A stretch of 64,000 nt of DNA, taken from IMG/VR virus record IMGVR_UViG_3300025816_000008, positions 25,976 through 89,975 of that record. One strand, 5' to 3'. The notes under the pieces were generated by a model. It did not search any database and was not told the origin of the DNA. It worked only from the letters and a program-made list of their open reading frames with translations. The stretch comes from a virus. Below are positions 1 to 64,000 of the stretch, piece by piece (position 1 is the first letter of the stretch; every line of letters begins with the position of its first letter). The translations under genes were made by a program, and so were the position numbers.

Positions 1-3000
1 TTGATAGTTTTGTTGTAAGACCAACTGGTGGACTTATTCCAATTCTAGAAAATCATTTAGATTCTGCATATGTTCAAGAAAGAGTTTCTATTGATAACTT
101 CTGGGCATTAAAAGGTGGCAATCAGCTTATTAATCACCAAAGCCCTAGAACAAATCCAATCGTAATTAATAAAAATAATATAGATGCTGATGCTGGTTAT
201 GAAGATATCGACGCGGCTGGTAATGCAAGATGGAAATTCCAGCTTGATATGGATGGTATAGCTAGAATAGATATTCCAGCTGCTTATGCTTCTAGACCAA
301 TTGAAGACGTGGCTTCACGTCAAGCTGCAGTTGATCATAAATCTCCTATTATTACTACATCTAATAATGATAATCCGGTTGCTTGGCCAACTGAAGAATA
401 TCTTGCAACGATTGTTACTAATGATTATGTAAAAAAGAGAATGAATATTGACTCGGCAGTTATTTCTTCTGTTATTGATTCTGGTTATATGAAAACTATT
501 ATTAGTCCTAACTATATTCTTCATCATGCTAATGATAGTTCACATTGGAGAAGATCCGCTGATGGTCATACTCTTTATTTTGGTGGCCTTGGATTTAATG
601 CTGATACTCAAGTCGCAATTGGTGCAGATAGCGCTCCTATTGATCGTCCAGGATCTAGATTATATGTTAGAGGTGATGTAAGAGTTGATTCTGGATTTAG
701 TGCTGGTGGACATAGTATTATTGAAGGATCTAAGGTAACAGTAGATTCAGAATACATATTTAATTTTACTGTAAATGCAGCTGATAGCTATTTCATCACA
801 CATCCTAATTCAATAATTTATGATCAAACAGGAATTACTAATGCATTTGTAAACAATACTGATGTTGGTATGGCATATGGTGAATCCGCAGCTGTGTTTT
901 CTATCAGTGGAACGCCAACTCTAGACTCAGATTTTATGAGTGTGATGTTAGTTACTCCTAAAGACGTCAATAACCCATTAACTAGTGGGTTCGATTCTAC
1001 ACCTTTAACAAAAGGAACGTATAACGCTGTTGGAAATGGAATAGCTACCGGCGATTGGGTTTGGCAGAATGGCACTCAAATTCAAATACGTGAGCAATCT
1101 GTTCCTGGATATGACAGTATAGGTCAAGGGGCTCCGTTGACACATACTCATTCTATTGACATTATTAATAGAGGTTTACATACTACAAACTTAACTACAA
1201 GTGGTAATACACTCAGCGTATTAAGACTTCAAGATACTGATAATTCAACTCCACGCAATGTTCTTGAATATATTAAAAATGGTTTAACACAAATATTTAT
1301 TAATAGCGGATCGGGATTTATTGAACTTGACTCTGGTGGAGAGAAATGGGAAGAAGTAACTAACTCTCTCATACACATTTATGATTCAGAAGCTAATACA
1401 AGATTGGCAGTCGGCGATCAGATTAAAGTTAAAACAAGAAGCAGAAAGAATGATGCATCTCTTACAGTTAAAGGTCCTCTTTCTGTTATTGCTGATAGAA
1501 ATCTTCGCAATCCACCAATTTTATTAAGTGGTAATTTAAATATTGCTAGCGAAGGTGATAGTGGATCAGCAAAAGCTACTACACGGTTTACATTTGAAGA
1601 TAGCGCTATATTTAAAATTGGATTTACATTAGACAGCGGTATTGGTAAAATCCAAAATGGCGGATTGTTATTTAGTTACAAAGAGCGCAGGGCCGATGAA
1701 GCTTGGCGAACATTATATGGTGGAGCTGTTTGGGATTCTATTGGACAAACCATGACATCTGGCGAATCTGCTGAATTCTATTTTGGTCCATATTATCCTG
1801 CATCTTATGATTCAGCAAAAGGTTTTAATTTGGTTAATCCTTATGTTGGAAGATCTTTTGATTCTAATATTATAAGAATTGTCAATGATGATTATATTGG
1901 ATCAAGAATTACTGATCCTTGGAATAGAATAGGCACATCTCCATATCAACAAATATACTATGATGAAGAAGGCGGCGTGATTATCGGTAAAAAAGATATG
2001 ATCGATCCATTTGATCAAACTAGATTTGCCGTAGATTCTGGTAATGTATTATTCTTAAGCTCAATCCTAATTGATAGCTCTGAGCATCCAAAAGCAGGCG
2101 TAGTTCCAAGAACAGGCACTGGCGAACAGCTTGATTCTGGTGCAAGATTAATGTGGATTCCTGGATATGGATCCTTTAGAGCTGGTTATGCCGATGGTAC
2201 AAATGTAACTTGGGATAGTGGAGAAGTTGGTATATTCTCACAAGGTATTGGTGCAAATGTTTTAGCTACTGATCATTCAACAGCTATCGGCTATAATGTA
2301 TCTGCTGGTAACGTTGATTATGCTGCTAATGGCCGTACAAAACAACCATTACACACTACTAGAGTTGTTTCAATAGGACATACAATTACCAATCCTGGAC
2401 AATTTAGTGTTGCGGTAGGTAAAGATATTACAAATAGCAATAAGCAAAATTCGCTATCTCTTGGTATTGGTATCACTAACGTAGGAGCAAAGGGTACATC
2501 TAAAACAGATGAAGGTGGAGTTGCAATTGGTAAAACACTTGAAACTGGCCGTGGAGTTGTAATTGGTAGAGATATTACTGGCGATGATGGCAATGTTGCT
2601 TCTTATGTAAATAATACTGCTATTGGATCTTTACTTGTTAATACAAATAAAAATGCTGTATCAATTGGATATAATTTAACAGGCGGAGAAGCAGGATTAA
2701 ATATTGGTAGAGATAATTATCCTACCAGCTCAAGCGCAGCACCCGGTAAAAACTCTATTTTAATAGGTCAAAATAATACTACTGGTGCTGGTGGTATGGC
2801 AATAGGTCATAGTTCGGCTGCAGGAAAAACCGCAGTAGCAGTAGGTTCAAGTGTGGTAGCAAGTGGTTCCACATCTACCGCGATTGGTATTGGAAGTAAA
2901 TCGTCTGGTAATAACTCAGTTGCAATTGGTATTAATACTCAAGCAACTGGAAGAAGTTCTATATCTTACGGTGTATCTAATAAAGCAAATGGCAACACCT

Positions 3001-6000
3001 CCACTGTCTTTGGTAAAGATAATGTTGGATCTGGTAATGGATCAGTTACATTTGGAGTTAGTAATACTACTGGTAAAAATTCTCAGATCTTTGGTAGCAA
3101 TAATACTAGTATCTCTGAAACAAAGGTGTTTGGTTCTGCTAATTTATCTACATTTAAAAATGCTAAAATTTATGGTGATGCAAATGAGACTGTAAACAAC
3201 GCGGCTAAAGTTTATGGCAATGAAAATAAAAATATTGTATATAATTCAGAAGTATATGGCTCTTCTAATGAGAATTGGTATGGAACAAGGGTATATGGTT
3301 CAGACAACGTAAATCTTACTGGTAGAAACAGTTCCGCAAATGGGGGACAAGGTAACTATATATTTGGTGGTCAAAATATACAAACCAAAGGCGGGAATAT
3401 TTACGGTACTCGTAATAACATTACTGGATTTGGTGATGCTTACGGTAAAGACAATATAATTACTGATTTTGGTTGGGCTTATGGCGATCTAAATACTATT
3501 GTTAATGGAGGTCACGCTTATGGTTACGAGAATACAGTCGACGGTGGCACATCTAATCTTGCTTATGCATTTGGTAGTAAAAATAATGTAGGCGAAAATG
3601 GGTTTGGATTTGGTAAAGAAAATACTGTCAGTAATGGTGGTATGGCTTTAGGTTCATATGCTCAAGCTTCGGGTAACGGTGCAATATCGATAGGTTCCGG
3701 TGTATCTGTAACTGGAACAAATTCTGTTGCAATTGGTTCATATACAAGTAGTTCTGTACAAGCAACTGTTGCAGATAATAATGTCATAGCTCTGATGGGT
3801 GGAACAGTAGGGATTAATAAAGTAAGTCCTAATACGACTTATATGGTAGATATTGACGGAAGCATAAATTGGTCGGGTGATGCATATCATCAAGGTCAAA
3901 CTCTTTATCATTACATTAGAAACAATGTTGCTAATCAATCTTGGATAAGATTTAATGCTGATGCTGCGTGGGTACAATCACATATTGATCCTACACACTA
4001 TCGGGCAACCATGCCAACATCAATGTATTTTTACAATGATGCAACCACTAATTATCTTTATACAACTGCTCCAAGAGTCGGGATTAAAACTACATCACCT
4101 AGTTACGATTTGGATGTTAATGGTAGTGTTAACGTACAATCGCTGTATTGGCAAGGTGATAAGATTCTTGATTCACATCAAGGAAATCAAGTTTATCTCA
4201 CTCATCAAACTGCACAATTTTATATTGGTCCAGATTCTGCTACAGATTATTTTGATTCTGACTACGTATATGAAAGACAACAAAATCATGGATTTTCAAA
4301 AGGTCAAACCTATCAACAGGCGATTGATCAAAACTATATTATGTCAAATCTTGATGATACCGCATTTTTAAATTCGGATGAAGGAATTGGTTTAGTCAAT
4401 CAAATATTAACCACTAACAATTATATGAGGCGTGAACTTAGTGGTGTATTTAATGGTAATCTTCCTGGCTTTAAAATGGGTATAGGCGCAATTGCTGATC
4501 CTAATTATCATTTACTAGTTTCCGGCAATGCAAAAATTCAGCCTGGTAATGGTAAAGCAGGAAATTTAGAAATTGGGAATATCGGAGATAACTCTCAAAT
4601 AATATTAAATGGTGTGGCTCTAAATACATCAAATGTTTTATCACAAGAAATTGGTGGCTATATAATTGACCCACTCGCTACAACGACTCGGTTACCAATA
4701 CTTTATGATCTAACTTCTTCACCTGGCAATTATGCAATTGACATAGGCACAGATTATTCGGGTCCAGGTCCTGCAAAATCCGGTATTAATATCGCTCAAG
4801 ATATGAAATATTACATTAATGGTGTTGATATTGTTGACGGCATTATGGATTCAGCCTTTATTAACAGAAGAGTGCAATTGCCAGATTTAACTGCTGATGG
4901 TAAACTCGACTCAGATCATTTTAAATTTATTATTAATTCTGAATATATTAAATCAATTGCTGATAGCGATTATGTTAAAACAGTAGCTGATAGTGATTAT
5001 ATTAGATCAATAGCTGATAGCGATTATATTAAAACGGTAGCTGACAGTGATTACATTAAATTTATTGCTAATGATGTTTATATTAAATCAATAGCTGATA
5101 GTGATTACATTAAATCAGTAGCAGATTCAGATTATGTAAAATCAATAGCTGACAGCGATTACATTAAATCAGTAGCAGATTCAGATTATGTAAAATCAAT
5201 AGCTGATAGTGACTATATTAAAGGAATCATTGATAGCGATTATGTTAAAGCAATTGCAGATTCAGATTATGTAAAATCAATTGTAGATTCAGATTATGTA
5301 AAATCAATTGTAGATAGCGATTATATTAAGTTTGTAGCTGATAGTGATTATATTAAATCAATAGCTGATAGCGCTCATGTTAATCTAATAACTGGAATAG
5401 GCAGTAGACCAGTTGATTTTGGTAGCCATAATATTACATTTAAATCGAGTGCATCCAATACTGGTGCATTACCTAATGCCGCTACGCATACTGGTATGGT
5501 TGCAGTTACTACAGGTGATAATACTGCAAGAATAGCAAAAGGTGGAAATTGGCAAGGAATTCCATTAGAAAATACTGACGTAACATTTAACACTATTCTT
5601 CCGGCCGGAGATAAATTATTTGATCTCGGTAGTTCAACTGCTGCATGGAGAGATTTATATTTAAGTGGTTCAACTATCCATCTTGGTGGAATAAGAATTA
5701 AAGAAAGTAATGGTGTATTTACTACTACTGATTCTTTAGGTGTGGCTCTTCCAATTGATCTAAGTGGAGCAACTACAAAGAATCTTACTGAAGATTCAAA
5801 TCTATATTATACAGATTTACGAGTTGATAGCAATATTACCGGTAAAGATCTGGATATGGGCACGAATAAAATCCTATATTCTAATGTTTATTCAGCGCTA
5901 AGTGATCTTCCAAGTGCTTCATCTTATCACGGTATGTTTGCTCATGTACATGCAACTGGTAAAGCATATTTTGCTCATGCTGGTTCTTGGGTAGATCTTG

Positions 6001-8012
6001 CTTCTGGCGCTGATATTACAACCGCTATTAATAATTTAATTGATGGCGCTCCAGCTGCAATGGATACTTTAAATGAGTTTGCAACTGCACTTGGAAATGA
6101 TGCTAATTTCTCAACTACCATTACAGCTCTTATTGGAGAAAAATATGATTCTGTCGGCGTAAGAACATTAGTCGATTCAGCATATGTTCAAGCAAGAGTT
6201 GTTCCACAGGGAATTGATAGTTCAGCCGTAAGCGGGATGGTTGATTCAGCATATGTTCAAGCAAGGCAAACATTATCATCATTTGATTCTGCTGAAGTTC
6301 TTCAGTTAATTGATAGTGATTATATCCTTGCAAGATCTTCAGCTGGAGTAACAACGCTCGGCGCTCTTACAGATGTTAATGCCCCATCTCCAACAGATGG
6401 TCAGGCATTAGTATATAATACCGCATCAAGTAAATGGATTCCAGGTGCTGCTTCAGGCGGTGGTGGTTCTGCCGATAGTGCGACAATACTAGCTTTAATT
6501 GATAGTGATTATATTATCGCGCGGACAGGGCAATCTGAGTATTCTAACTTTAGATTTACTGCAACTGCCAATCAAACATCATTTACTGGAAATGATGTTG
6601 CTGGTAATACACTTGCTATAAATTCTACGGGAGTGCAAGCATATCTAAATGGTTTCCACTTATTAAAAGGTATTGATTATACTGTATCTGGAACAACTAC
6701 GCTAGTTCTTACTACAGGAGCCGCCATAGGAGATGACTTAGTTATTACTAATCTTAGTGCTATAATTGGCACAGGAGGTCTCAGTAGTAGTGATGTTGTT
6801 AATATAGTCGATTCAGCAGTTACTGCTCTAGTAGATGCTGCTCCTGCTACATTAAATACTTTAAATGAATTAGCTGCCGCTCTTGGCGATGATGCGAATT
6901 ATGCTGCTACTACAGCAACAGCTCTTGGAACAAAATTAGATAATACATCTTCAATTACTTCATTAGCTGATGTTCATACAACTGCGCCAACTGAAGGTCA
7001 GATATTAATTTGGGATAATGGAAATAGTTATTGGGCTCCAGGTGTGTTACCGGCAGGAACAGACTCAGCTGCAGTAACTGGAATGATTGATAGTGCATAC
7101 GTTGCAGCTCGAGCATCTGCTAATACATTTACCAATGCTGTTAACTTTGCTAATTATTATTATGTAGCAGATTCTGGTCAAACAGTATTCTCTGGAAATG
7201 ATGCTAATGGATTACCTCTAGCAATTGATACTGCTAATTATCAAGTATTTAATAATGGTATTCGATTAGTATCTGGTGTAGATTATACAGTTAATGCTGC
7301 AGCAAATTCAGTAACATTAAATGGATTTACTGCTGACTCAGGTGATGATCTTGTAATTAATACTTTATCACAAACTGTTACACAATCGCATATAGTTGTT
7401 GGCGATACATTTATGAACACCTTTAAGTTTATCGCTACAAACGGTCAAACAGCGTTTACTGGTGCTGATGCTAATTCTAAAACATTAGGAATTGATTCAA
7501 GTAACTTTAATGTATTCCAAAATGGTATTAAACTTATGGATTCAGATGACTTTACATCTAATCCAATAACAAATACTATAACACTTACTTCTGCTGCTGA
7601 TTCATCTGATGAAATTGTAATCACTACAATTGAAAATAAAGCAGGTAATGTTACTGTTAATGAACAAGCATTACAGGGATTAGTTGATAGTGCATATATT
7701 GCAGCAAGAGTTAATCTTCCTGCAGCATGGGCAGAGATTACTACAACACCGATTACTGCGGTCGCTGGGCAAAGATTAATTATTGATACAAGCACTACTA
7801 AAACAGTTAATCTTCCAGTAGCCGCATCGCTTGGAGATGAAATTAGAATTATTGATGGAACTGGTCAGGCTGCTACAAACGCTATCACAATTGGAAGAAA
7901 TGGTCATAAAATTGAAGGCGGTGATTCTGATTTAACAATTGATGTTAATAGAGCAGCATTTGGATTGGTATATTATAACGTAGCTAATGGTTGGTTATTC
8001 ACAGAGAAATAA
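1..8012 (+). CDS. Giant tail-fibre/adhesin, 5' end outside the window
   Basis: The reading frame is open from the window edge (codons from base 3), so at least 2,669 residues are present and the first ATG at 249 is not the true start. Visible parts in order: an N-terminal mixed region; a YadA/Hep_Hag-like head with many AIG or G-x-N turns (about 2230-3790); sixteen 9-residue DSDYIKSIA-type repeats (4941-5372); a DLGS..WRDLYLSG..IHLG motif; two DAAPATLNTLNELAAALGDD-type fibre motifs; three copies of a roughly 75-residue QTxFxGxDxxG module; and a C-terminal domain ending in GWLFTEK. These are known phage-fibre and trimeric-adhesin features. It is probably a trimeric receptor-binding or whisker-like fibre; the receptor is unknown. 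It is followed 12 bases later by another surface gene. Confidence 0.85.
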   Translation, partial: DSFVVRPTGGLIPILENHLDSAYVQERVSIDNFWALKGGNQLINHQSPRTNPIVINKNNIDADAGYEDIDAAGNARWKFQLDMDGIARIDIPAAYASRPIEDVASRQAAVDHKSPIITTSNNDNPVAWPTEEYLATIVTNDYVKKRMNIDSAVISSVIDSGYMKTIISPNYILHHANDSSHWRRSADGHTLYFGGLGFNADTQVAIGADSAPIDRPGSRLYVRGDVRVDSGFSAGGHSIIEGSKVTVDSEYIFNFTVNAADSYFITHPNSIIYDQTGITNAFVNNTDVGMAYGESAAVFSISGTPTLDSDFMSVMLVTPKDVNNPLTSGFDSTPLTKGTYNAVGNGIATGDWVWQNGTQIQIREQSVPGYDSIGQGAPLTHTHSIDIINRGLHTTNLTTSGNTLSVLRLQDTDNSTPRNVLEYIKNGLTQIFINSGSGFIELDSGGEKWEEVTNSLIHIYDSEANTRLAVGDQIKVKTRSRKNDASLTVKGPLSVIADRNLRNPPILLSGNLNIASEGDSGSAKATTRFTFEDSAIFKIGFTLDSGIGKIQNGGLLFSYKERRADEAWRTLYGGAVWDSIGQTMTSGESAEFYFGPYYPASYDSAKGFNLVNPYVGRSFDSNIIRIVNDDYIGSRITDPWNRIGTSPYQQIYYDEEGGVIIGKKDMIDPFDQTRFAVDSGNVLFLSSILIDSSEHPKAGVVPRTGTGEQLDSGARLMWIPGYGSFRAGYADGTNVTWDSGEVGIFSQGIGANVLATDHSTAIGYNVSAGNVDYAANGRTKQPLHTTRVVSIGHTITNPGQFSVAVGKDITNSNKQNSLSLGIGITNVGAKGTSKTDEGGVAIGKTLETGRGVVIGRDITGDDGNVASYVNNTAIGSLLVNTNKNAVSIGYNLTGGEAGLNIGRDNYPTSSSAAPGKNSILIGQNNTTGAGGMAIGHSSAAGKTAVAVGSSVVASGSTSTAIGIGSKSSGNNSVAIGINTQATGRSSISYGVSNKANGNTSTVFGKDNVGSGNGSVTFGVSNTTGKNSQIFGSNNTSISETKVFGSANLSTFKNAKIYGDANETVNNAAKVYGNENKNIVYNSEVYGSSNENWYGTRVYGSDNVNLTGRNSSANGGQGNYIFGGQNIQTKGGNIYGTRNNITGFGDAYGKDNIITDFGWAYGDLNTIVNGGHAYGYENTVDGGTSNLAYAFGSKNNVGENGFGFGKENTVSNGGMALGSYAQASGNGAISIGSGVSVTGTNSVAIGSYTSSSVQATVADNNVIALMGGTVGINKVSPNTTYMVDIDGSINWSGDAYHQGQTLYHYIRNNVANQSWIRFNADAAWVQSHIDPTHYRATMPTSMYFYNDATTNYLYTTAPRVGIKTTSPSYDLDVNGSVNVQSLYWQGDKILDSHQGNQVYLTHQTAQFYIGPDSATDYFDSDYVYERQQNHGFSKGQTYQQAIDQNYIMSNLDDTAFLNSDEGIGLVNQILTTNNYMRRELSGVFNGNLPGFKMGIGAIADPNYHLLVSGNAKIQPGNGKAGNLEIGNIGDNSQIILNGVALNTSNVLSQEIGGYIIDPLATTTRLPILYDLTSSPGNYAIDIGTDYSGPGPAKSGINIAQDMKYYINGVDIVDGIMDSAFINRRVQLPDLTADGKLDSDHFKFIINSEYIKSIADSDYVKTVADSDYIRSIADSDYIKTVADSDYIKFIANDVYIKSIADSDYIKSVADSDYVKSIADSDYIKSVADSDYVKSIADSDYIKGIIDSDYVKAIADSDYVKSIVDSDYVKSIVDSDYIKFVADSDYIKSIADSAHVNLITGIGSRPVDFGSHNITFKSSASNTGALPNAATHTGMVAVTTGDNTARIAKGGNWQGIPLENTDVTFNTILPAGDKLFDLGSSTAAWRDLYLSGSTIHLGGIRIKESNGVFTTTDSLGVALPIDLSGATTKNLTEDSNLYYTDLRVDSNITGKDLDMGTNKILYSNVYSALSDLPSASSYHGMFAHVHATGKAYFAHAGSWVDLASGADITTAINNLIDGAPAAMDTLNEFATALGNDANFSTTITALIGEKYDSVGVRTLVDSAYVQARVVPQGIDSSAVSGMVDSAYVQARQTLSSFDSAEVLQLIDSDYILARSSAGVTTLGALTDVNAPSPTDGQALVYNTASSKWIPGAASGGGGSADSATILALIDSDYIIARTGQSEYSNFRFTATANQTSFTGNDVAGNTLAINSTGVQAYLNGFHLLKGIDYTVSGTTTLVLTTGAAIGDDLVITNLSAIIGTGGLSSSDVVNIVDSAVTALVDAAPATLNTLNELAAALGDDANYAATTATALGTKLDNTSSITSLADVHTTAPTEGQILIWDNGNSYWAPGVLPAGTDSAAVTGMIDSAYVAARASANTFTNAVNFANYYYVADSGQTVFSGNDANGLPLAIDTANYQVFNNGIRLVSGVDYTVNAAANSVTLNGFTADSGDDLVINTLSQTVTQSHIVVGDTFMNTFKFIATNGQTAFTGADANSKTLGIDSSNFNVFQNGIKLMDSDDFTSNPITNTITLTSAADSSDEIVITTIENKAGNVTVNEQALQGLVDSAYIAARVNLPAAWAEITTTPITAVAGQRLIIDTSTTKTVNLPVAASLGDEIRIIDGTGQAATNAITIGRNGHKIEGGDSDLTIDVNRAAFGLVYYNVANGWLFTEK
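2230..3790 (+). repeat. YadA-like head repeats within the giant fibre
   Basis: The translated segment repeats short AIG-type turns (TAIGIGSKSSG, SVAIGINTQATG, GSVTFGVSNTTG, AFGSKNNVG and similar) with a spacing near 14 residues. This is the left-handed beta-roll signature of trimeric autotransporter adhesin heads. In the middle third the turns change to Y/F-G-x-x-N-x forms. Confidence 0.8.
4941..5372 (+). repeat. Sixteen tandem 27-bp units (9-residue DSDYIKSIA repeat)
   Basis: Sixteen in-frame units of 27 bases encode variants of [D/E]-Y-[I/V]-[K/R]-x-[I/V]-[A/V/I]-[D/N]-[S/D]. Synonymous changes between units (gatagc, gatagt, gattca, gacagt) show that the protein repeat, not just the DNA, is being kept. 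Isolated DSAYV and DSDYI motifs also occur elsewhere in the same protein. Confidence 0.95.
6540..7645 (+). repeat. Three ~75-residue fibre modules
   Basis: Three related modules (about 6540-6790, 7155-7380 and 7425-7645) share the pattern Q-T-x-F-[T/S]-G-x-D, then a short loop, an N-G-[F/I]-x-L turn, and a final GDDLVI or DEIVI strand. Such modules are common in marine phage fibres and probably form beta-sandwich units along the shaft. Confidence 0.7.
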
Positions 8013-8024
8013 AGGACGAAAGTA

Positions 8025-9641
8025 ATGGTATCGAAAGCAGCTCTTGTTTCAAAGGCATTTGGTAAAACTGGCGCATTAGCATCAATAGCTGATGAGTCAT
8101 TAACTGCAGAAAATAGAAAAATAACAGCTGATTCTATGGCAGAAGGTGCTACTGGGATGAGAACTGTCACTGCATTTAGTGAATTATCATCATTAACAGG
8201 AATGAAAGCTGGTGATAATGTTCTTGTAACTAATACTGATAAATTATATATTTTTGATGGTGTTGGTTGGTATTTAATTGCTACTATTACAAATGCATCT
8301 CCATCCGCAATTTCAGGAGTTGACGCAACATATGATTTAGCATCTGATGGTACAGCAACTACTATTACTGCAGTTTCTACTGATCCAGAAGGATTCCCGC
8401 TTACATGGTCCTATGCAGTTACAACAGGATCGCTCGGTTCTACAGCAACAGTATCTCAAGCTGATAACGTATTTACTATTACACCTTCAACAACTGAAGC
8501 TCATGCTGGAACTTTTAGTTTAACATTTAGTGTGACTGATGGAGTTAATGGATCGGTAAGTGCAGTAAGTGGATTTACATTAGCATTTGCAAGTTGGGCA
8601 ACACCAACTACTGCTTTAGAAACGACGGCTGGTGCCCATAATGGCACCACTTTTTCTCTCAGTACTGATGGTAATAAATTTTGTATTGGAGGCCAAAGCG
8701 GAACTTCCTACCCTGCTACAAAATTTTTCATATATGAACGTGCAAATTCTGGGACAAATCACTCATTAGCGCACACCGTTTCATCTACTCATTATGGAGC
8801 CCGGCAAGCAGATATGAGTGCAAATGGATTATATGCTGCTGCTATGCATGAGGATAATCAATATCTTGAAATATGGTATTACAATGGTTCGTCATGGACT
8901 CAACAATTTAATGCAGACATTTCATCATATACTAATTACGCACAGAGAGCAGCTATTTCTGGTGATGGTTCAACAGTTATGGTAGTAGATCACCAAAGTA
9001 GTACTTTTGGAAACAGAGCAGGAGCAATTATAGTTTATAAAAGAACTGGTACTAATTGGGCATATGAGGCAAAATTTGGACCTCATAGTTTTGTTGATAA
9101 TGCACAAATGGGCGGTGATAATTCCTTTTCCTATTTTAACTCTGGAATAAGTTTTGACGGTAATGTAATTCATAGTGCATATATGTATCAGGCTCGTGCA
9201 GGAGAACACACTATTGCAACTCGCAGTGGATCAACTTGGACGACCAGAGCCGCCATTTATAATTCTGGGACAGGATTAAACGGTGCTATTTCTGGTGATG
9301 GTAACACATTTGCGTATGGCAATAAAATTTATGTAACAACAGACAATTGGGTTACCAACTCTTTACAAGCAACTCTTACTCTTAACCAAACAACAGAAAT
9401 TCGTCCAGATTTAAGTAATGATGGAAATGTCGCTGCATTTGGCCAACAGGGTGGTGGCGCATCATCAAATGGTATAGTAGAATTTTTTAGGCGATCCGGA
9501 TCAACTTGGACTAAAGAAGGCACTTATACGGGTCCAGCAAACACACAAATGGGGAGAGATGTGCGATTAAGTGGAGATGGATTGACTGCTTGTGTTTATG
9601 GAATTGGATCAGGAGATCTTATGAAAGTGTTAGTTCAATAG
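8025..9641 (+). CDS. Virion surface/tail-fibre-associated protein
   Basis: 538 residues starting 12 bases after the giant fibre, with an AAAGGA-type ribosome site. The N-terminal part (residues 1-95) includes a short GDNVLVTNTDKLYIFDGVGWY element seen in phage structural proteins. Residues about 100-190 look like a cadherin/Ig-like beta-sandwich (TYDL, FPLTWSYAV, FTITPS, FSLTFSVTDG). The rest repeats SxDGNxF/xWTxxA strands, suggestive of a beta-propeller. I infer a fibre-tip or baseplate-attached surface protein; no enzymatic motif is seen. Confidence 0.65.
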   Translation: MVSKAALVSKAFGKTGALASIADESLTAENRKITADSMAEGATGMRTVTAFSELSSLTGMKAGDNVLVTNTDKLYIFDGVGWYLIATITNASPSAISGVDATYDLASDGTATTITAVSTDPEGFPLTWSYAVTTGSLGSTATVSQADNVFTITPSTTEAHAGTFSLTFSVTDGVNGSVSAVSGFTLAFASWATPTTALETTAGAHNGTTFSLSTDGNKFCIGGQSGTSYPATKFFIYERANSGTNHSLAHTVSSTHYGARQADMSANGLYAAAMHEDNQYLEIWYYNGSSWTQQFNADISSYTNYAQRAAISGDGSTVMVVDHQSSTFGNRAGAIIVYKRTGTNWAYEAKFGPHSFVDNAQMGGDNSFSYFNSGISFDGNVIHSAYMYQARAGEHTIATRSGSTWTTRAAIYNSGTGLNGAISGDGNTFAYGNKIYVTTDNWVTNSLQATLTLNQTTEIRPDLSNDGNVAAFGQQGGGASSNGIVEFFRRSGSTWTKEGTYTGPANTQMGRDVRLSGDGLTACVYGIGSGDLMKVLVQ

Positions 9642-9672
9642 CTAAACCTTAATATATTATCCATTCTAAGTA

Positions 9673-9680
9673 TATAAATA
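9673..9680 (+). promoter_or_regulatory. Late promoter TATAAATA
   Basis: Exact match to the T4 late promoter element read by gp55-bearing RNA polymerase. It lies in the gap before the next fibre gene, about 29 bases ahead of its start. Confidence 0.85.
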
Positions 9681-9708
9681 GTAGAAAATACTATTAAGGA
9701 ATGTATGA

Positions 9709-12700
9709 TTGGTTAATTATATTAAAAATTTAATAAGTGATTTATCGCTTCCATCAGATCCGGCTGATATCGATACAGTAGCGTTTGTTAAAGAAGATGG
9801 ATCTATTAGAACTAAATTAAATTTAAACATACTTCCTAGTAGGAGTATGTTCTTTTCTGGTCATGATTTGGCCAATCCAATTGGTGCTCACTTAAGAATT
9901 GATAGTGCATTTAAAGTTCCAATTACTGGTTACGATCAAATTACTGATAATTTTAGTATAGATTTTTGGCAATTTACTACTTTAGATACACAAGATCACG
10001 CAGCAGTTATTTTTGATATTGTAGAAAATGATTCAAGTCTTGGTGAGCCAATAAATTTAATTCCAGATAGAAGTCATTCAATTGAAATAGCGGGTGGTGA
10101 AGTACAAATTGATAGAGGAGTTAATCCTTACAGCGATTCTTGGGGAGGAAGCTCATATTTATTTGGAAAAAGTTTACACGCCACCACATCACATCCTTCA
10201 GGTATATATACAACCCCTTCAATTTCTCCTATAACAGATGTTGTTCATGAAAGAGCATCTCCGGATGGAAAAGACTCTGGGATGTATGCCATATTTTCAT
10301 CTGATGCACTAAGTTCATCTAAATCAACTCACACTACAATGGGTGCTTGGTATAGAAAAAATGATAATTCAATATCAAATACAACAGTTGGCGATAATAA
10401 ACATACTTATAATACTTCTAATTTTTCTTATCAAAGTCTAGACGACGGCTTAGATAATATTGCAATGGTACATACAAATGGTATTCGTATTAGAGGTTTA
10501 GACTGGTCTTATCACGATAGCGCACCATATGAATATAGAATTGGAAATAATTTAAAATGGGAGCAAATTACTACTGATATAGATATGGCAGCTCCAAAAA
10601 TGGGTTATCTTTCTGTTAGCGATCCTGTTAAAACATATGATTATCTCAGTGGCGGGTATTTGGTTCCTGACAGTGATAGACTATATGCCACAAATGATGT
10701 TATGAATAGTTCTTATCTTACCGGTAAACGCAATATTATTACTAACAATTTTGATGTTTATAACGATGCAACTTTTGCTGGGTATTTTTGGATCGACAGT
10801 TCACCTATTAATGATAAACTTTTATTTAAAGCTGGAGGTGATACTGAGGCTTTAGAGCTAAAAGTAATCAATTCTGGTGGCGCATCTAAATTAAATCTTT
10901 CTGCTGGAAACGGGGCTTTAGCATGTGAGTTACCTTTACCAACTACTTCAGGTAATAATAATATTGAAATAGATTCTGATTACACTGGATATCCAGTTCC
11001 GGCCGGAACTTCTAAAAGAAAAAGAGGAAATAGATGGCATGAAGTAAGATTTTCTGTTAAGTTATTCCCAGCAGAAGTAACTTTAATGACTAAAAAAATT
11101 GGTAATTTGCCAAGTCAACTAGGCTCAAAAAAATATTATCCGAATGGCGGAGACGATATAAGAATATCTAGCCACCGACCTAATAGTTCTTCAGGATTAT
11201 TAAGATGGGCTAATAATAATGCTGGAATAAGTGAATTTAAAGTTTTAACAAATCAAGCAAATATGGGTGTTAAACATGAAGGAGATAAAAGAACATATAC
11301 ATCTGGAACTGATGCACTATTAGAGATACACACTGGTCTTCCAGGACGAGATCCCTTTAGAACAGATAATGTTGGTAATTTATTTTTAAGGCTATTTGAA
11401 AAAACCAATTTTGGATATTCTATTTTAAAAAGTGATGGCGGAGGCAACGATAAAATATTATTAAGTGATTGCGGAACAACATCTAGCCCAAATTCAACTG
11501 GTAGAATAATTTATTTTGAAATACATAATAAAAATAGTGCAGGTGATCAAGGAGTAACCGTAACTGGTATTTCAGATATAATGCGTTTTATACCGTTTAT
11601 TGCTTCTACTAATATGGTACATCAAGATACTCCATCTAATGCAGCCGATACTGTTAATGTAAGAAATCCGAATTCAGCTGGACACTTTGGGGCAGAAATA
11701 TTAGATAACACATCTGCTCCAAATTCATATTTATTTCCTTATACTAATACCGTTACTAAATCTCTAAAAGAATCGTTAAGTAGTTTTATAATTGATGAAC
11801 AAACTGGACAGTTACATACCTTTAAAGACGGGGCTTATGTAGGAAGTAAAGATTTTAATCTAAATCCAGGAACTGATACCGCTATGGAATTAGGATTTCA
11901 ATTTAGAAATACATGGTTTTCCTCACGTTATCATATAAATCCTATTGGTAGTCTTACAAGTGCGATTCAAAGTGTAATTGGCACTAGCTATCATCCAGAT
12001 CCTGCAGTAGTGTTTGATCCTCCAATATCATATAATAGTGGATATAAAAGTTCAAGTGGAAACCCTGCTCCAAACGGCTATAGAAATTTTTTTGCTGATG
12101 AAGGAGGAAGATATGAAGCAAAAGTTGCACTTTTAGCAAGGGATTGGGTTTATGATCCAGCTAAATTAATTAACGCGGCGAGAACAGCTACTGGTACTCC
12201 AGCTTTTGTTAATGATGGAATATTTAATTCTACTACCGGTAATACAAATCCCAATGATATTAATCCATTCATAGATCCTAGCGTAGCGCCAAATACAAAT
12301 GTAAGAGATTTTTATTTAAAAAATAGCATATGGGGAACTGGTAAATTTTCTTGGCCACTAGCTGATCACTTAATATACTATAAAGAAGCATATAATCCAG
12401 CTATTAGCACAGGAACAATTACCAATTTAACAGGTGAAACTGATGAATATAAAAATGCTCGAGCTAGTTGGGCCGGAAGAGTAGCAACACATAAAGGAAC
12501 TGATCATGGAATTAATAAAGCTAGGGCATATATTTTAAGAACTGGTGGAAGTATAGTAAATCATTCTACACCTGGAGATATAACTTCTGTTATATCAGGA
12601 TTAGCGGATGGTAATTGTTTATTATTAGAACCAGGTAATTATAGCATTACCGCGTCTCCAGGTGGAGCTTTTGGTATGACCACTAGTGTGGCCGACACAT

Positions 12701-14913
12701 CTCAACCTAGAGGTACAGAAAGTTTATCTACGCCGTTTGGTATAAAAAATATTATGATATGTGGTAATACTAATGATATTGCGGGCGTACATATTAATTA
12801 TGTAGCGAGTGGAAATAATTATGATGGAATTTCTCCTATATTTGGTCCAAATCAAGACGAAAATACAGAATTAGCATTTTTAACATTTAAGAAATTTATA
12901 CAGACAAAGAAAAATGAAGCCGTTGGTGAAACAGCATTATGTTATGCTTCAACTGGATCAAAAGCATATAAAGTACATTTTGATTTTTCTGGTGCTGATC
13001 TTTTCAGTTGGTCATGGGCTTTAATAAATAATAAGTTTAAACCAGGTACTCAAAATGTATTTGAAAAATGTGTGTTTTCAAACTATAAGAATGTAAAAGA
13101 TGAAGAAGATTATTATACTGGCAAACCATATACGAACGCTAAAGTTATAGATCCAATATTTTCTAAGGGAAGCGGCATTTCTAATCAGATTCTTGATGGT
13201 GTAGATCAGCCAAAATTTGACCATACCGAGCTAGAACCTTGGTGGAATACTAATGATTTTAGTTCAATTAATGATTCAAATTTTGTAACGTCGCCATTTA
13301 AAGGCCATATGAAAGATTTTCATTTATTTAATGATATTGCTGATAATAGAATTTCTAGTGGTAAAGCTGGTGGTTGGAATGTAGTGAATTCAGGAATTAA
13401 TTTTCATCAACAACTTGACTCATATGTAGTTTATTCATACATTAGATCTCCTAATAGCGGCTCAGAAATTGGACTTTCAGATGATAGTTATGCCTCTTTT
13501 CATATTAATAACTGGAATAATGATTTATCTGGTATCGCTTCAAAGGATTCTTCATTACAAATAATGGGTGGAATCCAAGCGAAAGGTGGAGGAGAATTTA
13601 AAGGTGGGCCATTACTTTCTTTTGACACATTAGGTCAGATAGTTGTAGCTAGAAACATAAACTATAATTATACTGTAGATCAGCGCGAATTGCTGACGAT
13701 TCATGCTCAAGATTCTACTTCAACGGCATATGGAGCAGGAGCAAAATGGTGTCATAATGCAATAGTAGTTGAGCAGGATAAAATAAGATTATGGAAAGAC
13801 GGTGTGCAATTTGACAGTGCTAATGGCCGAGCTCCATATGGACCATTTATGACTACACACGTTCCAATAAAAAATTCTAGATTATTTATTGGAGCCGGAA
13901 ATCAAGTTAAAGGCCGACCGTTTAATAGTGTACCTAAAATAGCCGGAAATGAACCTAATTTATTTAGAACATATCAAGGTAATATAAAAGATTTTAGAAT
14001 ACAAACCGGAATACAATTTACTGGTGATAGTTTCGATCTACCTATTACTGATCAAATCACAGCAGTAGGTAATACATTTGCTTTTAATACTACTGTAAAT
14101 ATACCGGGCATTATACCAAATTCGGGTGTAAGTATTTTTAATCCTACTAGTAATATAAAAAGAGATACTACTACAGGTGATATAGTAAGAGGGATGGACT
14201 GGAGTCCATTTGGTGATGGGGGTTCAACAATAGACTGGTTTAAGATTGGGGTTATTAATAAAAATAATATAGATTTTAATGCTGCTGGTGTAGTGTCTAA
14301 AACTGATAATCCATTAGATGGTTTTGGTTTAGATGTACCAGATGACTCATATGGTTATTTACATATTACAAGATCTGATAGCGATTATCCAAGCTGGGAA
14401 GAGCTAAAAGAATCTGGAGAAATTGGATATATACCAGGTTTACAATTAAAGCTCAGTATGTATAATAAAGATGATAATCAACAACGGATTGATTGGCAGA
14501 TACAAACCTCACAGCTTTTTGAACCAATAGTTGAAACTATTCGAGATAGCATAACTGATTATACTAATTTCTATTTTAATGATTATTTTAGCTCGACTGA
14601 TTCATTTGCCTCTAGACCTATAGACGCATTTTCAGCTATTACTGGAAAGAATAAAAGTACAGGTGAAATGCCAGTATTATATGTAGATACTTTCGGCACA
14701 AAAATGGCAGGCGAAGAAGTAATAATCAATACCGCATATAATAGAAATGAGTTTAAAATAGTAAGCACTCCAAGCCAATATACATTAAAACTTATGTCTA
14801 TGGATCAAATATCTCAAGGAGGATTTGTTGCAGAAGGAATTAGTGGTTTTGACGCTTATGAAGAAGGCGGCGCATTCTTTGGTATTGCAGATAGTTTTGG
14901 AGATCTATTATGA
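9709..14913 (+). CDS. Very large LamG/beta-helix-type structural protein
   Basis: 1,734 residues. It starts at TTG: an in-frame TGA lies immediately upstream and AAGGA sits 8 bases ahead. Several segments look like LamG/concanavalin jelly rolls, including an early FSIDFWQF region and a late stretch with IRLWKDGVQFDS followed by GNIKDFRIQTG. A central segment (GGSIVNHSTPGD, CLLLEPGNYSIT, IKNIMICGNTN) resembles a pectate-lyase-like right-handed beta-helix. These folds commonly bind glycans, so a host-surface binding or appendage role is likely. The stop overlaps the next start (ATGA), suggesting translational coupling. Confidence 0.65.
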   Translation: MVNYIKNLISDLSLPSDPADIDTVAFVKEDGSIRTKLNLNILPSRSMFFSGHDLANPIGAHLRIDSAFKVPITGYDQITDNFSIDFWQFTTLDTQDHAAVIFDIVENDSSLGEPINLIPDRSHSIEIAGGEVQIDRGVNPYSDSWGGSSYLFGKSLHATTSHPSGIYTTPSISPITDVVHERASPDGKDSGMYAIFSSDALSSSKSTHTTMGAWYRKNDNSISNTTVGDNKHTYNTSNFSYQSLDDGLDNIAMVHTNGIRIRGLDWSYHDSAPYEYRIGNNLKWEQITTDIDMAAPKMGYLSVSDPVKTYDYLSGGYLVPDSDRLYATNDVMNSSYLTGKRNIITNNFDVYNDATFAGYFWIDSSPINDKLLFKAGGDTEALELKVINSGGASKLNLSAGNGALACELPLPTTSGNNNIEIDSDYTGYPVPAGTSKRKRGNRWHEVRFSVKLFPAEVTLMTKKIGNLPSQLGSKKYYPNGGDDIRISSHRPNSSSGLLRWANNNAGISEFKVLTNQANMGVKHEGDKRTYTSGTDALLEIHTGLPGRDPFRTDNVGNLFLRLFEKTNFGYSILKSDGGGNDKILLSDCGTTSSPNSTGRIIYFEIHNKNSAGDQGVTVTGISDIMRFIPFIASTNMVHQDTPSNAADTVNVRNPNSAGHFGAEILDNTSAPNSYLFPYTNTVTKSLKESLSSFIIDEQTGQLHTFKDGAYVGSKDFNLNPGTDTAMELGFQFRNTWFSSRYHINPIGSLTSAIQSVIGTSYHPDPAVVFDPPISYNSGYKSSSGNPAPNGYRNFFADEGGRYEAKVALLARDWVYDPAKLINAARTATGTPAFVNDGIFNSTTGNTNPNDINPFIDPSVAPNTNVRDFYLKNSIWGTGKFSWPLADHLIYYKEAYNPAISTGTITNLTGETDEYKNARASWAGRVATHKGTDHGINKARAYILRTGGSIVNHSTPGDITSVISGLADGNCLLLEPGNYSITASPGGAFGMTTSVADTSQPRGTESLSTPFGIKNIMICGNTNDIAGVHINYVASGNNYDGISPIFGPNQDENTELAFLTFKKFIQTKKNEAVGETALCYASTGSKAYKVHFDFSGADLFSWSWALINNKFKPGTQNVFEKCVFSNYKNVKDEEDYYTGKPYTNAKVIDPIFSKGSGISNQILDGVDQPKFDHTELEPWWNTNDFSSINDSNFVTSPFKGHMKDFHLFNDIADNRISSGKAGGWNVVNSGINFHQQLDSYVVYSYIRSPNSGSEIGLSDDSYASFHINNWNNDLSGIASKDSSLQIMGGIQAKGGGEFKGGPLLSFDTLGQIVVARNINYNYTVDQRELLTIHAQDSTSTAYGAGAKWCHNAIVVEQDKIRLWKDGVQFDSANGRAPYGPFMTTHVPIKNSRLFIGAGNQVKGRPFNSVPKIAGNEPNLFRTYQGNIKDFRIQTGIQFTGDSFDLPITDQITAVGNTFAFNTTVNIPGIIPNSGVSIFNPTSNIKRDTTTGDIVRGMDWSPFGDGGSTIDWFKIGVINKNNIDFNAAGVVSKTDNPLDGFGLDVPDDSYGYLHITRSDSDYPSWEELKESGEIGYIPGLQLKLSMYNKDDNQQRIDWQIQTSQLFEPIVETIRDSITDYTNFYFNDYFSSTDSFASRPIDAFSAITGKNKSTGEMPVLYVDTFGTKMAGEEVIINTAYNRNEFKIVSTPSQYTLKLMSMDQISQGGFVAEGISGFDAYEEGGAFFGIADSFGDLL

Positions 14914-17492
14914 GTATCATTGATATAGCAAAAGTAAAAGAAAATGGTGGAATAGTTTTTTCTAAAAAAGAAAAACAAATTTATCAATATAACGAATTAT
15001 CTAATAGCTGGGTTTCAGTGGGGATAATTAATCCACAGCATATAAGTAGTAGTGTAGGACCTAATGGTTTAAATTTTGGTTACGATTCAAATTTTGATGC
15101 TTTAAAAAGATCAATGTCATCTGGAATAAATTTGATTGGTGTTGATAGCGACGGAAATACTATTACTTGGACGCCTACTATTATAGATGATCCAGCTAAT
15201 GTTATAGTAGATATTAGTGGAACTTCTCCAAGTTTTGATTTGGTGCCGAAAAAAAATCTTGGTGATACTTCATTATCGAATCAAATTGTATTTAATGGTG
15301 TAATTAATGTGTCTGGAGTAGATTCAGCTCCTAGATTTAAAGAAATTAATTTTTTACCACTTTTTGATAGTGCATTTACCGCAGATTCATTAGGATTAAG
15401 AAGTAATTTTATAGATAAACTTGAAATACAATATTTTTATAATTGGGAACAAACAAGCATTTCTGGTTTTAATCATGATAAAGCCATAGAGCTTTCTACA
15501 TTTACAGTTCCAGATGTACAATTTTTAGAAATTAAAGATGCGCCAAGAACTACTGATCAATATGTTGATATGCAAATTGCAACAGGAAGTTCTGCTGGGT
15601 CAATTATCTTTTTATTGGATGATAATCAAAATAGGCTATTATCTTATCCAATGACTAATCCATATTCTTTAAGAGAAATTGATTATACACAAGAAAAAAC
15701 ATTAAATTTAAAGAATGATAGCTGGAATGCTGAAAATCCATCGGCATTTAAATTTAATAATACTGGTTATAGATTATTTATTTTAGACAAAACATTAAAT
15801 CAAATAGCAGAATATTGGTTACTTACACCATGGGATATACACACTGCTATTAGAAAAGACAATTTTAAAACTAATACCACTGAGTTAAAAAATATTGAAG
15901 ATACTTACGTAAGTCCTGATGGAAAGTATTATTATACATTAGAAACACCAGTCATATCTCTTGAGCCTGATGGAACGATTAATAGCTTCGAAGGTAGTAG
16001 AGGTATGCCTAAATCTGTTAATGCTGGTACAATCAAAAGATATACTTTATACGATTCTGGTCAAATACATACGCTATCAGTTGACTCAAATGCTATAACA
16101 AAATCTTTTGAAACAGGATTTTACACACATACGTTTGCCGAAGATGAAGTGATGTTGAGTTCTGCTGGGATAGCTAGCAAAGCTCAAGCCGGCGCACGTA
16201 TAAGAAGTATCTTTAATTATTCCGGACGTACCTACATAGCTACATTTGAACATTATGGTTTGCCTCAATCTATGTGTTTTAATTATGATGGAACTAAAAT
16301 GTATACCGGTGAAGCTATAGCAGCAATGGATGGAAAATTTAGACAATATACTCTAACATCACCGTGGGATGTTAGTACTGCAGTTGCATTTGATTCTGCA
16401 ACACATGAAATAGGCACTAAAATGAACAGTCTATCTATAGAAGATCCAAGTCCTGATTTTGGATTAGATATATCACAGCCAGATGGATTTGCAACTAGAA
16501 GACCTCACGGACCAGAGTCTATAAGATTTAATCCAGATGGAAATAAATTTTATGTATTAAATAAAAAACTAAATCAAATTTATCAATATAATTTAAACAT
16601 AACAACTGATTCTGATTTATTTAATATATCACAATTAACTCAGCCTATTACATCTTTAAGTAAAGAAATTAGTGATGGAGGATGGGATTTAAAAATAGAA
16701 TTAAATTCTTTAGGTTCTTCTACATCTAAAATTGGACAAGATCTTGGAACATTTAATACTATTAATATTATAGACTCAAATAAAATGATAGTATCCGGAG
16801 ATAAGTATTTACATACAGTTCAATTGAATCAATTTAATTTAGTATCCAGTCTCATACAATCTGATTCTAACGTAAGTATGGATTCTTCAAATTCTATTTT
16901 TGGGGTTAATATTGTTGGCGACAAAATATTAGTTCATGACGATAGTGGAACAATTAATCAGTGGAAGATGACGACAGTAAATGATCCATCAACTGCTGTA
17001 AGAGAACATACAAATAAAATTAAAACATTAAATGTAGGAACTGGTGGGTATATTATTGGAGCAAGTGGTTTAGCAATCGATAGCGATCGTTCTAAATTTT
17101 ACATCGGCGCAAATTTTGGATTTGAAATACACAAGTATAGCTTCAATGCTAATGCTGGTGTTTCTAGCATGTCTCTTGATAGTATGTGGGAAGAAGACTC
17201 TTTAGGTATTGTTGGTATATCAGCCCTAAATTTAAGAAATAACACTTTAAATTTTTCTAGTGAAAATAAAATACGTGAAATAGATATTAATCATAATATA
17301 CTTAATAGTAGTGTGTTAGATTCTGCTATTTTAACTCTTGCCTCTCCATCTCAAGCAGCAGCATTTGGTGTTGATTGGAACGGTAATGGTTCTGAATTAA
17401 TTACTACTGGAAGATCCGATTTATCTTCTACTGCAACAAGTTCAGTTCAAAGCTTTGGTGTTAAAAATAATTATAGTATTAAAAGTGTATAA
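14910..17492 (+). CDS. Beta-propeller-like virion protein
   Basis: 860 residues, starting inside the stop of the preceding gene (ATGA). Repeats of the form R-F-N-x-D-G-x-K-[F/M]-Y followed by I-x-Q-Y-x-L and [S/T]PWD[V/I]xTA (residues about 300 and 475) are typical of propeller-type proteins found in marine phages. The N-terminal part contains DSA/DSD motifs like those of the giant fibre. It probably works with the neighbouring surface proteins; its exact location in the virion cannot be read from the sequence. Confidence 0.6.
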   Translation: MSIIDIAKVKENGGIVFSKKEKQIYQYNELSNSWVSVGIINPQHISSSVGPNGLNFGYDSNFDALKRSMSSGINLIGVDSDGNTITWTPTIIDDPANVIVDISGTSPSFDLVPKKNLGDTSLSNQIVFNGVINVSGVDSAPRFKEINFLPLFDSAFTADSLGLRSNFIDKLEIQYFYNWEQTSISGFNHDKAIELSTFTVPDVQFLEIKDAPRTTDQYVDMQIATGSSAGSIIFLLDDNQNRLLSYPMTNPYSLREIDYTQEKTLNLKNDSWNAENPSAFKFNNTGYRLFILDKTLNQIAEYWLLTPWDIHTAIRKDNFKTNTTELKNIEDTYVSPDGKYYYTLETPVISLEPDGTINSFEGSRGMPKSVNAGTIKRYTLYDSGQIHTLSVDSNAITKSFETGFYTHTFAEDEVMLSSAGIASKAQAGARIRSIFNYSGRTYIATFEHYGLPQSMCFNYDGTKMYTGEAIAAMDGKFRQYTLTSPWDVSTAVAFDSATHEIGTKMNSLSIEDPSPDFGLDISQPDGFATRRPHGPESIRFNPDGNKFYVLNKKLNQIYQYNLNITTDSDLFNISQLTQPITSLSKEISDGGWDLKIELNSLGSSTSKIGQDLGTFNTINIIDSNKMIVSGDKYLHTVQLNQFNLVSSLIQSDSNVSMDSSNSIFGVNIVGDKILVHDDSGTINQWKMTTVNDPSTAVREHTNKIKTLNVGTGGYIIGASGLAIDSDRSKFYIGANFGFEIHKYSFNANAGVSSMSLDSMWEEDSLGIVGISALNLRNNTLNFSSENKIREIDINHNILNSSVLDSAILTLASPSQAAAFGVDWNGNGSELITTGRSDLSSTATSSVQSFGVKNNYSIKSV

Positions 17493-17495
17493 ATA
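17488..17495 (+). promoter_or_regulatory. Late promoter TATAAATA overlapping a stop codon
   Basis: Exact late-promoter element that includes the stop codon of the upstream gene. The next gene begins 31 bases further on. Confidence 0.8.
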
Positions 17496-17525
17496 GAGTT
17501 AACTAAGTAAAATAGGATTTAAAGT

Positions 17526-18107
17526 ATGTCAACTAGAGGTAGGTTATTAGCTAATTTAACACTGCATGGATCATTAATTCCAGATGCAGATTCTGCATAT
17601 GATTTAGGATCGCCTTCAAAAAAATTTAGATCTCTTTACTTAAGTCCTAATACTTTACACTTAGGTGATGCAAGTTTAAGTTCGGATGGTACTGGTATCA
17701 TTATTCCTGCTGGGTCAAAAGTTGGCGATGATTCTGTTATTGTTGGCAACGACTTAACAAATAAAGTTAAAGGAGATACTCCATATAATATCACTTTGAA
17801 TCAATCAGGAGACTTAAAACTTTTAACCGGAACCCAAAGATGGTATTCGCCATTTAACGCACAAATCAGTGGTATTACATCTAGATTAGGTACAGCACCT
17901 ACAGGTTCATCTGTAGGAATCAGAGTTAATATAAATGATTCAGCTGAAACAACTTGGACTTTTGCAGCTGGATCGGCAACTGCGTCAATTGCTGATCAAA
18001 CAATAAATTTAAGTACTGGTGATTATCTTACAGTCGATATTACAAGTATTGGTAGTGGAACCGCCGGGGCGGATTTATATACACAATTTGTCTATAAACA
18101 AACATAA
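17526..18107 (+). CDS. Short fibre-like structural protein
   Basis: 193 residues. The N-terminal half carries the motif DLGSPSKKFRSLYLSPNTLHLGD, closely matching the DLGSSTAAWRDLYLSGSTIHLGG element inside the giant fibre, so the two share a shaft module. The C-terminal half is a predicted beta-sandwich (YSPFNAQISGITSRLG, TTWTFAAGSATASI). It follows its own late promoter. A small accessory fibre or an attachment adaptor is likely. Confidence 0.55.
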   Translation: MSTRGRLLANLTLHGSLIPDADSAYDLGSPSKKFRSLYLSPNTLHLGDASLSSDGTGIIIPAGSKVGDDSVIVGNDLTNKVKGDTPYNITLNQSGDLKLLTGTQRWYSPFNAQISGITSRLGTAPTGSSVGIRVNINDSAETTWTFAAGSATASIADQTINLSTGDYLTVDITSIGSGTAGADLYTQFVYKQT

Positions 18108-18112
18108 ACATT

Positions 18113-18120
18113 TATAAATA
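18113..18120 (+). promoter_or_regulatory. Late promoter TATAAATA
   Basis: Exact late element between two short structural genes, 17 bases before the ATG at 18138. An ACGGAG ribosome site lies between them. Confidence 0.8.
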
Positions 18121-18137
18121 GAATAAACGGAGTTAAA

Positions 18138-18365
18138 ATGCAATTTACAAAAACATATGAAGATTTTGATGATAGTGACAATGCAATAACAATAACTCGC
18201 ACATTTGATGCGGTTCTTAATGGAACAACATTGGAAATTTCAGAAACTGTGGATGGTACAAAAAAACCTTGTCTAACTCAACCTTGGAAAACAAATCCAG
18301 ATGGAAGTAGAAGTGATTGGGTTGATATAAATGAAGCAATTGAATGGTATAAACTTCAAGCATAA
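18138..18365 (+). CDS. Small hypothetical protein in the fibre cluster
   Basis: 75 residues, acidic at the N-terminus, with alternating beta-like strands (ITITRTFDAVLNGTTLEI) and a C-terminal WVDINEAIEWYKLQ helix. I do not recognise a family. Its own late promoter and its position between two virion proteins suggest a structural or assembly role; a fibre chaperone is one untested option. Confidence 0.55.
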   Translation: MQFTKTYEDFDDSDNAITITRTFDAVLNGTTLEISETVDGTKKPCLTQPWKTNPDGSRSDWVDINEAIEWYKLQA

Positions 18366-18379
18366 AGTAGGATAAAGAT

Positions 18380-20242
18380 ATGGCACTAATTAAAAAGGGA
18401 TACCAAGCACATAAATTTGCTGTAGTGGAGAGTCCACATGCAGGAAGTACTATGATCTATCTGTATCAACAACCCCATGATAAAAACACGCTTGCTCCTA
18501 TAATGGCTGAAGAAGCAGTATTACAACAGACCCACAGTTATCCACAAATGGCGTTTGGTGTAACAGGTTGGCATGTGGATGCTTATGGCCTTAGTGGTTT
18601 AAATGTAGTAAATAATAATGAATCTTCAATAAGTACTTCTACTTTCAGGGCTGGTGGAGGTTTTACAATATTCCTTCCAAAAATGACAGCAGGAACTAAT
18701 TATGGCGCAGTCGTAGGTGGGCATAATGACTCTTATTGGTCAAATGTGGACCCTTGCCCATTTATGAGTATGGATGAAACTGTTGAAAATGCTAGAATGC
18801 GTAGAATAGTTGATGGTAGTGATGAATTAGTGGTAATGTTAGGAAATGAGGGCTGGAATTCAAACTATCATTGTAATGTTAGTTGGTATAATAAAGGTTC
18901 TAATTACAATTTAAATGATTCACCACCTTCAAATGATTATTACTTTGTCAATCACAGCAGTAGTTATATTCCGATTCCTTATATGTCAACTGTAAAAGTC
19001 GGAAATTATGTTTCTGGAATATACGGTTATTATCGCTACTCTTATGCATATCAATATGTCCAGATTGGAAGAACCTTGTTTTCTGATCATCATTACGCTA
19101 ATCAAGAAATGATTACAGCATCACGTAGGAATTATTATACTTTACAATATATAGGTAATGCAAGTGATGGAAATCCGCTATACTTATATAATTTAAGCAC
19201 AGATGATCATCAACAATATATTACAAAACATAATGTTGCTTCAAATACTATAACTGACTTGCATACTTTTACTGCTGCACCTGGTGCAACAGGAACAAGT
19301 GCGGGTGGAACAAGAGCAACAACTGCATTTGAGACAATTTCAAAAATGGCAAGTCATGTATTTGATGATCCAGCAAGTTCGGGAAATAAAGCATTTTATG
19401 TACCATATTTTGATACTAGTATGAATTATCATCCTTTTTGTTTTAAATGGAATACTTCATCTGATACTTTTACCAGAGATCAATGTTCAACTATTACTGG
19501 AACTTTAAGTAGTGGAATGTTAAATAATATGGATGGCACTGCGGCTTATAGAGCCAGGCTTAAAGGAATTGCAATAAATGAAACCTTTGTTAATAGCGGA
19601 AATAGGTATTTAACGGTATTTCCTTTACAAGGCCAAAAAGACGTAACTACTAGTGATGCGACTAAAAGAACATTTGTAACTTATGCTGTAAGTGGTTCCG
19701 ACGCTACAGCATTAACATATCATAGTAACGTAATATCATCTACTCAAATATACCAAATTATATGGTTAAATGATACTAGAACTAAATTAGGAACTTTTAG
19801 TGAAAATGCATTTAAAATTTATGCTTGGGATAATACTAATGGATGGGTGCTAACTGCTACAGTTAATGAATCATTTAATGCGGTGGGAAGAGATTCAACA
19901 GATAGAATTTGGGCTGTTGGTGCAGATCAAGATGATGTTCCAGTTAATATTCATTTACTATCTAATGCAACTCCAGTGAGAGTGACAGTAACACCTGCTT
20001 CTAGTAGTTATAACTATTCTGGTTCAGATATAAATTCTACTGTTGGAATTAGTGCATATGATATGGATGGTGCTAGAATGGCAGTAAGTGTTAATCTAAC
20101 TATTCAAGGAAGTACAATGACTTTCAGTGGCGGTGGGGCAACAGCAACGGTAACTACTAGCACATCAGCTGATGTGAACCAAGCAATTGTTATAACTGGA
20201 TCTGGTACAAGTGATATATTAACAAACGTGCAACTGTCATAG
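18380..20242 (+). CDS. Propeller/Ig-like virion protein
   Basis: 620 residues with an upstream AGGATAAAG ribosome site. The body has repeated aromatic-rich strands (SNYHCNVSWYNKG, GIYGYYRYSYAYQYVQIG) and WLNDTRTKLGTF/IYAWDNTNGW blocks resembling propeller blades. The last 110 residues look like a Big/Ig-type beta-sandwich (VRVTVTPASSSYNYSGSD, ATVTTSTSADVNQAIVITG). No catalytic motif is seen. It probably is another surface appendage of the large fibre cluster. Confidence 0.5.
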   Translation: MALIKKGYQAHKFAVVESPHAGSTMIYLYQQPHDKNTLAPIMAEEAVLQQTHSYPQMAFGVTGWHVDAYGLSGLNVVNNNESSISTSTFRAGGGFTIFLPKMTAGTNYGAVVGGHNDSYWSNVDPCPFMSMDETVENARMRRIVDGSDELVVMLGNEGWNSNYHCNVSWYNKGSNYNLNDSPPSNDYYFVNHSSSYIPIPYMSTVKVGNYVSGIYGYYRYSYAYQYVQIGRTLFSDHHYANQEMITASRRNYYTLQYIGNASDGNPLYLYNLSTDDHQQYITKHNVASNTITDLHTFTAAPGATGTSAGGTRATTAFETISKMASHVFDDPASSGNKAFYVPYFDTSMNYHPFCFKWNTSSDTFTRDQCSTITGTLSSGMLNNMDGTAAYRARLKGIAINETFVNSGNRYLTVFPLQGQKDVTTSDATKRTFVTYAVSGSDATALTYHSNVISSTQIYQIIWLNDTRTKLGTFSENAFKIYAWDNTNGWVLTATVNESFNAVGRDSTDRIWAVGADQDDVPVNIHLLSNATPVRVTVTPASSSYNYSGSDINSTVGISAYDMDGARMAVSVNLTIQGSTMTFSGGGATATVTTSTSADVNQAIVITGSGTSDILTNVQLS

Positions 20243-20251
20243 GTAATTGTA

Positions 20252-20611
20252 ATGTCATCTATTGTTAATCAACTCACTAGAATAAGCGTAAGTCAAAAAC
20301 CAGATATTAAAGCATTTAGTGATAGGTTTAATATTAAAGTTAATGATACAAATTCTAGTTGGGCATATTCTGCGAATAATACGATATTACAAATAAACGG
20401 TGATAGTCATACAATTAATAGTGCTGGTGGTAGTAATGTAAATAATGTTAGTCTTAATACAACATTTGTTTCTCGCGATTCTGATTTTTTCTCAGACTCT
20501 GCTGGAAAATATACTCCTGATTTAATAGGACATAATATAATTAAAGTGAGTTCTATATTTCCATCATCAGTAATTTCTGAAGGTGGTGGCCCGGATCAAA
20601 GTTGGTATTAA
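20252..20611 (+). CDS. Small hypothetical structural protein
   Basis: 119 residues, Ser/Asn-rich, ending DQSWY. It contains DSD/DSA pairs (SRDSDFFSDSAGKYTPDLIG) that echo the fibre proteins upstream. No family is recognised. It is the last gene of the fibre block before a late promoter and the neck genes, so a structural role is the simplest reading. Confidence 0.5.
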   Translation: MSSIVNQLTRISVSQKPDIKAFSDRFNIKVNDTNSSWAYSANNTILQINGDSHTINSAGGSNVNNVSLNTTFVSRDSDFFSDSAGKYTPDLIGHNIIKVSSIFPSSVISEGGGPDQSWY

Positions 20612-20634
20612 ATATTTTTTGTAGTTTAAAACTA

Positions 20635-20642
20635 TATAAATA
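20635..20642 (+). promoter_or_regulatory. Late promoter TATAAATA ahead of the neck genes
   Basis: Exact late element in the 61-base gap between the fibre block and gene 13. It would start the neck-terminase transcription unit. Confidence 0.85.
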
Positions 20643-20672
20643 GTACAAAGACTATTTAAATAGGATGTCAAT

Positions 20673-21437
20673 ATGGCTATAGTAACCACACGAACTGAAT
20701 TAGAGGAATATTGTTTACGTAAATTAGGGGCTCCTGTAATTGATATTAATGTTGCTGATGAGCAAATTGATGATAGAATCGATGAAGCTCTTGAAGTATA
20801 TCAAGAATATCATTCTGATGCTACTGTTAAAACATACTTTAAACATTTAGTTACTGCAGCTGATGTTACAAATAAATATATTCCAGTTCCAGATAATATT
20901 ATTTTTGTAACTCATTTATTCCCATTAAGACCAGGAAGTTCTAGTTCAGCGGGTATGTTTGATATTAAATATCAAATGATGCTAAATGATATGATTAATA
21001 TGAATAATTTTTCAGGTGGGCTAAACTACTATACTCAGATGCAGCAATATTTAGAACTATTAAATATGGCATTATCTGGAACTCCTCAAGTTGCTTATCA
21101 ACGAAGACAGAATAGATTACATATTTTTGGTGATTTTGGAACAGGAGATATTATAGCTGGAAGTTATCTTGTAGCTGAAGCTTATGCTTTAGTCGATCCG
21201 TCAAGTACATCTGGAACAAAATCTATTTTTAATGATCTTTGGTTAAAGGCTTATGCAACTGCTCTTATTAAAAAGCAGTGGGGTTCTAACCTTATGAAGT
21301 TTGAAGGTATGACTCTTCCGGGTGGAGTGATGTTAAACGGGAGACAGATATATGATGATGCTACTGTTGAGATACAAGCATTAGATGAAAAACTTAGGCT
21401 AGAATATGAGTTACCGATTGACTTTTGTATAGGATAA
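20673..21437 (+). CDS. 13: Neck protein gp13
   Basis: 254 residues (T4 gp13 is 309). The N-terminus TRTELEEYCLRKLGAPVIDINVADEQIDDRIDEAL is characteristic of the gp13 family. In T4, gp13 and gp14 form the head-tail neck that closes the filled head and accepts the tail. The following genes are gp14 and gp15, the standard T4-like order. It begins 31 bases after a late promoter. Confidence 0.9.
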   Translation: MAIVTTRTELEEYCLRKLGAPVIDINVADEQIDDRIDEALEVYQEYHSDATVKTYFKHLVTAADVTNKYIPVPDNIIFVTHLFPLRPGSSSSAGMFDIKYQMMLNDMINMNNFSGGLNYYTQMQQYLELLNMALSGTPQVAYQRRQNRLHIFGDFGTGDIIAGSYLVAEAYALVDPSSTSGTKSIFNDLWLKAYATALIKKQWGSNLMKFEGMTLPGGVMLNGRQIYDDATVEIQALDEKLRLEYELPIDFCIG

Positions 21438-21440
21438 TCC

Positions 21441-22499
21441 ATGGCAAAGAATCATTTTTTTGCTGATAAGCCGGCAAATGAGCAAAATTTATATGAAGAT
21501 ATTATCATAGAATCTTTAAAGATCTATGGTCAAGATGTTTATTACATGCCGCGTGAAATCGTCAATGAAGATAAAATTTTTGGTGAAGATGTTCCATCTA
21601 AATTTTCAACCGCTTATAAAATTGAAATGTATATTGAGAATCAACAGGGATTTGATGGAGAAGGAGACCTCTTTACAAAGTTCGGCGTTGAGATTAGAGA
21701 TGCTGCAACATTTGTAGTTTCTAGAAGACGCTGGCGGCACACTATTCAGCAAAATAATAATACTATTAGTTCTGTACGCCCTCGAGAGGGTGATGTACTA
21801 TATCTCCCTTTATCTAATTCAATGTTTGAGATTATGCATGTTGAACACGAAATGCCATTTTATCAATTGAACAATGTTCCAACATATAATTTGCGGTGTG
21901 AGTTGTTTGTATATAGTGATGAAGATCTTGATACTGGAATAGAAATAATTGATGGTATTGAAAATGATGCAGCAAATGTAACGATTGTTCTTGATTCCGC
22001 AAGAGACCAAAATGGTGTACTAAAATCAGATACTCTATCCGATGAGGGTGGCGTTGATTTTTGGGTTGGTGAAACTGTGTATCAAATTGATTCGTCACTT
22101 AGATCTATTACTGGAAAACATCCTAGAATATTGGGTGAAGTTATTGAATATAGACCCGATATTAAAACACTAACACTCGGCCATATTAGTGTGGATAGTG
22201 CACTTGATTCTACCGGCACTGGCGTGACTGGATTAATTGGATTTACTGTTGGTAAGAAAATTATAAATGATAGGGTGAGTGATCAACATATATTCCCATT
22301 CAATGCATTCTACGGAAGAAACGTAGATTCAAATGCGTTCTTATATGCTAGAGTTAGAACTATTTTATCAATTGACGATGATACTGGGTATATTTCAAGT
22401 CAAAACGATACGTTTGATGCTAATAACCAAACTGGTACTCTTGTGGACTTTTTAGACTTCTCCGAAGGTAATCCGTTTGGCGATGCGGAGGACAATTAA
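21441..22499 (+). CDS. 14: Neck protein gp14
   Basis: 352 residues, longer than T4 gp14 (256). Recognisable segments include NLYEDIIIESLKIYGQDVYYMPRE and FTKFGVEIRDAATFVVSRRRW. It partners with gp13 in the neck. The extra length comes mostly from a central and C-terminal acidic stretch containing DSA/DSD motifs (about residues 180-340), which may reflect exchange with the fibre genes. Its stop overlaps the gp15 start (TAATG). Confidence 0.9.
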   Translation: MAKNHFFADKPANEQNLYEDIIIESLKIYGQDVYYMPREIVNEDKIFGEDVPSKFSTAYKIEMYIENQQGFDGEGDLFTKFGVEIRDAATFVVSRRRWRHTIQQNNNTISSVRPREGDVLYLPLSNSMFEIMHVEHEMPFYQLNNVPTYNLRCELFVYSDEDLDTGIEIIDGIENDAANVTIVLDSARDQNGVLKSDTLSDEGGVDFWVGETVYQIDSSLRSITGKHPRILGEVIEYRPDIKTLTLGHISVDSALDSTGTGVTGLIGFTVGKKIINDRVSDQHIFPFNAFYGRNVDSNAFLYARVRTILSIDDDTGYISSQNDTFDANNQTGTLVDFLDFSEGNPFGDAEDN

Positions 22500-23296
22500 T
22501 GTTTCAATATTTTTATCACGAAAGAATTAGAAAAGCTGTAGCAACGTTCGGTACAATATTTAATGATATCCATGTTCAAAGAACTAATAAAAATGGCGCT
22601 ATCATTGATCAAGTAAAAGTTCCATTGGCTTACGCTCCTAGAGCAAAATATTTAGAAAGAATTAGAGAAAATCCAACTCTTACTGAGGATACAAAGGTTG
22701 CGTTAAAGCTTCCTAGAATGTCATTTGAAATTACTTCGTTAGCATATGATGTAGAAAGAGTTTTGCCAAAAAATAATCATTATAATAAAGTACATGGGTC
22801 AAGTATTACTGAAGCAAATAAAATATATTCCCCAGCGCCTTATTCAATATTTTTCCAGTTAAACGTTTATGCTAAGTTACAGGATGATGCTCTACAGATT
22901 GTAGAGCAAATAGTTCCGTATTTTAATCCACAATATACTTTAACAATAAAACCATTTAATAATTTAAGTGACGTAAAAGAAGATGTACCAATTACTTTGC
23001 AGTCAATAGCGTTTACTGACGATTTTGAAGGATCTTTAGAACAAAGACGCACAATTATATACACCTTAGATTTTGGAATGAAAATTAATTTTCATGGACC
23101 ATTTAGACAAACTAAGATTATTAATAAAGCTATTACTAATATGCATATAGATAAAACTTCGTTGACCTCTACCGGAGCTGATTCTGATGGATTATACACA
23201 AGAGCTACTATCGTACCAAAACCTTTAAATGCGTCACCATTTAGTGATTTTGGATTTACAACTAATATGGAATATTTTGGCGACTCGTCACAATAA
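22499..23296 (+). CDS. 15: Tail sheath stabilizer/completion protein gp15
   Basis: 265 residues, close to T4 gp15 (272). The FQYFYHERIRKAVATFGTIFNDIHVQR start and the LPRMSFEITSLAYDVER block are typical of the family. In T4, gp15 forms the hexameric ring at the head-proximal end of the tail, stabilises the sheath and docks to the neck. Translation is coupled to gp14. Confidence 0.9.
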   Translation: MFQYFYHERIRKAVATFGTIFNDIHVQRTNKNGAIIDQVKVPLAYAPRAKYLERIRENPTLTEDTKVALKLPRMSFEITSLAYDVERVLPKNNHYNKVHGSSITEANKIYSPAPYSIFFQLNVYAKLQDDALQIVEQIVPYFNPQYTLTIKPFNNLSDVKEDVPITLQSIAFTDDFEGSLEQRRTIIYTLDFGMKINFHGPFRQTKIINKAITNMHIDKTSLTSTGADSDGLYTRATIVPKPLNASPFSDFGFTTNMEYFGDSSQ

Positions 23297-23313
23297 TTTT
23301 AAAGGAAAATAAA

Positions 23314-23853
23314 ATGTTAACATTTAAAGCATATACTACGGCATTAGATGAAGGTAAAGTAGCTAATTTTGCCGGAAGAGCAGCAACAACAGCTGGTGGT
23401 TCATATGCGGGTGGTGTAGCCGGATCCTATGTTGGCGGTAAAATCGGCGGGCATTTAGCTAGATCTATGAGTCCAACTAGATATATTATGACTAAAGAAT
23501 TTGATCCTGCATATAAGGCTGGAAAAGCAGTAGGTTCAACTTTAGGCGGATATGTTGGTAATGCAGTAGGCGGACTAGCCGGCGATAAATTAGCAAAAAA
23601 AGTTATTCACCATAAAAAGAAACATATGAAAAAAGAAGATATTAATATGAGTACTGAATCATTTGGAGTTGGAGGTGTTTCAATGATGTCTCCATATGGG
23701 CCAAACCATAAACCTGGAGAAGAAACTCCAAAGCCAAGAAAATCAAAAGATATGGTTATACTGTCACCTCAGGCAAAAGCTGCAATGGCAGCACAACAAA
23801 GAGCCGCAACGTCAAGTCCTCAAGCTATGGCAAAAAGGATTGGGAAAAGATAA
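23314..23853 (+). CDS. Glycine-zipper protein between gp15 and gp16
   Basis: 179 residues. Residues about 20-100 are dense in small-residue GxxxG-like periodicity (AGGSYAGGVAGSYVGGKIGG and VGSTLGGYVGNAVGGLAGDK), a glycine-zipper pattern that can pack membrane helices. A Lys/His-rich stretch (KKVIHHKKKHMKKED) and a proline-rich tail follow. The MLTFKAY start resembles that of other T4-like head proteins. Function unknown; an internal or ejected protein is one possibility. Its stop overlaps the gp16 start. Confidence 0.6.
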   Translation: MLTFKAYTTALDEGKVANFAGRAATTAGGSYAGGVAGSYVGGKIGGHLARSMSPTRYIMTKEFDPAYKAGKAVGSTLGGYVGNAVGGLAGDKLAKKVIHHKKKHMKKEDINMSTESFGVGGVSMMSPYGPNHKPGEETPKPRKSKDMVILSPQAKAAMAAQQRAATSSPQAMAKRIGKR

Positions 23854-24245
23854 TGTCCGATTGGAAAAAGTCAGACAATTTACCGGATGATGACTTTGAT
23901 TATTCTCGTAGAACTTATTACGATTTAATCGAAAAAGGTAATGCTGCACTTGAAGATATGATTGAAGTAGCTAGAGCTTTAGAACACCCTCGAGCTTTTG
24001 AAGTTGTGTCTGGTATGATTAAAAATGTTTCAGATGTAAACGATAGACTTATGGATTTACATAAGAAAAAGAAAGAATTTGAAAAGAAAGATGTTTTGCA
24101 GGTGACAGCTCCTGAGGGAACCACAAATAATTTATTTGTAGGATCTACAGTAGATTTGCAAAGAATGTTACAAGATATGAATAACTCTGTTAAGAATGAT
24201 AACGTAATTGATATTACAGATAGATTAGATGATGGAAAAGAATGA
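23853..24245 (+). CDS. 16: Terminase small subunit gp16
   Basis: 130 residues (T4 gp16 is 164). It contains the family-like YDLIEKGNAALEDMIEVARALEHPRAFEVVSGMIK helical block and a Lys/Glu coiled-coil stretch (LHKKKKEFEKK). gp16 forms a ring that regulates the packaging ATPase and recognises DNA. It overlaps gp17 by 17 bases in another frame. Confidence 0.9.
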   Translation: MSDWKKSDNLPDDDFDYSRRTYYDLIEKGNAALEDMIEVARALEHPRAFEVVSGMIKNVSDVNDRLMDLHKKKKEFEKKDVLQVTAPEGTTNNLFVGSTVDLQRMLQDMNNSVKNDNVIDITDRLDDGKE

Positions 24246-25851
24246 TTCTTATTTAGGCAACCCAAGTGTTAAACGTGATGGTGTTGTTACTAATTGGACA
24301 AATGATGAAGTTAAAGAATATGCTAAATGCATGCAAGATCCTGCATATTTTGCGAGAACATATTGTAAAGTAATTCACCTTGATAAAGGTTTAGTTCCAT
24401 TTGATCTATACCCGTATCAAGAAAAAATGTTTAATCATTTTAATACAAATAGATTTAATATTGTTTTAGCATGCCGGCAATCTGGTAAATCTATTTCATC
24501 AGTGGCATATCTACTTTGGTTTGCACTTTTTAATAGCGAAAAAGTTATTGCCGTTATGGCAAACAAAGGTGCTACCGCTCGTGAGATGCTTGGAAGAGTT
24601 ACACTCATGCTAGAAAACTTACCATTCTTTTTACAGCCTGGATGCAAAGCTCTTAATAAAGGATCTATTGAATTTAGTAATAATTCAAGGATTGTTGCTG
24701 CTGCGACATCGGGATCATCTATTCGTGGTATGTCTGTTAACCTACTCTATCTCGATGAGTTTGCATTTGTTGAACGAGCAGCAGAGTTTTATACATCAAC
24801 TTATCCAGTTGTATCATCTGGTAAAGATACAAAAGTTATTATTACATCTACAGCAAACGGTTTAGGTAATGTTTTTCATAAATTATGGGAAGGTGCAATA
24901 CAAGAAACAAATGAATTTATTCCATTTAGAGTTGACTGGTGGGACGTTCCAGGAAGAGACGAAGAATGGAAAAAAGCTACAGTAGCTAATACTTCGCCTG
25001 TACAATTTGATCAAGAGTTTGGAAACACATTCTTTGGTACTGGTGATACTCTTATTAATGCTAATACTCTGCTTGAATTAAGAAGACACGCCCCGCTAAG
25101 AATTTCTAAAGATGAAGTAAAAGTTTATAATGATCCAATTAAAGATCACAATTACGTGATGTTAGTTGATGTTGCTAAAGGAAGAGGACAGGACTATAGT
25201 ACTTTTAGTGTAATCGATATTAGCGCGGAGCCGTTTAAGCAGGTTGCTGTATATCGCAATAATCTTATCTCTCCCCTCCTCTTCCCTAATATTATATATA
25301 AGTATGCAAATTCCTATAATCAAGCGATGGTTGTAATAGAATCAAATGATGCTGGAATGGTTGTGTGTAATGGTTTATATCATGATTTAGAATATGAAAA
25401 TATGTTTGTTGAATCATCTATTAAAGCAGATGCACTTGGTATTCTTATGACTCGTAAAGTAAAACGAATTGGATGTTCTTCATTTAAAGATTTACTAGAA
25501 AATAATAAACTTGAAATTGTAGATGAAGATACAATCATAGAAATTTCTACATTTACTGCAAGAGGCCAGTCGTATGAAGCATCAGATGGTAATCATGATG
25601 ATATTGTTATGAATTTAGTTATGTTTGGATATTTTGCCGGTACTAGTGCATTTGGTGAATTAACTGATATTAGTATACGAGATCTTATGTTTCAACAGAG
25701 AATGAAAGAAATAGAAGATGATGTTTTGGATTGGGGATTCGTCGACGATGGATTAGGACCAGCTCCTATAACAACTCCAGCTGATACACCTTGGGCACTA
25801 GATCCGTTAGATCGAGGCATTCAAATTGAAGAATGGGGTAATAAGTGGTAG
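24229..25851 (+). CDS. 17: Terminase large subunit gp17
   Basis: 540 residues. ATPase motifs are intact: Walker A CRQSGKS (82-88), Walker B LLYLDE (172-177) and the coupling motif TSTANG (207-211 region). The C-terminal nuclease has LVDVAKGRGQDYS with Asp314, ESNDAG with Glu371, and Asp457/458 in GNHDDIV. The protein cuts concatemeric DNA and drives it through the portal into the prohead. Tandem ATGs sit at 24229 and 24232; the first is used here. Confidence 0.95.
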   Translation: MMEKNDSYLGNPSVKRDGVVTNWTNDEVKEYAKCMQDPAYFARTYCKVIHLDKGLVPFDLYPYQEKMFNHFNTNRFNIVLACRQSGKSISSVAYLLWFALFNSEKVIAVMANKGATAREMLGRVTLMLENLPFFLQPGCKALNKGSIEFSNNSRIVAAATSGSSIRGMSVNLLYLDEFAFVERAAEFYTSTYPVVSSGKDTKVIITSTANGLGNVFHKLWEGAIQETNEFIPFRVDWWDVPGRDEEWKKATVANTSPVQFDQEFGNTFFGTGDTLINANTLLELRRHAPLRISKDEVKVYNDPIKDHNYVMLVDVAKGRGQDYSTFSVIDISAEPFKQVAVYRNNLISPLLFPNIIYKYANSYNQAMVVIESNDAGMVVCNGLYHDLEYENMFVESSIKADALGILMTRKVKRIGCSSFKDLLENNKLEIVDEDTIIEISTFTARGQSYEASDGNHDDIVMNLVMFGYFAGTSAFGELTDISIRDLMFQQRMKEIEDDVLDWGFVDDGLGPAPITTPADTPWALDPLDRGIQIEEWGNKW

Positions 25852-25870
25852 GCTTCTAAAATCAAATGTA

Positions 25871-25878
25871 TATAAATA
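25871..25878 (+). promoter_or_regulatory. Late promoter TATAAATA ahead of the tail sheath
   Basis: Exact late element in a 92-base gap, 65 bases upstream of the sheath ATG. It is followed by ACTAATTGAA, also found after the variant element at 28271. Confidence 0.85.
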
Positions 25879-25943
25879 TAACTAATTGAACATAACCGTA
25901 TTATGAAACTTATAATTTCTATTAGATTGGAAAAGGAAACGAC

Positions 25944-27692
25944 ATGGCAATATACACACCATCAGAGTCTCCGGCAGTAGTTACAAGAGAAATTGACTTA
26001 ACAAATGGCGTACCCAACGTACCTACTTCTACAGGTGTTATTGTGGGCGATTTTCGTTGGGGTCCATGTAACGAACCGATTCTCGTAAACAATGAAGGAA
26101 CACTAGTAGCCACATTTGGAACACCAGATGACACAACTACAGTCGACTTTCATAGTGCCGCTTATTATTTGAGATACTCTAATGATCTTCTGGTCATAAG
26201 AGCTATGGACTCAGATACAGGCAAAAACGCGTTTGAAACTGGCGGGACTAGAACAGCACCAACAGTTGAAAATCAAGCAGAATTTGAAGCCACAGAGGGT
26301 GCTCTAGATTCTGATACTCATACATTTATAGCTAAATATCCGGGTGCCTTGGGCAATAGTATATCAATAGAAGTAGTTGGATCAAATCAAAATACTCCCG
26401 CTACTGTAGGATATCACTTAGATTTTGATGCTTGGGCATATAAAAATAATTTTGATACCGGACCAGGTACATCAGCGCATACCGCTAGTATTGGTGGTAC
26501 AAATGATGAAGTTCATGTAATTGTTAAAGATACAACCGGAGAGCTTAGCGGAACTAAAAATACAGTTCTAGAAACATATCCATATGTTTCACAAGCTAAA
26601 GGTGCTCAAAATGCTGATGGAACTAATAACTATATTGTAGATGTTATTAATCAAAGATCACAGTATATTAAAATGATAAACTTTGCATCTGGATTTGGTA
26701 CTGGTGCTGGTGCTGCAGCTACTTCAACATCAAATATGAAACTAGCAGCAAAGATTACAACTAACTTAACTGGTGGAGCTAACTCTGGTATTCCTGGAAC
26801 TGATGACTGGATAAATGGATATAATACGGTTGAAGATACTGCTCAGTATTTAATCGATTTTCTTATCGCACCAAGTCTAAATAGTTCTACTGATCATACG
26901 ACTTTAGTCAATCATTTAGTTACTATTGCTGGATCGACTAGAAAAGATTGTATGGTATTTGCATCTCCAAATAGATCTGCGGTTGTTAATAGCCCAGCAA
27001 CAGCAAATGCTAATATTCTTACCGGAGTTGCTAACTTTACACGAAGTTCATATCTATCTGTAGATAACAACTTCTTGAAAGTATATGACAAATATAACGA
27101 TAAATATATCTTTATTCCAGCGGCTTCATCTACTGCTGGCTTATGCGCAGCTACTGATAACAATTTTGCTCCTTGGGTGTCACCAGCCGGTACTCGAAGG
27201 GGTCAATATTTTGGCGTAACTGGACTAGCTTATTCACCAAACAAATCTCAAAGAGATCAGCTTTATAGAGCTGGTATTAACCCGGTTACTAATATACCAG
27301 GAAATGGGATTCTGTTATTTGGTGATAAAACACACTTAGACAGGCCATCAGCATTTGACAGAATTAATGTTCGTAGACTCTTCTTGGTTATCGAAAGAGC
27401 CATTGCAGAAGCTGCTAAAAATATTCTGTTCGAATTCAATGATGAATTTACGAGGGCAGAATTCGTAAATATTGTTGAACCACTTTTGAGAGATATAAAG
27501 GGTCGAAGAGGTATTACAGATTTTAGGCTAGTTGCCGACGAAACTAATAACACCCCATCGATTATTGATACAAATCAATTTGTAGCAAGTCTCTTTATTA
27601 AACCAGCACGGTCCATTAACTTCATCACTCTTAACTTCGTTGCAGTTCGCACGGGCGTTTCGTTTGAAGAAGTTGTTGGTCAGGCTACATAA
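25944..27692 (+). CDS. 18: Contractile tail sheath protein gp18
   Basis: 582 residues (T4 gp18 is 659). The N-terminus SPAVVTREIDLTNGVPNVPTSTGVIVG and the C-terminal domain (RGQYFGVTGLAYSPNKSQRDQLYRAGINPV, FNDEFTRAEFVNIVEPLLRDIKGRRGI) are classical sheath signatures. The protein polymerises around the tube and contracts on infection. It sits directly upstream of the tube gene. Confidence 0.95.
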   Translation: MAIYTPSESPAVVTREIDLTNGVPNVPTSTGVIVGDFRWGPCNEPILVNNEGTLVATFGTPDDTTTVDFHSAAYYLRYSNDLLVIRAMDSDTGKNAFETGGTRTAPTVENQAEFEATEGALDSDTHTFIAKYPGALGNSISIEVVGSNQNTPATVGYHLDFDAWAYKNNFDTGPGTSAHTASIGGTNDEVHVIVKDTTGELSGTKNTVLETYPYVSQAKGAQNADGTNNYIVDVINQRSQYIKMINFASGFGTGAGAAATSTSNMKLAAKITTNLTGGANSGIPGTDDWINGYNTVEDTAQYLIDFLIAPSLNSSTDHTTLVNHLVTIAGSTRKDCMVFASPNRSAVVNSPATANANILTGVANFTRSSYLSVDNNFLKVYDKYNDKYIFIPAASSTAGLCAATDNNFAPWVSPAGTRRGQYFGVTGLAYSPNKSQRDQLYRAGINPVTNIPGNGILLFGDKTHLDRPSAFDRINVRRLFLVIERAIAEAAKNILFEFNDEFTRAEFVNIVEPLLRDIKGRRGITDFRLVADETNNTPSIIDTNQFVASLFIKPARSINFITLNFVAVRTGVSFEEVVGQAT

Positions 27693-27709
27693 GGGGATAG
27701 GAGAATAAA

Positions 27710-28264
27710 ATGGCAATTTTAGGTGTAGACCAATTTAAAGCAAAATTAGCAGGTGGAGGCGCTCGCCCGAATCTGTTTAAAATCACTCTCGCTTATCCAA
27801 GAATCATGACTGGTGATGTTGAACTAACATCGTTTATGTGTAATGCCGGACAACTACCGGCATCAACCATGGCGACGGTTTTAATTCCGTACAGAGGTAG
27901 ACAAACGTTTATGGCTGGTGACAGAACATTTGATCCTTGGAGCGTTAACGTAATCAACGATACTAACTTTGAAGTAAGACGTAGTATGGAAACTTGGATG
28001 AACTCCATGAATGCGCACCAGTCAAACACTGGTGTAACTTCTCCATTAGATTATACTGCTGATCTTACAGTAGATCAATTAGATAAGAATGAAACAATAC
28101 TTTATACTTATAAATTTAGAGGTTGTTTCCCAACTAACGTTTCAGCTATTCAGCTTTCTTATGCAACTAATGATCAAATCGAAGAGTTTTCAGTTGATTT
28201 TAGGATTGATTACTGGGAGAGTTTCTCTGGCGGAGAAGCTAGTGGTGCAAAAGTTACTTCTTAA
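27710..28264 (+). CDS. 19: Tail tube protein gp19
   Basis: 184 residues (T4 gp19 is 163). NLFKITLAYPRIMTG, FMCNAGQLPAS and the C-terminal FRGCFPTNVSAIQLSYATND-type block match tube subunits. It forms the inner channel through which DNA passes. The GGAGAA ribosome site lies in the 17-base gap after the sheath gene. A G/C hairpin follows the gene. Confidence 0.93.
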   Translation: MAILGVDQFKAKLAGGGARPNLFKITLAYPRIMTGDVELTSFMCNAGQLPASTMATVLIPYRGRQTFMAGDRTFDPWSVNVINDTNFEVRRSMETWMNSMNAHQSNTGVTSPLDYTADLTVDQLDKNETILYTYKFRGCFPTNVSAIQLSYATNDQIEEFSVDFRIDYWESFSGGEASGAKVTS

Positions 28265-28269
28265 TTGAG

Positions 28270-28278
28270 TAATAAATA
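28270..28278 (+). promoter_or_regulatory. Variant late promoter (AATAAATA) before the portal
   Basis: TAATAAATA differs from the late consensus at one position and is followed by ACTAATTGAA, matching the sequence after the exact element at 25871. It lies 66 bases before gene 20. Activity is inferred from this resemblance. Confidence 0.45.
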
Positions 28279-28297
28279 GTACTAATTGAAAGGGTAC

Positions 28298-28318
28298 AGG
28301 GGGGAATTGATCCCCCCT
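28298..28318 (+). terminator. G6/C6 hairpin between tube and portal genes
   Basis: AGGGGGG (28298-28304) pairs with CCCCCCT (28312-28318) around a short loop, giving a very strong stem. The downstream tract TTACTATAG is not a clean U-run, so it may be a partial terminator or an RNA-stabilising hairpin that favours high tube/sheath mRNA levels. Confidence 0.55.
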
Positions 28319-28343
28319 TACTATAGTTATTAAAGGATTAATT

Positions 28344-29975
28344 ATGGCAGACAATAATAACACGATAAAGCTTTTTGGTTTTGAAATCAAAAGAGCTGGA
28401 TCGAAAGATAAAGATGAAAAGCTTAAATCAGTTGTCACCGCAAAAGATGATGACGGTGCAGGTTACGTAACTGCGTCAGGGGCTGGACATTATGGTCAGT
28501 ATGTTGATATTGATGGAACTGGAGCCAAAGATAATTATCAATTAATAATGAAATATCGTGGAGTTTCTGAGCATCCAGAATGTGATGCAGCTATTGAAGA
28601 TATTGTTAATGAATCAATCGTTATTGACGATGAGACACCAGGTGTTAGTCTTGTATTAGATGATATTGAAGCTAGTGGGAAAATTAAAAACGAGATTACA
28701 GAAGAATTTTCTAATATTTTAAGAATGTTAAATTTTGCAGAAGATGGCCATGATATCTTCCGAAGATGGTATATTGATGGAAAAATTTATCATCACTTAG
28801 TGGTAGATCCAAGTAATGAAAAAGTCGGTATTCAAGATATTCGATTTATTGATGCTCCAAAAATGCGTAAAGTAAAAGAGATTAAGAAGAAAAAAGATCA
28901 GCTAACAAATGCTGATATTATTGAAAATGTAAAAGAATATTATGTATATCAAGAAGCTCCTGGAGGACAGCATAAACAGGCAGTAAAATTTACTGAAGAT
29001 TCTATTAGTTATCTTACTTCAGGATTACTTGATCATCAAAGAAAGAAGGTTCTTTCGCATTTACAAAAGGCTATTAAGCCAGTTAATCAATTAAGAATGA
29101 TGGAAGACTCGCTTGTCATTTATAGACTAGCTCGAGCACCGGAGAGAAGAATTTTTTATATTGATGTTGGCAACCTTCCGAAGGGTAAAGCCGAAGAATA
29201 CATGAAAAATATTATGGCTAAATATCGTAATAAACTAGTATACGATGCTAATACAGGTGACTTACGAGATGATCGTAAACATATGTCAATGCTTGAGGAT
29301 TTTTGGTTACCACGCCGAGAAGGTAATAGAAGTACTGAGATTTCAAGTCTTCCAGGTGGCGATAACCTAGGACAGATTGATGACATCATTTACTTTCAAA
29401 AACGTTTATATAAGTCTCTTAATGTTCCAATCGCACGGTTAGAACAAGAAAGTCAGTTTTCATTAGGACGATCAACTGAAATCAGTAGAGACGAAGTAAA
29501 ATTTCAAAAGTTTATTGATAGACTTCGCAATAGGTTTTCTCAATTGTTTCTTCGAATTCTTGCTAAACAGCTTGTACTTAAGAAAGTTATAACTGAAGCT
29601 GATTGGTCTAAGTGGGAAAGAGATATTAAAATTGATTATAATAAAGATAATCATTTTGCCGAATTAAAAGAGACAGAAATTCTAAAAGAAAGACTTGGTA
29701 CACTTGACATGGTTAACCCATATGTTGGAGACTATTTCACTAAAGATTGGATTATGAAAAAAGTTCTTAAATTAAGTGAAGAAGAAATGAAAGACTTAGA
29801 GGACGAAGTAGAAAAAGAAAACGAAGAAAATGCAAATCAAATGGCTCAACAGCAGCCAGAGATGGATCCTAACCAGCAGATGCCACAAGAAGATCCAAAT
29901 CAAATGGCTCAACAGCAGCCACAGGCACCGCCTCAAGGTCAAAATGTAGTTGCTGCGCGTAAACAATCTAAATAA
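28344..29975 (+). CDS. 20: Portal vertex protein gp20
   Basis: 543 residues (T4 gp20 is 524). Family blocks include YRGVSEHPECDAAIEDIVNE, FRRWYIDGKIYHH, RAPERRIFYIDVGNLPKGKAEEY and FWLPRREGNRSTEI. The dodecameric portal starts head assembly and is the DNA gate docked by terminase. The C-terminal 50 residues are Gln/Pro-rich low-complexity (MAQQQPEMDPNQQ repeated), an unusual extension that may be disordered. Confidence 0.95.
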   Translation: MADNNNTIKLFGFEIKRAGSKDKDEKLKSVVTAKDDDGAGYVTASGAGHYGQYVDIDGTGAKDNYQLIMKYRGVSEHPECDAAIEDIVNESIVIDDETPGVSLVLDDIEASGKIKNEITEEFSNILRMLNFAEDGHDIFRRWYIDGKIYHHLVVDPSNEKVGIQDIRFIDAPKMRKVKEIKKKKDQLTNADIIENVKEYYVYQEAPGGQHKQAVKFTEDSISYLTSGLLDHQRKKVLSHLQKAIKPVNQLRMMEDSLVIYRLARAPERRIFYIDVGNLPKGKAEEYMKNIMAKYRNKLVYDANTGDLRDDRKHMSMLEDFWLPRREGNRSTEISSLPGGDNLGQIDDIIYFQKRLYKSLNVPIARLEQESQFSLGRSTEISRDEVKFQKFIDRLRNRFSQLFLRILAKQLVLKKVITEADWSKWERDIKIDYNKDNHFAELKETEILKERLGTLDMVNPYVGDYFTKDWIMKKVLKLSEEEMKDLEDEVEKENEENANQMAQQQPEMDPNQQMPQEDPNQMAQQQPQAPPQGQNVVAARKQSK

Positions 29976-29999
29976 AATGATAACTCAAAGATTAAAAAG

Positions 30000-30007
30000 T
30001 ATAAATA
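30000..30007 (+). promoter_or_regulatory. Late promoter TATAAATA ahead of the prohead core genes
   Basis: Exact late element 25 bases before the gp67-like ATG at 30032. No further exact element occurs before gene 23, so it probably drives 67-68-21-22-23 as one unit. Confidence 0.85.
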
Positions 30008-30031
30008 TAACTAAAGCAATTGGAGAATAAC

Positions 30032-30289
30032 ATGGATCCCGAACTTGAAATTGATGATGAAATTGAAACTACAGCAGAAGAAGATATGGATATTGATGAA
30101 ACAGAAGAAGAACAAAATCCAATATTAGATATGGTAAATGCTATTGGTGAAGAGGATTATAGTTCGGCTGCAGATATATTTTCTTCATCATTAAATGATA
30201 GATTAAATGATGCAATTGAGCAATCTAGAGTTAATATAGCTTCAAGTATGTATGGGAACGAACAGGAAACAGTAGATGCAGACATTTAA
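30032..30289 (+). CDS. 67: Prohead core protein gp67-like
   Basis: 85 residues. The ATG at 30032 is preferred over an upstream in-frame TTG because GGAGA lies just before the ATG. The N-terminal half is extremely acidic (DPELEIDDEIETTAEEDMDID). The C-terminal half, with NPILDMVNAIGEEDYSSAADIF and LNDRLNDAIEQSRVN, fits gp67. In T4, gp67 is a scaffold-core component needed for normal head shape. Its position between portal and protease supports the call. Confidence 0.75.
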   Translation: MDPELEIDDEIETTAEEDMDIDETEEEQNPILDMVNAIGEEDYSSAADIFSSSLNDRLNDAIEQSRVNIASSMYGNEQETVDADI

Positions 30290-30488
30290 AGATCTAAAAG
30301 GTAAACTTTTACTTGGATCTACAATTGTTAAAAAAGTAAAGATTGACCGCAAAAATGTAGTCATTCATAAACTTGCACATAATAAATTTAAAACAATGAT
30401 TGACGGCGATGAATTAGACACATATCCAAATGAAAAAGAAGCTATGGCAATGGCTAAAGAATTCATTAAGCAGTATAAAGGAAGATAA
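30276..30488 (+). CDS. 68: Prohead core protein gp68-like
   Basis: 70 basic residues beginning MQTFKDLKGKLLLG and ending AKEFIKQYKGR. The match to gp68 rests on size, charge and exact synteny (20-67-68-21). It overlaps the gp67-like gene by 14 bases. gp68 belongs to the prohead core in T4 and is processed by the gp21 protease. Confidence 0.6.
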   Translation: MQTFKDLKGKLLLGSTIVKKVKIDRKNVVIHKLAHNKFKTMIDGDELDTYPNEKEAMAMAKEFIKQYKGR

Positions 30489-30489
30489 T

Positions 30490-30759
30490 ATGACAATGGT
30501 TACACTCATGGGTTCAGAAGTAAATGCGGCTATTACGCATGGAGCTGCAACCAATCTTTCCAGCGCAAAATGTGTAAGGGTATTCAATAGCCATACTGCT
30601 AGTCTTTTAGTAACACGTTGTACAGCAGCGGGTGTTACTATTGGAACTGCTACTATTGGACCAAAAGAAGTAATTTACTTATATAAAAATTCTGACGAGA
30701 AAATATTCGCGGCAGCAACAACAGTTAAATTAGTGCCAGTTGGATATCTTGGAGGATAA
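30490..30759 (+). CDS. Small head-cluster protein of unknown function
   Basis: 89 residues starting at ATG 30490, chosen because AAGGA precedes it by 7 bases; the longer upstream frame lies inside gene 68. The sequence is beta-rich (MTMVTLMGSEVNAAI, TASLLVTRCTAAGVTIG, KEVIYLYKNSDEKIF). T4 has no such gene between 68 and 21. A capsid-decoration or tail-lumen protein is possible, but I do not recognise the family. Confidence 0.6.
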   Translation: MTMVTLMGSEVNAAITHGAATNLSSAKCVRVFNSHTASLLVTRCTAAGVTIGTATIGPKEVIYLYKNSDEKIFAAATTVKLVPVGYLGG

Positions 30760-30761
30760 AA

Positions 30762-31412
30762 ATGAAATTAATTGCAGAATACCAAGATCAAGAAATATCT
30801 TATATGACAGAAGCTACCGAAGCCGGTGGAAAAAATCATGTGATTAAAGGTATTTTTGCGCAAGCTGAAAGCAAGAACCGTAATGGTAGGATTTATCCAA
30901 GACCGGTTATGGAAAAAGCAGTAGCAAAGTATAATAAGGAACAAATAATTCCTAAGAGAGCAGTCGGTGAATTGAACCATCCAGATGGTCCCACTGTAAA
31001 CTTAGACAAAGTATCCCATCGCATTACCGAACTAAATTGGGACGGTAATAACGTGATGGGTAAGGCACTTATATTAGACACTCCGATGGGGCAGATCGTT
31101 AAAGGTTTACTCGATGGTGGCGTTCAACTAGGTGTATCAACTCGTGGTATGGGAAGTCTAGAGAATCGTAATGGAACCAACTATGTAAAAGATGATTTTA
31201 TGTTAGCAACGGTTGACATTGTTCAAGATCCATCCGCCCCAGAAGCTTTTGTTAATGGCATTATGGAGGGGGTCGATTGGGTATGGAACAATGGTGTGAT
31301 AGAAGCTCAAGACATTGAAAAGATTGAGACTGAAATTAAGAAAGCTCCACGATCGGGATTGTATGAAGTACAAACTCGTGAGTTTAAGAATTTCCTCTCG
31401 TTGCTTAAATAA
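30762..31412 (+). CDS. 21: Prohead core protease gp21
   Basis: 216 residues. The serine-protease fold of the gp21/herpesvirus-assemblin type is supported by His73 in GELNHPDGP and Ser126 in LGVSTRGMG, both in the expected context. It cleaves scaffold, core and capsid precursors during head maturation. It lies 3 bases after the preceding gene and 16 before the scaffold gene. Confidence 0.93.
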   Translation: MKLIAEYQDQEISYMTEATEAGGKNHVIKGIFAQAESKNRNGRIYPRPVMEKAVAKYNKEQIIPKRAVGELNHPDGPTVNLDKVSHRITELNWDGNNVMGKALILDTPMGQIVKGLLDGGVQLGVSTRGMGSLENRNGTNYVKDDFMLATVDIVQDPSAPEAFVNGIMEGVDWVWNNGVIEAQDIEKIETEIKKAPRSGLYEVQTREFKNFLSLLK

Positions 31413-31427
31413 TAGAGGAGTCAAAAC

Positions 31428-32585
31428 ATGACTGATCAAAATTACGAACAGGATGTCGACCTCGATGAAGCAACGGAAGTTGTGGACGAGGCTAAGGCAC
31501 CAACTACAAAAGGTAAGGCACCAGAGCCTGATCATACCGAAAACGATGGTATGAAAAAGACTAAACCTGATGTCGAAACTAAAAAAGGCGCAGGCGGAAC
31601 TAAAGCTAAACAAGCAAAAGTTGGCGATACTTCCGGTCAAGACCCGATGCAAAAACTGAATGCTAGTTACGGAAACAAAATGGAAAATATGACTAAGTTG
31701 GCAGCTTTGCCGGCCGATGTTATTAATACATTGTATCAAGAAGCATTTGGCGCTGACTTGGATCTAGATGAGTCCGATGAAGAATTGGTAGAGTATAACT
31801 TTGATGACGATCTGGAAGCTTTGGTTGAATCCGAAGCAACTCTTTCAGACGACTTTAAAGGTAAAGCTTCTACAATTTTTGAAGCTGCTGTTAATTCCAA
31901 AATTATGGAAAAAGCTGCAGATATGGAACTTGTCACTGCAACCCTTATCGCCGAAAAAGTTGAAGAGCTAGAAGAGCAATATACCTCCGAAATCTCTGAA
32001 GCTGTCACAGAAGCACGTGAAGAGCTTGTCGAAAAAGTCGATAGTTACTTAAATTACGTTGTTGAAACATGGATGGAAGAAAATAGACTGGCGGTTGAAA
32101 CCGGTCTTAGAACTGAAATCGCTGAGACATTTATGAGCAGTTTGAAAGATCTGTTCACCGAGTCTTATATTGAAGTTCCAGAGTCCAAAGTTGATCTTGT
32201 CGATGATCTTGCCGAGCAAGTTGTTGCTCTGGAAGAAAAACTCAATAAAGAAACAGCTACTATCATTGAAATGAGAGCTGGCATGCAGCAAATGGAACGT
32301 CAGGCGATTATCGCTAATGCGTCTTATGGTCTTGCCGGAACTCAAGCCGATAAACTAACCAAACTTGCAGAATCGATTGATTTCGAATCAGCTGAAGCAT
32401 TTGCAAATAAAGTAGATACGCTAGTCGAATCTTACTTTTCAGAAACCACTCCAGTAGAAGCTCCTATGGCTGCTACAATGACTTCTATTACTGAAGAAGT
32501 TCACAGTGAAGATGGTGATGATCTTGTAGAAGCTACAACTGGTCGTATGGAACAATATCTGACTGCAATCAGATCAAATAACTAA
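31428..32585 (+). CDS. 22: Prohead scaffolding core protein gp22
   Basis: 385 residues (T4 gp22 is 269), highly acidic, with a long alpha-helical/coiled-coil centre (about 130-300: EKVEELEEQYTSEISEA, LVEKVDSYLNYVVETWMEEN). The N-terminal 85 residues are a low-complexity Lys/Asp/Thr region absent from T4. The protein forms the transient head core and is degraded by gp21. Codon choice is less AT-biased than in the fibre genes, as in gp23. Confidence 0.88.
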   Translation: MTDQNYEQDVDLDEATEVVDEAKAPTTKGKAPEPDHTENDGMKKTKPDVETKKGAGGTKAKQAKVGDTSGQDPMQKLNASYGNKMENMTKLAALPADVINTLYQEAFGADLDLDESDEELVEYNFDDDLEALVESEATLSDDFKGKASTIFEAAVNSKIMEKAADMELVTATLIAEKVEELEEQYTSEISEAVTEAREELVEKVDSYLNYVVETWMEENRLAVETGLRTEIAETFMSSLKDLFTESYIEVPESKVDLVDDLAEQVVALEEKLNKETATIIEMRAGMQQMERQAIIANASYGLAGTQADKLTKLAESIDFESAEAFANKVDTLVESYFSETTPVEAPMAATMTSITEEVHSEDGDDLVEATTGRMEQYLTAIRSNN

Positions 32586-32596
32586 GGAGACAAAAG

Positions 32597-33937
32597 ATGT
32601 CTAACGCATACAAATCGCTTACTGAAAAGTGGGCACCGGTTCTGAACGAAGAATCAGCCGGTACAATTCATGATCAATATAGAAAGTCGGTAACGGCTGT
32701 TGTTCTTGAAAACCAAGAAAAAGCTCTTCAAGAAGCCCGTGCTGCTCAGGCAGGTTACTTGACAGAAGATGCACCTGGTGGTGCAAATACTGGTTCGATC
32801 GATAAATGGGATCCAATCCTTATTTCGCTCGTACGTCGTGCAATGCCTAACATGATGGCATATGACGTCTGTGGTGTTCAGCCAATGACTGGTCCAACTG
32901 GCCTGATCTTTGCGATGAAATCACGTTTCAATGGTGGTAAAACAACTAACGACGAAGCACTGTTTAACGAAGCAAATAGCGCGTTCTCTGGTGATTCTGC
33001 TGCAGCAAATGCTCAAACCGGTGATACTTCTGGTTTAGGTTCAGTAGGCGCAGGCGGAGCTGTTGACTCAGCTGGTACTGCAGCTCAACATGGTATCGGT
33101 ATGGATACAGCAAACGGTGAAGGTCTTGGTACTACTGGTACTGGTCCAAACTCCGCATTCGCTGAAATGGGTTTCACTATTGAGAAATCAACCGTGTCAG
33201 CCAAAACACGTGCATTGAAAGCAGAATATTCGCTTGAACTCGCACAGGATCTGAAAGCAATCCACGGTCTGGACGCTGAAAGCGAACTAGCTAACATTCT
33301 TTCGACTGAAATCCTTGCTGAAATCAACCGGGAAGTAATTCGTACCATTAACGCTCAAGCGAAAACTGGTGCTTCTACATCTCAAACAGCTCTTAATGGT
33401 ATTTTTGATCTGAAAAATGATGCTGATGGTCGTTGGAGTGTTGAGAAGTTTAAAGGTCTCATGGTTCAAGTCGAGCGTGAAGCAAACCAAATTGCAAAAG
33501 ATACTCGTAGAGGTCGTGGTAACTTCATCATTACTTCTTCTGATGTTGCTTCCTGCTTGTCTGCTACTGGAATGTTGGACTATGCTCCAGCTCTGAAAGA
33601 TAGCCTGACAGTTGATGATACTGGTAATACTTTTGCTGGTGTTCTTAATGGTCGTACCAAAGTATACATCGATCCGTATGCAACTGTAGACTATATTAAC
33701 GTTGGATACAAAGGTACCAATGCTTATGATGCAGGTCTCTTCTATTGCCCATACGTACCGCTGACCATGGTCCGTGCCGTAGGTGAGAATGACTTCCAGC
33801 CACGTATCGGGTTCAAAACTCGTTATGGTATGGTGTCAAACCCATTTGTTGGAAACAATCCAGCAAACGGTCTTGCTACTTCAAGAACTAACCAGTACTA
33901 CAGAATCTTCCGCGTAGACAATATCCTCGACACATAA
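32597..33937 (+). CDS. 23: Major capsid protein gp23
   Basis: 446 residues (T4 gp23 is 521). Typical blocks are DPILISLVRRAMPNMMAYDVCGVQPM, PTGLIFAMKSRF, TVSAKTRALKAEYSLELAQDLKAIHGLDAE and the C-terminal NPYYRIFRVDN-like end. Gly/Ala/Ser-rich residues about 125-195 replace the T4 insertion domain. The gene uses more G/C-ending codons (CGT, CTG, ATC) than most neighbours, fitting very high expression. A strong terminator follows. Confidence 0.97.
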   Translation: MSNAYKSLTEKWAPVLNEESAGTIHDQYRKSVTAVVLENQEKALQEARAAQAGYLTEDAPGGANTGSIDKWDPILISLVRRAMPNMMAYDVCGVQPMTGPTGLIFAMKSRFNGGKTTNDEALFNEANSAFSGDSAAANAQTGDTSGLGSVGAGGAVDSAGTAAQHGIGMDTANGEGLGTTGTGPNSAFAEMGFTIEKSTVSAKTRALKAEYSLELAQDLKAIHGLDAESELANILSTEILAEINREVIRTINAQAKTGASTSQTALNGIFDLKNDADGRWSVEKFKGLMVQVEREANQIAKDTRRGRGNFIITSSDVASCLSATGMLDYAPALKDSLTVDDTGNTFAGVLNGRTKVYIDPYATVDYINVGYKGTNAYDAGLFYCPYVPLTMVRAVGENDFQPRIGFKTRYGMVSNPFVGNNPANGLATSRTNQYYRIFRVDNILDT

Positions 33938-33978
33938 GAAAAAAGAGAGGAACCAACCTCTCTCTAAGAATAACTAAC

Positions 33979-34010
33979 AAGGGCGCTTTCGGGCGCCCTT
34001 TATTTTTTTT
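33979..34010 (+). terminator. Rho-independent terminator after gene 23
   Basis: AAGGGCGC (33979-33986) pairs perfectly with GCGCCCTT (33993-34000) around a 6-base loop and is followed by TATTTTTTTT. It ends the head-gene transcript. Confidence 0.95.
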
Positions 34011-34031
34011 ATTATAAACCGCATTTAACTG

Positions 34032-34060
34032 TGTACATTGCTTTAGAACTGTGTTATAAA
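34032..34060 (+). promoter_or_regulatory. Sigma70-like promoter with AACTGTG direct repeats
   Basis: TGTACA (34032-34037), 17 bases, TATAAA (34055-34060). AACTGTG occurs at 34027-34033 and again at 34047-34053, a 20-base period. The same 29-base block recurs at 53073-53101. Confidence 0.75.
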
Positions 34061-34083
34061 GAATATAACAAAAGGAGAATATC

Positions 34084-34431
34084 ATGACTAAGTTCAACAA
34101 AAAAGACTTTACATACCATGGCGGCTATTTGCACTACACTGGCGACTATGAGGGTCGTCCCGTTTGGCCATCAGTTACAAAAAATGGTGTAAATGTTTAT
34201 CCTAGTCTTGTTGGTAAAGGAAAAGACCTTTTTATAGCTCGTTTCAAGTATGGTGGTCCTTTCACTAAAGCAAAGTTTATGAAAGAATTGATGAAATCTT
34301 TCACAGTTGAAGAATATGTTACAGAGCAGAATAAAGAGGGTCTTAATAGTTCTCCCTTGCAGATACTAAAAAATAAAAATGAAGATTGGTACAACACAAT
34401 AATTCAAACCTGGAAAATGAAAAGGATATAA
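34084..34431 (+). CDS. Small protein of an early-type cassette
   Basis: 115 residues, basic and aromatic-rich (FTYHGGYLHYTGDYEGRPVWPS; FIARFKYGGPFTKAKFMKELMKSF). An AAAGGAG site precedes the ATG. It follows the gene 23 terminator and its own sigma70-like promoter, so it should be read early despite lying inside the late region. No family is recognised; a host-interaction protein would fit the context but is unproven. Confidence 0.6.
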   Translation: MTKFNKKDFTYHGGYLHYTGDYEGRPVWPSVTKNGVNVYPSLVGKGKDLFIARFKYGGPFTKAKFMKELMKSFTVEEYVTEQNKEGLNSSPLQILKNKNEDWYNTIIQTWKMKRI

Positions 34432-34433
34432 TT

Positions 34434-34652
34434 ATGTGGGAACTCAGAGGACAATTCAGCGTTAGGCAATTCGATGAAACTACAGGAAAACCTAGAACTG
34501 AAGGTCCTCTTGAGTGGTCTGCAATAACAGTTAACACTCAAGAAGAAGCGGAAGAGTGGTGGAAATGTAGAACTAGTACTGATTGCAAAGTAAATAGAGT
34601 TAGTACTATGTTTGATCCAAATGGTAATGTTGTTAAAGTAGCATTTAACTAA
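34434..34652 (+). CDS. Second small protein of the early-type cassette
   Basis: 72 residues from ATG 34434, chosen for the AAAGGA site at 34421-34426; a longer frame would overlap the preceding gene. It has Trp-rich segments (MWELRGQFSVRQFDE, LEWSAITVNTQEEAEEWWK), a pattern of small phage proteins of unknown role. It is followed by a terminator, closing a two-gene unit. Confidence 0.6.
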   Translation: MWELRGQFSVRQFDETTGKPRTEGPLEWSAITVNTQEEAEEWWKCRTSTDCKVNRVSTMFDPNGNVVKVAFN

Positions 34653-34678
34653 TAAGATTAATATTTTACTAATATAAT

Positions 34679-34708
34679 AAAGGGTCCTTTTTAGGATCCT
34701 TTTTTTTA
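34679..34708 (+). terminator. Rho-independent terminator after the early-type cassette
   Basis: AAAGGGTCC (34679-34687) pairs with GGATCCTTT (34694-34702), with one G-U pair, followed by a T-run. Confidence 0.9.
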
Positions 34709-34716
34709 TATAAATA
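34709..34716 (+). promoter_or_regulatory. Late promoter TATAAATA before the gp3-like gene
   Basis: Exact late element immediately after the preceding terminator's T-run and 20 bases before the ATG at 34737. Confidence 0.85.
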
Positions 34717-34736
34717 CTAGTAACAGGGAGTTTAAC

Positions 34737-35240
34737 ATGGCAAAATTAACATCTAATATAAATTATCTCCAGAGTACACAGTTTAAAGTTATAATTGATA
34801 GAAAGCAGTTTGCAAATCTAGAATTTTTTGCTCAAAGCTTTTCACATCCTGGAGTTACTCTAACTTCTGCACCAATGGCTTATAAACGAATTGCATCTGT
34901 CGGATTACCAGGTGATACGTTGACTATAGATGAGTTACAATTGCAAATTATTGTAGATGAAAATATGCAATCGTATATTGAAATGTATAACTGGGCGGAA
35001 CTACTTACTCAGGAGAGAACTAATCTTGGTCCTGATGTAGTGCCTATACCAAAAGTAAGTCACGAGGCTGATATAAGTATTTTACTTATGACAAACTCAA
35101 ATAAACTTGTCAAAACAATCAGATATATAGATTGTGTACCGACAGGACTTGGTAATTTAAATTTTGCTTCATCTACAAATGAACCGCAAATGGTTACGTT
35201 TAATGCTTCGTTTAGATCGGAGTATTTTATTATAACTTAA
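34737..35240 (+). CDS. 3: Tail completion protein gp3-like (tube-like fold)
   Basis: 167 residues (T4 gp3 is 176). The call rests on size, a late promoter and marine T4-like synteny (23-3-uvsY-uvsW). The sequence (STQFKVIIDRKQFANLEFFAQSFSHPGVTL, YIEMYNWAELL) also resembles tail-tube-type proteins, which fits because tube terminators share that fold. In T4, gp3 caps the tube and stabilises the sheath. A tube paralogue is the alternative. Confidence 0.65.
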   Translation: MAKLTSNINYLQSTQFKVIIDRKQFANLEFFAQSFSHPGVTLTSAPMAYKRIASVGLPGDTLTIDELQLQIIVDENMQSYIEMYNWAELLTQERTNLGPDVVPIPKVSHEADISILLMTNSNKLVKTIRYIDCVPTGLGNLNFASSTNEPQMVTFNASFRSEYFIIT

Positions 35241-35274
35241 CGTATATATATTTTTTATATTATGGAGAAATGAT

Positions 35275-35721
35275 TTGTTAACACTTGAAAATATACTTGA
35301 ACAATGGAAAAATGACAGTGAAATTGACGAGCATAATTTAGATAGGAGCTCAATCGATATTGTCAAGCTTCATGCAAAATATCTAGAAATGCTTTCTATC
35401 ACAAAACTTAAGTTGAAAAAAACTGAGTTAAATCAAAAAATCTTACTGAAAGACAAGTGGCTTTACTACAATGGGAAGCTAACTGAAGACGAGCTAATTG
35501 AAAAAGGGTGGGAATACGATCCTTTTCGCGGTATGAAAATCATGAAAGGTGATATGAATAAGTACTATGATTCTGATATAGATATACAACAGAGTGAAGA
35601 AAAGGTAACATACTATAAAACTATAGTTGAGACTTTATCTGAAATAGTTGATACACTTCGATGGAGACATCAAACAATTAGTAATATTATAAAATGGAAG
35701 CAGTTTCAAGCCGGTGGATAG
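35275..35721 (+). CDS. uvsY: Recombination mediator UvsY
   Basis: 148 residues (T4 UvsY is 137). TTG start at 35275 with GGAG 7 bases upstream; the nearby ATGs are out of frame or closed. Family features include WKNDSEIDEHNLDRSSIDIVKLHAKYL and the C-terminal DTLRWRHQTISNIIKWKQF helix. UvsY loads UvsX onto single-stranded DNA coated by gp32. Its end overlaps UvsW by 8 bases. Confidence 0.9.
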   Translation: MLTLENILEQWKNDSEIDEHNLDRSSIDIVKLHAKYLEMLSITKLKLKKTELNQKILLKDKWLYYNGKLTEDELIEKGWEYDPFRGMKIMKGDMNKYYDSDIDIQQSEEKVTYYKTIVETLSEIVDTLRWRHQTISNIIKWKQFQAGG

Positions 35722-37219
35722 AATAATAATACAGAAGAAAAACGAAGCATTTCTATTACTAGGATGTGATAGTGGCATAGCAATGGAATTAAGTGATTTC
35801 TTTTCATTCTTTGTTCCAGGCTATAAGTATATGCCGCTCTATCGTAATAAAGTATGGGATGGCAAAGTTAGATTGTTTAATCCAGCAAACTACGAGCTAC
35901 CGGTAGGTTTGTTATCGTATGTAAAAGAGTTTGCAGAAAAAAGAAATTATGATGTAGAATATGAAGACGGGCCGTACGGAGCTCCAGAATCGTTTAACAA
36001 AGTTGATGCGCGAGATATTATGGATTTTATAAAATCACTTAATATCCATAGTAAAGGCACGCCAATTGAAGTAAGAGATTATCAGTTTAATGCTATATGT
36101 GAAGGTATTCGAAAGAAAAGAACTATCATGTTATCTCCCACGGGCTCGGGAAAGTCTTTAATAATTTATATTTTAATGCGATGGTATATGGCTAATCATG
36201 ATGATAAAGTCCTTGTAATTGTACCTACTACTTCTTTAGTCCAACAGATGATGTCTGACTTTGGTGATTATTCATCTAATGATGATGAATTTTCAAGTGA
36301 ACATGATTGTCATGCGATATTCTCAGGACAAGCTAAAATGAATATATCTGAGAATGTTTTTATTAGTACTTGGCAATCAATATATAAGTTACCTCCGACA
36401 TGGTTTGGTCAATTTGGAATTATATTTGGTGATGAGGTTCATGGATTTAAATCAAAGTCGTTATCAAATATCATGAATAAGTCAAAAAATACTGCATATC
36501 GATTTGGAACTACCGGTACATTGGATGGAACTCAGACACACAAATTAGTATTAGAAGGCTTATTTGGCAAAGTGATGAAAGTCACTACTACTAAAGAATT
36601 ACAGGAAAAGGATACGTTAGCTGCTCTTGATATTTTTATTTTAAGATTGGAGCATGGTGATGATGTAAGACAATTAATAAGTGGAAGCACATACCAACAA
36701 GAAATAAATTTTATAATAGGAAATGAAAAAAGAAATCAGTTTATAAGAAATCTGGCTGTTGATCAAAAGGGCAATTCCCTTGTATTATTCCAATATGTTG
36801 AAAAACATGGTAAGATATTATATGATTTAATTAAGTCTAAGGCAGATATAAATAGAAAAGTATTCTTTGTTAGTGGTGCAACAGAAGCTACTGATAGAGA
36901 AGCTATTAGAAAAATAACAGAGAATCAAAAAGATGCTATTATCGTGGCAAGTCTGGGAACTTTTAGTACAGGGATTAATATACGGAATTTACACAACATC
37001 ATTTTTGCGAGTCCGTCAAAATCACAAATCAAAGTTTTACAAAGTATAGGAAGAGGTTTAAGAAAAAGTGATAATGGTGTAACAACCAAACTATATGATA
37101 TATCTGATGATATTCAGCATAAGTCAAAGAAAAATTATACTTTGCTTCACTCTGAAGAAAGAATCAAAATTTATAGACGAGAGAGATTTAATTTTAAGAT
37201 TTATAAAATAAAGGTTTAA
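35714..37219 (+). CDS. uvsW: ATP-dependent helicase UvsW
   Basis: 501 residues (T4 UvsW is 503). GTG start overlapping the UvsY stop. N-terminal domain includes FFVPGYKYMPLYRNKVWDGKVRLF; helicase motifs are SPTGSGKS (141-148), DEVH (240-243), TTGT (266-269) and a C-terminal GRGLRKSD arginine-finger motif. UvsW unwinds branched DNA and R-loops and shifts T4 replication from origin- to recombination-dependent initiation. Confidence 0.95.
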   Translation: MDRIIIQKKNEAFLLLGCDSGIAMELSDFFSFFVPGYKYMPLYRNKVWDGKVRLFNPANYELPVGLLSYVKEFAEKRNYDVEYEDGPYGAPESFNKVDARDIMDFIKSLNIHSKGTPIEVRDYQFNAICEGIRKKRTIMLSPTGSGKSLIIYILMRWYMANHDDKVLVIVPTTSLVQQMMSDFGDYSSNDDEFSSEHDCHAIFSGQAKMNISENVFISTWQSIYKLPPTWFGQFGIIFGDEVHGFKSKSLSNIMNKSKNTAYRFGTTGTLDGTQTHKLVLEGLFGKVMKVTTTKELQEKDTLAALDIFILRLEHGDDVRQLISGSTYQQEINFIIGNEKRNQFIRNLAVDQKGNSLVLFQYVEKHGKILYDLIKSKADINRKVFFVSGATEATDREAIRKITENQKDAIIVASLGTFSTGINIRNLHNIIFASPSKSQIKVLQSIGRGLRKSDNGVTTKLYDISDDIQHKSKKNYTLLHSEERIKIYRRERFNFKIYKIKV

Positions 37220-37223
37220 GTCA

Positions 37224-37643
37224 ATGGTCGAAGATAATATAAAACAGATTAAAATGGTAAATGGTGATGAATTATTATGCGAGGTTTTAGAAGAGCTTGA
37301 TGAAGACCTGATTATAAGATATTGCCTTATTATCGATAGATTAAATCCGTCGACTATAGATGATATTAAAGAAGAAATGCACTCCTATTATACGCTAAGA
37401 CCATGGATGACGTATATTGAACATCATGATGAAGTAGTAACTTTATCAAAATATCATTGTATGGCCTTCACTATGCCTCACTCTGATCTATTAAACCAGT
37501 ATGGTTTAGCATTAAAAAAACTAATCGAACTTTCAGAAGAAGAAATTTTAGACAAAAAAATAAGTAATATTTTGGAAGCAACAGAAGAAAAAGAAGAAAA
37601 CGTGGTATCAATTTTCGAGAAGTCAAAGAATAAACTTCATTAG
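37224..37643 (+). CDS. Hypothetical protein, possibly Sm-like
   Basis: 139 residues. The start (IKMVNGDELLCEVLEELDEDLIIRYCLII) resembles the strand pattern of Sm/LSm-like small beta-barrels, and the C-terminal third is acidic and helical (SEEEILDKKISNILEATEEKEEN). It lies 4 bases after uvsW. Function is not established; an RNA- or protein-binding partner of the replication/late-transcription group is a guess from context. Confidence 0.5.
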   Translation: MVEDNIKQIKMVNGDELLCEVLEELDEDLIIRYCLIIDRLNPSTIDDIKEEMHSYYTLRPWMTYIEHHDEVVTLSKYHCMAFTMPHSDLLNQYGLALKKLIELSEEEILDKKISNILEATEEKEENVVSIFEKSKNKLH

Positions 37644-37698
37644 GTACTATCCCCCCTGTTAAGAGGTACTCTCTTATTATACCACGGTTTGAGGTGGT

Positions 37699-37727
37699 TG
37701 TACACAGCTAATTTAGCTGCGTATCAA
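37699..37727 (+). promoter_or_regulatory. Possible upstream sigma70-like promoter of gene 55
   Basis: TGTACA (37699-37704), 17 bases, TATCAA (37722-37727). The spacer contains CAGCTAA-T-TTAGCTG (37705-37719), a perfect inverted repeat around one base that could be an operator. Confidence 0.45.
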
Positions 37728-37738
37728 TTATTATTTTG

Positions 37739-37767
37739 TGTACATCTCCTTGAAAATATGATATAAT
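37739..37767 (+). promoter_or_regulatory. Sigma70-like promoter of gene 55
   Basis: TGTACA (37739-37744), 17 bases, TATAAT (37762-37767), 28 bases before the gene 55 ATG. Confidence 0.8.
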
Positions 37768-37795
37768 TGTTAATATAAAGTGGAGACAATACTAT

Positions 37796-38386
37796 ATGGC
37801 TAAGAAATCTAAAAATGTACATTATGTAAATAATGCAGAATTTTCACAATCAGTTGTCAAATATGTAGAAACAGTAGCAAAAGCAAAGGCTGAAAAAAGT
37901 GAACTTCCAATAGTTCCTGATGATATTGCTATATCTTTTTTAAAAATTGCTGAAAATCTTTCACATAAATCTAATTTTATTCGATACACTTATCGTGAAG
38001 AGATGGTTATGGACGCAGTTGAAAATTGTCTTAAAGCTGTAGAAAACTACAGAATTGATGCAGCAACACGATCTGGTAAACCAAATGCTTTCGCGTACTT
38101 CACTCAAATTATTTGGTTTGCTTTTCTTCGTAGAATTACGAAAGAGAAAAAGCAGCAAGAGATTAAAGAAAAATATATGCTCCAATCTGGTATTGAAGCT
38201 TTCATTACATCTTCAGAAGAAAAAGGATCAACACAAGTAGCTACACATTTTGTTGATACTTTAAAAGATAGGATTGATAAAGTAAAAGCATATGATACTG
38301 AAATAAAAACTTTTGCAAAATCAAATAAAATTCCAAAGAAAAGAGCTCGTAATGTTGATTCAGACTTACAGGATTTCTTAGAATGA
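37796..38386 (+). CDS. 55: Late-promoter sigma factor gp55
   Basis: 196 residues (T4 gp55 is 185). Core region: NFIRYTYREEMVMDAVENCLKAVENY followed by PNAFAYFTQIIWFAFLRRITKEKK, the sigma-2-like segment of gp55. It binds host RNA polymerase core and reads TATAAATA, matching the late elements in this window. It has its own sigma70-like promoter, as expected for a gene that must be made before late transcription. Confidence 0.93.
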   Translation: MAKKSKNVHYVNNAEFSQSVVKYVETVAKAKAEKSELPIVPDDIAISFLKIAENLSHKSNFIRYTYREEMVMDAVENCLKAVENYRIDAATRSGKPNAFAYFTQIIWFAFLRRITKEKKQQEIKEKYMLQSGIEAFITSSEEKGSTQVATHFVDTLKDRIDKVKAYDTEIKTFAKSNKIPKKRARNVDSDLQDFLE

Positions 38387-38604
38387 GTAAGATACAAGAA
38401 AGGATTAAACTTCATATGGATGCTATCCAAGCTATTATGGAGTCACCTGGACAAGATCATTTGATAGAAGGCAAAACTGATCTACTAAATCAAATGGCTA
38501 AAGTTAGTTTATTTGCTGTGCATATGAACGACGAAGACAAAGATTATTATCAAGCAGTACAATGGACTCTTGAAGAAAAAGAAGATTGGGACGTTAAAAA
38601 ATGA
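38383..38604 (+). CDS. Small hypothetical protein between gp55 and gp47
   Basis: 73 residues, helical and acidic (MSKIQERIKLHMDAIQAIMES, NDEDKDYYQAVQWTLEEKEDW). It overlaps gp55 (ATGA) and gp47 (ATGA), so it is translated as part of this chain. I recognise no family. Its conserved-looking placement suggests a replication or transcription accessory role, but nothing in the sequence decides this. Confidence 0.55.
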   Translation: MSKIQERIKLHMDAIQAIMESPGQDHLIEGKTDLLNQMAKVSLFAVHMNDEDKDYYQAVQWTLEEKEDWDVKK

Positions 38605-39662
38605 AAATAGCAGTCTTGAATGATACCCATTGTGGTATTAGAAATAGCTCAGACGTTTTTCTAGATAATGCTAACAAATTTTACAGTAATGTATTTTTCC
38701 CTTATTGTGAAAAGCATAACATAAAACAAATTCTTCATTTAGGTGATTATTACGATCATAGAAAATTTGTCAATTTTAAAGCACTAAATTCTAATAGAAA
38801 ACATTTTCTAAATAAATTGCGTGACCTTGGTATGGCCATGGATATTATGCCTGGTAATCATGATACATTTTATAAAAATACTAATGATTTAAATTCTCTT
38901 AAAGAATTGCTTGGTCACTTTATGAATGAAATTCATATTATAATGAAGCCTACGGTCATGGAATATGGCACTATGAAAATAGCTCTTCTTCCATGGATTA
39001 CTTCAGAAAATTATGATGAATCTATAAAATTTGTAAAAAATTGTAAAGCAGATTGGCTTGGAGGACATCTAGAACTATCTGGATTTAATCTTATGCAGGG
39101 CGTGATTAATCAACATGGCATGGATCATACGCTTTTTAACCGATTTGAAAAAGTATTATCTGGTCATTTTCATACTAAATCACAAAAAGACAACGTCATG
39201 TATCTTGGTTCGCAAATGGAATTCTTTTGGAATGATGCACATGACAAAAAATATTTTCACGTCATTGATACTGACACACGTGAAATAGAAGCTATTAGAA
39301 ACCCATATACATTGTACGAGCGTATTATATACGATGATAGTGACTATAACTATTTGGATATGAATCTTGATCATTTAGATCATAAGTTTGTCAAAATAGT
39401 CGTAAAAAATAAAAAAGATCTATTTACATTTGATCGATTTGTTGATAGAATACAGAATAGGAAGATACATGAGCTAAAAATCGCTGAGAACTTTGACGAG
39501 TTTATTGGCGAAAACGTAGAAGACGAAAGCATTTCACTTGAAGATACTTCTACATTATTAGATAGCTATGTTGAATCTGTTGACACTGAACTAGATAAAG
39601 ATCGGATAAAGGTTGATATGAGAAAACTTTTGACTGAAGCACAGGCACTTGAAATAGTATGA
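38601..39662 (+). CDS. 47: Recombination nuclease subunit gp47 (Mre11-like)
   Basis: 353 residues (T4 gp47 is 339). Metallophosphoesterase motifs are in order: LNDTHCG (Asp8, His10), LGDYYDH (about 46-52), PGNHD (about 90), and SGHFHT. With gp46 it forms the exonuclease complex that resects DNA ends for recombination-dependent replication. Start and stop both overlap neighbours. Confidence 0.95.
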   Translation: MKIAVLNDTHCGIRNSSDVFLDNANKFYSNVFFPYCEKHNIKQILHLGDYYDHRKFVNFKALNSNRKHFLNKLRDLGMAMDIMPGNHDTFYKNTNDLNSLKELLGHFMNEIHIIMKPTVMEYGTMKIALLPWITSENYDESIKFVKNCKADWLGGHLELSGFNLMQGVINQHGMDHTLFNRFEKVLSGHFHTKSQKDNVMYLGSQMEFFWNDAHDKKYFHVIDTDTREIEAIRNPYTLYERIIYDDSDYNYLDMNLDHLDHKFVKIVVKNKKDLFTFDRFVDRIQNRKIHELKIAENFDEFIGENVEDESISLEDTSTLLDSYVESVDTELDKDRIKVDMRKLLTEAQALEIV

Positions 39663-41374
39663 TTATATTTAAAAACTTACGTTGGAAAAACTTCTTATCG
39701 ACTGGTGATAAGTGGACAGAAATTAACTTAAATAAAATATCATCAACATTAATTGTTGGTCAGAATGGCTCTGGCAAATCAACTATGCTTGATGCCTTAT
39801 CTTTTGCCTTATTTGGTAAGCCTCATCGTAACATTAATAAACCACAATTAGTTAATAGTATTAACAATCGTGATTGTATTGTTGAGGTAAATTTTACTAT
39901 AGGAAAGTATGAATATAAGGTTATACGTGGAATTAAGCCACAAATCTTTGAAATCTGGAGGAATGATTCTTTATTAAATCAATCATCTCATGCAAAGGAA
40001 TATCAAAAAATACTTGAGCAAAATCTTCTTAAATTGAACCATAAATCTTTTCATCAGATCGTTGTGTTAGGTAGCAGCTCGTTCATTCCATTCATGCAAC
40101 TACCGGCTCAACATCGTAGAGATGTAATTGAAGACTTACTTGATATTAACATATTTTCAAAGATGAATATGCTTATTAAAGAAAAGAACAGTATTGTAAA
40201 AGAAAAACTAAAAGATCTTAATTATAACTTGGATATCGTAAAAAATAAAATAGAATCTCAAAAAAAATATATTAGAGACATAACTCAAATTAATACGGAT
40301 GAGATCAATGATAAAGAAGAAAAAATTAAAGAAGTACAAGAGATCATCAAAGACCTACAATTATCTAATTCCGAACTTTCATCTTTTATTCAAGAGTATG
40401 CCGAAAAATGTTCCACGGCGCTCAAAACAGCAAATGATAAAAAACAGATCATTTTGTCAGATAAGGCTACAACATCATCTTCCATTAAAAACGTCGTTAT
40501 CGCTTCGAAATTTTACAAAGAGAATGACACATGTCCTACCTGTACACAGACTATCGAACCGAATTTTAAGCAGGGGAAGGTTGATAGTCTCAAAACCGAA
40601 GCAATCGAGCTTAAGCAAACGATGGATACGTTACAGGAACAAGCCGAAGAGATAACAGAGAATTTAGATAAGTGGACAAAAGCACACGAAGAAATAAGAG
40701 AAAAACAATCAACATTGCATTCTAATAATAAAAACATTGAAATATATCAAGATCAAATTAGCGAATATAATAATGATATTTCTAGACTAACATCTAGAGA
40801 AGGTGATCTTTCCACTGCTAATTCCGATTTACTTGATATGCGTACTCAGCACGATCAATACATGGAATCACGTTTTGAATTAAATGAACAATATTCCTAT
40901 AATAGTGTTATGAGTGAAATGCTTAAAGATACTGGGATTAAGACAAAGGTCATCAAACAATATATTCCTGTTATCAACAAACTGGTTAATCAGTATCTTC
41001 AGGTTCTAGATTTCTTTGTTCATTTTAATCTAGATGAAAGCTTTCAAGAAACTATTAGATCACGTCATCGTGACGCCTTTTCATATGATTCGTTTTCTGA
41101 AGGTGAGAAACAGCGTATTGATCTGGCATTATTGTTTACTTGGAGAATGATTGCTAAGATGAAGAACTCAGTTGCTACTAATCTTTTGATTCTTGATGAG
41201 ACATTTGACAGCTCACTTGATCATGATGGTGTAGATAACCTGATGAAAATATTACATACCTTAGATGATGATACAAACGTGTTTGTTATCTCTCATAAGG
41301 GAGAGATCCTTGATGGAAAATTCAAAGAAAAACTTGAATTCTATAAAGACAAAAACTTTAGTAAAGTAAAATAA
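39659..41374 (+). CDS. 46: Recombination nuclease ATPase gp46 (Rad50-like)
   Basis: 571 residues (T4 gp46 is 560). Walker A VGQNGSGKST (33-42), long coiled coils (about 175-290 and 305-410), zinc hook CPTC (292-295), ABC signature FSEGEKQRID (479-488) and Walker B LLILDE (509-514). It is the SMC-like ATPase partner of gp47. The gene starts inside the gp47 stop (ATGA). Confidence 0.95.
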   Translation: MIIFKNLRWKNFLSTGDKWTEINLNKISSTLIVGQNGSGKSTMLDALSFALFGKPHRNINKPQLVNSINNRDCIVEVNFTIGKYEYKVIRGIKPQIFEIWRNDSLLNQSSHAKEYQKILEQNLLKLNHKSFHQIVVLGSSSFIPFMQLPAQHRRDVIEDLLDINIFSKMNMLIKEKNSIVKEKLKDLNYNLDIVKNKIESQKKYIRDITQINTDEINDKEEKIKEVQEIIKDLQLSNSELSSFIQEYAEKCSTALKTANDKKQIILSDKATTSSSIKNVVIASKFYKENDTCPTCTQTIEPNFKQGKVDSLKTEAIELKQTMDTLQEQAEEITENLDKWTKAHEEIREKQSTLHSNNKNIEIYQDQISEYNNDISRLTSREGDLSTANSDLLDMRTQHDQYMESRFELNEQYSYNSVMSEMLKDTGIKTKVIKQYIPVINKLVNQYLQVLDFFVHFNLDESFQETIRSRHRDAFSYDSFSEGEKQRIDLALLFTWRMIAKMKNSVATNLLILDETFDSSLDHDGVDNLMKILHTLDDDTNVFVISHKGEILDGKFKEKLEFYKDKNFSKVK

Positions 41375-41379
41375 AGTTA

Positions 41380-41408
41380 TTTACAAATACAATAAAATAT
41401 GATATAAT
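41380..41408 (+). promoter_or_regulatory. Sigma70-like promoter of gene 45
   Basis: TTTACA (41380-41385), 17 bases, TATAAT (41403-41408), 29 bases ahead of the clamp ATG. Confidence 0.85.
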
Positions 41409-41437
41409 TAATATAATTGAAACATGGAGAATATATA

Positions 41438-42115
41438 ATGGAACTAACTGAAAACACTTTACAAATCTTAAAGAACTTTTCAGCAATTAATTCTAATATT
41501 GTTATTAGGGAAGGCAATACGGTTCAAACTATTGCTGAAGCTAAAAATCTTTTGGCTAAAGCTGAAGTAACCGAACGCTTTCCTCAAGATTTTGGTGTGT
41601 ATGATCTCAGTGAATTTTTAGGGGTTCTCGGTCTTGTAGATCAACCGCAGCTTGAGTTTAGTGATGAATATGTCACAATTGCTGATTCAACCGGTAGATC
41701 AAAGGTTAAGTATTTCTTTGCTGATCCAGATATGCTTACAACAGTATCAAAGGAAGTTAAATTTCCAGGCGCTGACATTAAGCTTACTCTAGATAATACT
41801 ACACTAGGTCGTATTAAAAGGGCGGCAGCGGCGCTTGGTCATAACGAGCTTGTTATTACACCAGATGGCGATGGCACTGCTATGTTAACCGTAACTACTT
41901 CTAATAACTCGACATCAAATACTTATTCTATTAGCATACCAGTTGAGTCAACTGAGAGTATATATAAACTTGTATTTAATATTTCTAATATTAAAATTTT
42001 AGCCGGAGATTATGATGTTGAAATTTCATCAAAACTAATCTCTAAATTTACTAATTCAGCTAATTCTATGAATTACTGGATTGCACTTGAAAAAACGTCA
42101 ACATACGGAGAATAA
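41438..42115 (+). CDS. 45: Sliding clamp gp45
   Basis: 225 residues from ATG 41438 (T4 gp45 is 228); a TTG further upstream is rejected because GGAGA precedes this ATG. The sequence has the clamp pattern LTENTLQILKNFSAINSNIVIREGN, DLSEFLGVLGL and VEISSKLISKFTN. The trimeric ring holds the polymerase on DNA and, in T4, is also the moving activator of late transcription through gp33/gp55. Confidence 0.93.
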   Translation: MELTENTLQILKNFSAINSNIVIREGNTVQTIAEAKNLLAKAEVTERFPQDFGVYDLSEFLGVLGLVDQPQLEFSDEYVTIADSTGRSKVKYFFADPDMLTTVSKEVKFPGADIKLTLDNTTLGRIKRAAAALGHNELVITPDGDGTAMLTVTTSNNSTSNTYSISIPVESTESIYKLVFNISNIKILAGDYDVEISSKLISKFTNSANSMNYWIALEKTSTYGE

Positions 42116-42120
42116 TAATT

Positions 42121-42315
42121 ATGGCTGACCATAAGAAATCTTACGACCTCATGAATCAAATCTCGCGATCTTCTATTGCGATTATCGATACCATTACACA
42201 GCGAGGCGGCTTTCGTGGAGAAGAACTTTCCACTATCGGTCAACTTCGAGACCAATGTGCTCAAGCAGTACAAGTGGTAGAATCTTGGAAGCAAGAAGAA
42301 TCGGAAGCTGAATAA
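42121..42315 (+). CDS. Small hypothetical protein between gp45 and gp44
   Basis: 64 residues, helical (KSYDLMNQISRSSIAIIDTITQRGGFRGEELSTIGQLRDQCAQAVQVVESWKQ, split here for reading only). It lies 5 bases after the clamp and 24 before the clamp loader. T4 has no gene here. Function unknown; genuine coding is supported by spacing and neighbouring gene order. Confidence 0.6.
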   Translation: MADHKKSYDLMNQISRSSIAIIDTITQRGGFRGEELSTIGQLRDQCAQAVQVVESWKQEESEAE

Positions 42316-42339
42316 TAACCTTTAAGGATAGACTATATA

Positions 42340-43284
42340 ATGAATCTTGATAATGAATTTCTGTGGGTTGAAAAATATCGCCCACAAACGATTGAACAAA
42401 CTATCCTACCTTCTGAATTAAAATCAACATTTTTAGAAATTGTCAAGACCGGTGAACTCCCAAATATGTTATTTACGGGGTCTGCCGGCCTAGGCAAAAC
42501 TACTGTTGCAAAAGCATTATGTAATTCTCTTGACTTAGATTACATTTTAGTGAATGGTTCTGAAGAAGGTAACATTGATACCCTTCGTGGTAAAATAAAA
42601 CAATTTGCTTCATCATTATCTTTACAGGGTGGCTACAAAGTAGTCATCCTTGATGAAGCTGATTACTTAAACGCTCAATCAACTCAACCGGCTTTAAGGG
42701 CTTTTATTGAAGAGTTTTCTAACAATTGTCGGTTTATCTTAACCTGTAATTTTAAAAATCGTATTATTGAACCACTTCATTCTCGATGTGGTGTATATGA
42801 ATTTAATACTTCAAAGAAAGATCTAAGCGAATTGGCTAAAGATTTTTTTAGGCATACTCGTAATATTCTTGAACAAGAAAATATTACATATGATGCAAAA
42901 GATCTTGTTAATATAATTATGAAACATGCTCCAGATTGGAGGAGAGTCTTAAATGAACTTCAAAGACGATCAGTGGGTGGTAGTTTTAGTAGTAGTGGTT
43001 CTTCTAGTTCTTCTATCACTGAAATTGACTTACTCTTGAAATGTATTAAAGAAAAAGATTTTAAGAAAATGAGAAGCTGGGTTGTTAATAATATTGACAC
43101 CGATGCTTCTGCTATTTTTCGTGGAATTTATGATCGCATGTATAATCATATGAAACCAAATTCTGTTCCGCAGGTTGTTCTTATTCTTGCGGACTATCAA
43201 TATAAACAAGCTTTTGTCGCTGATCAAGAACTGAATGTGGTTGCTTGTATGACAGAGCTAATGGCTAACGTGGAGTTCCAATAA
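42340..43284 (+). CDS. 44: Clamp loader large subunit gp44
   Basis: 314 residues (T4 gp44 is 319). AAA+ motifs: EKYRP near the N-terminus, Walker A GSAGLGKT (47-54), Walker B VVILDEAD (101-108), sensor 1 LTCN and the arginine-finger SRC (148-150). With gp62 it opens and loads the gp45 ring. A Ser/Gly-rich linker (GGSFSSSGSSSSS) precedes the collar domain. It overlaps the next gene (TAATG). Confidence 0.95.
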   Translation: MNLDNEFLWVEKYRPQTIEQTILPSELKSTFLEIVKTGELPNMLFTGSAGLGKTTVAKALCNSLDLDYILVNGSEEGNIDTLRGKIKQFASSLSLQGGYKVVILDEADYLNAQSTQPALRAFIEEFSNNCRFILTCNFKNRIIEPLHSRCGVYEFNTSKKDLSELAKDFFRHTRNILEQENITYDAKDLVNIIMKHAPDWRRVLNELQRRSVGGSFSSSGSSSSSITEIDLLLKCIKEKDFKKMRSWVVNNIDTDASAIFRGIYDRMYNHMKPNSVPQVVLILADYQYKQAFVADQELNVVACMTELMANVEFQ

Positions 43285-43868
43285 TGGATAATGCTGTAGT
43301 ATATGACTTTGAAACGTTATCTCAAGATGCGGTAAATGGTGTAGTAATTTCTTTTGCTATGTTATCATTTGACGAATCACGATTTATTACTAAGCCATAT
43401 GAGTATGAAGAACTGTTAAAGAATTGTCACATGATTAAATTTAATGTTGATGAACAAGTCAAAGAATATGGTAGATCTGTTCAAAAGGATACTATTGAGT
43501 GGTGGAAGAATCAGCCTAAAGAAGCACAGTTGCAACTTAAACCGTCTGAAGATGATGTGTCAATTGTTGAGCTATATGATTTTTTTGTTGAGCATCAACC
43601 TAGCAATCTTAAAAAGCTATACACACGTGGTAATACTTTTGATCCTGTTTTCTTTGATTATATTATGAAAGATACTGATAATATTACACCATATCCATGG
43701 TGGATAGTCCGTGATACACGGTCGCTTATTGATGGTATGGCATGGGGTACAGATCTAAATAACAAGTTCATGCCGCCCACGGTCGGGGATAAATTTATTC
43801 ATCATGATCCAAAGCACGATATTGCGGTTGATGTTATGAGAATTCAAACCGTGGCTCAATCACTATGA
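43284..43868 (+). CDS. DexA-like 3'-5' exonuclease
   Basis: 194 residues with the DnaQ/RNase T-type ExoI motif VYDFETLS (Asp8, Glu10), a mid-region GNTFDPVFFDYI and a C-terminal HHDPKHDIAVDVMRIQT bearing the further metal ligands. EWWKNQPKEAQ matches T4 DexA-type proteins (T4 DexA is 227). It is inserted between the two clamp loader genes with overlaps on both sides. Likely role: DNA degradation or repair at the fork. Confidence 0.75.
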   Translation: MDNAVVYDFETLSQDAVNGVVISFAMLSFDESRFITKPYEYEELLKNCHMIKFNVDEQVKEYGRSVQKDTIEWWKNQPKEAQLQLKPSEDDVSIVELYDFFVEHQPSNLKKLYTRGNTFDPVFFDYIMKDTDNITPYPWWIVRDTRSLIDGMAWGTDLNNKFMPPTVGDKFIHHDPKHDIAVDVMRIQTVAQSL

Positions 43869-44245
43869 GTCCCTTTGATTATCTAAACAGTATAAACACA
43901 TCAAAGAAAGACATTATGTCTGATGATCTTGATGAAAAAGACTATGCAGCCTTTGTAATTAATAGAACTCTATCATATTTTAATGATACCGTCTTGATGG
44001 CAAATGAAATGAATTTAAATGCTCATCTGGACAATAGACTTCAATATGATTTTTATCGACAAATCGTCAGACAGCGTAAACGATTTTCTAAATGGACAAA
44101 GGAAGATAAGTCAAAAGACATTGATGCTATTAAAGAATACTATGGATATTCAAAAGAAAAAGCTTACCAAGTACTCTCACTTATTAATAAAGAGCACCTT
44201 GATAAAATTCATTCAGCAATTAGTAAAGGTGGTAAAACCCGCTAA
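43865..44245 (+). CDS. 62: Clamp loader small subunit gp62
   Basis: 126 residues, shorter than T4 gp62 (187) but in the range seen in marine T4-like phages. SPFDYLNSINTSKKDIM at the start and YGYSKEKAYQVLSLINKEHL near the end fit the family. It completes the 4:1 gp44:gp62 loader. It starts inside the exonuclease stop (ATGA). Confidence 0.85.
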   Translation: MSPFDYLNSINTSKKDIMSDDLDEKDYAAFVINRTLSYFNDTVLMANEMNLNAHLDNRLQYDFYRQIVRQRKRFSKWTKEDKSKDIDAIKEYYGYSKEKAYQVLSLINKEHLDKIHSAISKGGKTR

Positions 44246-44257
44246 AAATTTAATTAG

Positions 44258-44265
44258 TATAAATA
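44258..44265 (+). promoter_or_regulatory. Late promoter TATAAATA before regA
   Basis: Exact late element 55 bases upstream of the regA ATG. It is unexpected, because RegA acts on early mRNAs in T4, and suggests continued or boosted late expression. Confidence 0.7.
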
Positions 44266-44320
44266 TAGCTATCATGAGTACATTATCGTGAATAGAATAT
44301 ATTAGAAGTGAGTTGAAAAA

Positions 44321-44734
44321 ATGAATGAAGAAGCTACTTTAGTAGACTGGTCTCCTGATTCAATGTTGGAGATTACTCTTAACGATCCAGATGATTTTCT
44401 AAAAGTTAGAGAAACTCTTACACGCATTGGCGTGGCATCCCGAAAAGAAAAAAAACTATTTCAATCTTGCCATATTTTACATAAGCAAGGTCGTTATTTT
44501 ATTGTACATTTTAAGGAATTGTTTTTACTTGATGGTAAAAAATCCACATTAGAAGAAAGTGATGTTGCTAGACGAAATACTATTGCAACATTAATTTCTG
44601 ATTGGGGTTTAATCACCATCGACAATTCTGAAAAAGCTAAACCAGTTGCTCCCTTAAGACAGATTAAAATTATATCTTTTAAGGATAAAGATCAGTGGGA
44701 GCTTTGTCCAAAGTATAATATTGGCCGAAAATAA
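44321..44734 (+). CDS. regA: Translational repressor RegA
   Basis: 137 residues (T4 RegA is 122). MLEITLNDPDDFLKVRETLTRIGVASRKEKKLFQSCHIL-type sequence is diagnostic (segments ITLNDPDDFLKVRETL and GRYFIVHFKELFLLDG). RegA binds around the start codons of many early mRNAs and blocks ribosomes. It follows gp62, as in T4-like phages, but is separated by a late promoter. Confidence 0.93.
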   Translation: MNEEATLVDWSPDSMLEITLNDPDDFLKVRETLTRIGVASRKEKKLFQSCHILHKQGRYFIVHFKELFLLDGKKSTLEESDVARRNTIATLISDWGLITIDNSEKAKPVAPLRQIKIISFKDKDQWELCPKYNIGRK

Positions 44735-44754
44735 TATTTTTTTGATATAGCCTA

Positions 44755-44786
44755 TTTACTTTTTTAAATAAAGTACTATATATACT
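44755..44786 (+). promoter_or_regulatory. Probable sigma70-like promoter of the Hsp20 operon
   Basis: TTTACT (44755-44760) followed by overlapping TATATA/TATACT boxes (44777-44786). The exact -10 is uncertain; the spacing is 16-20 bases depending on the choice. Confidence 0.5.
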
Positions 44787-44791
44787 ATAGA

Positions 44792-44878
44792 GGCAATTCG
44801 TAGGAATTGTCCAAATACGGCGGGATGCAGAACAATCTGGTCCCAGAACATTCTTGCTTGGAAGAGGAGAACACCAAA
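44792..44878 (+). promoter_or_regulatory. Structured 5' leader of the Hsp20 gene
   Basis: Three stem-loops fit in 87 bases: CAATTC/GAATTG (44794-44809); GGGA..CAGA-ACAA-TCTG..TCCC (44822-44844); and TTCTT (44851-44855) pairing with AAGAG (44862-44866), which covers part of the AAGAGGAG ribosome site. A U-rich strand over the ribosome site of a small heat-shock gene resembles an RNA thermometer, but this is inference. Confidence 0.5.
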
Positions 44879-45349
44879 ATGACAGGCATACAAACACTAT
44901 TTCCGCGATCATCTTTTGTAGGATTCGATCATCTGTTTAATGAAATGGAACACACCGTTCGTCACGCAGCTGATCATTATCCACCCCATAATATTATTAG
45001 AGCATCTGAGCACGAGTATCTTATTGAACTCGCAGTTGCTGGTTTTTCAAAAGATGAATTATCAATCGAAGTTAAAGATAGAACTTTAATGATAACAGGA
45101 GAACACGTAAGTAAAGGGAGAGACTTTATTCATCGTGGTATTAGTACCAAGAAGTTTAAACGTACTTTTCGATTGTCTGAACACGTTCAAGTAAACGGAG
45201 CAGATATTCAAGATGGCATACTTGCTGTAGAACTGAAGTATGAAATCCCAGAAGAAATGCGTCCTCGTAAAATCAAAATTGGTCAAACGAGGAAAACAAA
45301 TGACACAAGTAATATTAACAGCACACAACTACTCAACGAAAGCAATTGA
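44879..45349 (+). CDS. hsp20: Small heat-shock protein Hsp20
   Basis: 156 residues from ATG 44879, chosen for the GAGGAGA ribosome site; an upstream in-frame TTG lies inside the structured leader. The alpha-crystallin domain spans about 38-130 (IIRASEHEYLIELAVAGFSKDEL, LMITGEH, FKRTFRLSEHV, GILAVELKYEIPEE). It holds unfolding proteins in a refoldable state. Hsp20 is common in marine T4-like phages, where a virion-assembly role is suspected. Its last 50 bases overlap the next gene. Confidence 0.93.
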   Translation: MTGIQTLFPRSSFVGFDHLFNEMEHTVRHAADHYPPHNIIRASEHEYLIELAVAGFSKDELSIEVKDRTLMITGEHVSKGRDFIHRGISTKKFKRTFRLSEHVQVNGADIQDGILAVELKYEIPEEMRPRKIKIGQTRKTNDTSNINSTQLLNESN

Positions 45350-45578
45350 GCTAATTATTGAATCACTATCTTCATTTTGGAAGCATCTAAAATTTAGAAA
45401 TGGAGTTAGAGAAACACGTAATGAACTTAAATCATTAAATGATAAAGAATTACGTGATATTGGTATCACAAGAGGTGATATTGAAGCAATTGCACGAGGT
45501 GACTGGGAATTTGTTCGAAGAGCAAACTATCGTTATTCCGAACCAGCATCCAATCCTAATTTAAAAGGATGGAGCTAA
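45300..45578 (+). CDS. DUF1127 (YjiS-like) small protein
   Basis: 92 residues from ATG 45300 with a GAGGAAA ribosome site inside the Hsp20 gene. The DUF1127 signature RNELKSLNDKELRDIGITRGDIEAI is at about 47-71. DUF1127 proteins are small, basic, and abundant in alphaproteobacteria, where some bind RNA or regulate metabolism. The N-terminal amphipathic helix is typical. A phage copy probably came from a host and may mimic a host regulator. Confidence 0.85.
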   Translation: MTQVILTAHNYSTKAIELIIESLSSFWKHLKFRNGVRETRNELKSLNDKELRDIGITRGDIEAIARGDWEFVRRANYRYSEPASNPNLKGWS

Positions 45579-45751
45579 TGGCAACAAGTATAGCATCTAC
45601 TATATTTTCGCCATTGTCGGGATTTTGGTCTGCATTCGAACGCTTCAGCTTGGCGATGGGATATTCCAGGGCAGCGGCGGAACTCGCACGAATGGGATAT
45701 TACGAGGAATCGAAAAAATGTATGATGGAAATGCAAAAATTGCGTAGCTAA
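45578..45751 (+). CDS. Small high-GC protein of likely alphaproteobacterial origin
   Basis: 57 residues from ATG 45578, overlapping the DUF1127 stop (TAATG). The core FSLAMGYSRAAAELARMGYYEESKKCMM resembles short proteins that accompany DUF1127 genes in alphaproteobacteria. About 97 bases counted in its middle are near 55% G+C, far above the surroundings, so it looks like a recent acquisition from the host. A terminator follows at once. Confidence 0.75.
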   Translation: MATSIASTIFSPLSGFWSAFERFSLAMGYSRAAAELARMGYYEESKKCMMEMQKLRS

Positions 45752-45753
45752 CA

Positions 45754-45777
45754 AAAAAGGGCAGAAATGCCCTTTTT
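45754..45777 (+). terminator. Rho-independent terminator closing the Hsp20-DUF1127 unit
   Basis: AAAAAGGGC (45754-45762) pairs with GCCCTTTTT (45769-45777) around AGAAAT. The A/T arms could work in both directions. Confidence 0.9.
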
Positions 45778-45804
45778 AACTTTTTAACATAAAGGAACAC
45801 ACAC

Positions 45805-46026
45805 ATGACACAGAAAAACCCTTTTGAAATTAGAGCTGAAATGCTTCAAATGGCTAAAGACTATATGGATCAACAATATAAAATGAATATTCAACTTGCT
45901 ACCGATATGTATGATCAAGGCCAAAAGAATATGACTGAATTGCAAGATGCGTACAAAATGTATTCAGTTGAAGATATGATGGCAAAGGCCAAAGAAATGT
46001 ATTCTTTTGTCTCGAAGAAAGATTAA
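45805..46026 (+). CDS. Small helical protein, phasin-like in character
   Basis: 73 residues, almost entirely helical, Met/Gln/Lys-rich (FEIRAEMLQMAKDYMDQQYKMN, QKNMTELQDAYKMYSVEDMMAKAKEMYSF). The heptad-like spacing suggests a coiled coil and resembles phasin-type helical proteins only in general character. It stands alone between a terminator and the polymerase promoter. An AAAGGAAC site precedes the ATG. No function can be assigned. Confidence 0.6.
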   Translation: MTQKNPFEIRAEMLQMAKDYMDQQYKMNIQLATDMYDQGQKNMTELQDAYKMYSVEDMMAKAKEMYSFVSKKD

Positions 46027-46029
46027 AGG

Positions 46030-46058
46030 TTTACATTACCTCTATATTATGTTATAAT
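46030..46058 (+). promoter_or_regulatory. Sigma70-like promoter of the polymerase-PEPCK operon
   Basis: TTTACA (46030-46035), 17 bases, TATAAT (46053-46058). Its spacer shares the CTAT..TTAT/CTATGT layout of the uvsX promoter. Confidence 0.88.
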
Positions 46059-46081
46059 TACTCCAATGACGGAGGAATGTT

Positions 46082-48685
46082 TTGAATAATTTTTATACAT
46101 CTATCAATCGCCATAAAGGTGAAATTTTGTATCGTGGTTATACTGCTAATGGTACTCGGATTGAAAAACGTGAAAAGTTCGGTCCAACATTTTTTTTACC
46201 ATCAAAGGATCCATCTAAATACCGATCCCTTGATGGTAATTATTTAAACTCATATCAGTTTGATACAATGTATCAAGGTAAAGAATTTCTAGACACATAC
46301 AAAGATATGGAAGGCGTGAAAGTCTACGGAACTAGGAATTACGTTCATCAATATATTACTGATAACTTTCCAACTGATATAGAATTTAATCAGAAACATA
46401 TTAATATAGTTAATTTTGATATTGAAGTTGCATCAGATGATGGATTTCCTAGTCCGGATGTGGCATTACATCCAGTTATTTCAATAGCTTTAAAATCCAG
46501 TAAGTCATCTATATATCAAGTTTGGGGTTTAGACGAATACGATCCTGCTAAGACTGAACTAGATATGGCTGGCAATCATATCAAATATCATAAATGTAAT
46601 ACTGAAACTGAGTTATTAGTTTCGTTTATAAACTATTGGACTAAAAATTATCCAGACATCGTTACTGGATGGTATATCCGCCAATTTGATATTCCGTATT
46701 TAGTTAATAGAATCTGTAGACTTGCCGGAGAAATACCAGGTGAAGATGGCCAAATAAAATGTAAACCGGCTCGGAGACTTTCTCCGTGGAATAATGTCGG
46801 AACAGGTACATCTCGAGGTCAAAAAAGTGCGAAATATGGTTATGAGTTAGAAGGCATTCAAATTGCTGACTATATTGAATTATTTAAAAAGTTTGGTTAT
46901 TCTTACGGACCTCAAGAGTCTTATAAGCTAGATCATATTGCTTATACCGTACTAGGTGAAAACAAATTATCATATGAAGAGCATGGCAATCTTCACAACT
47001 TATACAAAGCAGACCATCAAAAATTTATTGATTATAATATTAAGGATGTTCAGCTTGTTGACCGCATCGATAGTAAGATGGGTCTTATTAACTTAGTTTT
47101 AACTATGGCCTATAAAGGTGGTGTTAATGTAAGTGATACTTTTGGCACTACGGCTATATGGGAATCAATTATCTATCGCCGCCTTCTTAAAAATGGTGTG
47201 ATACCACCAGTTGAACAGATTTCTCAATGTATGTACGGCTTAGTCGGTAATCCAGACAATCAAACCTATGACGCTAATGGTGCTAAACAAGCTCAGCGTA
47301 CAATTGCAGGTGGTTATGTAAAGTCGCCTCGACCAGGCGCTTATGATTGGGTAGTGTCTTTTGATTTAAATTCACTGTATCCAAATATTATTGTACAATC
47401 TAATATATCGCCTGAGACTATTATTAAAGACAAAACATGGGATCATTTTACTCAAGGTGTTAATCATTATTTAAATAATGATGATATTCAGACCGATGAT
47501 TATTCATTATGTGCTAGTGGCGTGCCATTCAGTAAAAAGAAGCAAGGTATTATTCCAGAGCTTATTGTTGAGTACTATGCAGAACGCAGTGTGATTAAAC
47601 AAAAAATGTTGAAAGTAAAACAAGAATATGAAGAAACAAAAAACAAATCTCTAGAGTCTGAAATCAATCAACTTGAAAATAATCAGATGGCTATTAAAAT
47701 CCTACTTAACTCATTATACGGTGCAATGGCAAATAAGTACTTTAAGTTCTTTGATAATGCTCTTGCAGAGAGCGTTACACTTACCGGTCAACTTTCTATT
47801 AAATGGGCTGAACGGGCTATTAACAATGAAATGAATAAGGTACTTAAAACTAAAGGAAAAGATTATGTTATTGCTATTGACACTGACTCAGTCTATATTA
47901 ATTTTGGTCCTCTTGTTGCTCAACTGGCGCCAGCAGATCCTGTTAAAGCATTGGACAAAATTTGTAAGACACACTTCGAGCCAATGATTGCATCTGCTTA
48001 TGATGAATTATTTCATAAGTTAAATGCGTACACTCCTCGCATGGAAATGGGTAGAGAAGTCATAGCAGATCGTGGTATCTGGACAGCAAAGAAAAGATAT
48101 ATTCTAAATGTGCACAATAATGAAGGTGTGCAATATGCTGAACCGAAACTTAAAATCATGGGTATTGAAGCTATCAAGTCTAGTACTCCTGAAGTCGTCC
48201 GTGATAAATTTAAAGAGATATTTAAGGTTATTATCAAAGGTAATGAATTAAGTACTCGTAAGTTTATAAATGATTTTAAACAAGAATTCAAATCGTTATC
48301 GGCAGAAAAAGTTTCGTTTCCGCGTGGTGTATCTGAACTTGACAAATGGAAAGATCGTCGAACTATCTATAAAAAAGGCACTCCCATACACGTTCGTGGA
48401 GCCTTATTATATAATAATCAAATTAAAGAAAAGTCTCTTGATAAAAAACATGATATGATTCAAAAAGGTGAAAAGATTAAATTTACTTATCTTAAAGTTC
48501 CGAATCCTATTAGGGAAAACGTCATTTCGTTTCCAGATTATTTGCCAGATTCGCTGCATCTAAACAAATATATAGATTATGACAAACAGTTTGAGAAAAC
48601 ATTCATCGAGCCACTTGAACCGATATTAGATGCAGTTGGGTGGTCAGTAAATGAGCAAGCAACATTAGAGGATTTCTTTGGATGA
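46082..48685 (+). CDS. 43: Family B DNA polymerase gp43
   Basis: 867 residues (T4 gp43 is 898). TTG start at 46082 with GGAGGA just upstream; the ATG at 46077 runs into a stop. Exonuclease motifs: FDIEVASDD (Asp113, Glu115), [10 protein letters not shown] (about 201-210) and [12 protein letters not shown] (Asp322). Polymerase motifs: DLNSLYP (428-434), KILLNSLYG (539-547) and DTDS (600-603). It is the replicative polymerase with proofreading, tethered by gp45. Its stop overlaps the PEPCK start. Confidence 0.96.
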
Positions 48686-49914
48686 CAAATATTAATATTA
48701 AAACAAATCCAACAGGCCGAAGCCCTGAAAACAAATATTTCTTTGGAGAAAAAACAAAGTGTTTAGATAAGACTCGACCAAAGTATTATAAAGTTGGAAA
48801 GATGGAAGACTTTCTTCAATTTGCAGATCTGATGATACCTAGGTTAATATCTCAATCGATTTATAAAAAACCACTATATCTTGAAACATGTAATATTAGA
48901 TTTAAAATAAATACTAATGATGAAAGACATGAACAATTTGTTAAAAATATGTTTGATGTATTGCCTAATGGTTTTGATCCTAAAGTTTATCCACATAGCG
49001 CACATGATTCTGATTGGACAATTTGGCATAACACGGAATTGAAGGTTGATGAGCCAAAAATCTATGTAAATCTTGATACTAAAACTATGTTAATTGCTGG
49101 GACAACATTTCTAGGTGAAATCAAAAAAGGTATATTTGGTGTAGTTAGTTTTGAACTGCCGAGATATGATATTTTACCAATGCATTGTAGTGCTTTTACA
49201 TATAATGATACGACTAACTTAATGTTTGGATTAAGCGGTACCGGTAAAACTACCCTTAGTAGCGACCCAGATTATAGATTAATTAGTGATGACGAAGTAT
49301 CTTGGAATCACGATGGAATTGAAATGATCGAAACAGGCTGTTATGCAAAAAGCGAAGGGTTAACACCAGAGACACATAAAACTATATTTGATGCAGTAGA
49401 GAAAGCAAGAAATAGTGACTGTTTAGTTGTAGAAAATCCAGGTGTACCAAACGCAAGATTAAGTTATCCTATCACTTGTGTTGAAAACGCGTATCATGAA
49501 CCCCAACAATTTAATCATCCAACTAATATCTTTTTTCTTACTATGGATGCAAAAGGCGTGTTTCCTCCGGTATCTAAAATTTCTGGTGAGACTGTACGAC
49601 GTTTCTTTGAAACTGGATACACGAGCCAAATGCCTGGAACTGAACAGGGAGCAACAGAAATCAAGCCACTTTTTAGTCCTTGTTATGGTTCTCCCTTTAT
49701 GCCAAGACCAATACATGTTTATAGTGATTTACTAATGCAAAAAATTCAGTCTAATGATTGTAACGTATATCTTATTAATACTGGTATGGATAAAGCTGGT
49801 CATAGATACTCATTAGACTTTACTAGAAATTGTGTCAAAGAAGCAATTAACCATGGCACCCGTGACGATAGTAAAAACGTGTTAAATATCTTAGAAAGCT
49901 TAATAAATGAATAA
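48682..49914 (+). CDS. pckA: ATP-type phosphoenolpyruvate carboxykinase
   Basis: 410 residues against about 530 in bacteria; the N-terminus and some loops are shorter. Active-site elements are kept: TGRSP (Arg13), KKG (Lys148/149), MHCS (His168), P-loop GLSGTGKTT (183-191), DDE (203-205), Arg259 in ARLSYP and RYSLDFTR (375-382). The E. coli Tyr207 position appears as Phe. The enzyme converts oxaloacetate plus ATP to PEP and CO2, the entry to gluconeogenesis. It starts inside the polymerase stop (ATGA) and overlaps metK by 8 bases, so it is expressed with replication genes. Confidence 0.9.
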
Positions 49915-51001
49915 ATATATCTTTACAAGTGAATCAGTAAGTGATGGCCACCCCGATAAGGTTGCTGATCAAATAAGCGATGCACTGGTCGATGCTGGAT
50001 TATATAAAGGTGACGAAACTACAAGGGTAGCTATTGAAACTCTAGTGACAACAAACAGTGTGACTATTGCTGGTGAAGTAAAGAATTATAATGTAGGCTT
50101 TTTAGAAAGAGCTGATATTGTTCGTGATGTTATAAAACAAATAGGTTATGAACAAGAAGGCTTTCATCATAAAAACGTAATTATAAGTGATATGATACAT
50201 GAGCAAAGTGATGATATTGCACTAGGAACAGATGATTTCGGCGCAGGCGATCAAGGCATTATGTTTGGATATGCTTGTAATCACACAAAAAGTATGATGC
50301 CAGCACCTATACATTATAGTCATGCGGTGTTAAAGAACTTAAAAACAAAACGTGGAGACATTTTAGGTCCTGATGCTAAGTCTCAAATTAGTGTAGAGTA
50401 TGATGGCGCAAGGCGTGACGGAGTAATTAAGCGTATTGCACAAATTGTTATTAGTACACAACATACAGAAGGTAACGTAGAAGAAGCAAGAAACCTCTGT
50501 AGACTTGCTGCAACGGAAGAACTAGGAGATTTAGTAGATGAAAATACAGTATGGCATCTTAATCCTACAGGTAACTTTGTTATTGGTGGGCCTGATGGTG
50601 ATGCCGGTGTTACAGGACGTAAAATTATTGTTGATACCTATGGCGGTTTTGCTCCTCACGGCGGAGGTGCTTTCAGCGGTAAAGATCCAACAAAGGTTGA
50701 TCGTAGTGCAGCATATATGGCCCGTTGGATTGCTAAGAACGTAGTAGCAGACGAAATGGCAGACTGGTGTAACATACAATTAAGCTATGCTATTGGCGTT
50801 AAAGAACCTACAAGCATTTACATTGACTCGAACGGACACAATAGATCAATTGCTAGTTTCATTCAAAAAGAAATTGATTTAACACCCAAAGGAATTATTG
50901 ATAGATTTGATTTGTTTAATTTTTATGAATACAGTAAGAACTGTACATACGGGCACTTTGGTGACAAAGAAGTGCCATGGGAGAGGTTGGGTTGGAAATG
51001 A
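49907..51001 (+). CDS. metK: S-adenosylmethionine synthetase
   Basis: 364 residues, near full length (bacterial enzymes are about 385). Key motifs: GHPDKVADQISDA (His15, Asp17), GAGDQGIMFGYA (112-123), GGPDGDAGVTGRKIIVDTYGG and GGGAFSGKDPTKVDRSAAY (252-270). It makes SAM from methionine and ATP. In a phage it could support methylation or SAM-derived modification of DNA or polyamine synthesis. It lies in the PEPCK operon and overlaps the next gene (ATGA). Confidence 0.95.
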   Translation: MNKYIFTSESVSDGHPDKVADQISDALVDAGLYKGDETTRVAIETLVTTNSVTIAGEVKNYNVGFLERADIVRDVIKQIGYEQEGFHHKNVIISDMIHEQSDDIALGTDDFGAGDQGIMFGYACNHTKSMMPAPIHYSHAVLKNLKTKRGDILGPDAKSQISVEYDGARRDGVIKRIAQIVISTQHTEGNVEEARNLCRLAATEELGDLVDENTVWHLNPTGNFVIGGPDGDAGVTGRKIIVDTYGGFAPHGGGAFSGKDPTKVDRSAAYMARWIAKNVVADEMADWCNIQLSYAIGVKEPTSIYIDSNGHNRSIASFIQKEIDLTPKGIIDRFDLFNFYEYSKNCTYGHFGDKEVPWERLGWK

Positions 51002-51714
51002 TTCATTATATTTTTGATGTTGACGGTACACTTACTCCAAGCAGAGGTAAAATGGATGAGGAGTTTTCAAAGTTTTTCTTTGATTTTTGTACTTTAAATA
51101 AAGTGTATTTAGTAACAGGTAGTGATATTCAAAAAACACGAGAGCAAGTTGGAGAAGTTATTTGGGGAATGACTAAGCGTAACTATCAATGTTCTGGTAA
51201 TGATGTATGGGAACGTGGTAAGAATGTTCGTACTTCTACTTTAAAGTTACCGGATGAAATGTGGGGCTATTTAAATAAGGCAATCACTGATAGTTCATTT
51301 CCAGTTCAAAATGGACAACACATTGAAGAACGTCCGGGTCTATATAACTTGTCTATTCCAGGAAGAAATATAGGCAATCGTACTCGAATTCAATATGTAG
51401 CATATGACAATTATACTAACGAAAGAAATAATATTGCTGCTAAGTTACGAGAGCAATTTCCATTGTTTGAATTTAAAGTTGCTGGTGAAACCGGTATAGA
51501 TATTACTGCTAAAGGAAATAATAAATCACAAATTCTTGATGATTTTGATTCTTCAGATGTTATCTATTTCTTTGGAGATAAGTGTGATAAAGGTGGAAAT
51601 GATCATGAACTTGCATTAGCTGTACATGATCGTGGAGGAGAAAATAGTACATATCAAGTAAATAGTTGGGAAGACACATTTTCTTATTTACAAGCTGTTA
51701 AAAATGTGGTATAA
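50998..51714 (+). CDS. Phosphomannomutase-like HAD enzyme
   Basis: 238 residues from ATG 50998. HAD motif I is IFDVDGTLT (Asp7, Asp9); ERPGLYNLSIPGRN, a lysine-containing ITAKGNNK and FFGDKCDKGGNDHE (about 198-211) match the eukaryote-type phosphomannomutase branch. The expected reaction is mannose-6-phosphate to mannose-1-phosphate; a sugar-phosphate phosphatase is the alternative. The 3' end contains a sigma70-like promoter for the MazG-like gene. Confidence 0.8.
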   Translation: MIHYIFDVDGTLTPSRGKMDEEFSKFFFDFCTLNKVYLVTGSDIQKTREQVGEVIWGMTKRNYQCSGNDVWERGKNVRTSTLKLPDEMWGYLNKAITDSSFPVQNGQHIEERPGLYNLSIPGRNIGNRTRIQYVAYDNYTNERNNIAAKLREQFPLFEFKVAGETGIDITAKGNNKSQILDDFDSSDVIYFFGDKCDKGGNDHELALAVHDRGGENSTYQVNSWEDTFSYLQAVKNVV

Positions 51715-51715
51715 T
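51687..51715 (+). promoter_or_regulatory. Sigma70-like promoter inside the end of the HAD gene
   Basis: TTTACA (51687-51692), 17 bases, TATAAT (51710-51715), 26 bases before the MazG-like ATG at 51741. Confidence 0.8.
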
Positions 51716-51740
51716 TACATATATAATGAAGGAGAATATA

Positions 51741-52154
51741 ATGAGCGATAACTGGGTTGACGACATTGAAGGTATGCACCATAAATTTGGTGTAGACGAA
51801 TGGTTTGAAAAAAATAAACACGATAAAGAACTCATGAAAAAATTTATTCAATTTCGTATGTTAATGATTTATGAAGAACTCGGCGAAACGATGTCAGCCA
51901 TAAATAATTCGGATAGCGAAGAAATTGTTGATGGTCTTATTGATTTGTGCGTATTTGCTATAGGCACATTAGATATATTTAAGGTTGATGCTAATGCAGC
52001 ATGGAATAAAGTCTTAAAAGCTAATATGGAAAAAGAGCCAGGAGTAAAACCAGGTCGACCAAATAGATTTGGTTTGCCAGATCTTCTTAAACCACACGGT
52101 TGGACACCACCAAATCATAGAGGTAATCATGGAAGTCTCCGCGACGTTCTTTAA
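51741..52154 (+). CDS. MazG-like nucleotide pyrophosphohydrolase
   Basis: 137 residues from ATG 51741, preceded by AAGGAGA. The all-alpha NTP-PPase pattern is visible in FRMLMIYEELGETMSAI (EExxE-type) and EEIVDGLIDLCVFAIGTL (ExxD-type). Such enzymes hydrolyse (d)NTPs or alarmones; phage versions may adjust nucleotide pools or ppGpp. The C-terminus carries a Pro/Gly-rich tail. It overlaps the primase-like gene by 26 bases. Confidence 0.75.
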   Translation: MSDNWVDDIEGMHHKFGVDEWFEKNKHDKELMKKFIQFRMLMIYEELGETMSAINNSDSEEIVDGLIDLCVFAIGTLDIFKVDANAAWNKVLKANMEKEPGVKPGRPNRFGLPDLLKPHGWTPPNHRGNHGSLRDVL

Positions 52155-53064
52155 GTCTATATATGATAACAAAACTAATCGTAAAATAAAATTCAACAGC
52201 TTCTCTCAATTTGAGAAGCTGTTGTACAAACTATCAGAAATACCAAGAGGAGGCAAAAGCGATGCTGAACTTATATCACCGGCTAGTTATATTAATGATA
52301 CAACTCGGGCAAACAAAAATGTTTTGGATTGGTCAGGTTGGGCTGCTGTTGATGTTGATGATCATGAGTTTCAAGGAAACCTAGAGAATGAGTTACGTAA
52401 TCGTTTCGGCGGTCTTTCTTATGTTTGCTATAGTACTGCTAGTAGTTCCAATAGTCATCCAAAGTTTAGACTTGTCTTCCCGCTTAGTGAGCCAGTTGAA
52501 TCTATTAAAATCAAGCATTTCTGGTTCTCTCTCAATAAAGAACTCGGTGAAATCGGAGATGGACAGACTAAAGATTTATCTCGAATGTATTACATCCCTG
52601 CAGCGTATGCTGGGGCTAACAATTTTATATTCAGTAATATTGGTGCTAACATTGATCCTCACGAGTTAATGGCAAAACATGCTTACGCTGAAAAGCGAGG
52701 TTCGTCATTCATGGATAGATTATCTCCGGAAATGCAAACACAGATTATTGAACATCGTAAGACTAAGATGGAAAATACTAATGTAGTTTGGTCTGGATAT
52801 CGAGACTGTCCATTTGTTAACAAGAATCATATTAAGGAATGGTTTACTATATCTGGTACTGATAACTCAGGCCGATACGCTATGATATATAAAATTATGG
52901 TATCAACAGCATTAAGTGCTATTAAAAAACAATATCCGATATCAGCGTACGAGATAGAGCAATTAGTAAGAGAGCTTGATAATGAAACGACCCGTAAATA
53001 TGAAAAAAGACCACTTAATGTAGAAGCTGATAGGGCTATAGAATATGCATATAAAAACGCATAA
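52129..53064 (+). CDS. PrimPol-like DNA primase
   Basis: 311 residues from ATG 52129, with AGAGG upstream; a longer frame lies inside the MazG-like gene. DVDD (75-78), YSTASSSNSHPKFRLVFPLS (about 101-120, with His110) and a DLSRMYYIPAAY block match the archaeo-eukaryotic primase/PrimPol fold of mobile elements. No Toprim or zinc-finger motif of T4 gp61 type is seen here. It may prime lagging strands with gp41; a repair or replication-initiator role is the alternative. Confidence 0.65.
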   Translation: MEVSATFFKSIYDNKTNRKIKFNSFSQFEKLLYKLSEIPRGGKSDAELISPASYINDTTRANKNVLDWSGWAAVDVDDHEFQGNLENELRNRFGGLSYVCYSTASSSNSHPKFRLVFPLSEPVESIKIKHFWFSLNKELGEIGDGQTKDLSRMYYIPAAYAGANNFIFSNIGANIDPHELMAKHAYAEKRGSSFMDRLSPEMQTQIIEHRKTKMENTNVVWSGYRDCPFVNKNHIKEWFTISGTDNSGRYAMIYKIMVSTALSAIKKQYPISAYEIEQLVRELDNETTRKYEKRPLNVEADRAIEYAYKNA

Positions 53065-53079
53065 AGATGAAATTAACTG

Positions 53080-53108
53080 TGTACATTGCCTTAAAACTGT
53101 GATAGTGT
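53080..53108 (+). promoter_or_regulatory. Promoter-like copy of the AACTGTG element
   Basis: TGTACA (53080-53085), 17 bases, TAGTGT (53103-53108). AACTGTG occurs at 53075-53081 and 53095-53101. 53073-53101 matches 34025-34053 at 27 of 29 bases. Confidence 0.6.
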
Positions 53109-53131
53109 AGTATCATATAAAGGAGATACTT

Positions 53132-53320
53132 ATGAACTCATTCACTCAAACAATCGCTAATCAAATACCTATAGGTCTTGATCGTTACGGTCAAATCTTC
53201 GCTGCTAAGAAACTCATTCTTGCATCAGACTCTCCCCTTCTAGCTACATGCAGAGAGACTCTAGAAGAAATCGAAGAAATCATCTTTCAACGAGACAGAA
53301 AGGAATTGCCAAATGCATAA
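53132..53320 (+). CDS. Small hypothetical protein
   Basis: 62 residues (NSFTQTIANQIPIGLDRYGQIF, then an acidic helix CRETLEEIEEIIFQRDRKEL). AAAGGAG precedes the ATG. It is the first gene after the repeat-bearing promoter and overlaps the next small gene by 8 bases. No family recognised. Confidence 0.6.
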   Translation: MNSFTQTIANQIPIGLDRYGQIFAAKKLILASDSPLLATCRETLEEIEEIIFQRDRKELPNA

Positions 53321-53471
53321 AGCTGAAATTGAAAATCTAGTAAAAGACTATCTTAATAAAGGTGGTAAAATCGTTAAATGCCGTCCTGGATATGCTAAAA
53401 CTGAACCTCGGCGTTTTAAATATTCTGTTGCAAATCAAGGCCGTAAAACAGTAACTTTGAAAGGTTATTAA
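53313..53471 (+). CDS. 52-residue basic protein
   Basis: Reads MHKAEIENLVKDYLNKGG, then KIVKCRPGYAKTEPRRF, and ends in TVTLKGY. GAAAGGAATT lies 10 bases upstream, the start overlaps the previous stop region, and its stop is directly followed by the next ATG (53472). The tight fit and basic helix-turn character support a real gene; it may bind nucleic acid, but no family is recognised. Confidence 0.65.
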   Translation: MHKAEIENLVKDYLNKGGKIVKCRPGYAKTEPRRFKYSVANQGRKTVTLKGY

Positions 53472-53843
53472 ATGAAAGATAAGTATTCAATTAGATTTCT
53501 GCAAAAGTGTGCAGAAGTACAAATCAAAAAAAGTAATGACTATCAAAATCCTAACTCTAGAGTAAAGCAGGCCGATTACTATCCTCGCGGCTGTGCTACT
53601 ATTCTTGATACAATGGCTGCGAAAGTCCTTCGTATGCAATCTGTTCTTGAAGCAATGGAAATGGATCCAACTTATCAACCGAACTTTGAGTCACTCGAAG
53701 ACTCTTGTGTTGATATTACTAATTATGCATCATTCTTTGCTGCTTATATGAATGGCGCCATTGATGGCCAGACAGGCGATCGTGATTTTCTAAATCGTCC
53801 TATAGCACCCAAAGGAAAACCAAATGAGATCGTTCAGTCTTAA
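53472..53843 (+). CDS. DUF1599/nucleotide-modification-associated-like protein
   Basis: 123 residues. EVQIKKSNDYQNPNSRVKQADYYPRGC, then LDTMAAKVLRMQSVLEAM and SLEDSCVDITNYASFFAAYMNG follow the pattern of DUF1599 (Nmad1), an all-alpha family found beside phage base-modification enzymes. The role of that family is not settled. Its place at the head of the 53.5-60.2 kb cluster fits such an association. The stop overlaps the following gene by 20 bases. Confidence 0.55.
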   Translation: MKDKYSIRFLQKCAEVQIKKSNDYQNPNSRVKQADYYPRGCATILDTMAAKVLRMQSVLEAMEMDPTYQPNFESLEDSCVDITNYASFFAAYMNGAIDGQTGDRDFLNRPIAPKGKPNEIVQS

Positions 53844-54303
53844 AGATATAAATTTGATAGAACTCTTGGCCAAAGCAAAGGCTGAGAGTCAACTTATCTT
53901 TGATAAAGAGTCTACTCGTAAAGGTAGAACTCTTGATGATATTACTGTTACCAATATGTACGGTTTAGCAGCTGAACAGTTTCTTATTGAAAAATGTAAT
54001 TTCACTGATAATCCTTTACCATATCAGGATGTAATATCTCCAGAAGGTATTGATGTTGAAGTAAAAGTAACAAAAGTTTTTAATTATATTCCTAATGTAT
54101 TATATCGTTTAAAAGAAAAGCGTAAAAAGTATCCTAGTTTATATCAGCCTGATTGGGTTTTTATATATTTAAATGATAAAAAAACTCGTGATTATGTTTT
54201 TGCTGGTACATATAAATGGAATGGCAAAACATATGTTACTAAAGATTGGTCTTTAGAAATTGATAGAGAATTTCTTGCTAACTATGAAGGAGTAAACAAT
54301 TGA
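53824..54303 (+). CDS. Possible PD-(D/E)XK nuclease-fold protein
   Basis: 159 residues. YGLAAEQFLIEKC (Glu51) followed by GIDVEVKVTK (Asp77, Glu79, Lys81) has the spacing of PD-(D/E)XK nuclease cores. The C-terminal half is beta-rich and basic (RLKEKRKKYPSLYQPDWVFIYL). If active it could be a phage endonuclease acting on host or unmodified DNA; a non-catalytic relative is equally possible. It ends in a TTGA overlap with the cupin gene. Confidence 0.5.
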   Translation: MRSFSLKDINLIELLAKAKAESQLIFDKESTRKGRTLDDITVTNMYGLAAEQFLIEKCNFTDNPLPYQDVISPEGIDVEVKVTKVFNYIPNVLYRLKEKRKKYPSLYQPDWVFIYLNDKKTRDYVFAGTYKWNGKTYVTKDWSLEIDREFLANYEGVNN

Positions 54304-54659
54304 AAGCTGGTAAAGTCTGGGGAATGACTGAACTCATTGAAGCCAATGGTACTTTAGAATTTCATCGTATTGAAATGGAAGCTACGGGAGTATGCTCAAA
54401 ACATCTTCATGAATATAAATGGAATGGCTTTTATATCGAGTCAGGAATAATGCTCATCCGTGTATGGCAAAAAGATTACGATTTAATTGATGAAACTATT
54501 TTACAAGCAGGTGAATATACTAAAGTAAAACCAGGAGTTTATCATCAATTTGAATGTATTGAACCCGGTGTGGCCTTTGAGTTATATTGGGCTGAGTTTA
54601 ACCATAATGATATTATAAGAGAAACTGTAGGGAGATCGGACAATGAGAGAATTTATTAA
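54300..54659 (+). CDS. Cupin-fold protein
   Basis: 119 residues. TTG start at 54300, overlapping the previous TGA, with AAGGAG 7 bases upstream. Cupin motif 1 is SKHLHEYKWNGFYIESG (His35, His37) and motif 2 is KPGVYHQFE (His82), so a metal site is plausible. Such single-domain cupins often act in sugar or small-molecule metabolism. Neighbouring cytidylyltransferase and sugar-dehydrogenase genes suggest a sugar-related step. Confidence 0.7.
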   Translation: MKAGKVWGMTELIEANGTLEFHRIEMEATGVCSKHLHEYKWNGFYIESGIMLIRVWQKDYDLIDETILQAGEYTKVKPGVYHQFECIEPGVAFELYWAEFNHNDIIRETVGRSDNERIY

Positions 54660-54948
54660 TGATGCTTGGAACAGTGTCATGGATGCAGATATTAATCCTT
54701 TAAGAAATATACCAAATCTTCAAGTTAGACATTTAATTATGCAAATACTTGCTTGGATGTGGGTATCTGTATGCTCTATGTACATAGGAAGCATTATGTT
54801 TTGGGGCGTTAACGCAATCGTTCATACATTGTTATTAGCAGCAATTGTGATTACAGTTGGTACATTTGATACCGCAAAGCGCAATCCTAAACTTTTCGAT
54901 AGAATTGATGGATATAATGGTCGTAGAAATAATGGAGAACACGACTAA
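54643..54948 (+). CDS. Small inner-membrane protein
   Basis: 101 residues with two predicted membrane helices: LIMQILAWMWVSVCSMYIGS (about 31-50) and a second starting near WGVNAIVHTLLLAAIVITVG (about 54-73). The C-terminal tail is polar and basic (NPKLFDRIDGYNGRRNN). Function unknown. It overlaps the cupin gene by 17 bases and the next gene by one (TAATG), so it is embedded in the sugar-gene run. Confidence 0.7.
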   Translation: MREFINDAWNSVMDADINPLRNIPNLQVRHLIMQILAWMWVSVCSMYIGSIMFWGVNAIVHTLLLAAIVITVGTFDTAKRNPKLFDRIDGYNGRRNNGEHD

Positions 54949-55355
54949 TGAAAGTTGGATTTACTTGTAGTACTTTTGATTTACTTCATGCTGGACATGT
55001 ATCTATGCTCAGAGAAGCAAAGTCACAATGTGACTATTTGATCTGCGGTCTGCAAGTAAATCCTAATATTGATCGTAAGGAAAAGAATTCTCCGATACAA
55101 AATATTGTGGAAAGACAAGTACAGCTTTCTGCAATAAAATATGTTGATGAGATCATTATTTATTGTACAGAAGCCGATTTACTTGATATAATAAACATGT
55201 ATCCAATTAATGTTAGGATACTTGGTGAAGAGTATAGAAGCAAGGATTTTACTGGTAAAGATGAATGTCGCAACCGTGGAATTGATTTATACTTTAACAA
55301 ACGTGATCATCGCTTTTCAACAAGCGATCTAAGAAAGAGAGTATGTGAGCAATGA
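54948..55355 (+). CDS. Cytidylyltransferase-like nucleotidyltransferase
   Basis: 135 residues, the length of TagD-type glycerol-3-phosphate cytidylyltransferases. The nucleotide-binding motif is STFDLLHAGHVSML (HAGH 15-18) and the C-terminal RFSTSDLRKR matches the ISTTxI-type motif. It should join a phosphorylated alcohol or sugar to CMP or AMP. Glycerol-3-phosphate and heptose-1-phosphate are both possible substrates. It overlaps the TS-like gene (ATGA). Confidence 0.82.
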   Translation: MKVGFTCSTFDLLHAGHVSMLREAKSQCDYLICGLQVNPNIDRKEKNSPIQNIVERQVQLSAIKYVDEIIIYCTEADLLDIINMYPINVRILGEEYRSKDFTGKDECRNRGIDLYFNKRDHRFSTSDLRKRVCEQ

Positions 55356-56041
55356 AAATGAATTCTGTAAAAGATGTTCGTCAATTCTTTGTTGATGAAT
55401 TAAATGATGAAGCATTCACTATTGATAAAACCGGAGCACGAACTATTGAGATGATCGGCGCATCATTTATTGCTGATGAACCATCTATATTCGGTAAACC
55501 GTCTCTTTCATATATTCAAAAAGAATTAGATTGGTATGATAACCAGTCGACTAATATCTTTGATATTAATAAAGAGTCTGGTGAAGATGCGCCTGCGGCT
55601 TGGAAATATGCTGCTAATACGCATGGTGAAATTAATTCAAACTATGGTCATCTGATTTATGCTAATAAATATTTTGATCAATATCAAAATGCATTGTCTG
55701 AACTAGACAAAAATCCCGATGGTAGGCGTGCTTCTATGATCTATAATCGGCCTTCTATTTGGGTGGAGTTTGACGAAAATGGAAAATCTGATTTCATTTG
55801 TACTAACGCTGTCACTTACTATATTCGTGATAATTTACTTCATTGTGTAGTCCAAATGCGGTCTAATGATGTAGTATTTGGCTATAAGAATGATTATGCT
55901 TGGCAACGACATGTACAAAATAAACTAGTAGAAGATTTAAATAATATCTATAGAGTTAAAGATCCGGTTAGTGCTGGTATGATGATCTGGCAGGTACAAA
56001 ATCTTCACGTATATGAAAGGCATTTTAATCTTGTCACATAA
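55352..56041 (+). CDS. Thymidylate-synthase-family enzyme, probable pyrimidine hydroxymethylase
   Basis: 229 residues. The catalytic Cys150 (DFICTNAV), phosphate-binding Arg170 (QMRSNDVVFG) and the LHVY element (His219, Tyr221) are present. Aligning FGYKNDYAW to the E. coli LGLPFNIASY block places Asp181 where Asn177 binds dUMP; Asn-to-Asp at this site is known to favour dCMP, as in dCMP hydroxymethylases. A ThyX gene at 63663 can supply dTMP, so this paralogue probably makes a hydroxymethylated nucleotide. A degenerate TS is the alternative. Confidence 0.75.
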   Translation: MKMNSVKDVRQFFVDELNDEAFTIDKTGARTIEMIGASFIADEPSIFGKPSLSYIQKELDWYDNQSTNIFDINKESGEDAPAAWKYAANTHGEINSNYGHLIYANKYFDQYQNALSELDKNPDGRRASMIYNRPSIWVEFDENGKSDFICTNAVTYYIRDNLLHCVVQMRSNDVVFGYKNDYAWQRHVQNKLVEDLNNIYRVKDPVSAGMMIWQVQNLHVYERHFNLVT

Positions 56042-56492
56042 TACTAATCGTCAACACAAATGGGATCTAAGATATTTAGAGCTGGCTAAAACTATTGCTG
56101 GATGGTCTAAGGATCCTTCAAGTCAGATTGGAGCTATTGCTGTAGGTTCAAAAGGACAAGTCTTAGCTCAGGGATATAATGGATTTCCTCGAGGAATGCT
56201 TGATAGTCCTAACTTATATAGTAACCGAGAAGAGAAATATGTCAGAATTGTTCATGCTGAAATGAACATGATTTATAATGCATCTTTTAATGGTGTGTGT
56301 TTAAATAAATCAACTGTTTACGTATCAGGTCTTCCTACTTGTTCTGATTGTGCAAAAGGACTTATTCAAGTAGGAGTTGCTGAACTAGTCATGCCACGAC
56401 AAAAGATTGATGAAAAATGGCATGACTCATGGCAAAGATCTAAGTCATATTACAAAGAAGCTGGTCTAAAATATAGGTGGGTAACAATATGA
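56013..56492 (+). CDS. Deoxycytidylate deaminase
   Basis: 159 residues. Zinc motif HAE (81-83) with LPTCSDC (Cys110, Cys113) and YLELAKTIAGWSKDPSSQIGA are diagnostic. It converts dCMP to dUMP. The ATG at 56013 lies within the TS-like gene; a TTG at 56031 giving a shorter start is also plausible in this genome. It sits between the TS-like and SGNH-like genes, linking it to pyrimidine supply for the cluster. Confidence 0.88.
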   Translation: MKGILILSHNTNRQHKWDLRYLELAKTIAGWSKDPSSQIGAIAVGSKGQVLAQGYNGFPRGMLDSPNLYSNREEKYVRIVHAEMNMIYNASFNGVCLNKSTVYVSGLPTCSDCAKGLIQVGVAELVMPRQKIDEKWHDSWQRSKSYYKEAGLKYRWVTI

Positions 56493-57460
56493 AAGTCATA
56501 ACGAATCCAATTAGCAATATTCCAGTAAATGCTAAGTCACATACTCTTGGTTGGTCACAGTTATGGCGCGATCAGCTTGACGCTTATATAGATAATAAGT
56601 GTACACCTAATGTTAGAAAAGCTAATACTGTTTATATTGATCATGGAGCTAACTTTGGAGGAACGTTAAATCTATTTGGCGGCGCCAATAAAGAAGTTTA
56701 TGATAAGTTGAATATAATTGCATCATGTAAAGATGTGGTCTCACTTGATTGGGACATGCCTGATTATGGAGCTATGTTAAAAAAAAGACTAAGCGCTAAG
56801 ACTACATACGAAGGAATCACTGAAGACTGGTGTGATTTACTATCCAGAAGGTTTAAAAATGTTAAATCACTTAAACAAGAAGAATTGGAATTAAATGATG
56901 CCATTATTGGAGACAGTCATACTTTGTCTTTTAGTGATAGTCGCGATATGGTTTTGCGTCATGACGGCAAGACTCTTTTTGGCTGTCTTAGGACCGGCCT
57001 TGGAAGTCTTACTCGGGGCATTAATACTGATAATTTCAATCGTATTACTTTCTGTTTGGGTTCAATAGATATTCGTCATCATCTACTTCGGCATCCTTTA
57101 GACATCGATTCTTTAATTAATTCTTATTACGAACAAGCTATGAAATATAGCAGTGATTCAACTGATGTTTGGTTTACTGCTCCAGTACCGGTAGAATTTG
57201 AGGGTCGACGCATTCCTAAATCTGGATTCTTTAAAAAAGAACCGTTTTACGGTAGCTGTGAACAGCGTAGAGATGTTACAGATATGTTTATAGCAGCTTT
57301 GTACAAACGAACTAGCAATGTTATACAACCACCAGCTGATTGGTATAACATGGATCCTCAAAAATATGCTGAAACTTATATGGAGCATGGTAGTAGTTTT
57401 CATATAGCTCCACCATTTTATAAAAGAAATAACTGGGGAGCATCAGTTTTTGCCACATAA
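56489..57460 (+). CDS. SGNH-hydrolase-like protein
   Basis: 323 residues from ATG 56489 (ATGA overlap; AGGTGG upstream); a GTG 12 bases earlier is less likely. Block I is IIGDSHTLSF (Ser143), a block-III-like GSIDIRHH lies at 191-198, and a late HGSSFHIAP (about 300-308) could give the catalytic His. The N-terminal 135 residues are not recognised. If an esterase or acyltransferase, it could add or remove an acyl group from a sugar or modified base. Substrate unknown. Confidence 0.55.
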   Translation: MKVITNPISNIPVNAKSHTLGWSQLWRDQLDAYIDNKCTPNVRKANTVYIDHGANFGGTLNLFGGANKEVYDKLNIIASCKDVVSLDWDMPDYGAMLKKRLSAKTTYEGITEDWCDLLSRRFKNVKSLKQEELELNDAIIGDSHTLSFSDSRDMVLRHDGKTLFGCLRTGLGSLTRGINTDNFNRITFCLGSIDIRHHLLRHPLDIDSLINSYYEQAMKYSSDSTDVWFTAPVPVEFEGRRIPKSGFFKKEPFYGSCEQRRDVTDMFIAALYKRTSNVIQPPADWYNMDPQKYAETYMEHGSSFHIAPPFYKRNNWGASVFAT

Positions 57461-58349
57461 TAATCACGTAATTGACTTAATCAATAAAGATTATCCTTTC
57501 CCTTGGAGTAGTCCTGAGGAAACTAAGGATTATTATTTAGAATTAGCAAAGGATTGGGAAGATCCTTATGGCCCTCCTGTAATTAAAGTACATGAGGGCA
57601 TTCGTGTTGTTAGAGACGATTACTTAGTTGGTAGTAAGGTTCGAGGTGGTGACTGTCTTATATCTTCTTTACCAGAAAATATAGACACCGTTGTTTATGT
57701 TCAACCAAGAACTGGTTTAGCCGGAGTAAGTATACTCGATGTAGCAAAAAGACATAATCTAAAAGTTAAACTTTTTATGCCTTCATCAAAAAAAATATCA
57801 CCACATCAGGCTTGTTGCATTGAACGTGGAGCGATAGTAGAATTTCATAGAATTGCTGCTATGCCTAATTTAAATGCCATTGCAAAGAAGTGGTCTGATG
57901 CACGATCTAATTGTTTCTTTGTTCCACTCGGATTAAAGCATGAATTGGTTACAGCTGGCATCGTTAAAGTTGCATCAAAAATTGATCCACCTGATGAGGT
58001 TTATACTGCCACGTCCACGGGCGTGCTCACACGGGGGCTTCAAATTGCTTGGCCAAATGCTAAATTTACATCAGTTTGTGTGTCAAGAAATATGAAAGCC
58101 GGAGAGCTTGGTATTGCTGAGGCAATATCCGAGCCGTTAGCATTTACAGCATCTGAGAAAAAAGATAAGCTTCCGCCATTTCCTAATATAGATACTTATG
58201 ATGGTAAAGCTTGGAAGTATATCCCAAAGAATTCAGATAAAGATATTTTATTTTGGAATGTAGGTGCAGAGCCAATATTGAATCGTTGGGCTATTATTGA
58301 TGAAACAAATTCTTATAGGAAGTGGCCAAAAGATGAGCTGGTTAAATGA
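57450..58349 (+). CDS. PLP-dependent fold-type-II-like enzyme
   Basis: 299 residues. TTG start at 57450 with GGGGAG 9 bases upstream, overlapping the preceding stop. VVRDDYLVGSKVRGGD (Lys63 as candidate Schiff-base lysine), then VYVQPRTGLAGVSILDVAK, VKLFMPSSKK and a late TATSTGVLTRGLQIAW are laid out like the tryptophan-synthase-beta/ACC-deaminase superfamily. Its place just before an aGPT-PPlase-like gene suggests it tailors an amino acid attached to DNA or makes the donor. Function is inferred from fold and context. Confidence 0.6.
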   Translation: MPHNNHVIDLINKDYPFPWSSPEETKDYYLELAKDWEDPYGPPVIKVHEGIRVVRDDYLVGSKVRGGDCLISSLPENIDTVVYVQPRTGLAGVSILDVAKRHNLKVKLFMPSSKKISPHQACCIERGAIVEFHRIAAMPNLNAIAKKWSDARSNCFFVPLGLKHELVTAGIVKVASKIDPPDEVYTATSTGVLTRGLQIAWPNAKFTSVCVSRNMKAGELGIAEAISEPLAFTASEKKDKLPPFPNIDTYDGKAWKYIPKNSDKDILFWNVGAEPILNRWAIIDETNSYRKWPKDELVK

Positions 58350-59352
58350 AGAAGCCCTAGACATTTTTGTCAACTATTATTATCCAAAAGCAAAGTGGCT
58401 TCAAAATAATGTTAATTGGGGTCCATTAGATTATGAAGGTCCAGAGGCAGCAAAAGCCATTGACGATCCTTTAATGCAAAAGATTGACATATACGACTGC
58501 TTTACTCGTAATGCAGCAGGATTTTCTAATGTACTTCAGGATCTTAGATTTGGATCTAAAACTCCAAAATGGAGATGGCAAAATAAAACACGTAGAGAAT
58601 TAAATACTAAAAATGATTCTATTAAATGGGACACTAAAACTTGGATGTATGTATTTTTAAGCCACCGCGTTACTGGTTCCGGCGCTTCATTTGAGAATGA
58701 TCATGGATATAGAAATAATATTATTCAGTTTTGGGGAAAGCATCGTGATATTAAAGACATGTCTGAGGACCTAGTTAGCGCTAAAGCTACTGGCAAACCT
58801 CTTTTTACATCAATCGGAAATCAACCACCTGCTCCAAAAAAGGGAGTATCTAATGTTGATTTTCTTGTTAAAGAGCTTCCAGACGTCATAGATAGATTAG
58901 GTGACTGGATTGTAAAAAGCAAAAGAGGTCATAAAGAAATTGTAGACTTTCTAAATGTTTATAACAAATCTGCCGGACACAGGAAATTTAATTTTCAATA
59001 TGCTGCCTTCTCAATGGATTGTTCTGATTATTTTCCAGAATATGCTGATGTTGATAGCCATACATACTTAGGTAATAACGCTATTCGGTGTATGAAAAAA
59101 CTGTCTGGTGGGTGGAAGCCGGATAGTTTTATGGATTTATTGAGAGAACAAACCGGCGGAAAACCAAAAGATTTAGAAGATGTAATGTGCGACTTTGTCA
59201 GGTTTGGGCAAAATTATGTTCCTAGAGGAAATGGAACCTTCGATCATATACCATCAACGTTAGCAAATAATTCGGGGTGGAATTCTGGCTGGGAACAGCG
59301 GCAGGGTACACCACCTCAAAAAGGTATACAATTAGAGGATTTTATGGTATAA
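58333..59352 (+). CDS. aGPT-PPlase/amino acid:DNA transferase-like protein
   Basis: 339 residues from ATG 58333, overlapping the PLP-like gene by 17 bases. Motifs: VTGSGASFENDHGYRNN (113-129), FQYAAFSMDCSDYFPEYADV (221-240) and LGNNAIRCMKKLSGG (246-260). The last two resemble the 'xFxxYExxxDL ... pGpGAxRgLxxLxG' pattern of HhH-glycosylase-like alpha-glutamyl/putrescinyl-thymine pyrophosphorylases, which place amino acids on 5-hydroxymethyl bases. No kinase partner is visible in the window. I am unsure of the subfamily. Confidence 0.5.
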   Translation: MSWLNEEALDIFVNYYYPKAKWLQNNVNWGPLDYEGPEAAKAIDDPLMQKIDIYDCFTRNAAGFSNVLQDLRFGSKTPKWRWQNKTRRELNTKNDSIKWDTKTWMYVFLSHRVTGSGASFENDHGYRNNIIQFWGKHRDIKDMSEDLVSAKATGKPLFTSIGNQPPAPKKGVSNVDFLVKELPDVIDRLGDWIVKSKRGHKEIVDFLNVYNKSAGHRKFNFQYAAFSMDCSDYFPEYADVDSHTYLGNNAIRCMKKLSGGWKPDSFMDLLREQTGGKPKDLEDVMCDFVRFGQNYVPRGNGTFDHIPSTLANNSGWNSGWEQRQGTPPQKGIQLEDFMV

Positions 59353-60173
59353 TGGCTAAAAAATTAAAAATATCCGTGATCGGTTGTGGTTTTGTAGGCA
59401 CAGCTGTTATTAATGGTTTTGATAAAAAATTATGTGATATTGCACCAATTGACATTAAGTATAATACCACAGTGTCAGATACTGATCCATTTTGTGATGT
59501 ATTTTTTGTGTGTTTACCTACACCAAGCGAGGATGATGGATCAGTTAACGCTGCACTTGTAATTGAAACTGTTAAATGGTTAAAGCTTAATAGAGCTGGA
59601 CACATCGTAATAAAATCAACCGTCACACCTGATATTATAGATAAACTTTCTGGTGATAGAGTAGTTTATAATCCTGAATTTTTAACTGAAAAATCTGCAG
59701 ATGAAGATTTCATTAATTCGGCAATGCATATATTTGGAGGGCATATTAAAGATACAAACAATATTGAAAAAATATATAAAAAATATAGTAAATGTAAACC
59801 TTGCCCATGCCACCATGTGACATTAAAAGAAGCAAGTTTTATTAAATACGGAGTTAATTGTTTTCTTGCCACAAAAGTATTATGGTTTAATCAATTCTAT
59901 AATATAATACAAAAACACGATTGTAATTTTGATGAGATTACTTATGCAATGAGATCAGATCCAAGGATTGGTAACTCTCATACGAGTGTTCCAGGATTTG
60001 ATGGCAAAATGGGTTTTGGTGGAGCTTGTTTTCCAAAAGATACTTCAGCATTTTTAGATTTTGCAATATCATTTTCAGTCCTAAATGAGGTAATACAAGC
60101 AAATAATAAGATTAGATCTGAATATACGAAAGATAAAAGAGAGCTTGAGCAAAATGTCTCTTTTAGTAAATAA
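59352..60173 (+). CDS. Shortened UDP-glucose/GDP-mannose dehydrogenase
   Basis: 273 residues from ATG 59352 (TAATG overlap); the earlier frame start lies inside the preceding gene. NAD-binding GCGFVG (11-16), YNPEFLTEKSA (106-116), EASFIKYGVNCFLATK (160-175) and catalytic Cys226 in GFGGACFPKD are all present. Bacterial enzymes are about 390-440 residues; the C-terminal nucleotide-sugar domain is missing here. It may work with another subunit or a different substrate. It ends just before the uvsX promoter. Confidence 0.85.
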   Translation: MAKKLKISVIGCGFVGTAVINGFDKKLCDIAPIDIKYNTTVSDTDPFCDVFFVCLPTPSEDDGSVNAALVIETVKWLKLNRAGHIVIKSTVTPDIIDKLSGDRVVYNPEFLTEKSADEDFINSAMHIFGGHIKDTNNIEKIYKKYSKCKPCPCHHVTLKEASFIKYGVNCFLATKVLWFNQFYNIIQKHDCNFDEITYAMRSDPRIGNSHTSVPGFDGKMGFGGACFPKDTSAFLDFAISFSVLNEVIQANNKIRSEYTKDKRELEQNVSFSK

Positions 60174-60176
60174 CTA

Positions 60177-60205
60177 TTTACATTACTTTCTTTCTATGTT
60201 ATAAT
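60177..60205 (+). promoter_or_regulatory. Sigma70-like promoter of uvsX
   Basis: TTTACA (60177-60182), 17 bases, TATAAT (60200-60205), 25 bases before the uvsX ATG. Both boxes are identical to those of the polymerase promoter. Confidence 0.88.
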
Positions 60206-60230
60206 AGTCCAATAATCAAAGGAGATATAA

Positions 60231-61283
60231 ATGTCGATTATGGATAAACTTAAAAAGAATTCAAAGCTTAAGGCCACTGAAGTTCTTTCTGAGTCTAAAT
60301 TTTTTAATGAAAAAGATATGATTTCAACTAGCGTACCAATGGTAAACGTTGCGCTATCTGGATCTATGGATGGTGGAATGACACCTGGACTAACGGTTTT
60401 GGCTGGTCCATCTAAACACTTCAAAACATCGTTTGCGCTTCTTATGGCAAGTGCTTATCTTAAATCTAAAAAGACGCAGGTAATGCTATTTTATGATTCA
60501 GAGTTTGGTTCACCTCAAGCGTACTTTGAGCAATTTGATATTGATACATCACGTGTTCTTCATACTCCAATTACAAATGTAGAAGAGCTTAAATTTGATA
60601 TGATTGCTCAGCTTGAAGGTCTAGAGTCTAAAGATGATGTCATTATTGTTATTGACTCTATTGGTAATCTTGCTTCGAAGAAAGAATTAGATGATGCTCA
60701 GAATGAAAAGTCTGTTGCTGATATGTCGAGAGCTAAAGCACTTAAAGGTTTATTTCGTATGGCAACACCCTATCTTGCTATGAAAAATATCGTAATGCTT
60801 GCAGTTAATCATACATATCAAGAGATTGGTTTATTTCCTAAAGCAGTAGTATCGGGTGGCACTGGGATTTATTATAGTGCTAATAATATTTGGATCCTTG
60901 GCCGCCGCCAAAATAAAAAAGGCACGGAAATTACTGGTTATGACTTTGTTATTAATATCGAGAAATCACGATTTGTAAAAGAAAAGTCTAAGATCCCTAT
61001 CTCAGTTTCATGGGAAGGTGGCGTAGAAGAATATTCTGGTTTACTAGAAGTAGCAATGGCGGGTGGCTATGTTGTTAAGCCGTCTAATGGTTGGTATTCT
61101 TCTGTCGATATGTCCACTGGTGAAGTGTCTGAAAAGAAAGTTCGTGAAGCAGGTACTCTTGAGAAAGAATTCTGGGATCCAATCTTTACTAATACAGATT
61201 TTAAAGACTTTATAAAAAAGCAATTTACTATTGGTTACAAATCTGATATAGATATGGATGAGATCTTAGAAATGGAGGCGTAA
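60231..61283 (+). CDS. uvsX: RecA-like recombinase UvsX
   Basis: 350 residues (T4 UvsX is 391). Walker A GPSKHFKT (59-66), Walker B VIIVIDSIGNL (137-147) and a GLFPKAVVSGGTGIYYSAN region typical of UvsX. It forms filaments on single-stranded DNA and promotes strand exchange, loaded by UvsY. An AAAGGAG site precedes the ATG; the stop abuts the next ATG. Confidence 0.95.
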   Translation: MSIMDKLKKNSKLKATEVLSESKFFNEKDMISTSVPMVNVALSGSMDGGMTPGLTVLAGPSKHFKTSFALLMASAYLKSKKTQVMLFYDSEFGSPQAYFEQFDIDTSRVLHTPITNVEELKFDMIAQLEGLESKDDVIIVIDSIGNLASKKELDDAQNEKSVADMSRAKALKGLFRMATPYLAMKNIVMLAVNHTYQEIGLFPKAVVSGGTGIYYSANNIWILGRRQNKKGTEITGYDFVINIEKSRFVKEKSKIPISVSWEGGVEEYSGLLEVAMAGGYVVKPSNGWYSSVDMSTGEVSEKKVREAGTLEKEFWDPIFTNTDFKDFIKKQFTIGYKSDIDMDEILEMEA

Positions 61284-61576
61284 TGCAGTACATTGAAAAT
61301 AAAGATTATGAATTTATTCCAGGAAATAATGATGATTGGCAAATTAGATTTTTAACCGGAGATTTTATAGAAAGTGTTATACAATATGGTACTATTCGTA
61401 TGGAAGATGGTGAACAGATGACGTTTGACTTTCATGTAGAAAATAGTCCAGATGAAACATTAAATTCAGAAAATGAAGAATTACAAAAACATGCTGGTGA
61501 TATTTTGATTTCTATTATTGAAGATGCTATTGAAAATAAAGCAAGTGATTTACACATTAATGAGGTAAAAGAGTGA
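61283..61576 (+). CDS. Small acidic protein between uvsX and 41
   Basis: 97 residues. NKDYEFIPGNNDDWQIRFLTGDFIESVIQYGTI is followed by an acidic helical C-terminus (SENEELQKHAGDILISIIEDAIENK). Proteins of this shape occur at the same position in T4-like phages, but I know of no assigned function. Coupled by overlaps to uvsX and to the GTG start of gene 41. Confidence 0.65.
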   Translation: MQYIENKDYEFIPGNNDDWQIRFLTGDFIESVIQYGTIRMEDGEQMTFDFHVENSPDETLNSENEELQKHAGDILISIIEDAIENKASDLHINEVKE

Positions 61577-62955
61577 ACACAAATATAGAACAAGTTGTTC
61601 TTAAAAACATTCTGACTAATGAAAAATATATGAGAAAGGTTTTGCCTTTTATTAAGGCAGAATATTTTGAAGGTATCTATAAAGAACTCTTCAAACAATC
61701 CGGCAAATTTGTTGCCAAATATAATAAACTACCGTCAGCAGAATCATTTAAAATCGAGATTGATTCTGCTGATAAGTTTAGTGATGATCAATATCGGCAA
61801 GCGGTAGAAATTATTCCAGAATTATTTACTGAAGAAGTGAGTGACGAAGATTGGTTACTTGATGCCACTGAAAAGTGGTGTCAAGATAGAGCTTTATTCA
61901 ATGCTGTTATGGAATCGATTAGTATTATTGACGGTAAGCACCAAACCTTATCAAAAAATGCTTTACCTGATATTCTGACTAAAGCTCTTGGTGTATCATT
62001 TGATACGAATGTTGGCCACGATTATCTTGAAGCATTTCAAGAACGTTATGAGTTTTATCATCGTGATGAAGAACGTATTCCTTTCGATATTGATCTGCTT
62101 AACGAAATTACAAAAGGCGGTTTACCACGTAAAACATTGAACATTATTTTGGCTGGAACCGGCGTAGGTAAGTCACTAGCAATGTGTCACTTTGCATCAG
62201 CCAACTTAACCGATGGTAAAAATGTTTTATACATTACTGCTGAAATGGCTGAAGAGCGTATCGCTGAACGTATTGATGCTAATCTTCTTAATATTCAAAT
62301 AGATCAATTGACCGATTTAAGTCAGTCAATGTTTGCCGAAAAGGTCCACAATCTTTCAACAAAAACAAATGGTAAACTTATTGTAAAAGAATACCCGACC
62401 GGCTCTGCTAATGTCGGTCATATGAGGGCGCTACTAAGTGAACTAAAGCTTAAAAAATCATTTATACCAGATATTATCTATATTGATTATTTAAATATTT
62501 GTGCTTCTTCTAGAATGAAAGGTATGGGCGGTGCTATTAATTCATATAATTATATTAAAGCAATTGCGGAAGAGTTTCGTGGATTGGCAGTTGAATTCGA
62601 TGTCCCGATTGTCTCTGCAACGCAAACGACGCGTAGTGGTTACGGTAACTCGGATGTTGGGCTTGAAGATACGTCTGAGTCTTTTGGATTACCCGCTACG
62701 GCAGATTTAATGATTGCTCTCATTGCAACTGAAGAACTTGAACAAATGAGTCAAATTGCTGTTAAACAATTAAAGAATAGATACAATGATCCAACGTTCC
62801 ATAAAAGATTTGTCATTGGTGTTAATAGAGCTAAAATGAGATTATTTGATGCCGATGAAAGTTCTCAAACATTAATGAATGATACTCCGGTATTTGATAA
62901 TTCATCTATTGGTGAAAGAATTGCTAATAGCAGTTTTGAAGGATTTAAATTATGA
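61573..62955 (+). CDS. 41: Replicative DNA helicase gp41
   Basis: 460 residues (T4 gp41 is 475). GTG start with GAGG 7 bases upstream, overlapping the preceding TGA. DnaB-type motifs: AGTGVGKS (194-201), IIYIDYLNIC (301-310) and a late YNDPTFHKRFVIGVNRAKMR block. It unwinds DNA 5'-3' on the lagging strand and works with a primase, possibly the PrimPol-like protein at 52129. Confidence 0.95.
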   Translation: MNTNIEQVVLKNILTNEKYMRKVLPFIKAEYFEGIYKELFKQSGKFVAKYNKLPSAESFKIEIDSADKFSDDQYRQAVEIIPELFTEEVSDEDWLLDATEKWCQDRALFNAVMESISIIDGKHQTLSKNALPDILTKALGVSFDTNVGHDYLEAFQERYEFYHRDEERIPFDIDLLNEITKGGLPRKTLNIILAGTGVGKSLAMCHFASANLTDGKNVLYITAEMAEERIAERIDANLLNIQIDQLTDLSQSMFAEKVHNLSTKTNGKLIVKEYPTGSANVGHMRALLSELKLKKSFIPDIIYIDYLNICASSRMKGMGGAINSYNYIKAIAEEFRGLAVEFDVPIVSATQTTRSGYGNSDVGLEDTSESFGLPATADLMIALIATEELEQMSQIAVKQLKNRYNDPTFHKRFVIGVNRAKMRLFDADESSQTLMNDTPVFDNSSIGERIANSSFEGFKL

Positions 62956-63209
62956 AACAAACCGAAGCCGAATGTCTTGTTGTAGCAAGTGAGGAGTGTG
63001 CTGAGCTAACTAAAGAATGTATGAAAATTTTACGGTTTGGTATGAGCGATAAGCACAAAGAAAATCTTATAAATGAAATGGGTGATGTTCAATGTATGTT
63101 AGATTTATTAGGTGATTATTTTAATATTTCTAGTGATAATATTTTAGAGGCATCTACAGCCAAAAGAGAAAAACTAAAAAAATATAGCAACTTAATTGGA
63201 GATAAATAA
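62952..63209 (+). CDS. Second MazG-like nucleotide pyrophosphohydrolase
   Basis: 85 residues. EECAELTKECMK (EExxE-type) and LINEMGDVQCMLDLL (ExxD-type) give the single-domain MazG signature. It could degrade particular dNTPs, which would fit a phage with a modified base. It begins inside the gp41 stop (ATGA) and ends against the next ATG. Distinct in sequence from the copy at 51741. Confidence 0.8.
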   Translation: MKQTEAECLVVASEECAELTKECMKILRFGMSDKHKENLINEMGDVQCMLDLLGDYFNISSDNILEASTAKREKLKKYSNLIGDK

Positions 63210-63466
63210 TGGGTAAAGAAACATCACAGGGTATTCACAGTACTGTGAGTAAATCAATTCGTAAAGCTATGAGGAGAGACTATATGTCTTCAGGAGACAG
63301 GTTTATGAATCAAATGAAAGCTTTAGCACAAGGTAAAGATGTAGTATTTACAATTGAAAATCCAAACAAAGAAGAAACAAATAAGCGTTTTATTAGACAA
63401 AAGGTGTCTGGTAAAAACTACTTGAATTCACGAAAAGGAACTTTTATAATGAAGGACGCACAATAA
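63209..63466 (+). CDS. Small basic hypothetical protein
   Basis: 85 residues, Lys/Arg-rich (VSKSIRKAMRRDYMSSGDRFMNQMKAL; TNKRFIRQKVSGKNYLNSRKG). The basic character suggests nucleic-acid binding. Overlaps on both sides place it in the 41-thyX run. No family recognised. Confidence 0.6.
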   Translation: MGKETSQGIHSTVSKSIRKAMRRDYMSSGDRFMNQMKALAQGKDVVFTIENPNKEETNKRFIRQKVSGKNYLNSRKGTFIMKDAQ

Positions 63467-63663
63467 TGAAAATTGAAATTAGTGATGACGAAGCATTTGC
63501 GCTAGTTCATAGGACTCTTATGCAAATCGAAGAAGATATGCCTCAAAGTAAAAAACTAACAAAAGCTATCAAACGAATTAATCATAATATTATGATCCCA
63601 ACAGATTGGGAAGAAATGTACGAAGAAGATTTTGTTGAATATGATACTGGAGAATATAAGTAA
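63466..63663 (+). CDS. Small acidic hypothetical protein
   Basis: 65 residues, MKIEISDDEAFALVHRTLMQIEED followed by an acidic end (DWEEMYEEDFVEYDTGEYK). It overlaps its neighbours by single bases (TAATG). No function assigned. Confidence 0.6.
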   Translation: MKIEISDDEAFALVHRTLMQIEEDMPQSKKLTKAIKRINHNIMIPTDWEEMYEEDFVEYDTGEYK

Positions 63664-64000
63664 TGAAAGCCAAATTGATAGGATACACACAAGTTTATGA
63701 TATGCCAGAAATTGGTGATGTTCAAGATCTTATTGCTTTTTGTGCAAGAGTGTCAAATCCTACAAATCAAATTAATAGTGCAACCAGCGAAAAGCTTATT
63801 AAATACCTAATTAAGCATAAGCACTGGTCTCCTCTTGAAATGGCTTCAGCCACTATGGAAATTGAAACTACTCGAGACATTGCTAGACAGCTTTTAAGAC
63901 ATAGATCATTTTCATTCCAAGAATTTAGCCAAAGGTATGCTAATCCAAGTGATATGGATGAAACCTTTGTTTTATCAGAAGCAAGATTACAAGATCATAA
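63663..64000 (+). CDS. thyX: FAD-dependent thymidylate synthase ThyX, 3' end outside the window
   Basis: 112 complete codons are visible from ATG 63663. LIAFCARVSNPTNQ, HWSPLEMASATMEIET and the ThyX signature RHRSFSFQEFSQRYANP are present. ThyX methylates dUMP to dTMP using FAD and methylene-tetrahydrofolate. Its presence makes the TS-like enzyme at 55352 dispensable for dTMP. Confidence 0.95.
   Translation, partial: MKAKLIGYTQVYDMPEIGDVQDLIAFCARVSNPTNQINSATSEKLIKYLIKHKHWSPLEMASATMEIETTRDIARQLLRHRSFSFQEFSQRYANPSDMDETFVLSEARLQDH

Follow-up and report, generated by a model that had tools for sequence, protein, structure and literature searches.

The question raised by this locus is which base of the viral DNA is modified by the products of a compact run of genes, and by what chemistry. 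The window, a stretch of 64,000 nucleotides from the record IMGVR_UViG_3300025816_000008, belongs to a marine T4-like virus; eleven genes occupy positions 53472–60173 on its forward strand, between those for DNA polymerase (gp43) and uvsX. An initial annotation described this run as nearly gapless. Every ORF named there lies where it had been placed, and in the ORF list each of the eleven genes overlaps its neighbours by 1–29 bases. The pol43–uvsX interval is a plastic slot in which T4-like phages keep cytosine-modification genes, with b-gt in T4 and a candidate arabinose module in RB69 (PMC6024577). The cluster probably encodes a cytosine hypermodification module, whereby 5-hydroxymethylcytosine (5hmC) would be incorporated into DNA and then tailored by a trio of proteins: one resembling amino acid:DNA transferases (AADT), a PLP enzyme and an SGNH-fold protein.

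The target base is indicated by the thymidylate synthase (TS)-like enzyme at 55352..56041 (+), noticed earlier for an Asn-to-Asp change. In phmmer it aligns to the T4 gp42 structures 1b49 and 1b5d with E=1.9e-68. It carries the Cys nucleophile in the motif ICTN and, in GYKNDYAW, an Asp at the position of TS Asn177; both residues are retained in all distinct sequences of its relatives (Cys 72/72; Asp 72/72, of which 71 were counted by pattern and the last by eye). Homology and the catalytic Cys and Asp place it among the dCMP 5-hydroxymethylases as a T4 gp42 homologue. Since the Asp is found in 72/72 relatives of this homologue, the target base of the cluster is predicted to be cytosine, and the enzyme to have dCMP hydroxymethylase activity. 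The modified pyrimidine first proposed is kept as a modified base, and is narrowed to cytosine. A thyX gene is present elsewhere in the window, so the gp42-like enzyme need not make dTMP.

Several neighbouring genes are of the kind that manage nucleotide pools. The dCMP deaminase at 56013..56492 (+), already recognised as such, matches PF00383 (E 2.4e-15) and phrog_174 (3.3e-34), and is found in 37/41 of the viral contigs described below. The gene at 53472..53843 (+) encodes a member of DUF1599 ('Nucleotide modification associated domain 1') by its match to phrog_1485 (2.8e-8; 30/41 contigs); the window copy has no direct Pfam match, and its proposed DUF1599 likeness is borne out by a relative (L059) that passes the PF07659 cut-off (E 3.5e-7). 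Upstream of the run, an all-alpha NTP pyrophosphohydrolase of the PRA-PH/MazG type (51726..52154, +; PF01503 E 5.3e-8; relatives in 39/41 contigs) is a candidate dCTPase. TS-Asp177, PRA-PH and dCMP deaminase domains have been associated with modified-cytosine contigs by MetaGPA (PMC8670742).

The first member of the trio is a protein of 323 residues (56489..57460, +) belonging to phrog_13881 (4.7e-87), a PHROG of unknown function. Its AlphaFold2 model (pLDDT 88.9) retrieves predominantly SGNH esterases from the PDB in Foldseek, with probabilities of about 1.0, a best E of 1e-3 and a TM of about 0.4 by query, in keeping with its earlier description as SGNH-like. The overall fold and the block I GDS of the family are present, the latter as a GDSH block in which G141-D142-S143 is invariant in the alignment. 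The canonical GxND of block III and DxxH of block V are not found in the protein; instead it has G-x-I/V-D and E299...S303-x-H305, and it is at most a divergent SGNH/GDSL member. Relatives occur in 40 Aeromonas and Stenotrophomonas phage records, all of which also carry a dCMP hydroxymethylase gene. In 44RR2.8t a single protein (ORF233c) combines the SGNH domain with one that weakly resembles HMUDK_hel, while in phiAS4 the SGNH gene (ORF0027) follows a UDP-galactopyranose mutase (UGM) gene and a glycosyltransferase (GT)-like gene. No PLP homologue was found in either phage.

The second member, of 339 residues (58333..59352, +), had been called aGPT-PPlase-like. The ATG at 58333 is taken as its start; an upstream TTG at 58297 is also possible. 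The AlphaFold2 model (pLDDT 83.8) has the fold common to AADT, aGPT-PPlase and HMUDK helical domains, and its named top matches in BFVD by Foldseek are AADT, aGPT-Pplase1 and 5-hmdU DNA kinase proteins. The comparison of predicted structures with amino acid:DNA transferases suggested earlier thus returns AADT matches: one AADT-named protein at TM 0.79 and E 1.1e-14, itself a relative of 27% identity, and a second at E 4e-4 and TM 0.44, beside the SP10 5-hmdU DNA kinase at E 3e-3 and TM 0.49. The fold part of the earlier assignment stands but a sequence-profile match does not accompany it: no Pfam family, PF18724 (ADDT) and PF18723 (HMUDK_hel) included, matches the protein or its 26 relatives (27 members searched). 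Comparisons by hhalign with three authentic AADTs (M6, ViI and PhiW-14; shallow profiles) and with the C-terminal domain of 44RR ORF233c were not significant, and tblastn gave no match in cultured phages. HMMER searches of PDB sequences returned nothing credible for this protein, the SGNH protein or the PLP enzyme. On the predicted structure, its kinship with AADTs is at the level of the fold only, and it is referred to here as AADT-like and not as a Pfam ADDT member. A protein found in some relatives (protein X, alignment A5) matches the AADT-like family weakly and has no match in the window's own record. An apparent hhalign match between alignments A1 and A2 lay in upstream ORF extensions and was discarded as an artefact.

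Between these two genes lies that for a PLP enzyme of 299 residues (57450..58349, +). Its proposed membership of fold type II agrees with a match to the PHROG 'threonine dehydratase' family phrog_7093 (1.4e-32) and with a Schiff-base lysine, Lys63, invariant in the alignment within GSKVRGGD, a GSKxRG-type motif; the match to Pfam PALP (4e-4) is below cut-off. An hhalign comparison over 218 columns shows it to be homologous to the family of M6 gp52 (prob 95, E 3.2e-8). In M6, gp52 directly follows gp51, an AADT (PF18724). The AADT/aGPT-PPlase fold, next to a PLP enzyme of this family, bears out the original view of the locus as a base-hypermodification cluster. Some PLP relatives, in Erythrobacter and Microcystis phages, are fused or adjacent to DNA methyltransferases.

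The hydroxymethylase, SGNH, PLP and AADT-like genes are grouped in 41/41 non-redundant viral contigs, in five gene orders, which argues for a grouping beyond chance. The contigs come from related phages and so do not represent 41 independent events; identities among relatives fall as low as 28% for the AADT-like protein, 27% for the SGNH protein and about 40% for the hydroxymethylase. The set is widespread, being carried by dozens of relatives, both marine and freshwater, and the SGNH protein, an unusual partner in such a cluster, is a constant one. In a scan of prokaryote genomes the sole matches were to MAG contigs, possibly of phage origin.

The remaining genes of the run are more variable. 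A cupin (54300..54659, +; PF07883 9.1e-6, just below cut-off; 10/41 contigs), a cytidylyl/adenylyltransferase resembling RfaE/HldE domain II (54948..55355, +; PF01467 1.4e-11; TIGR02199 1.7e-19, below cut-off; 12/41) and a nucleotide-sugar dehydrogenase (59352..60173, +; PF00984 7.7e-17, PF03721 5.1e-13; 12/41) are optional and lie outside the core. The dehydrogenase gene is real, as annotated, but its product is short (273 aa): the NAD-binding and central domains are present, the match to TIGR03026 spans positions 64-300, covering only the first 300 or so of 413 model positions, and the end of the family models that corresponds to the C-terminal UDP-binding domain goes unmatched. Because it occurs in only 12/41 contigs and the window copy is short, its earlier assignment to the pathway is weak and is not supported. 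The protein at 53824..54303 (+; 14/41 contigs) has no family match in Pfam or PHROG and is possibly nuclease-like, from a D-x-E-x-K motif (DVEVK) seen by eye; a small hydrophobic protein is listed at 54643..54948 (+). These two genes, the cupin gene and the nucleotidyltransferase gene (53824-54303, 54643-54948, 54300-54659 and 54948-55355) had been left unnamed.

In the proposed pathway, the gp42-like enzyme would first convert dCMP to 5-hydroxymethyl-dCMP, a step for which the homology is strong, and the PRA-PH- and DUF1599-type pyrophosphohydrolases together with dCMP deaminase would shrink the dCTP pool, allowing 5hmC to enter DNA. No T4 gp1-like dNMP kinase was found, so phosphorylation of hmdCMP would require another enzyme. 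By its predicted fold and its PLP partner, the AADT-like protein may work on 5hmC in DNA as AADTs work on 5-hmdU, with the 5-methylene carbon as the site where an amino-acid-like group is added. The PLP enzyme would then reshape the attached group or provide its precursor, as M6 gp52 presumably does. The SGNH-fold enzyme would contribute, at some point in the sequence, an acyl-transfer or ester-hydrolysis step on which the pathway depends, and the sugar genes would be optional cargo. The base may, as was suggested at the outset, be aminoacylated or acylated; the further decoration of 5hmC, itself very probable, is perhaps by an amino-acid-derived group.

Activation of 5hmC is not accounted for in this model, since no HMUDK-type kinase was detected. 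The search for a 5-hydroxymethyl-base DNA kinase recommended earlier gave no PF18723 match in the 90 kb record (which may be incomplete) or in the larger relatives G001 and G002, and the same profile matched M6, ViI and PhiW-14. A lack of profile matches is no proof that the gene is missing. A P-loop APS-kinase-like gene, considered as the missing DNA kinase, was rejected; it is absent from the window's own record and G001, and occurs in 7/41 contigs. It is conceivable, if improbable, that the SGNH protein replaces the kinase of the thymidine pathways by acylating 5hmC in DNA at its hydroxymethyl oxygen, whereupon the AADT-like protein would displace the ester as the leaving group and the PLP enzyme reshape the amino-acid-linked cytosine.

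The presence of the NDP-sugar dehydrogenase and RfaE-like nucleotidyltransferase inside the operon raises the possibility that 5hmC is instead glycosylated, with the nucleotide-sugar genes supplying the donor and the PLP and SGNH enzymes tailoring the sugar. Relatives also carry epimerase, DAHP_synth_1 (DAHP/KDO-8-P-synthase-like) and CTP_transf_3 (CMP-sugar-synthetase-like) genes, the phiAS4 gene neighbourhood is of the same character, and pentose modifications are found in the T4-like phages RB69 and Thanatos. Set against this, no glycosyltransferase belongs to the core set in the 41-contig census, and the two sugar genes are each far less constant than the AADT-like, PLP and SGNH genes, which makes glycosylation unlikely. 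It is rather doubtful that the trio acts on free nucleotides or host metabolites, leaving DNA with plain 5hmC only. The genes do sit among pool-management genes, and the substrates of PLP fold-II and SGNH enzymes are mostly small molecules; but the AADT/HMUDK_hel superfamily is tied to DNA substrates (M6, ViI, PhiW-14), PLP relatives adjoin DNA methyltransferases, and the pairing with dCMP hydroxymethylase is invariant. A thymidine target, derived from 5-hmdU as in M6, ViI and PhiW-14, would follow the known AADT/PLP pathways (PMC6449724, PMC9599517) but is very improbable given the gp42-like hydroxymethylase with its invariant Asp, the separate thyX and the absence of a detected HMUDK.

The enzyme combination of the preferred cytosine module has not been described for cytosine. 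If correct, a cytosine version of AADT/PLP chemistry, which is known on thymidine, would mean a further chemical class of DNA base and a role in DNA modification for the SGNH fold, and the SGNH homologues of Aeromonas phages 44RR2.8t, 25, 31 and phiAS4, so far hypothetical, would gain a testable function. 44RR2.8t and phiAS4 resemble the window in combining a homologous SGNH domain with dCMP hydroxymethylase, and differ in the lack of a PLP homologue and in the fused or UGM-adjacent setting of that domain. Compared with the 5hmC carbamoyltransferase module of MetaGPA (PMC8670742), no carbamoyltransferase is recognised in the window cluster and the set of final enzymes is another. In the CmoX/CmoY system phage DNA contains cytosine coupled to an amino acid, as 5-carboxymethylcytosine-glycine, and the cluster is proposed to do something similar; that system relies on an ATP-dependent ligase and on a homologue of C5-methyltransferases that uses Cx-SAM (PMC12783734), in contrast to the hydroxymethylase and AADT-fold protein here. 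The T-even hmC pathway (gp42 and glucosyltransferases) and the arabinosyl-hmC of RB69 have in common with the cluster the gp42 homologue and the pol43–uvsX slot (PMC6024577), whereas here AADT/PLP/SGNH genes stand in place of the sugar-transfer step, with no core glycosyltransferase. The thymidine-hypermodification cluster of Pseudomonas phage M6 encodes the AADT gp51, the PLP enzyme gp52, the photolyase-annotated gp53 and the HMUDK gp55: there as here, a gene of the AADT superfamily stands beside one for a homologous PLP enzyme of fold type II, and a TS-family gene is close by. The window differs from M6 in that its AADT kinship is by fold only, its core is without an HMUDK or gp53-type partner, its hydroxymethylase is of the dCMP type, and an SGNH protein is always present.

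The virus record is 89,975 bases long, and the window (its positions 25976–89975) carries genes of T4 type for structure, replication and transcription. Between the DNA polymerase (46082–48685) and a UvsX-like recombinase (60231–61283), the interval 53472–60173 holds eleven genes, each overlapping its neighbours by 1–29 bases. All of the genes that the initial annotation had named in this cluster are present, together with four more small genes. One unknown protein (53824–54303), with relatives in 14 of the 41 contigs of the census described below, has a D-x-E-x-K motif and is possibly a nuclease. Directly 3' of the polymerase lies an unusual auxiliary gene for an ATP-dependent phosphoenolpyruvate carboxykinase (48682–49914; PF01293, E 3.9e-91), with homologues in two relative loci, L083 and L012; positions 49907–51714 encode a complete MetK (S-adenosylmethionine synthetase, with three Pfam domains) and then a phosphomannomutase-like HAD protein. 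Outside the window, at about 2000–19900 of the record, is an island of small proteins, mostly on the minus strand, which by eye from the ORF sequences include radical-SAM-like, desaturase-like and oxygenase-like members.

The 'TS-like' protein (55352–56041) matches T4 dCMP hydroxymethylase (E=1.9e-68) and retains both the nucleophilic Cys and an Asp at the Asn177 position. Among 72 distinct relatives the Cys is found in all and the Asp in 71 by pattern, and in the remaining one by eye. In the MetaGPA study, Asp177-type TS sequences lay mostly on modified-cytosine contigs, with which PRA-PH and dCMP-deaminase domains were likewise associated (PMC8670742); all three types occur in the window, where thyX is separately encoded. 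The identities of the hydroxymethylase and the pool-management enzymes are shown by homology, and the modified base is, as read from these genes, cytosine.

IMG/VR was scanned with the AADT-like (amino acid:DNA transferase-like) and PLP proteins as queries, returning many relatives; 41 of 118 non-redundant contigs, those with at least 3.5 kb either side of the block, formed the census. Hydroxymethylase, SGNH, PLP and AADT-like genes are present in 41/41, which, as two of the four were the queries, means that AADT-like and PLP bring the other two along, and which, as the phages are kindred, represents fewer than 41 independent observations. The order is HMase-SGNH-PLP-AADT in 23 contigs, HMase-AADT-PLP-SGNH in 12, HMase-AADT-X-PLP-SGNH in three, HMase-X-SGNH-PLP-AADT in two and HMase-PLP-SGNH-AADT in one. 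That the set is retained despite shuffled order and identities that fall, in the aligned sets, to about 28% for AADT-like and 27% for SGNH points to a common function. PRA-PH (39 contigs), dCMP deaminase (37) and DUF1599 (30) are frequent companions. Protein X (318–343 aa; L103:8088-9083, L107:8079-9068, L127:8980-10011 and others) sits within the block of some relatives, where it separates AADT-like from PLP or comes ahead of SGNH; its profile weakly resembles that of the AADT-like family (hhalign E 2.4e-4, prob 43), and it has no match in the own record.

The AlphaFold2 model of the AADT-like protein (58333–59352; pLDDT 83.8) is all alpha. In BFVD, whose protein names come from database annotation, it best matches an entry labelled 'Amino acid:DNA transferase domain-containing protein' (E 1.1e-14, TM 0.79, 27% identity). 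Other matches are a second AADT-named protein (E 4.4e-4) and the SP10 5-hmdU DNA kinase (3.3e-3), along with two aGPT-Pplase1 proteins and proteins bearing the HMUDK helical domain, one of them from PhiW-14. Against the PDB, only weak likeness to DNA glycosylase-type structures was found. None of 27 family members matched PF18724 or PF18723, and hhalign found no match to the AADTs of M6, ViI and PhiW-14. Since sequence profiles fail to detect it, the kinship to AADTs suggested by the model is stated at fold level.

The PLP protein (57450–58349) has an invariant Lys within a GSKxRG-type motif and matches the PHROG threonine-dehydratase family. In hhalign its profile matches the M6 gp52 family profile over 218 columns (E 3.2e-8, prob 95); in M6, gp52 follows the AADT gp51 (PF18724) and precedes gp53, annotated as a DNA repair photolyase, with HMUDK as gp55. 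Closer relatives occur in Erythrobacter phage R6L (L171:6804-9233), where one fused protein combines a PLP fold-II domain with an N6/N4 DNA methyltransferase, and in Microcystis phage Mae-JY30 (L172:5108-6699), where the gene adjoins such a methyltransferase. The family thus occurs repeatedly beside DNA-modifying enzymes.

The structures closest to the SGNH-protein model (56489–57460; pLDDT 88.9) in the PDB are SGNH/GDSL esterases (probability near 1, E about 1e-3, modest TM). GDSH is invariant, and the GxND and DxxH blocks are non-canonical, marking a divergent member whose activity is not readable from sequence. Cultured-phage relatives comprise 40 Aeromonas/Stenotrophomonas and three Tenacibaculum records; comparison of two record lists placed dCMP hydroxymethylase in 40/40 of the former, against 934 of 50,697 phage records overall. 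In Aeromonas phage 44RR2.8t the domain forms the N-terminal half of the 795-aa hypothetical protein ORF233c (L170:5995-8382), whose C-terminal half has a weak, below-cut-off HMUDK_hel likeness (E 3.6e-3); in phiAS4 the gene follows UDP-galactopyranose mutase and a protein GT-like by eye. By these contexts and the co-occurrence, the SGNH protein tracks hydroxymethylcytosine rather than any single kind of decoration.

A sugar-type modification is a less probable rival reading. The sugar dehydrogenase (59352–60173) is short, with the C-terminal part of the family models unmatched, and is optional among relatives (12 of 41 contigs; nucleotidyltransferase 12, cupin 10). Near the module in some relatives are epimerase, DAHP/KDO-8-P-synthase-like and CMP-sugar-synthetase-like genes, such as a DAHP_synth_1 gene of KDO-8-phosphate-synthase-like sequence and a CTP_transf_3 CMP-sugar synthetase gene (L020:3333-4118, L076:5479-6162); their role may lie in surface sugars or in a second modification.

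In the proposed pathway, 5hmC would be incorporated into DNA, the AADT-like protein would attach an amino-acid-like group, the PLP enzyme would remodel it and the SGNH protein would carry out an acyl step. In thymidine pathways a DNA kinase activates 5-hmdU ahead of transfer (PMC6449724). PF18723 detects this kinase in M6, ViI and PhiW-14 and found none in the own record or in two relatives of 142 and 135 kb (G001 and G002); these phages either have a kinase that goes unrecognised or activate the base in another way, one possibility being acylation of the hydroxymethyl group by the SGNH enzyme. The module is widespread and probably a new system of cytosine hypermodification, a variant of established phage base hypermodification.
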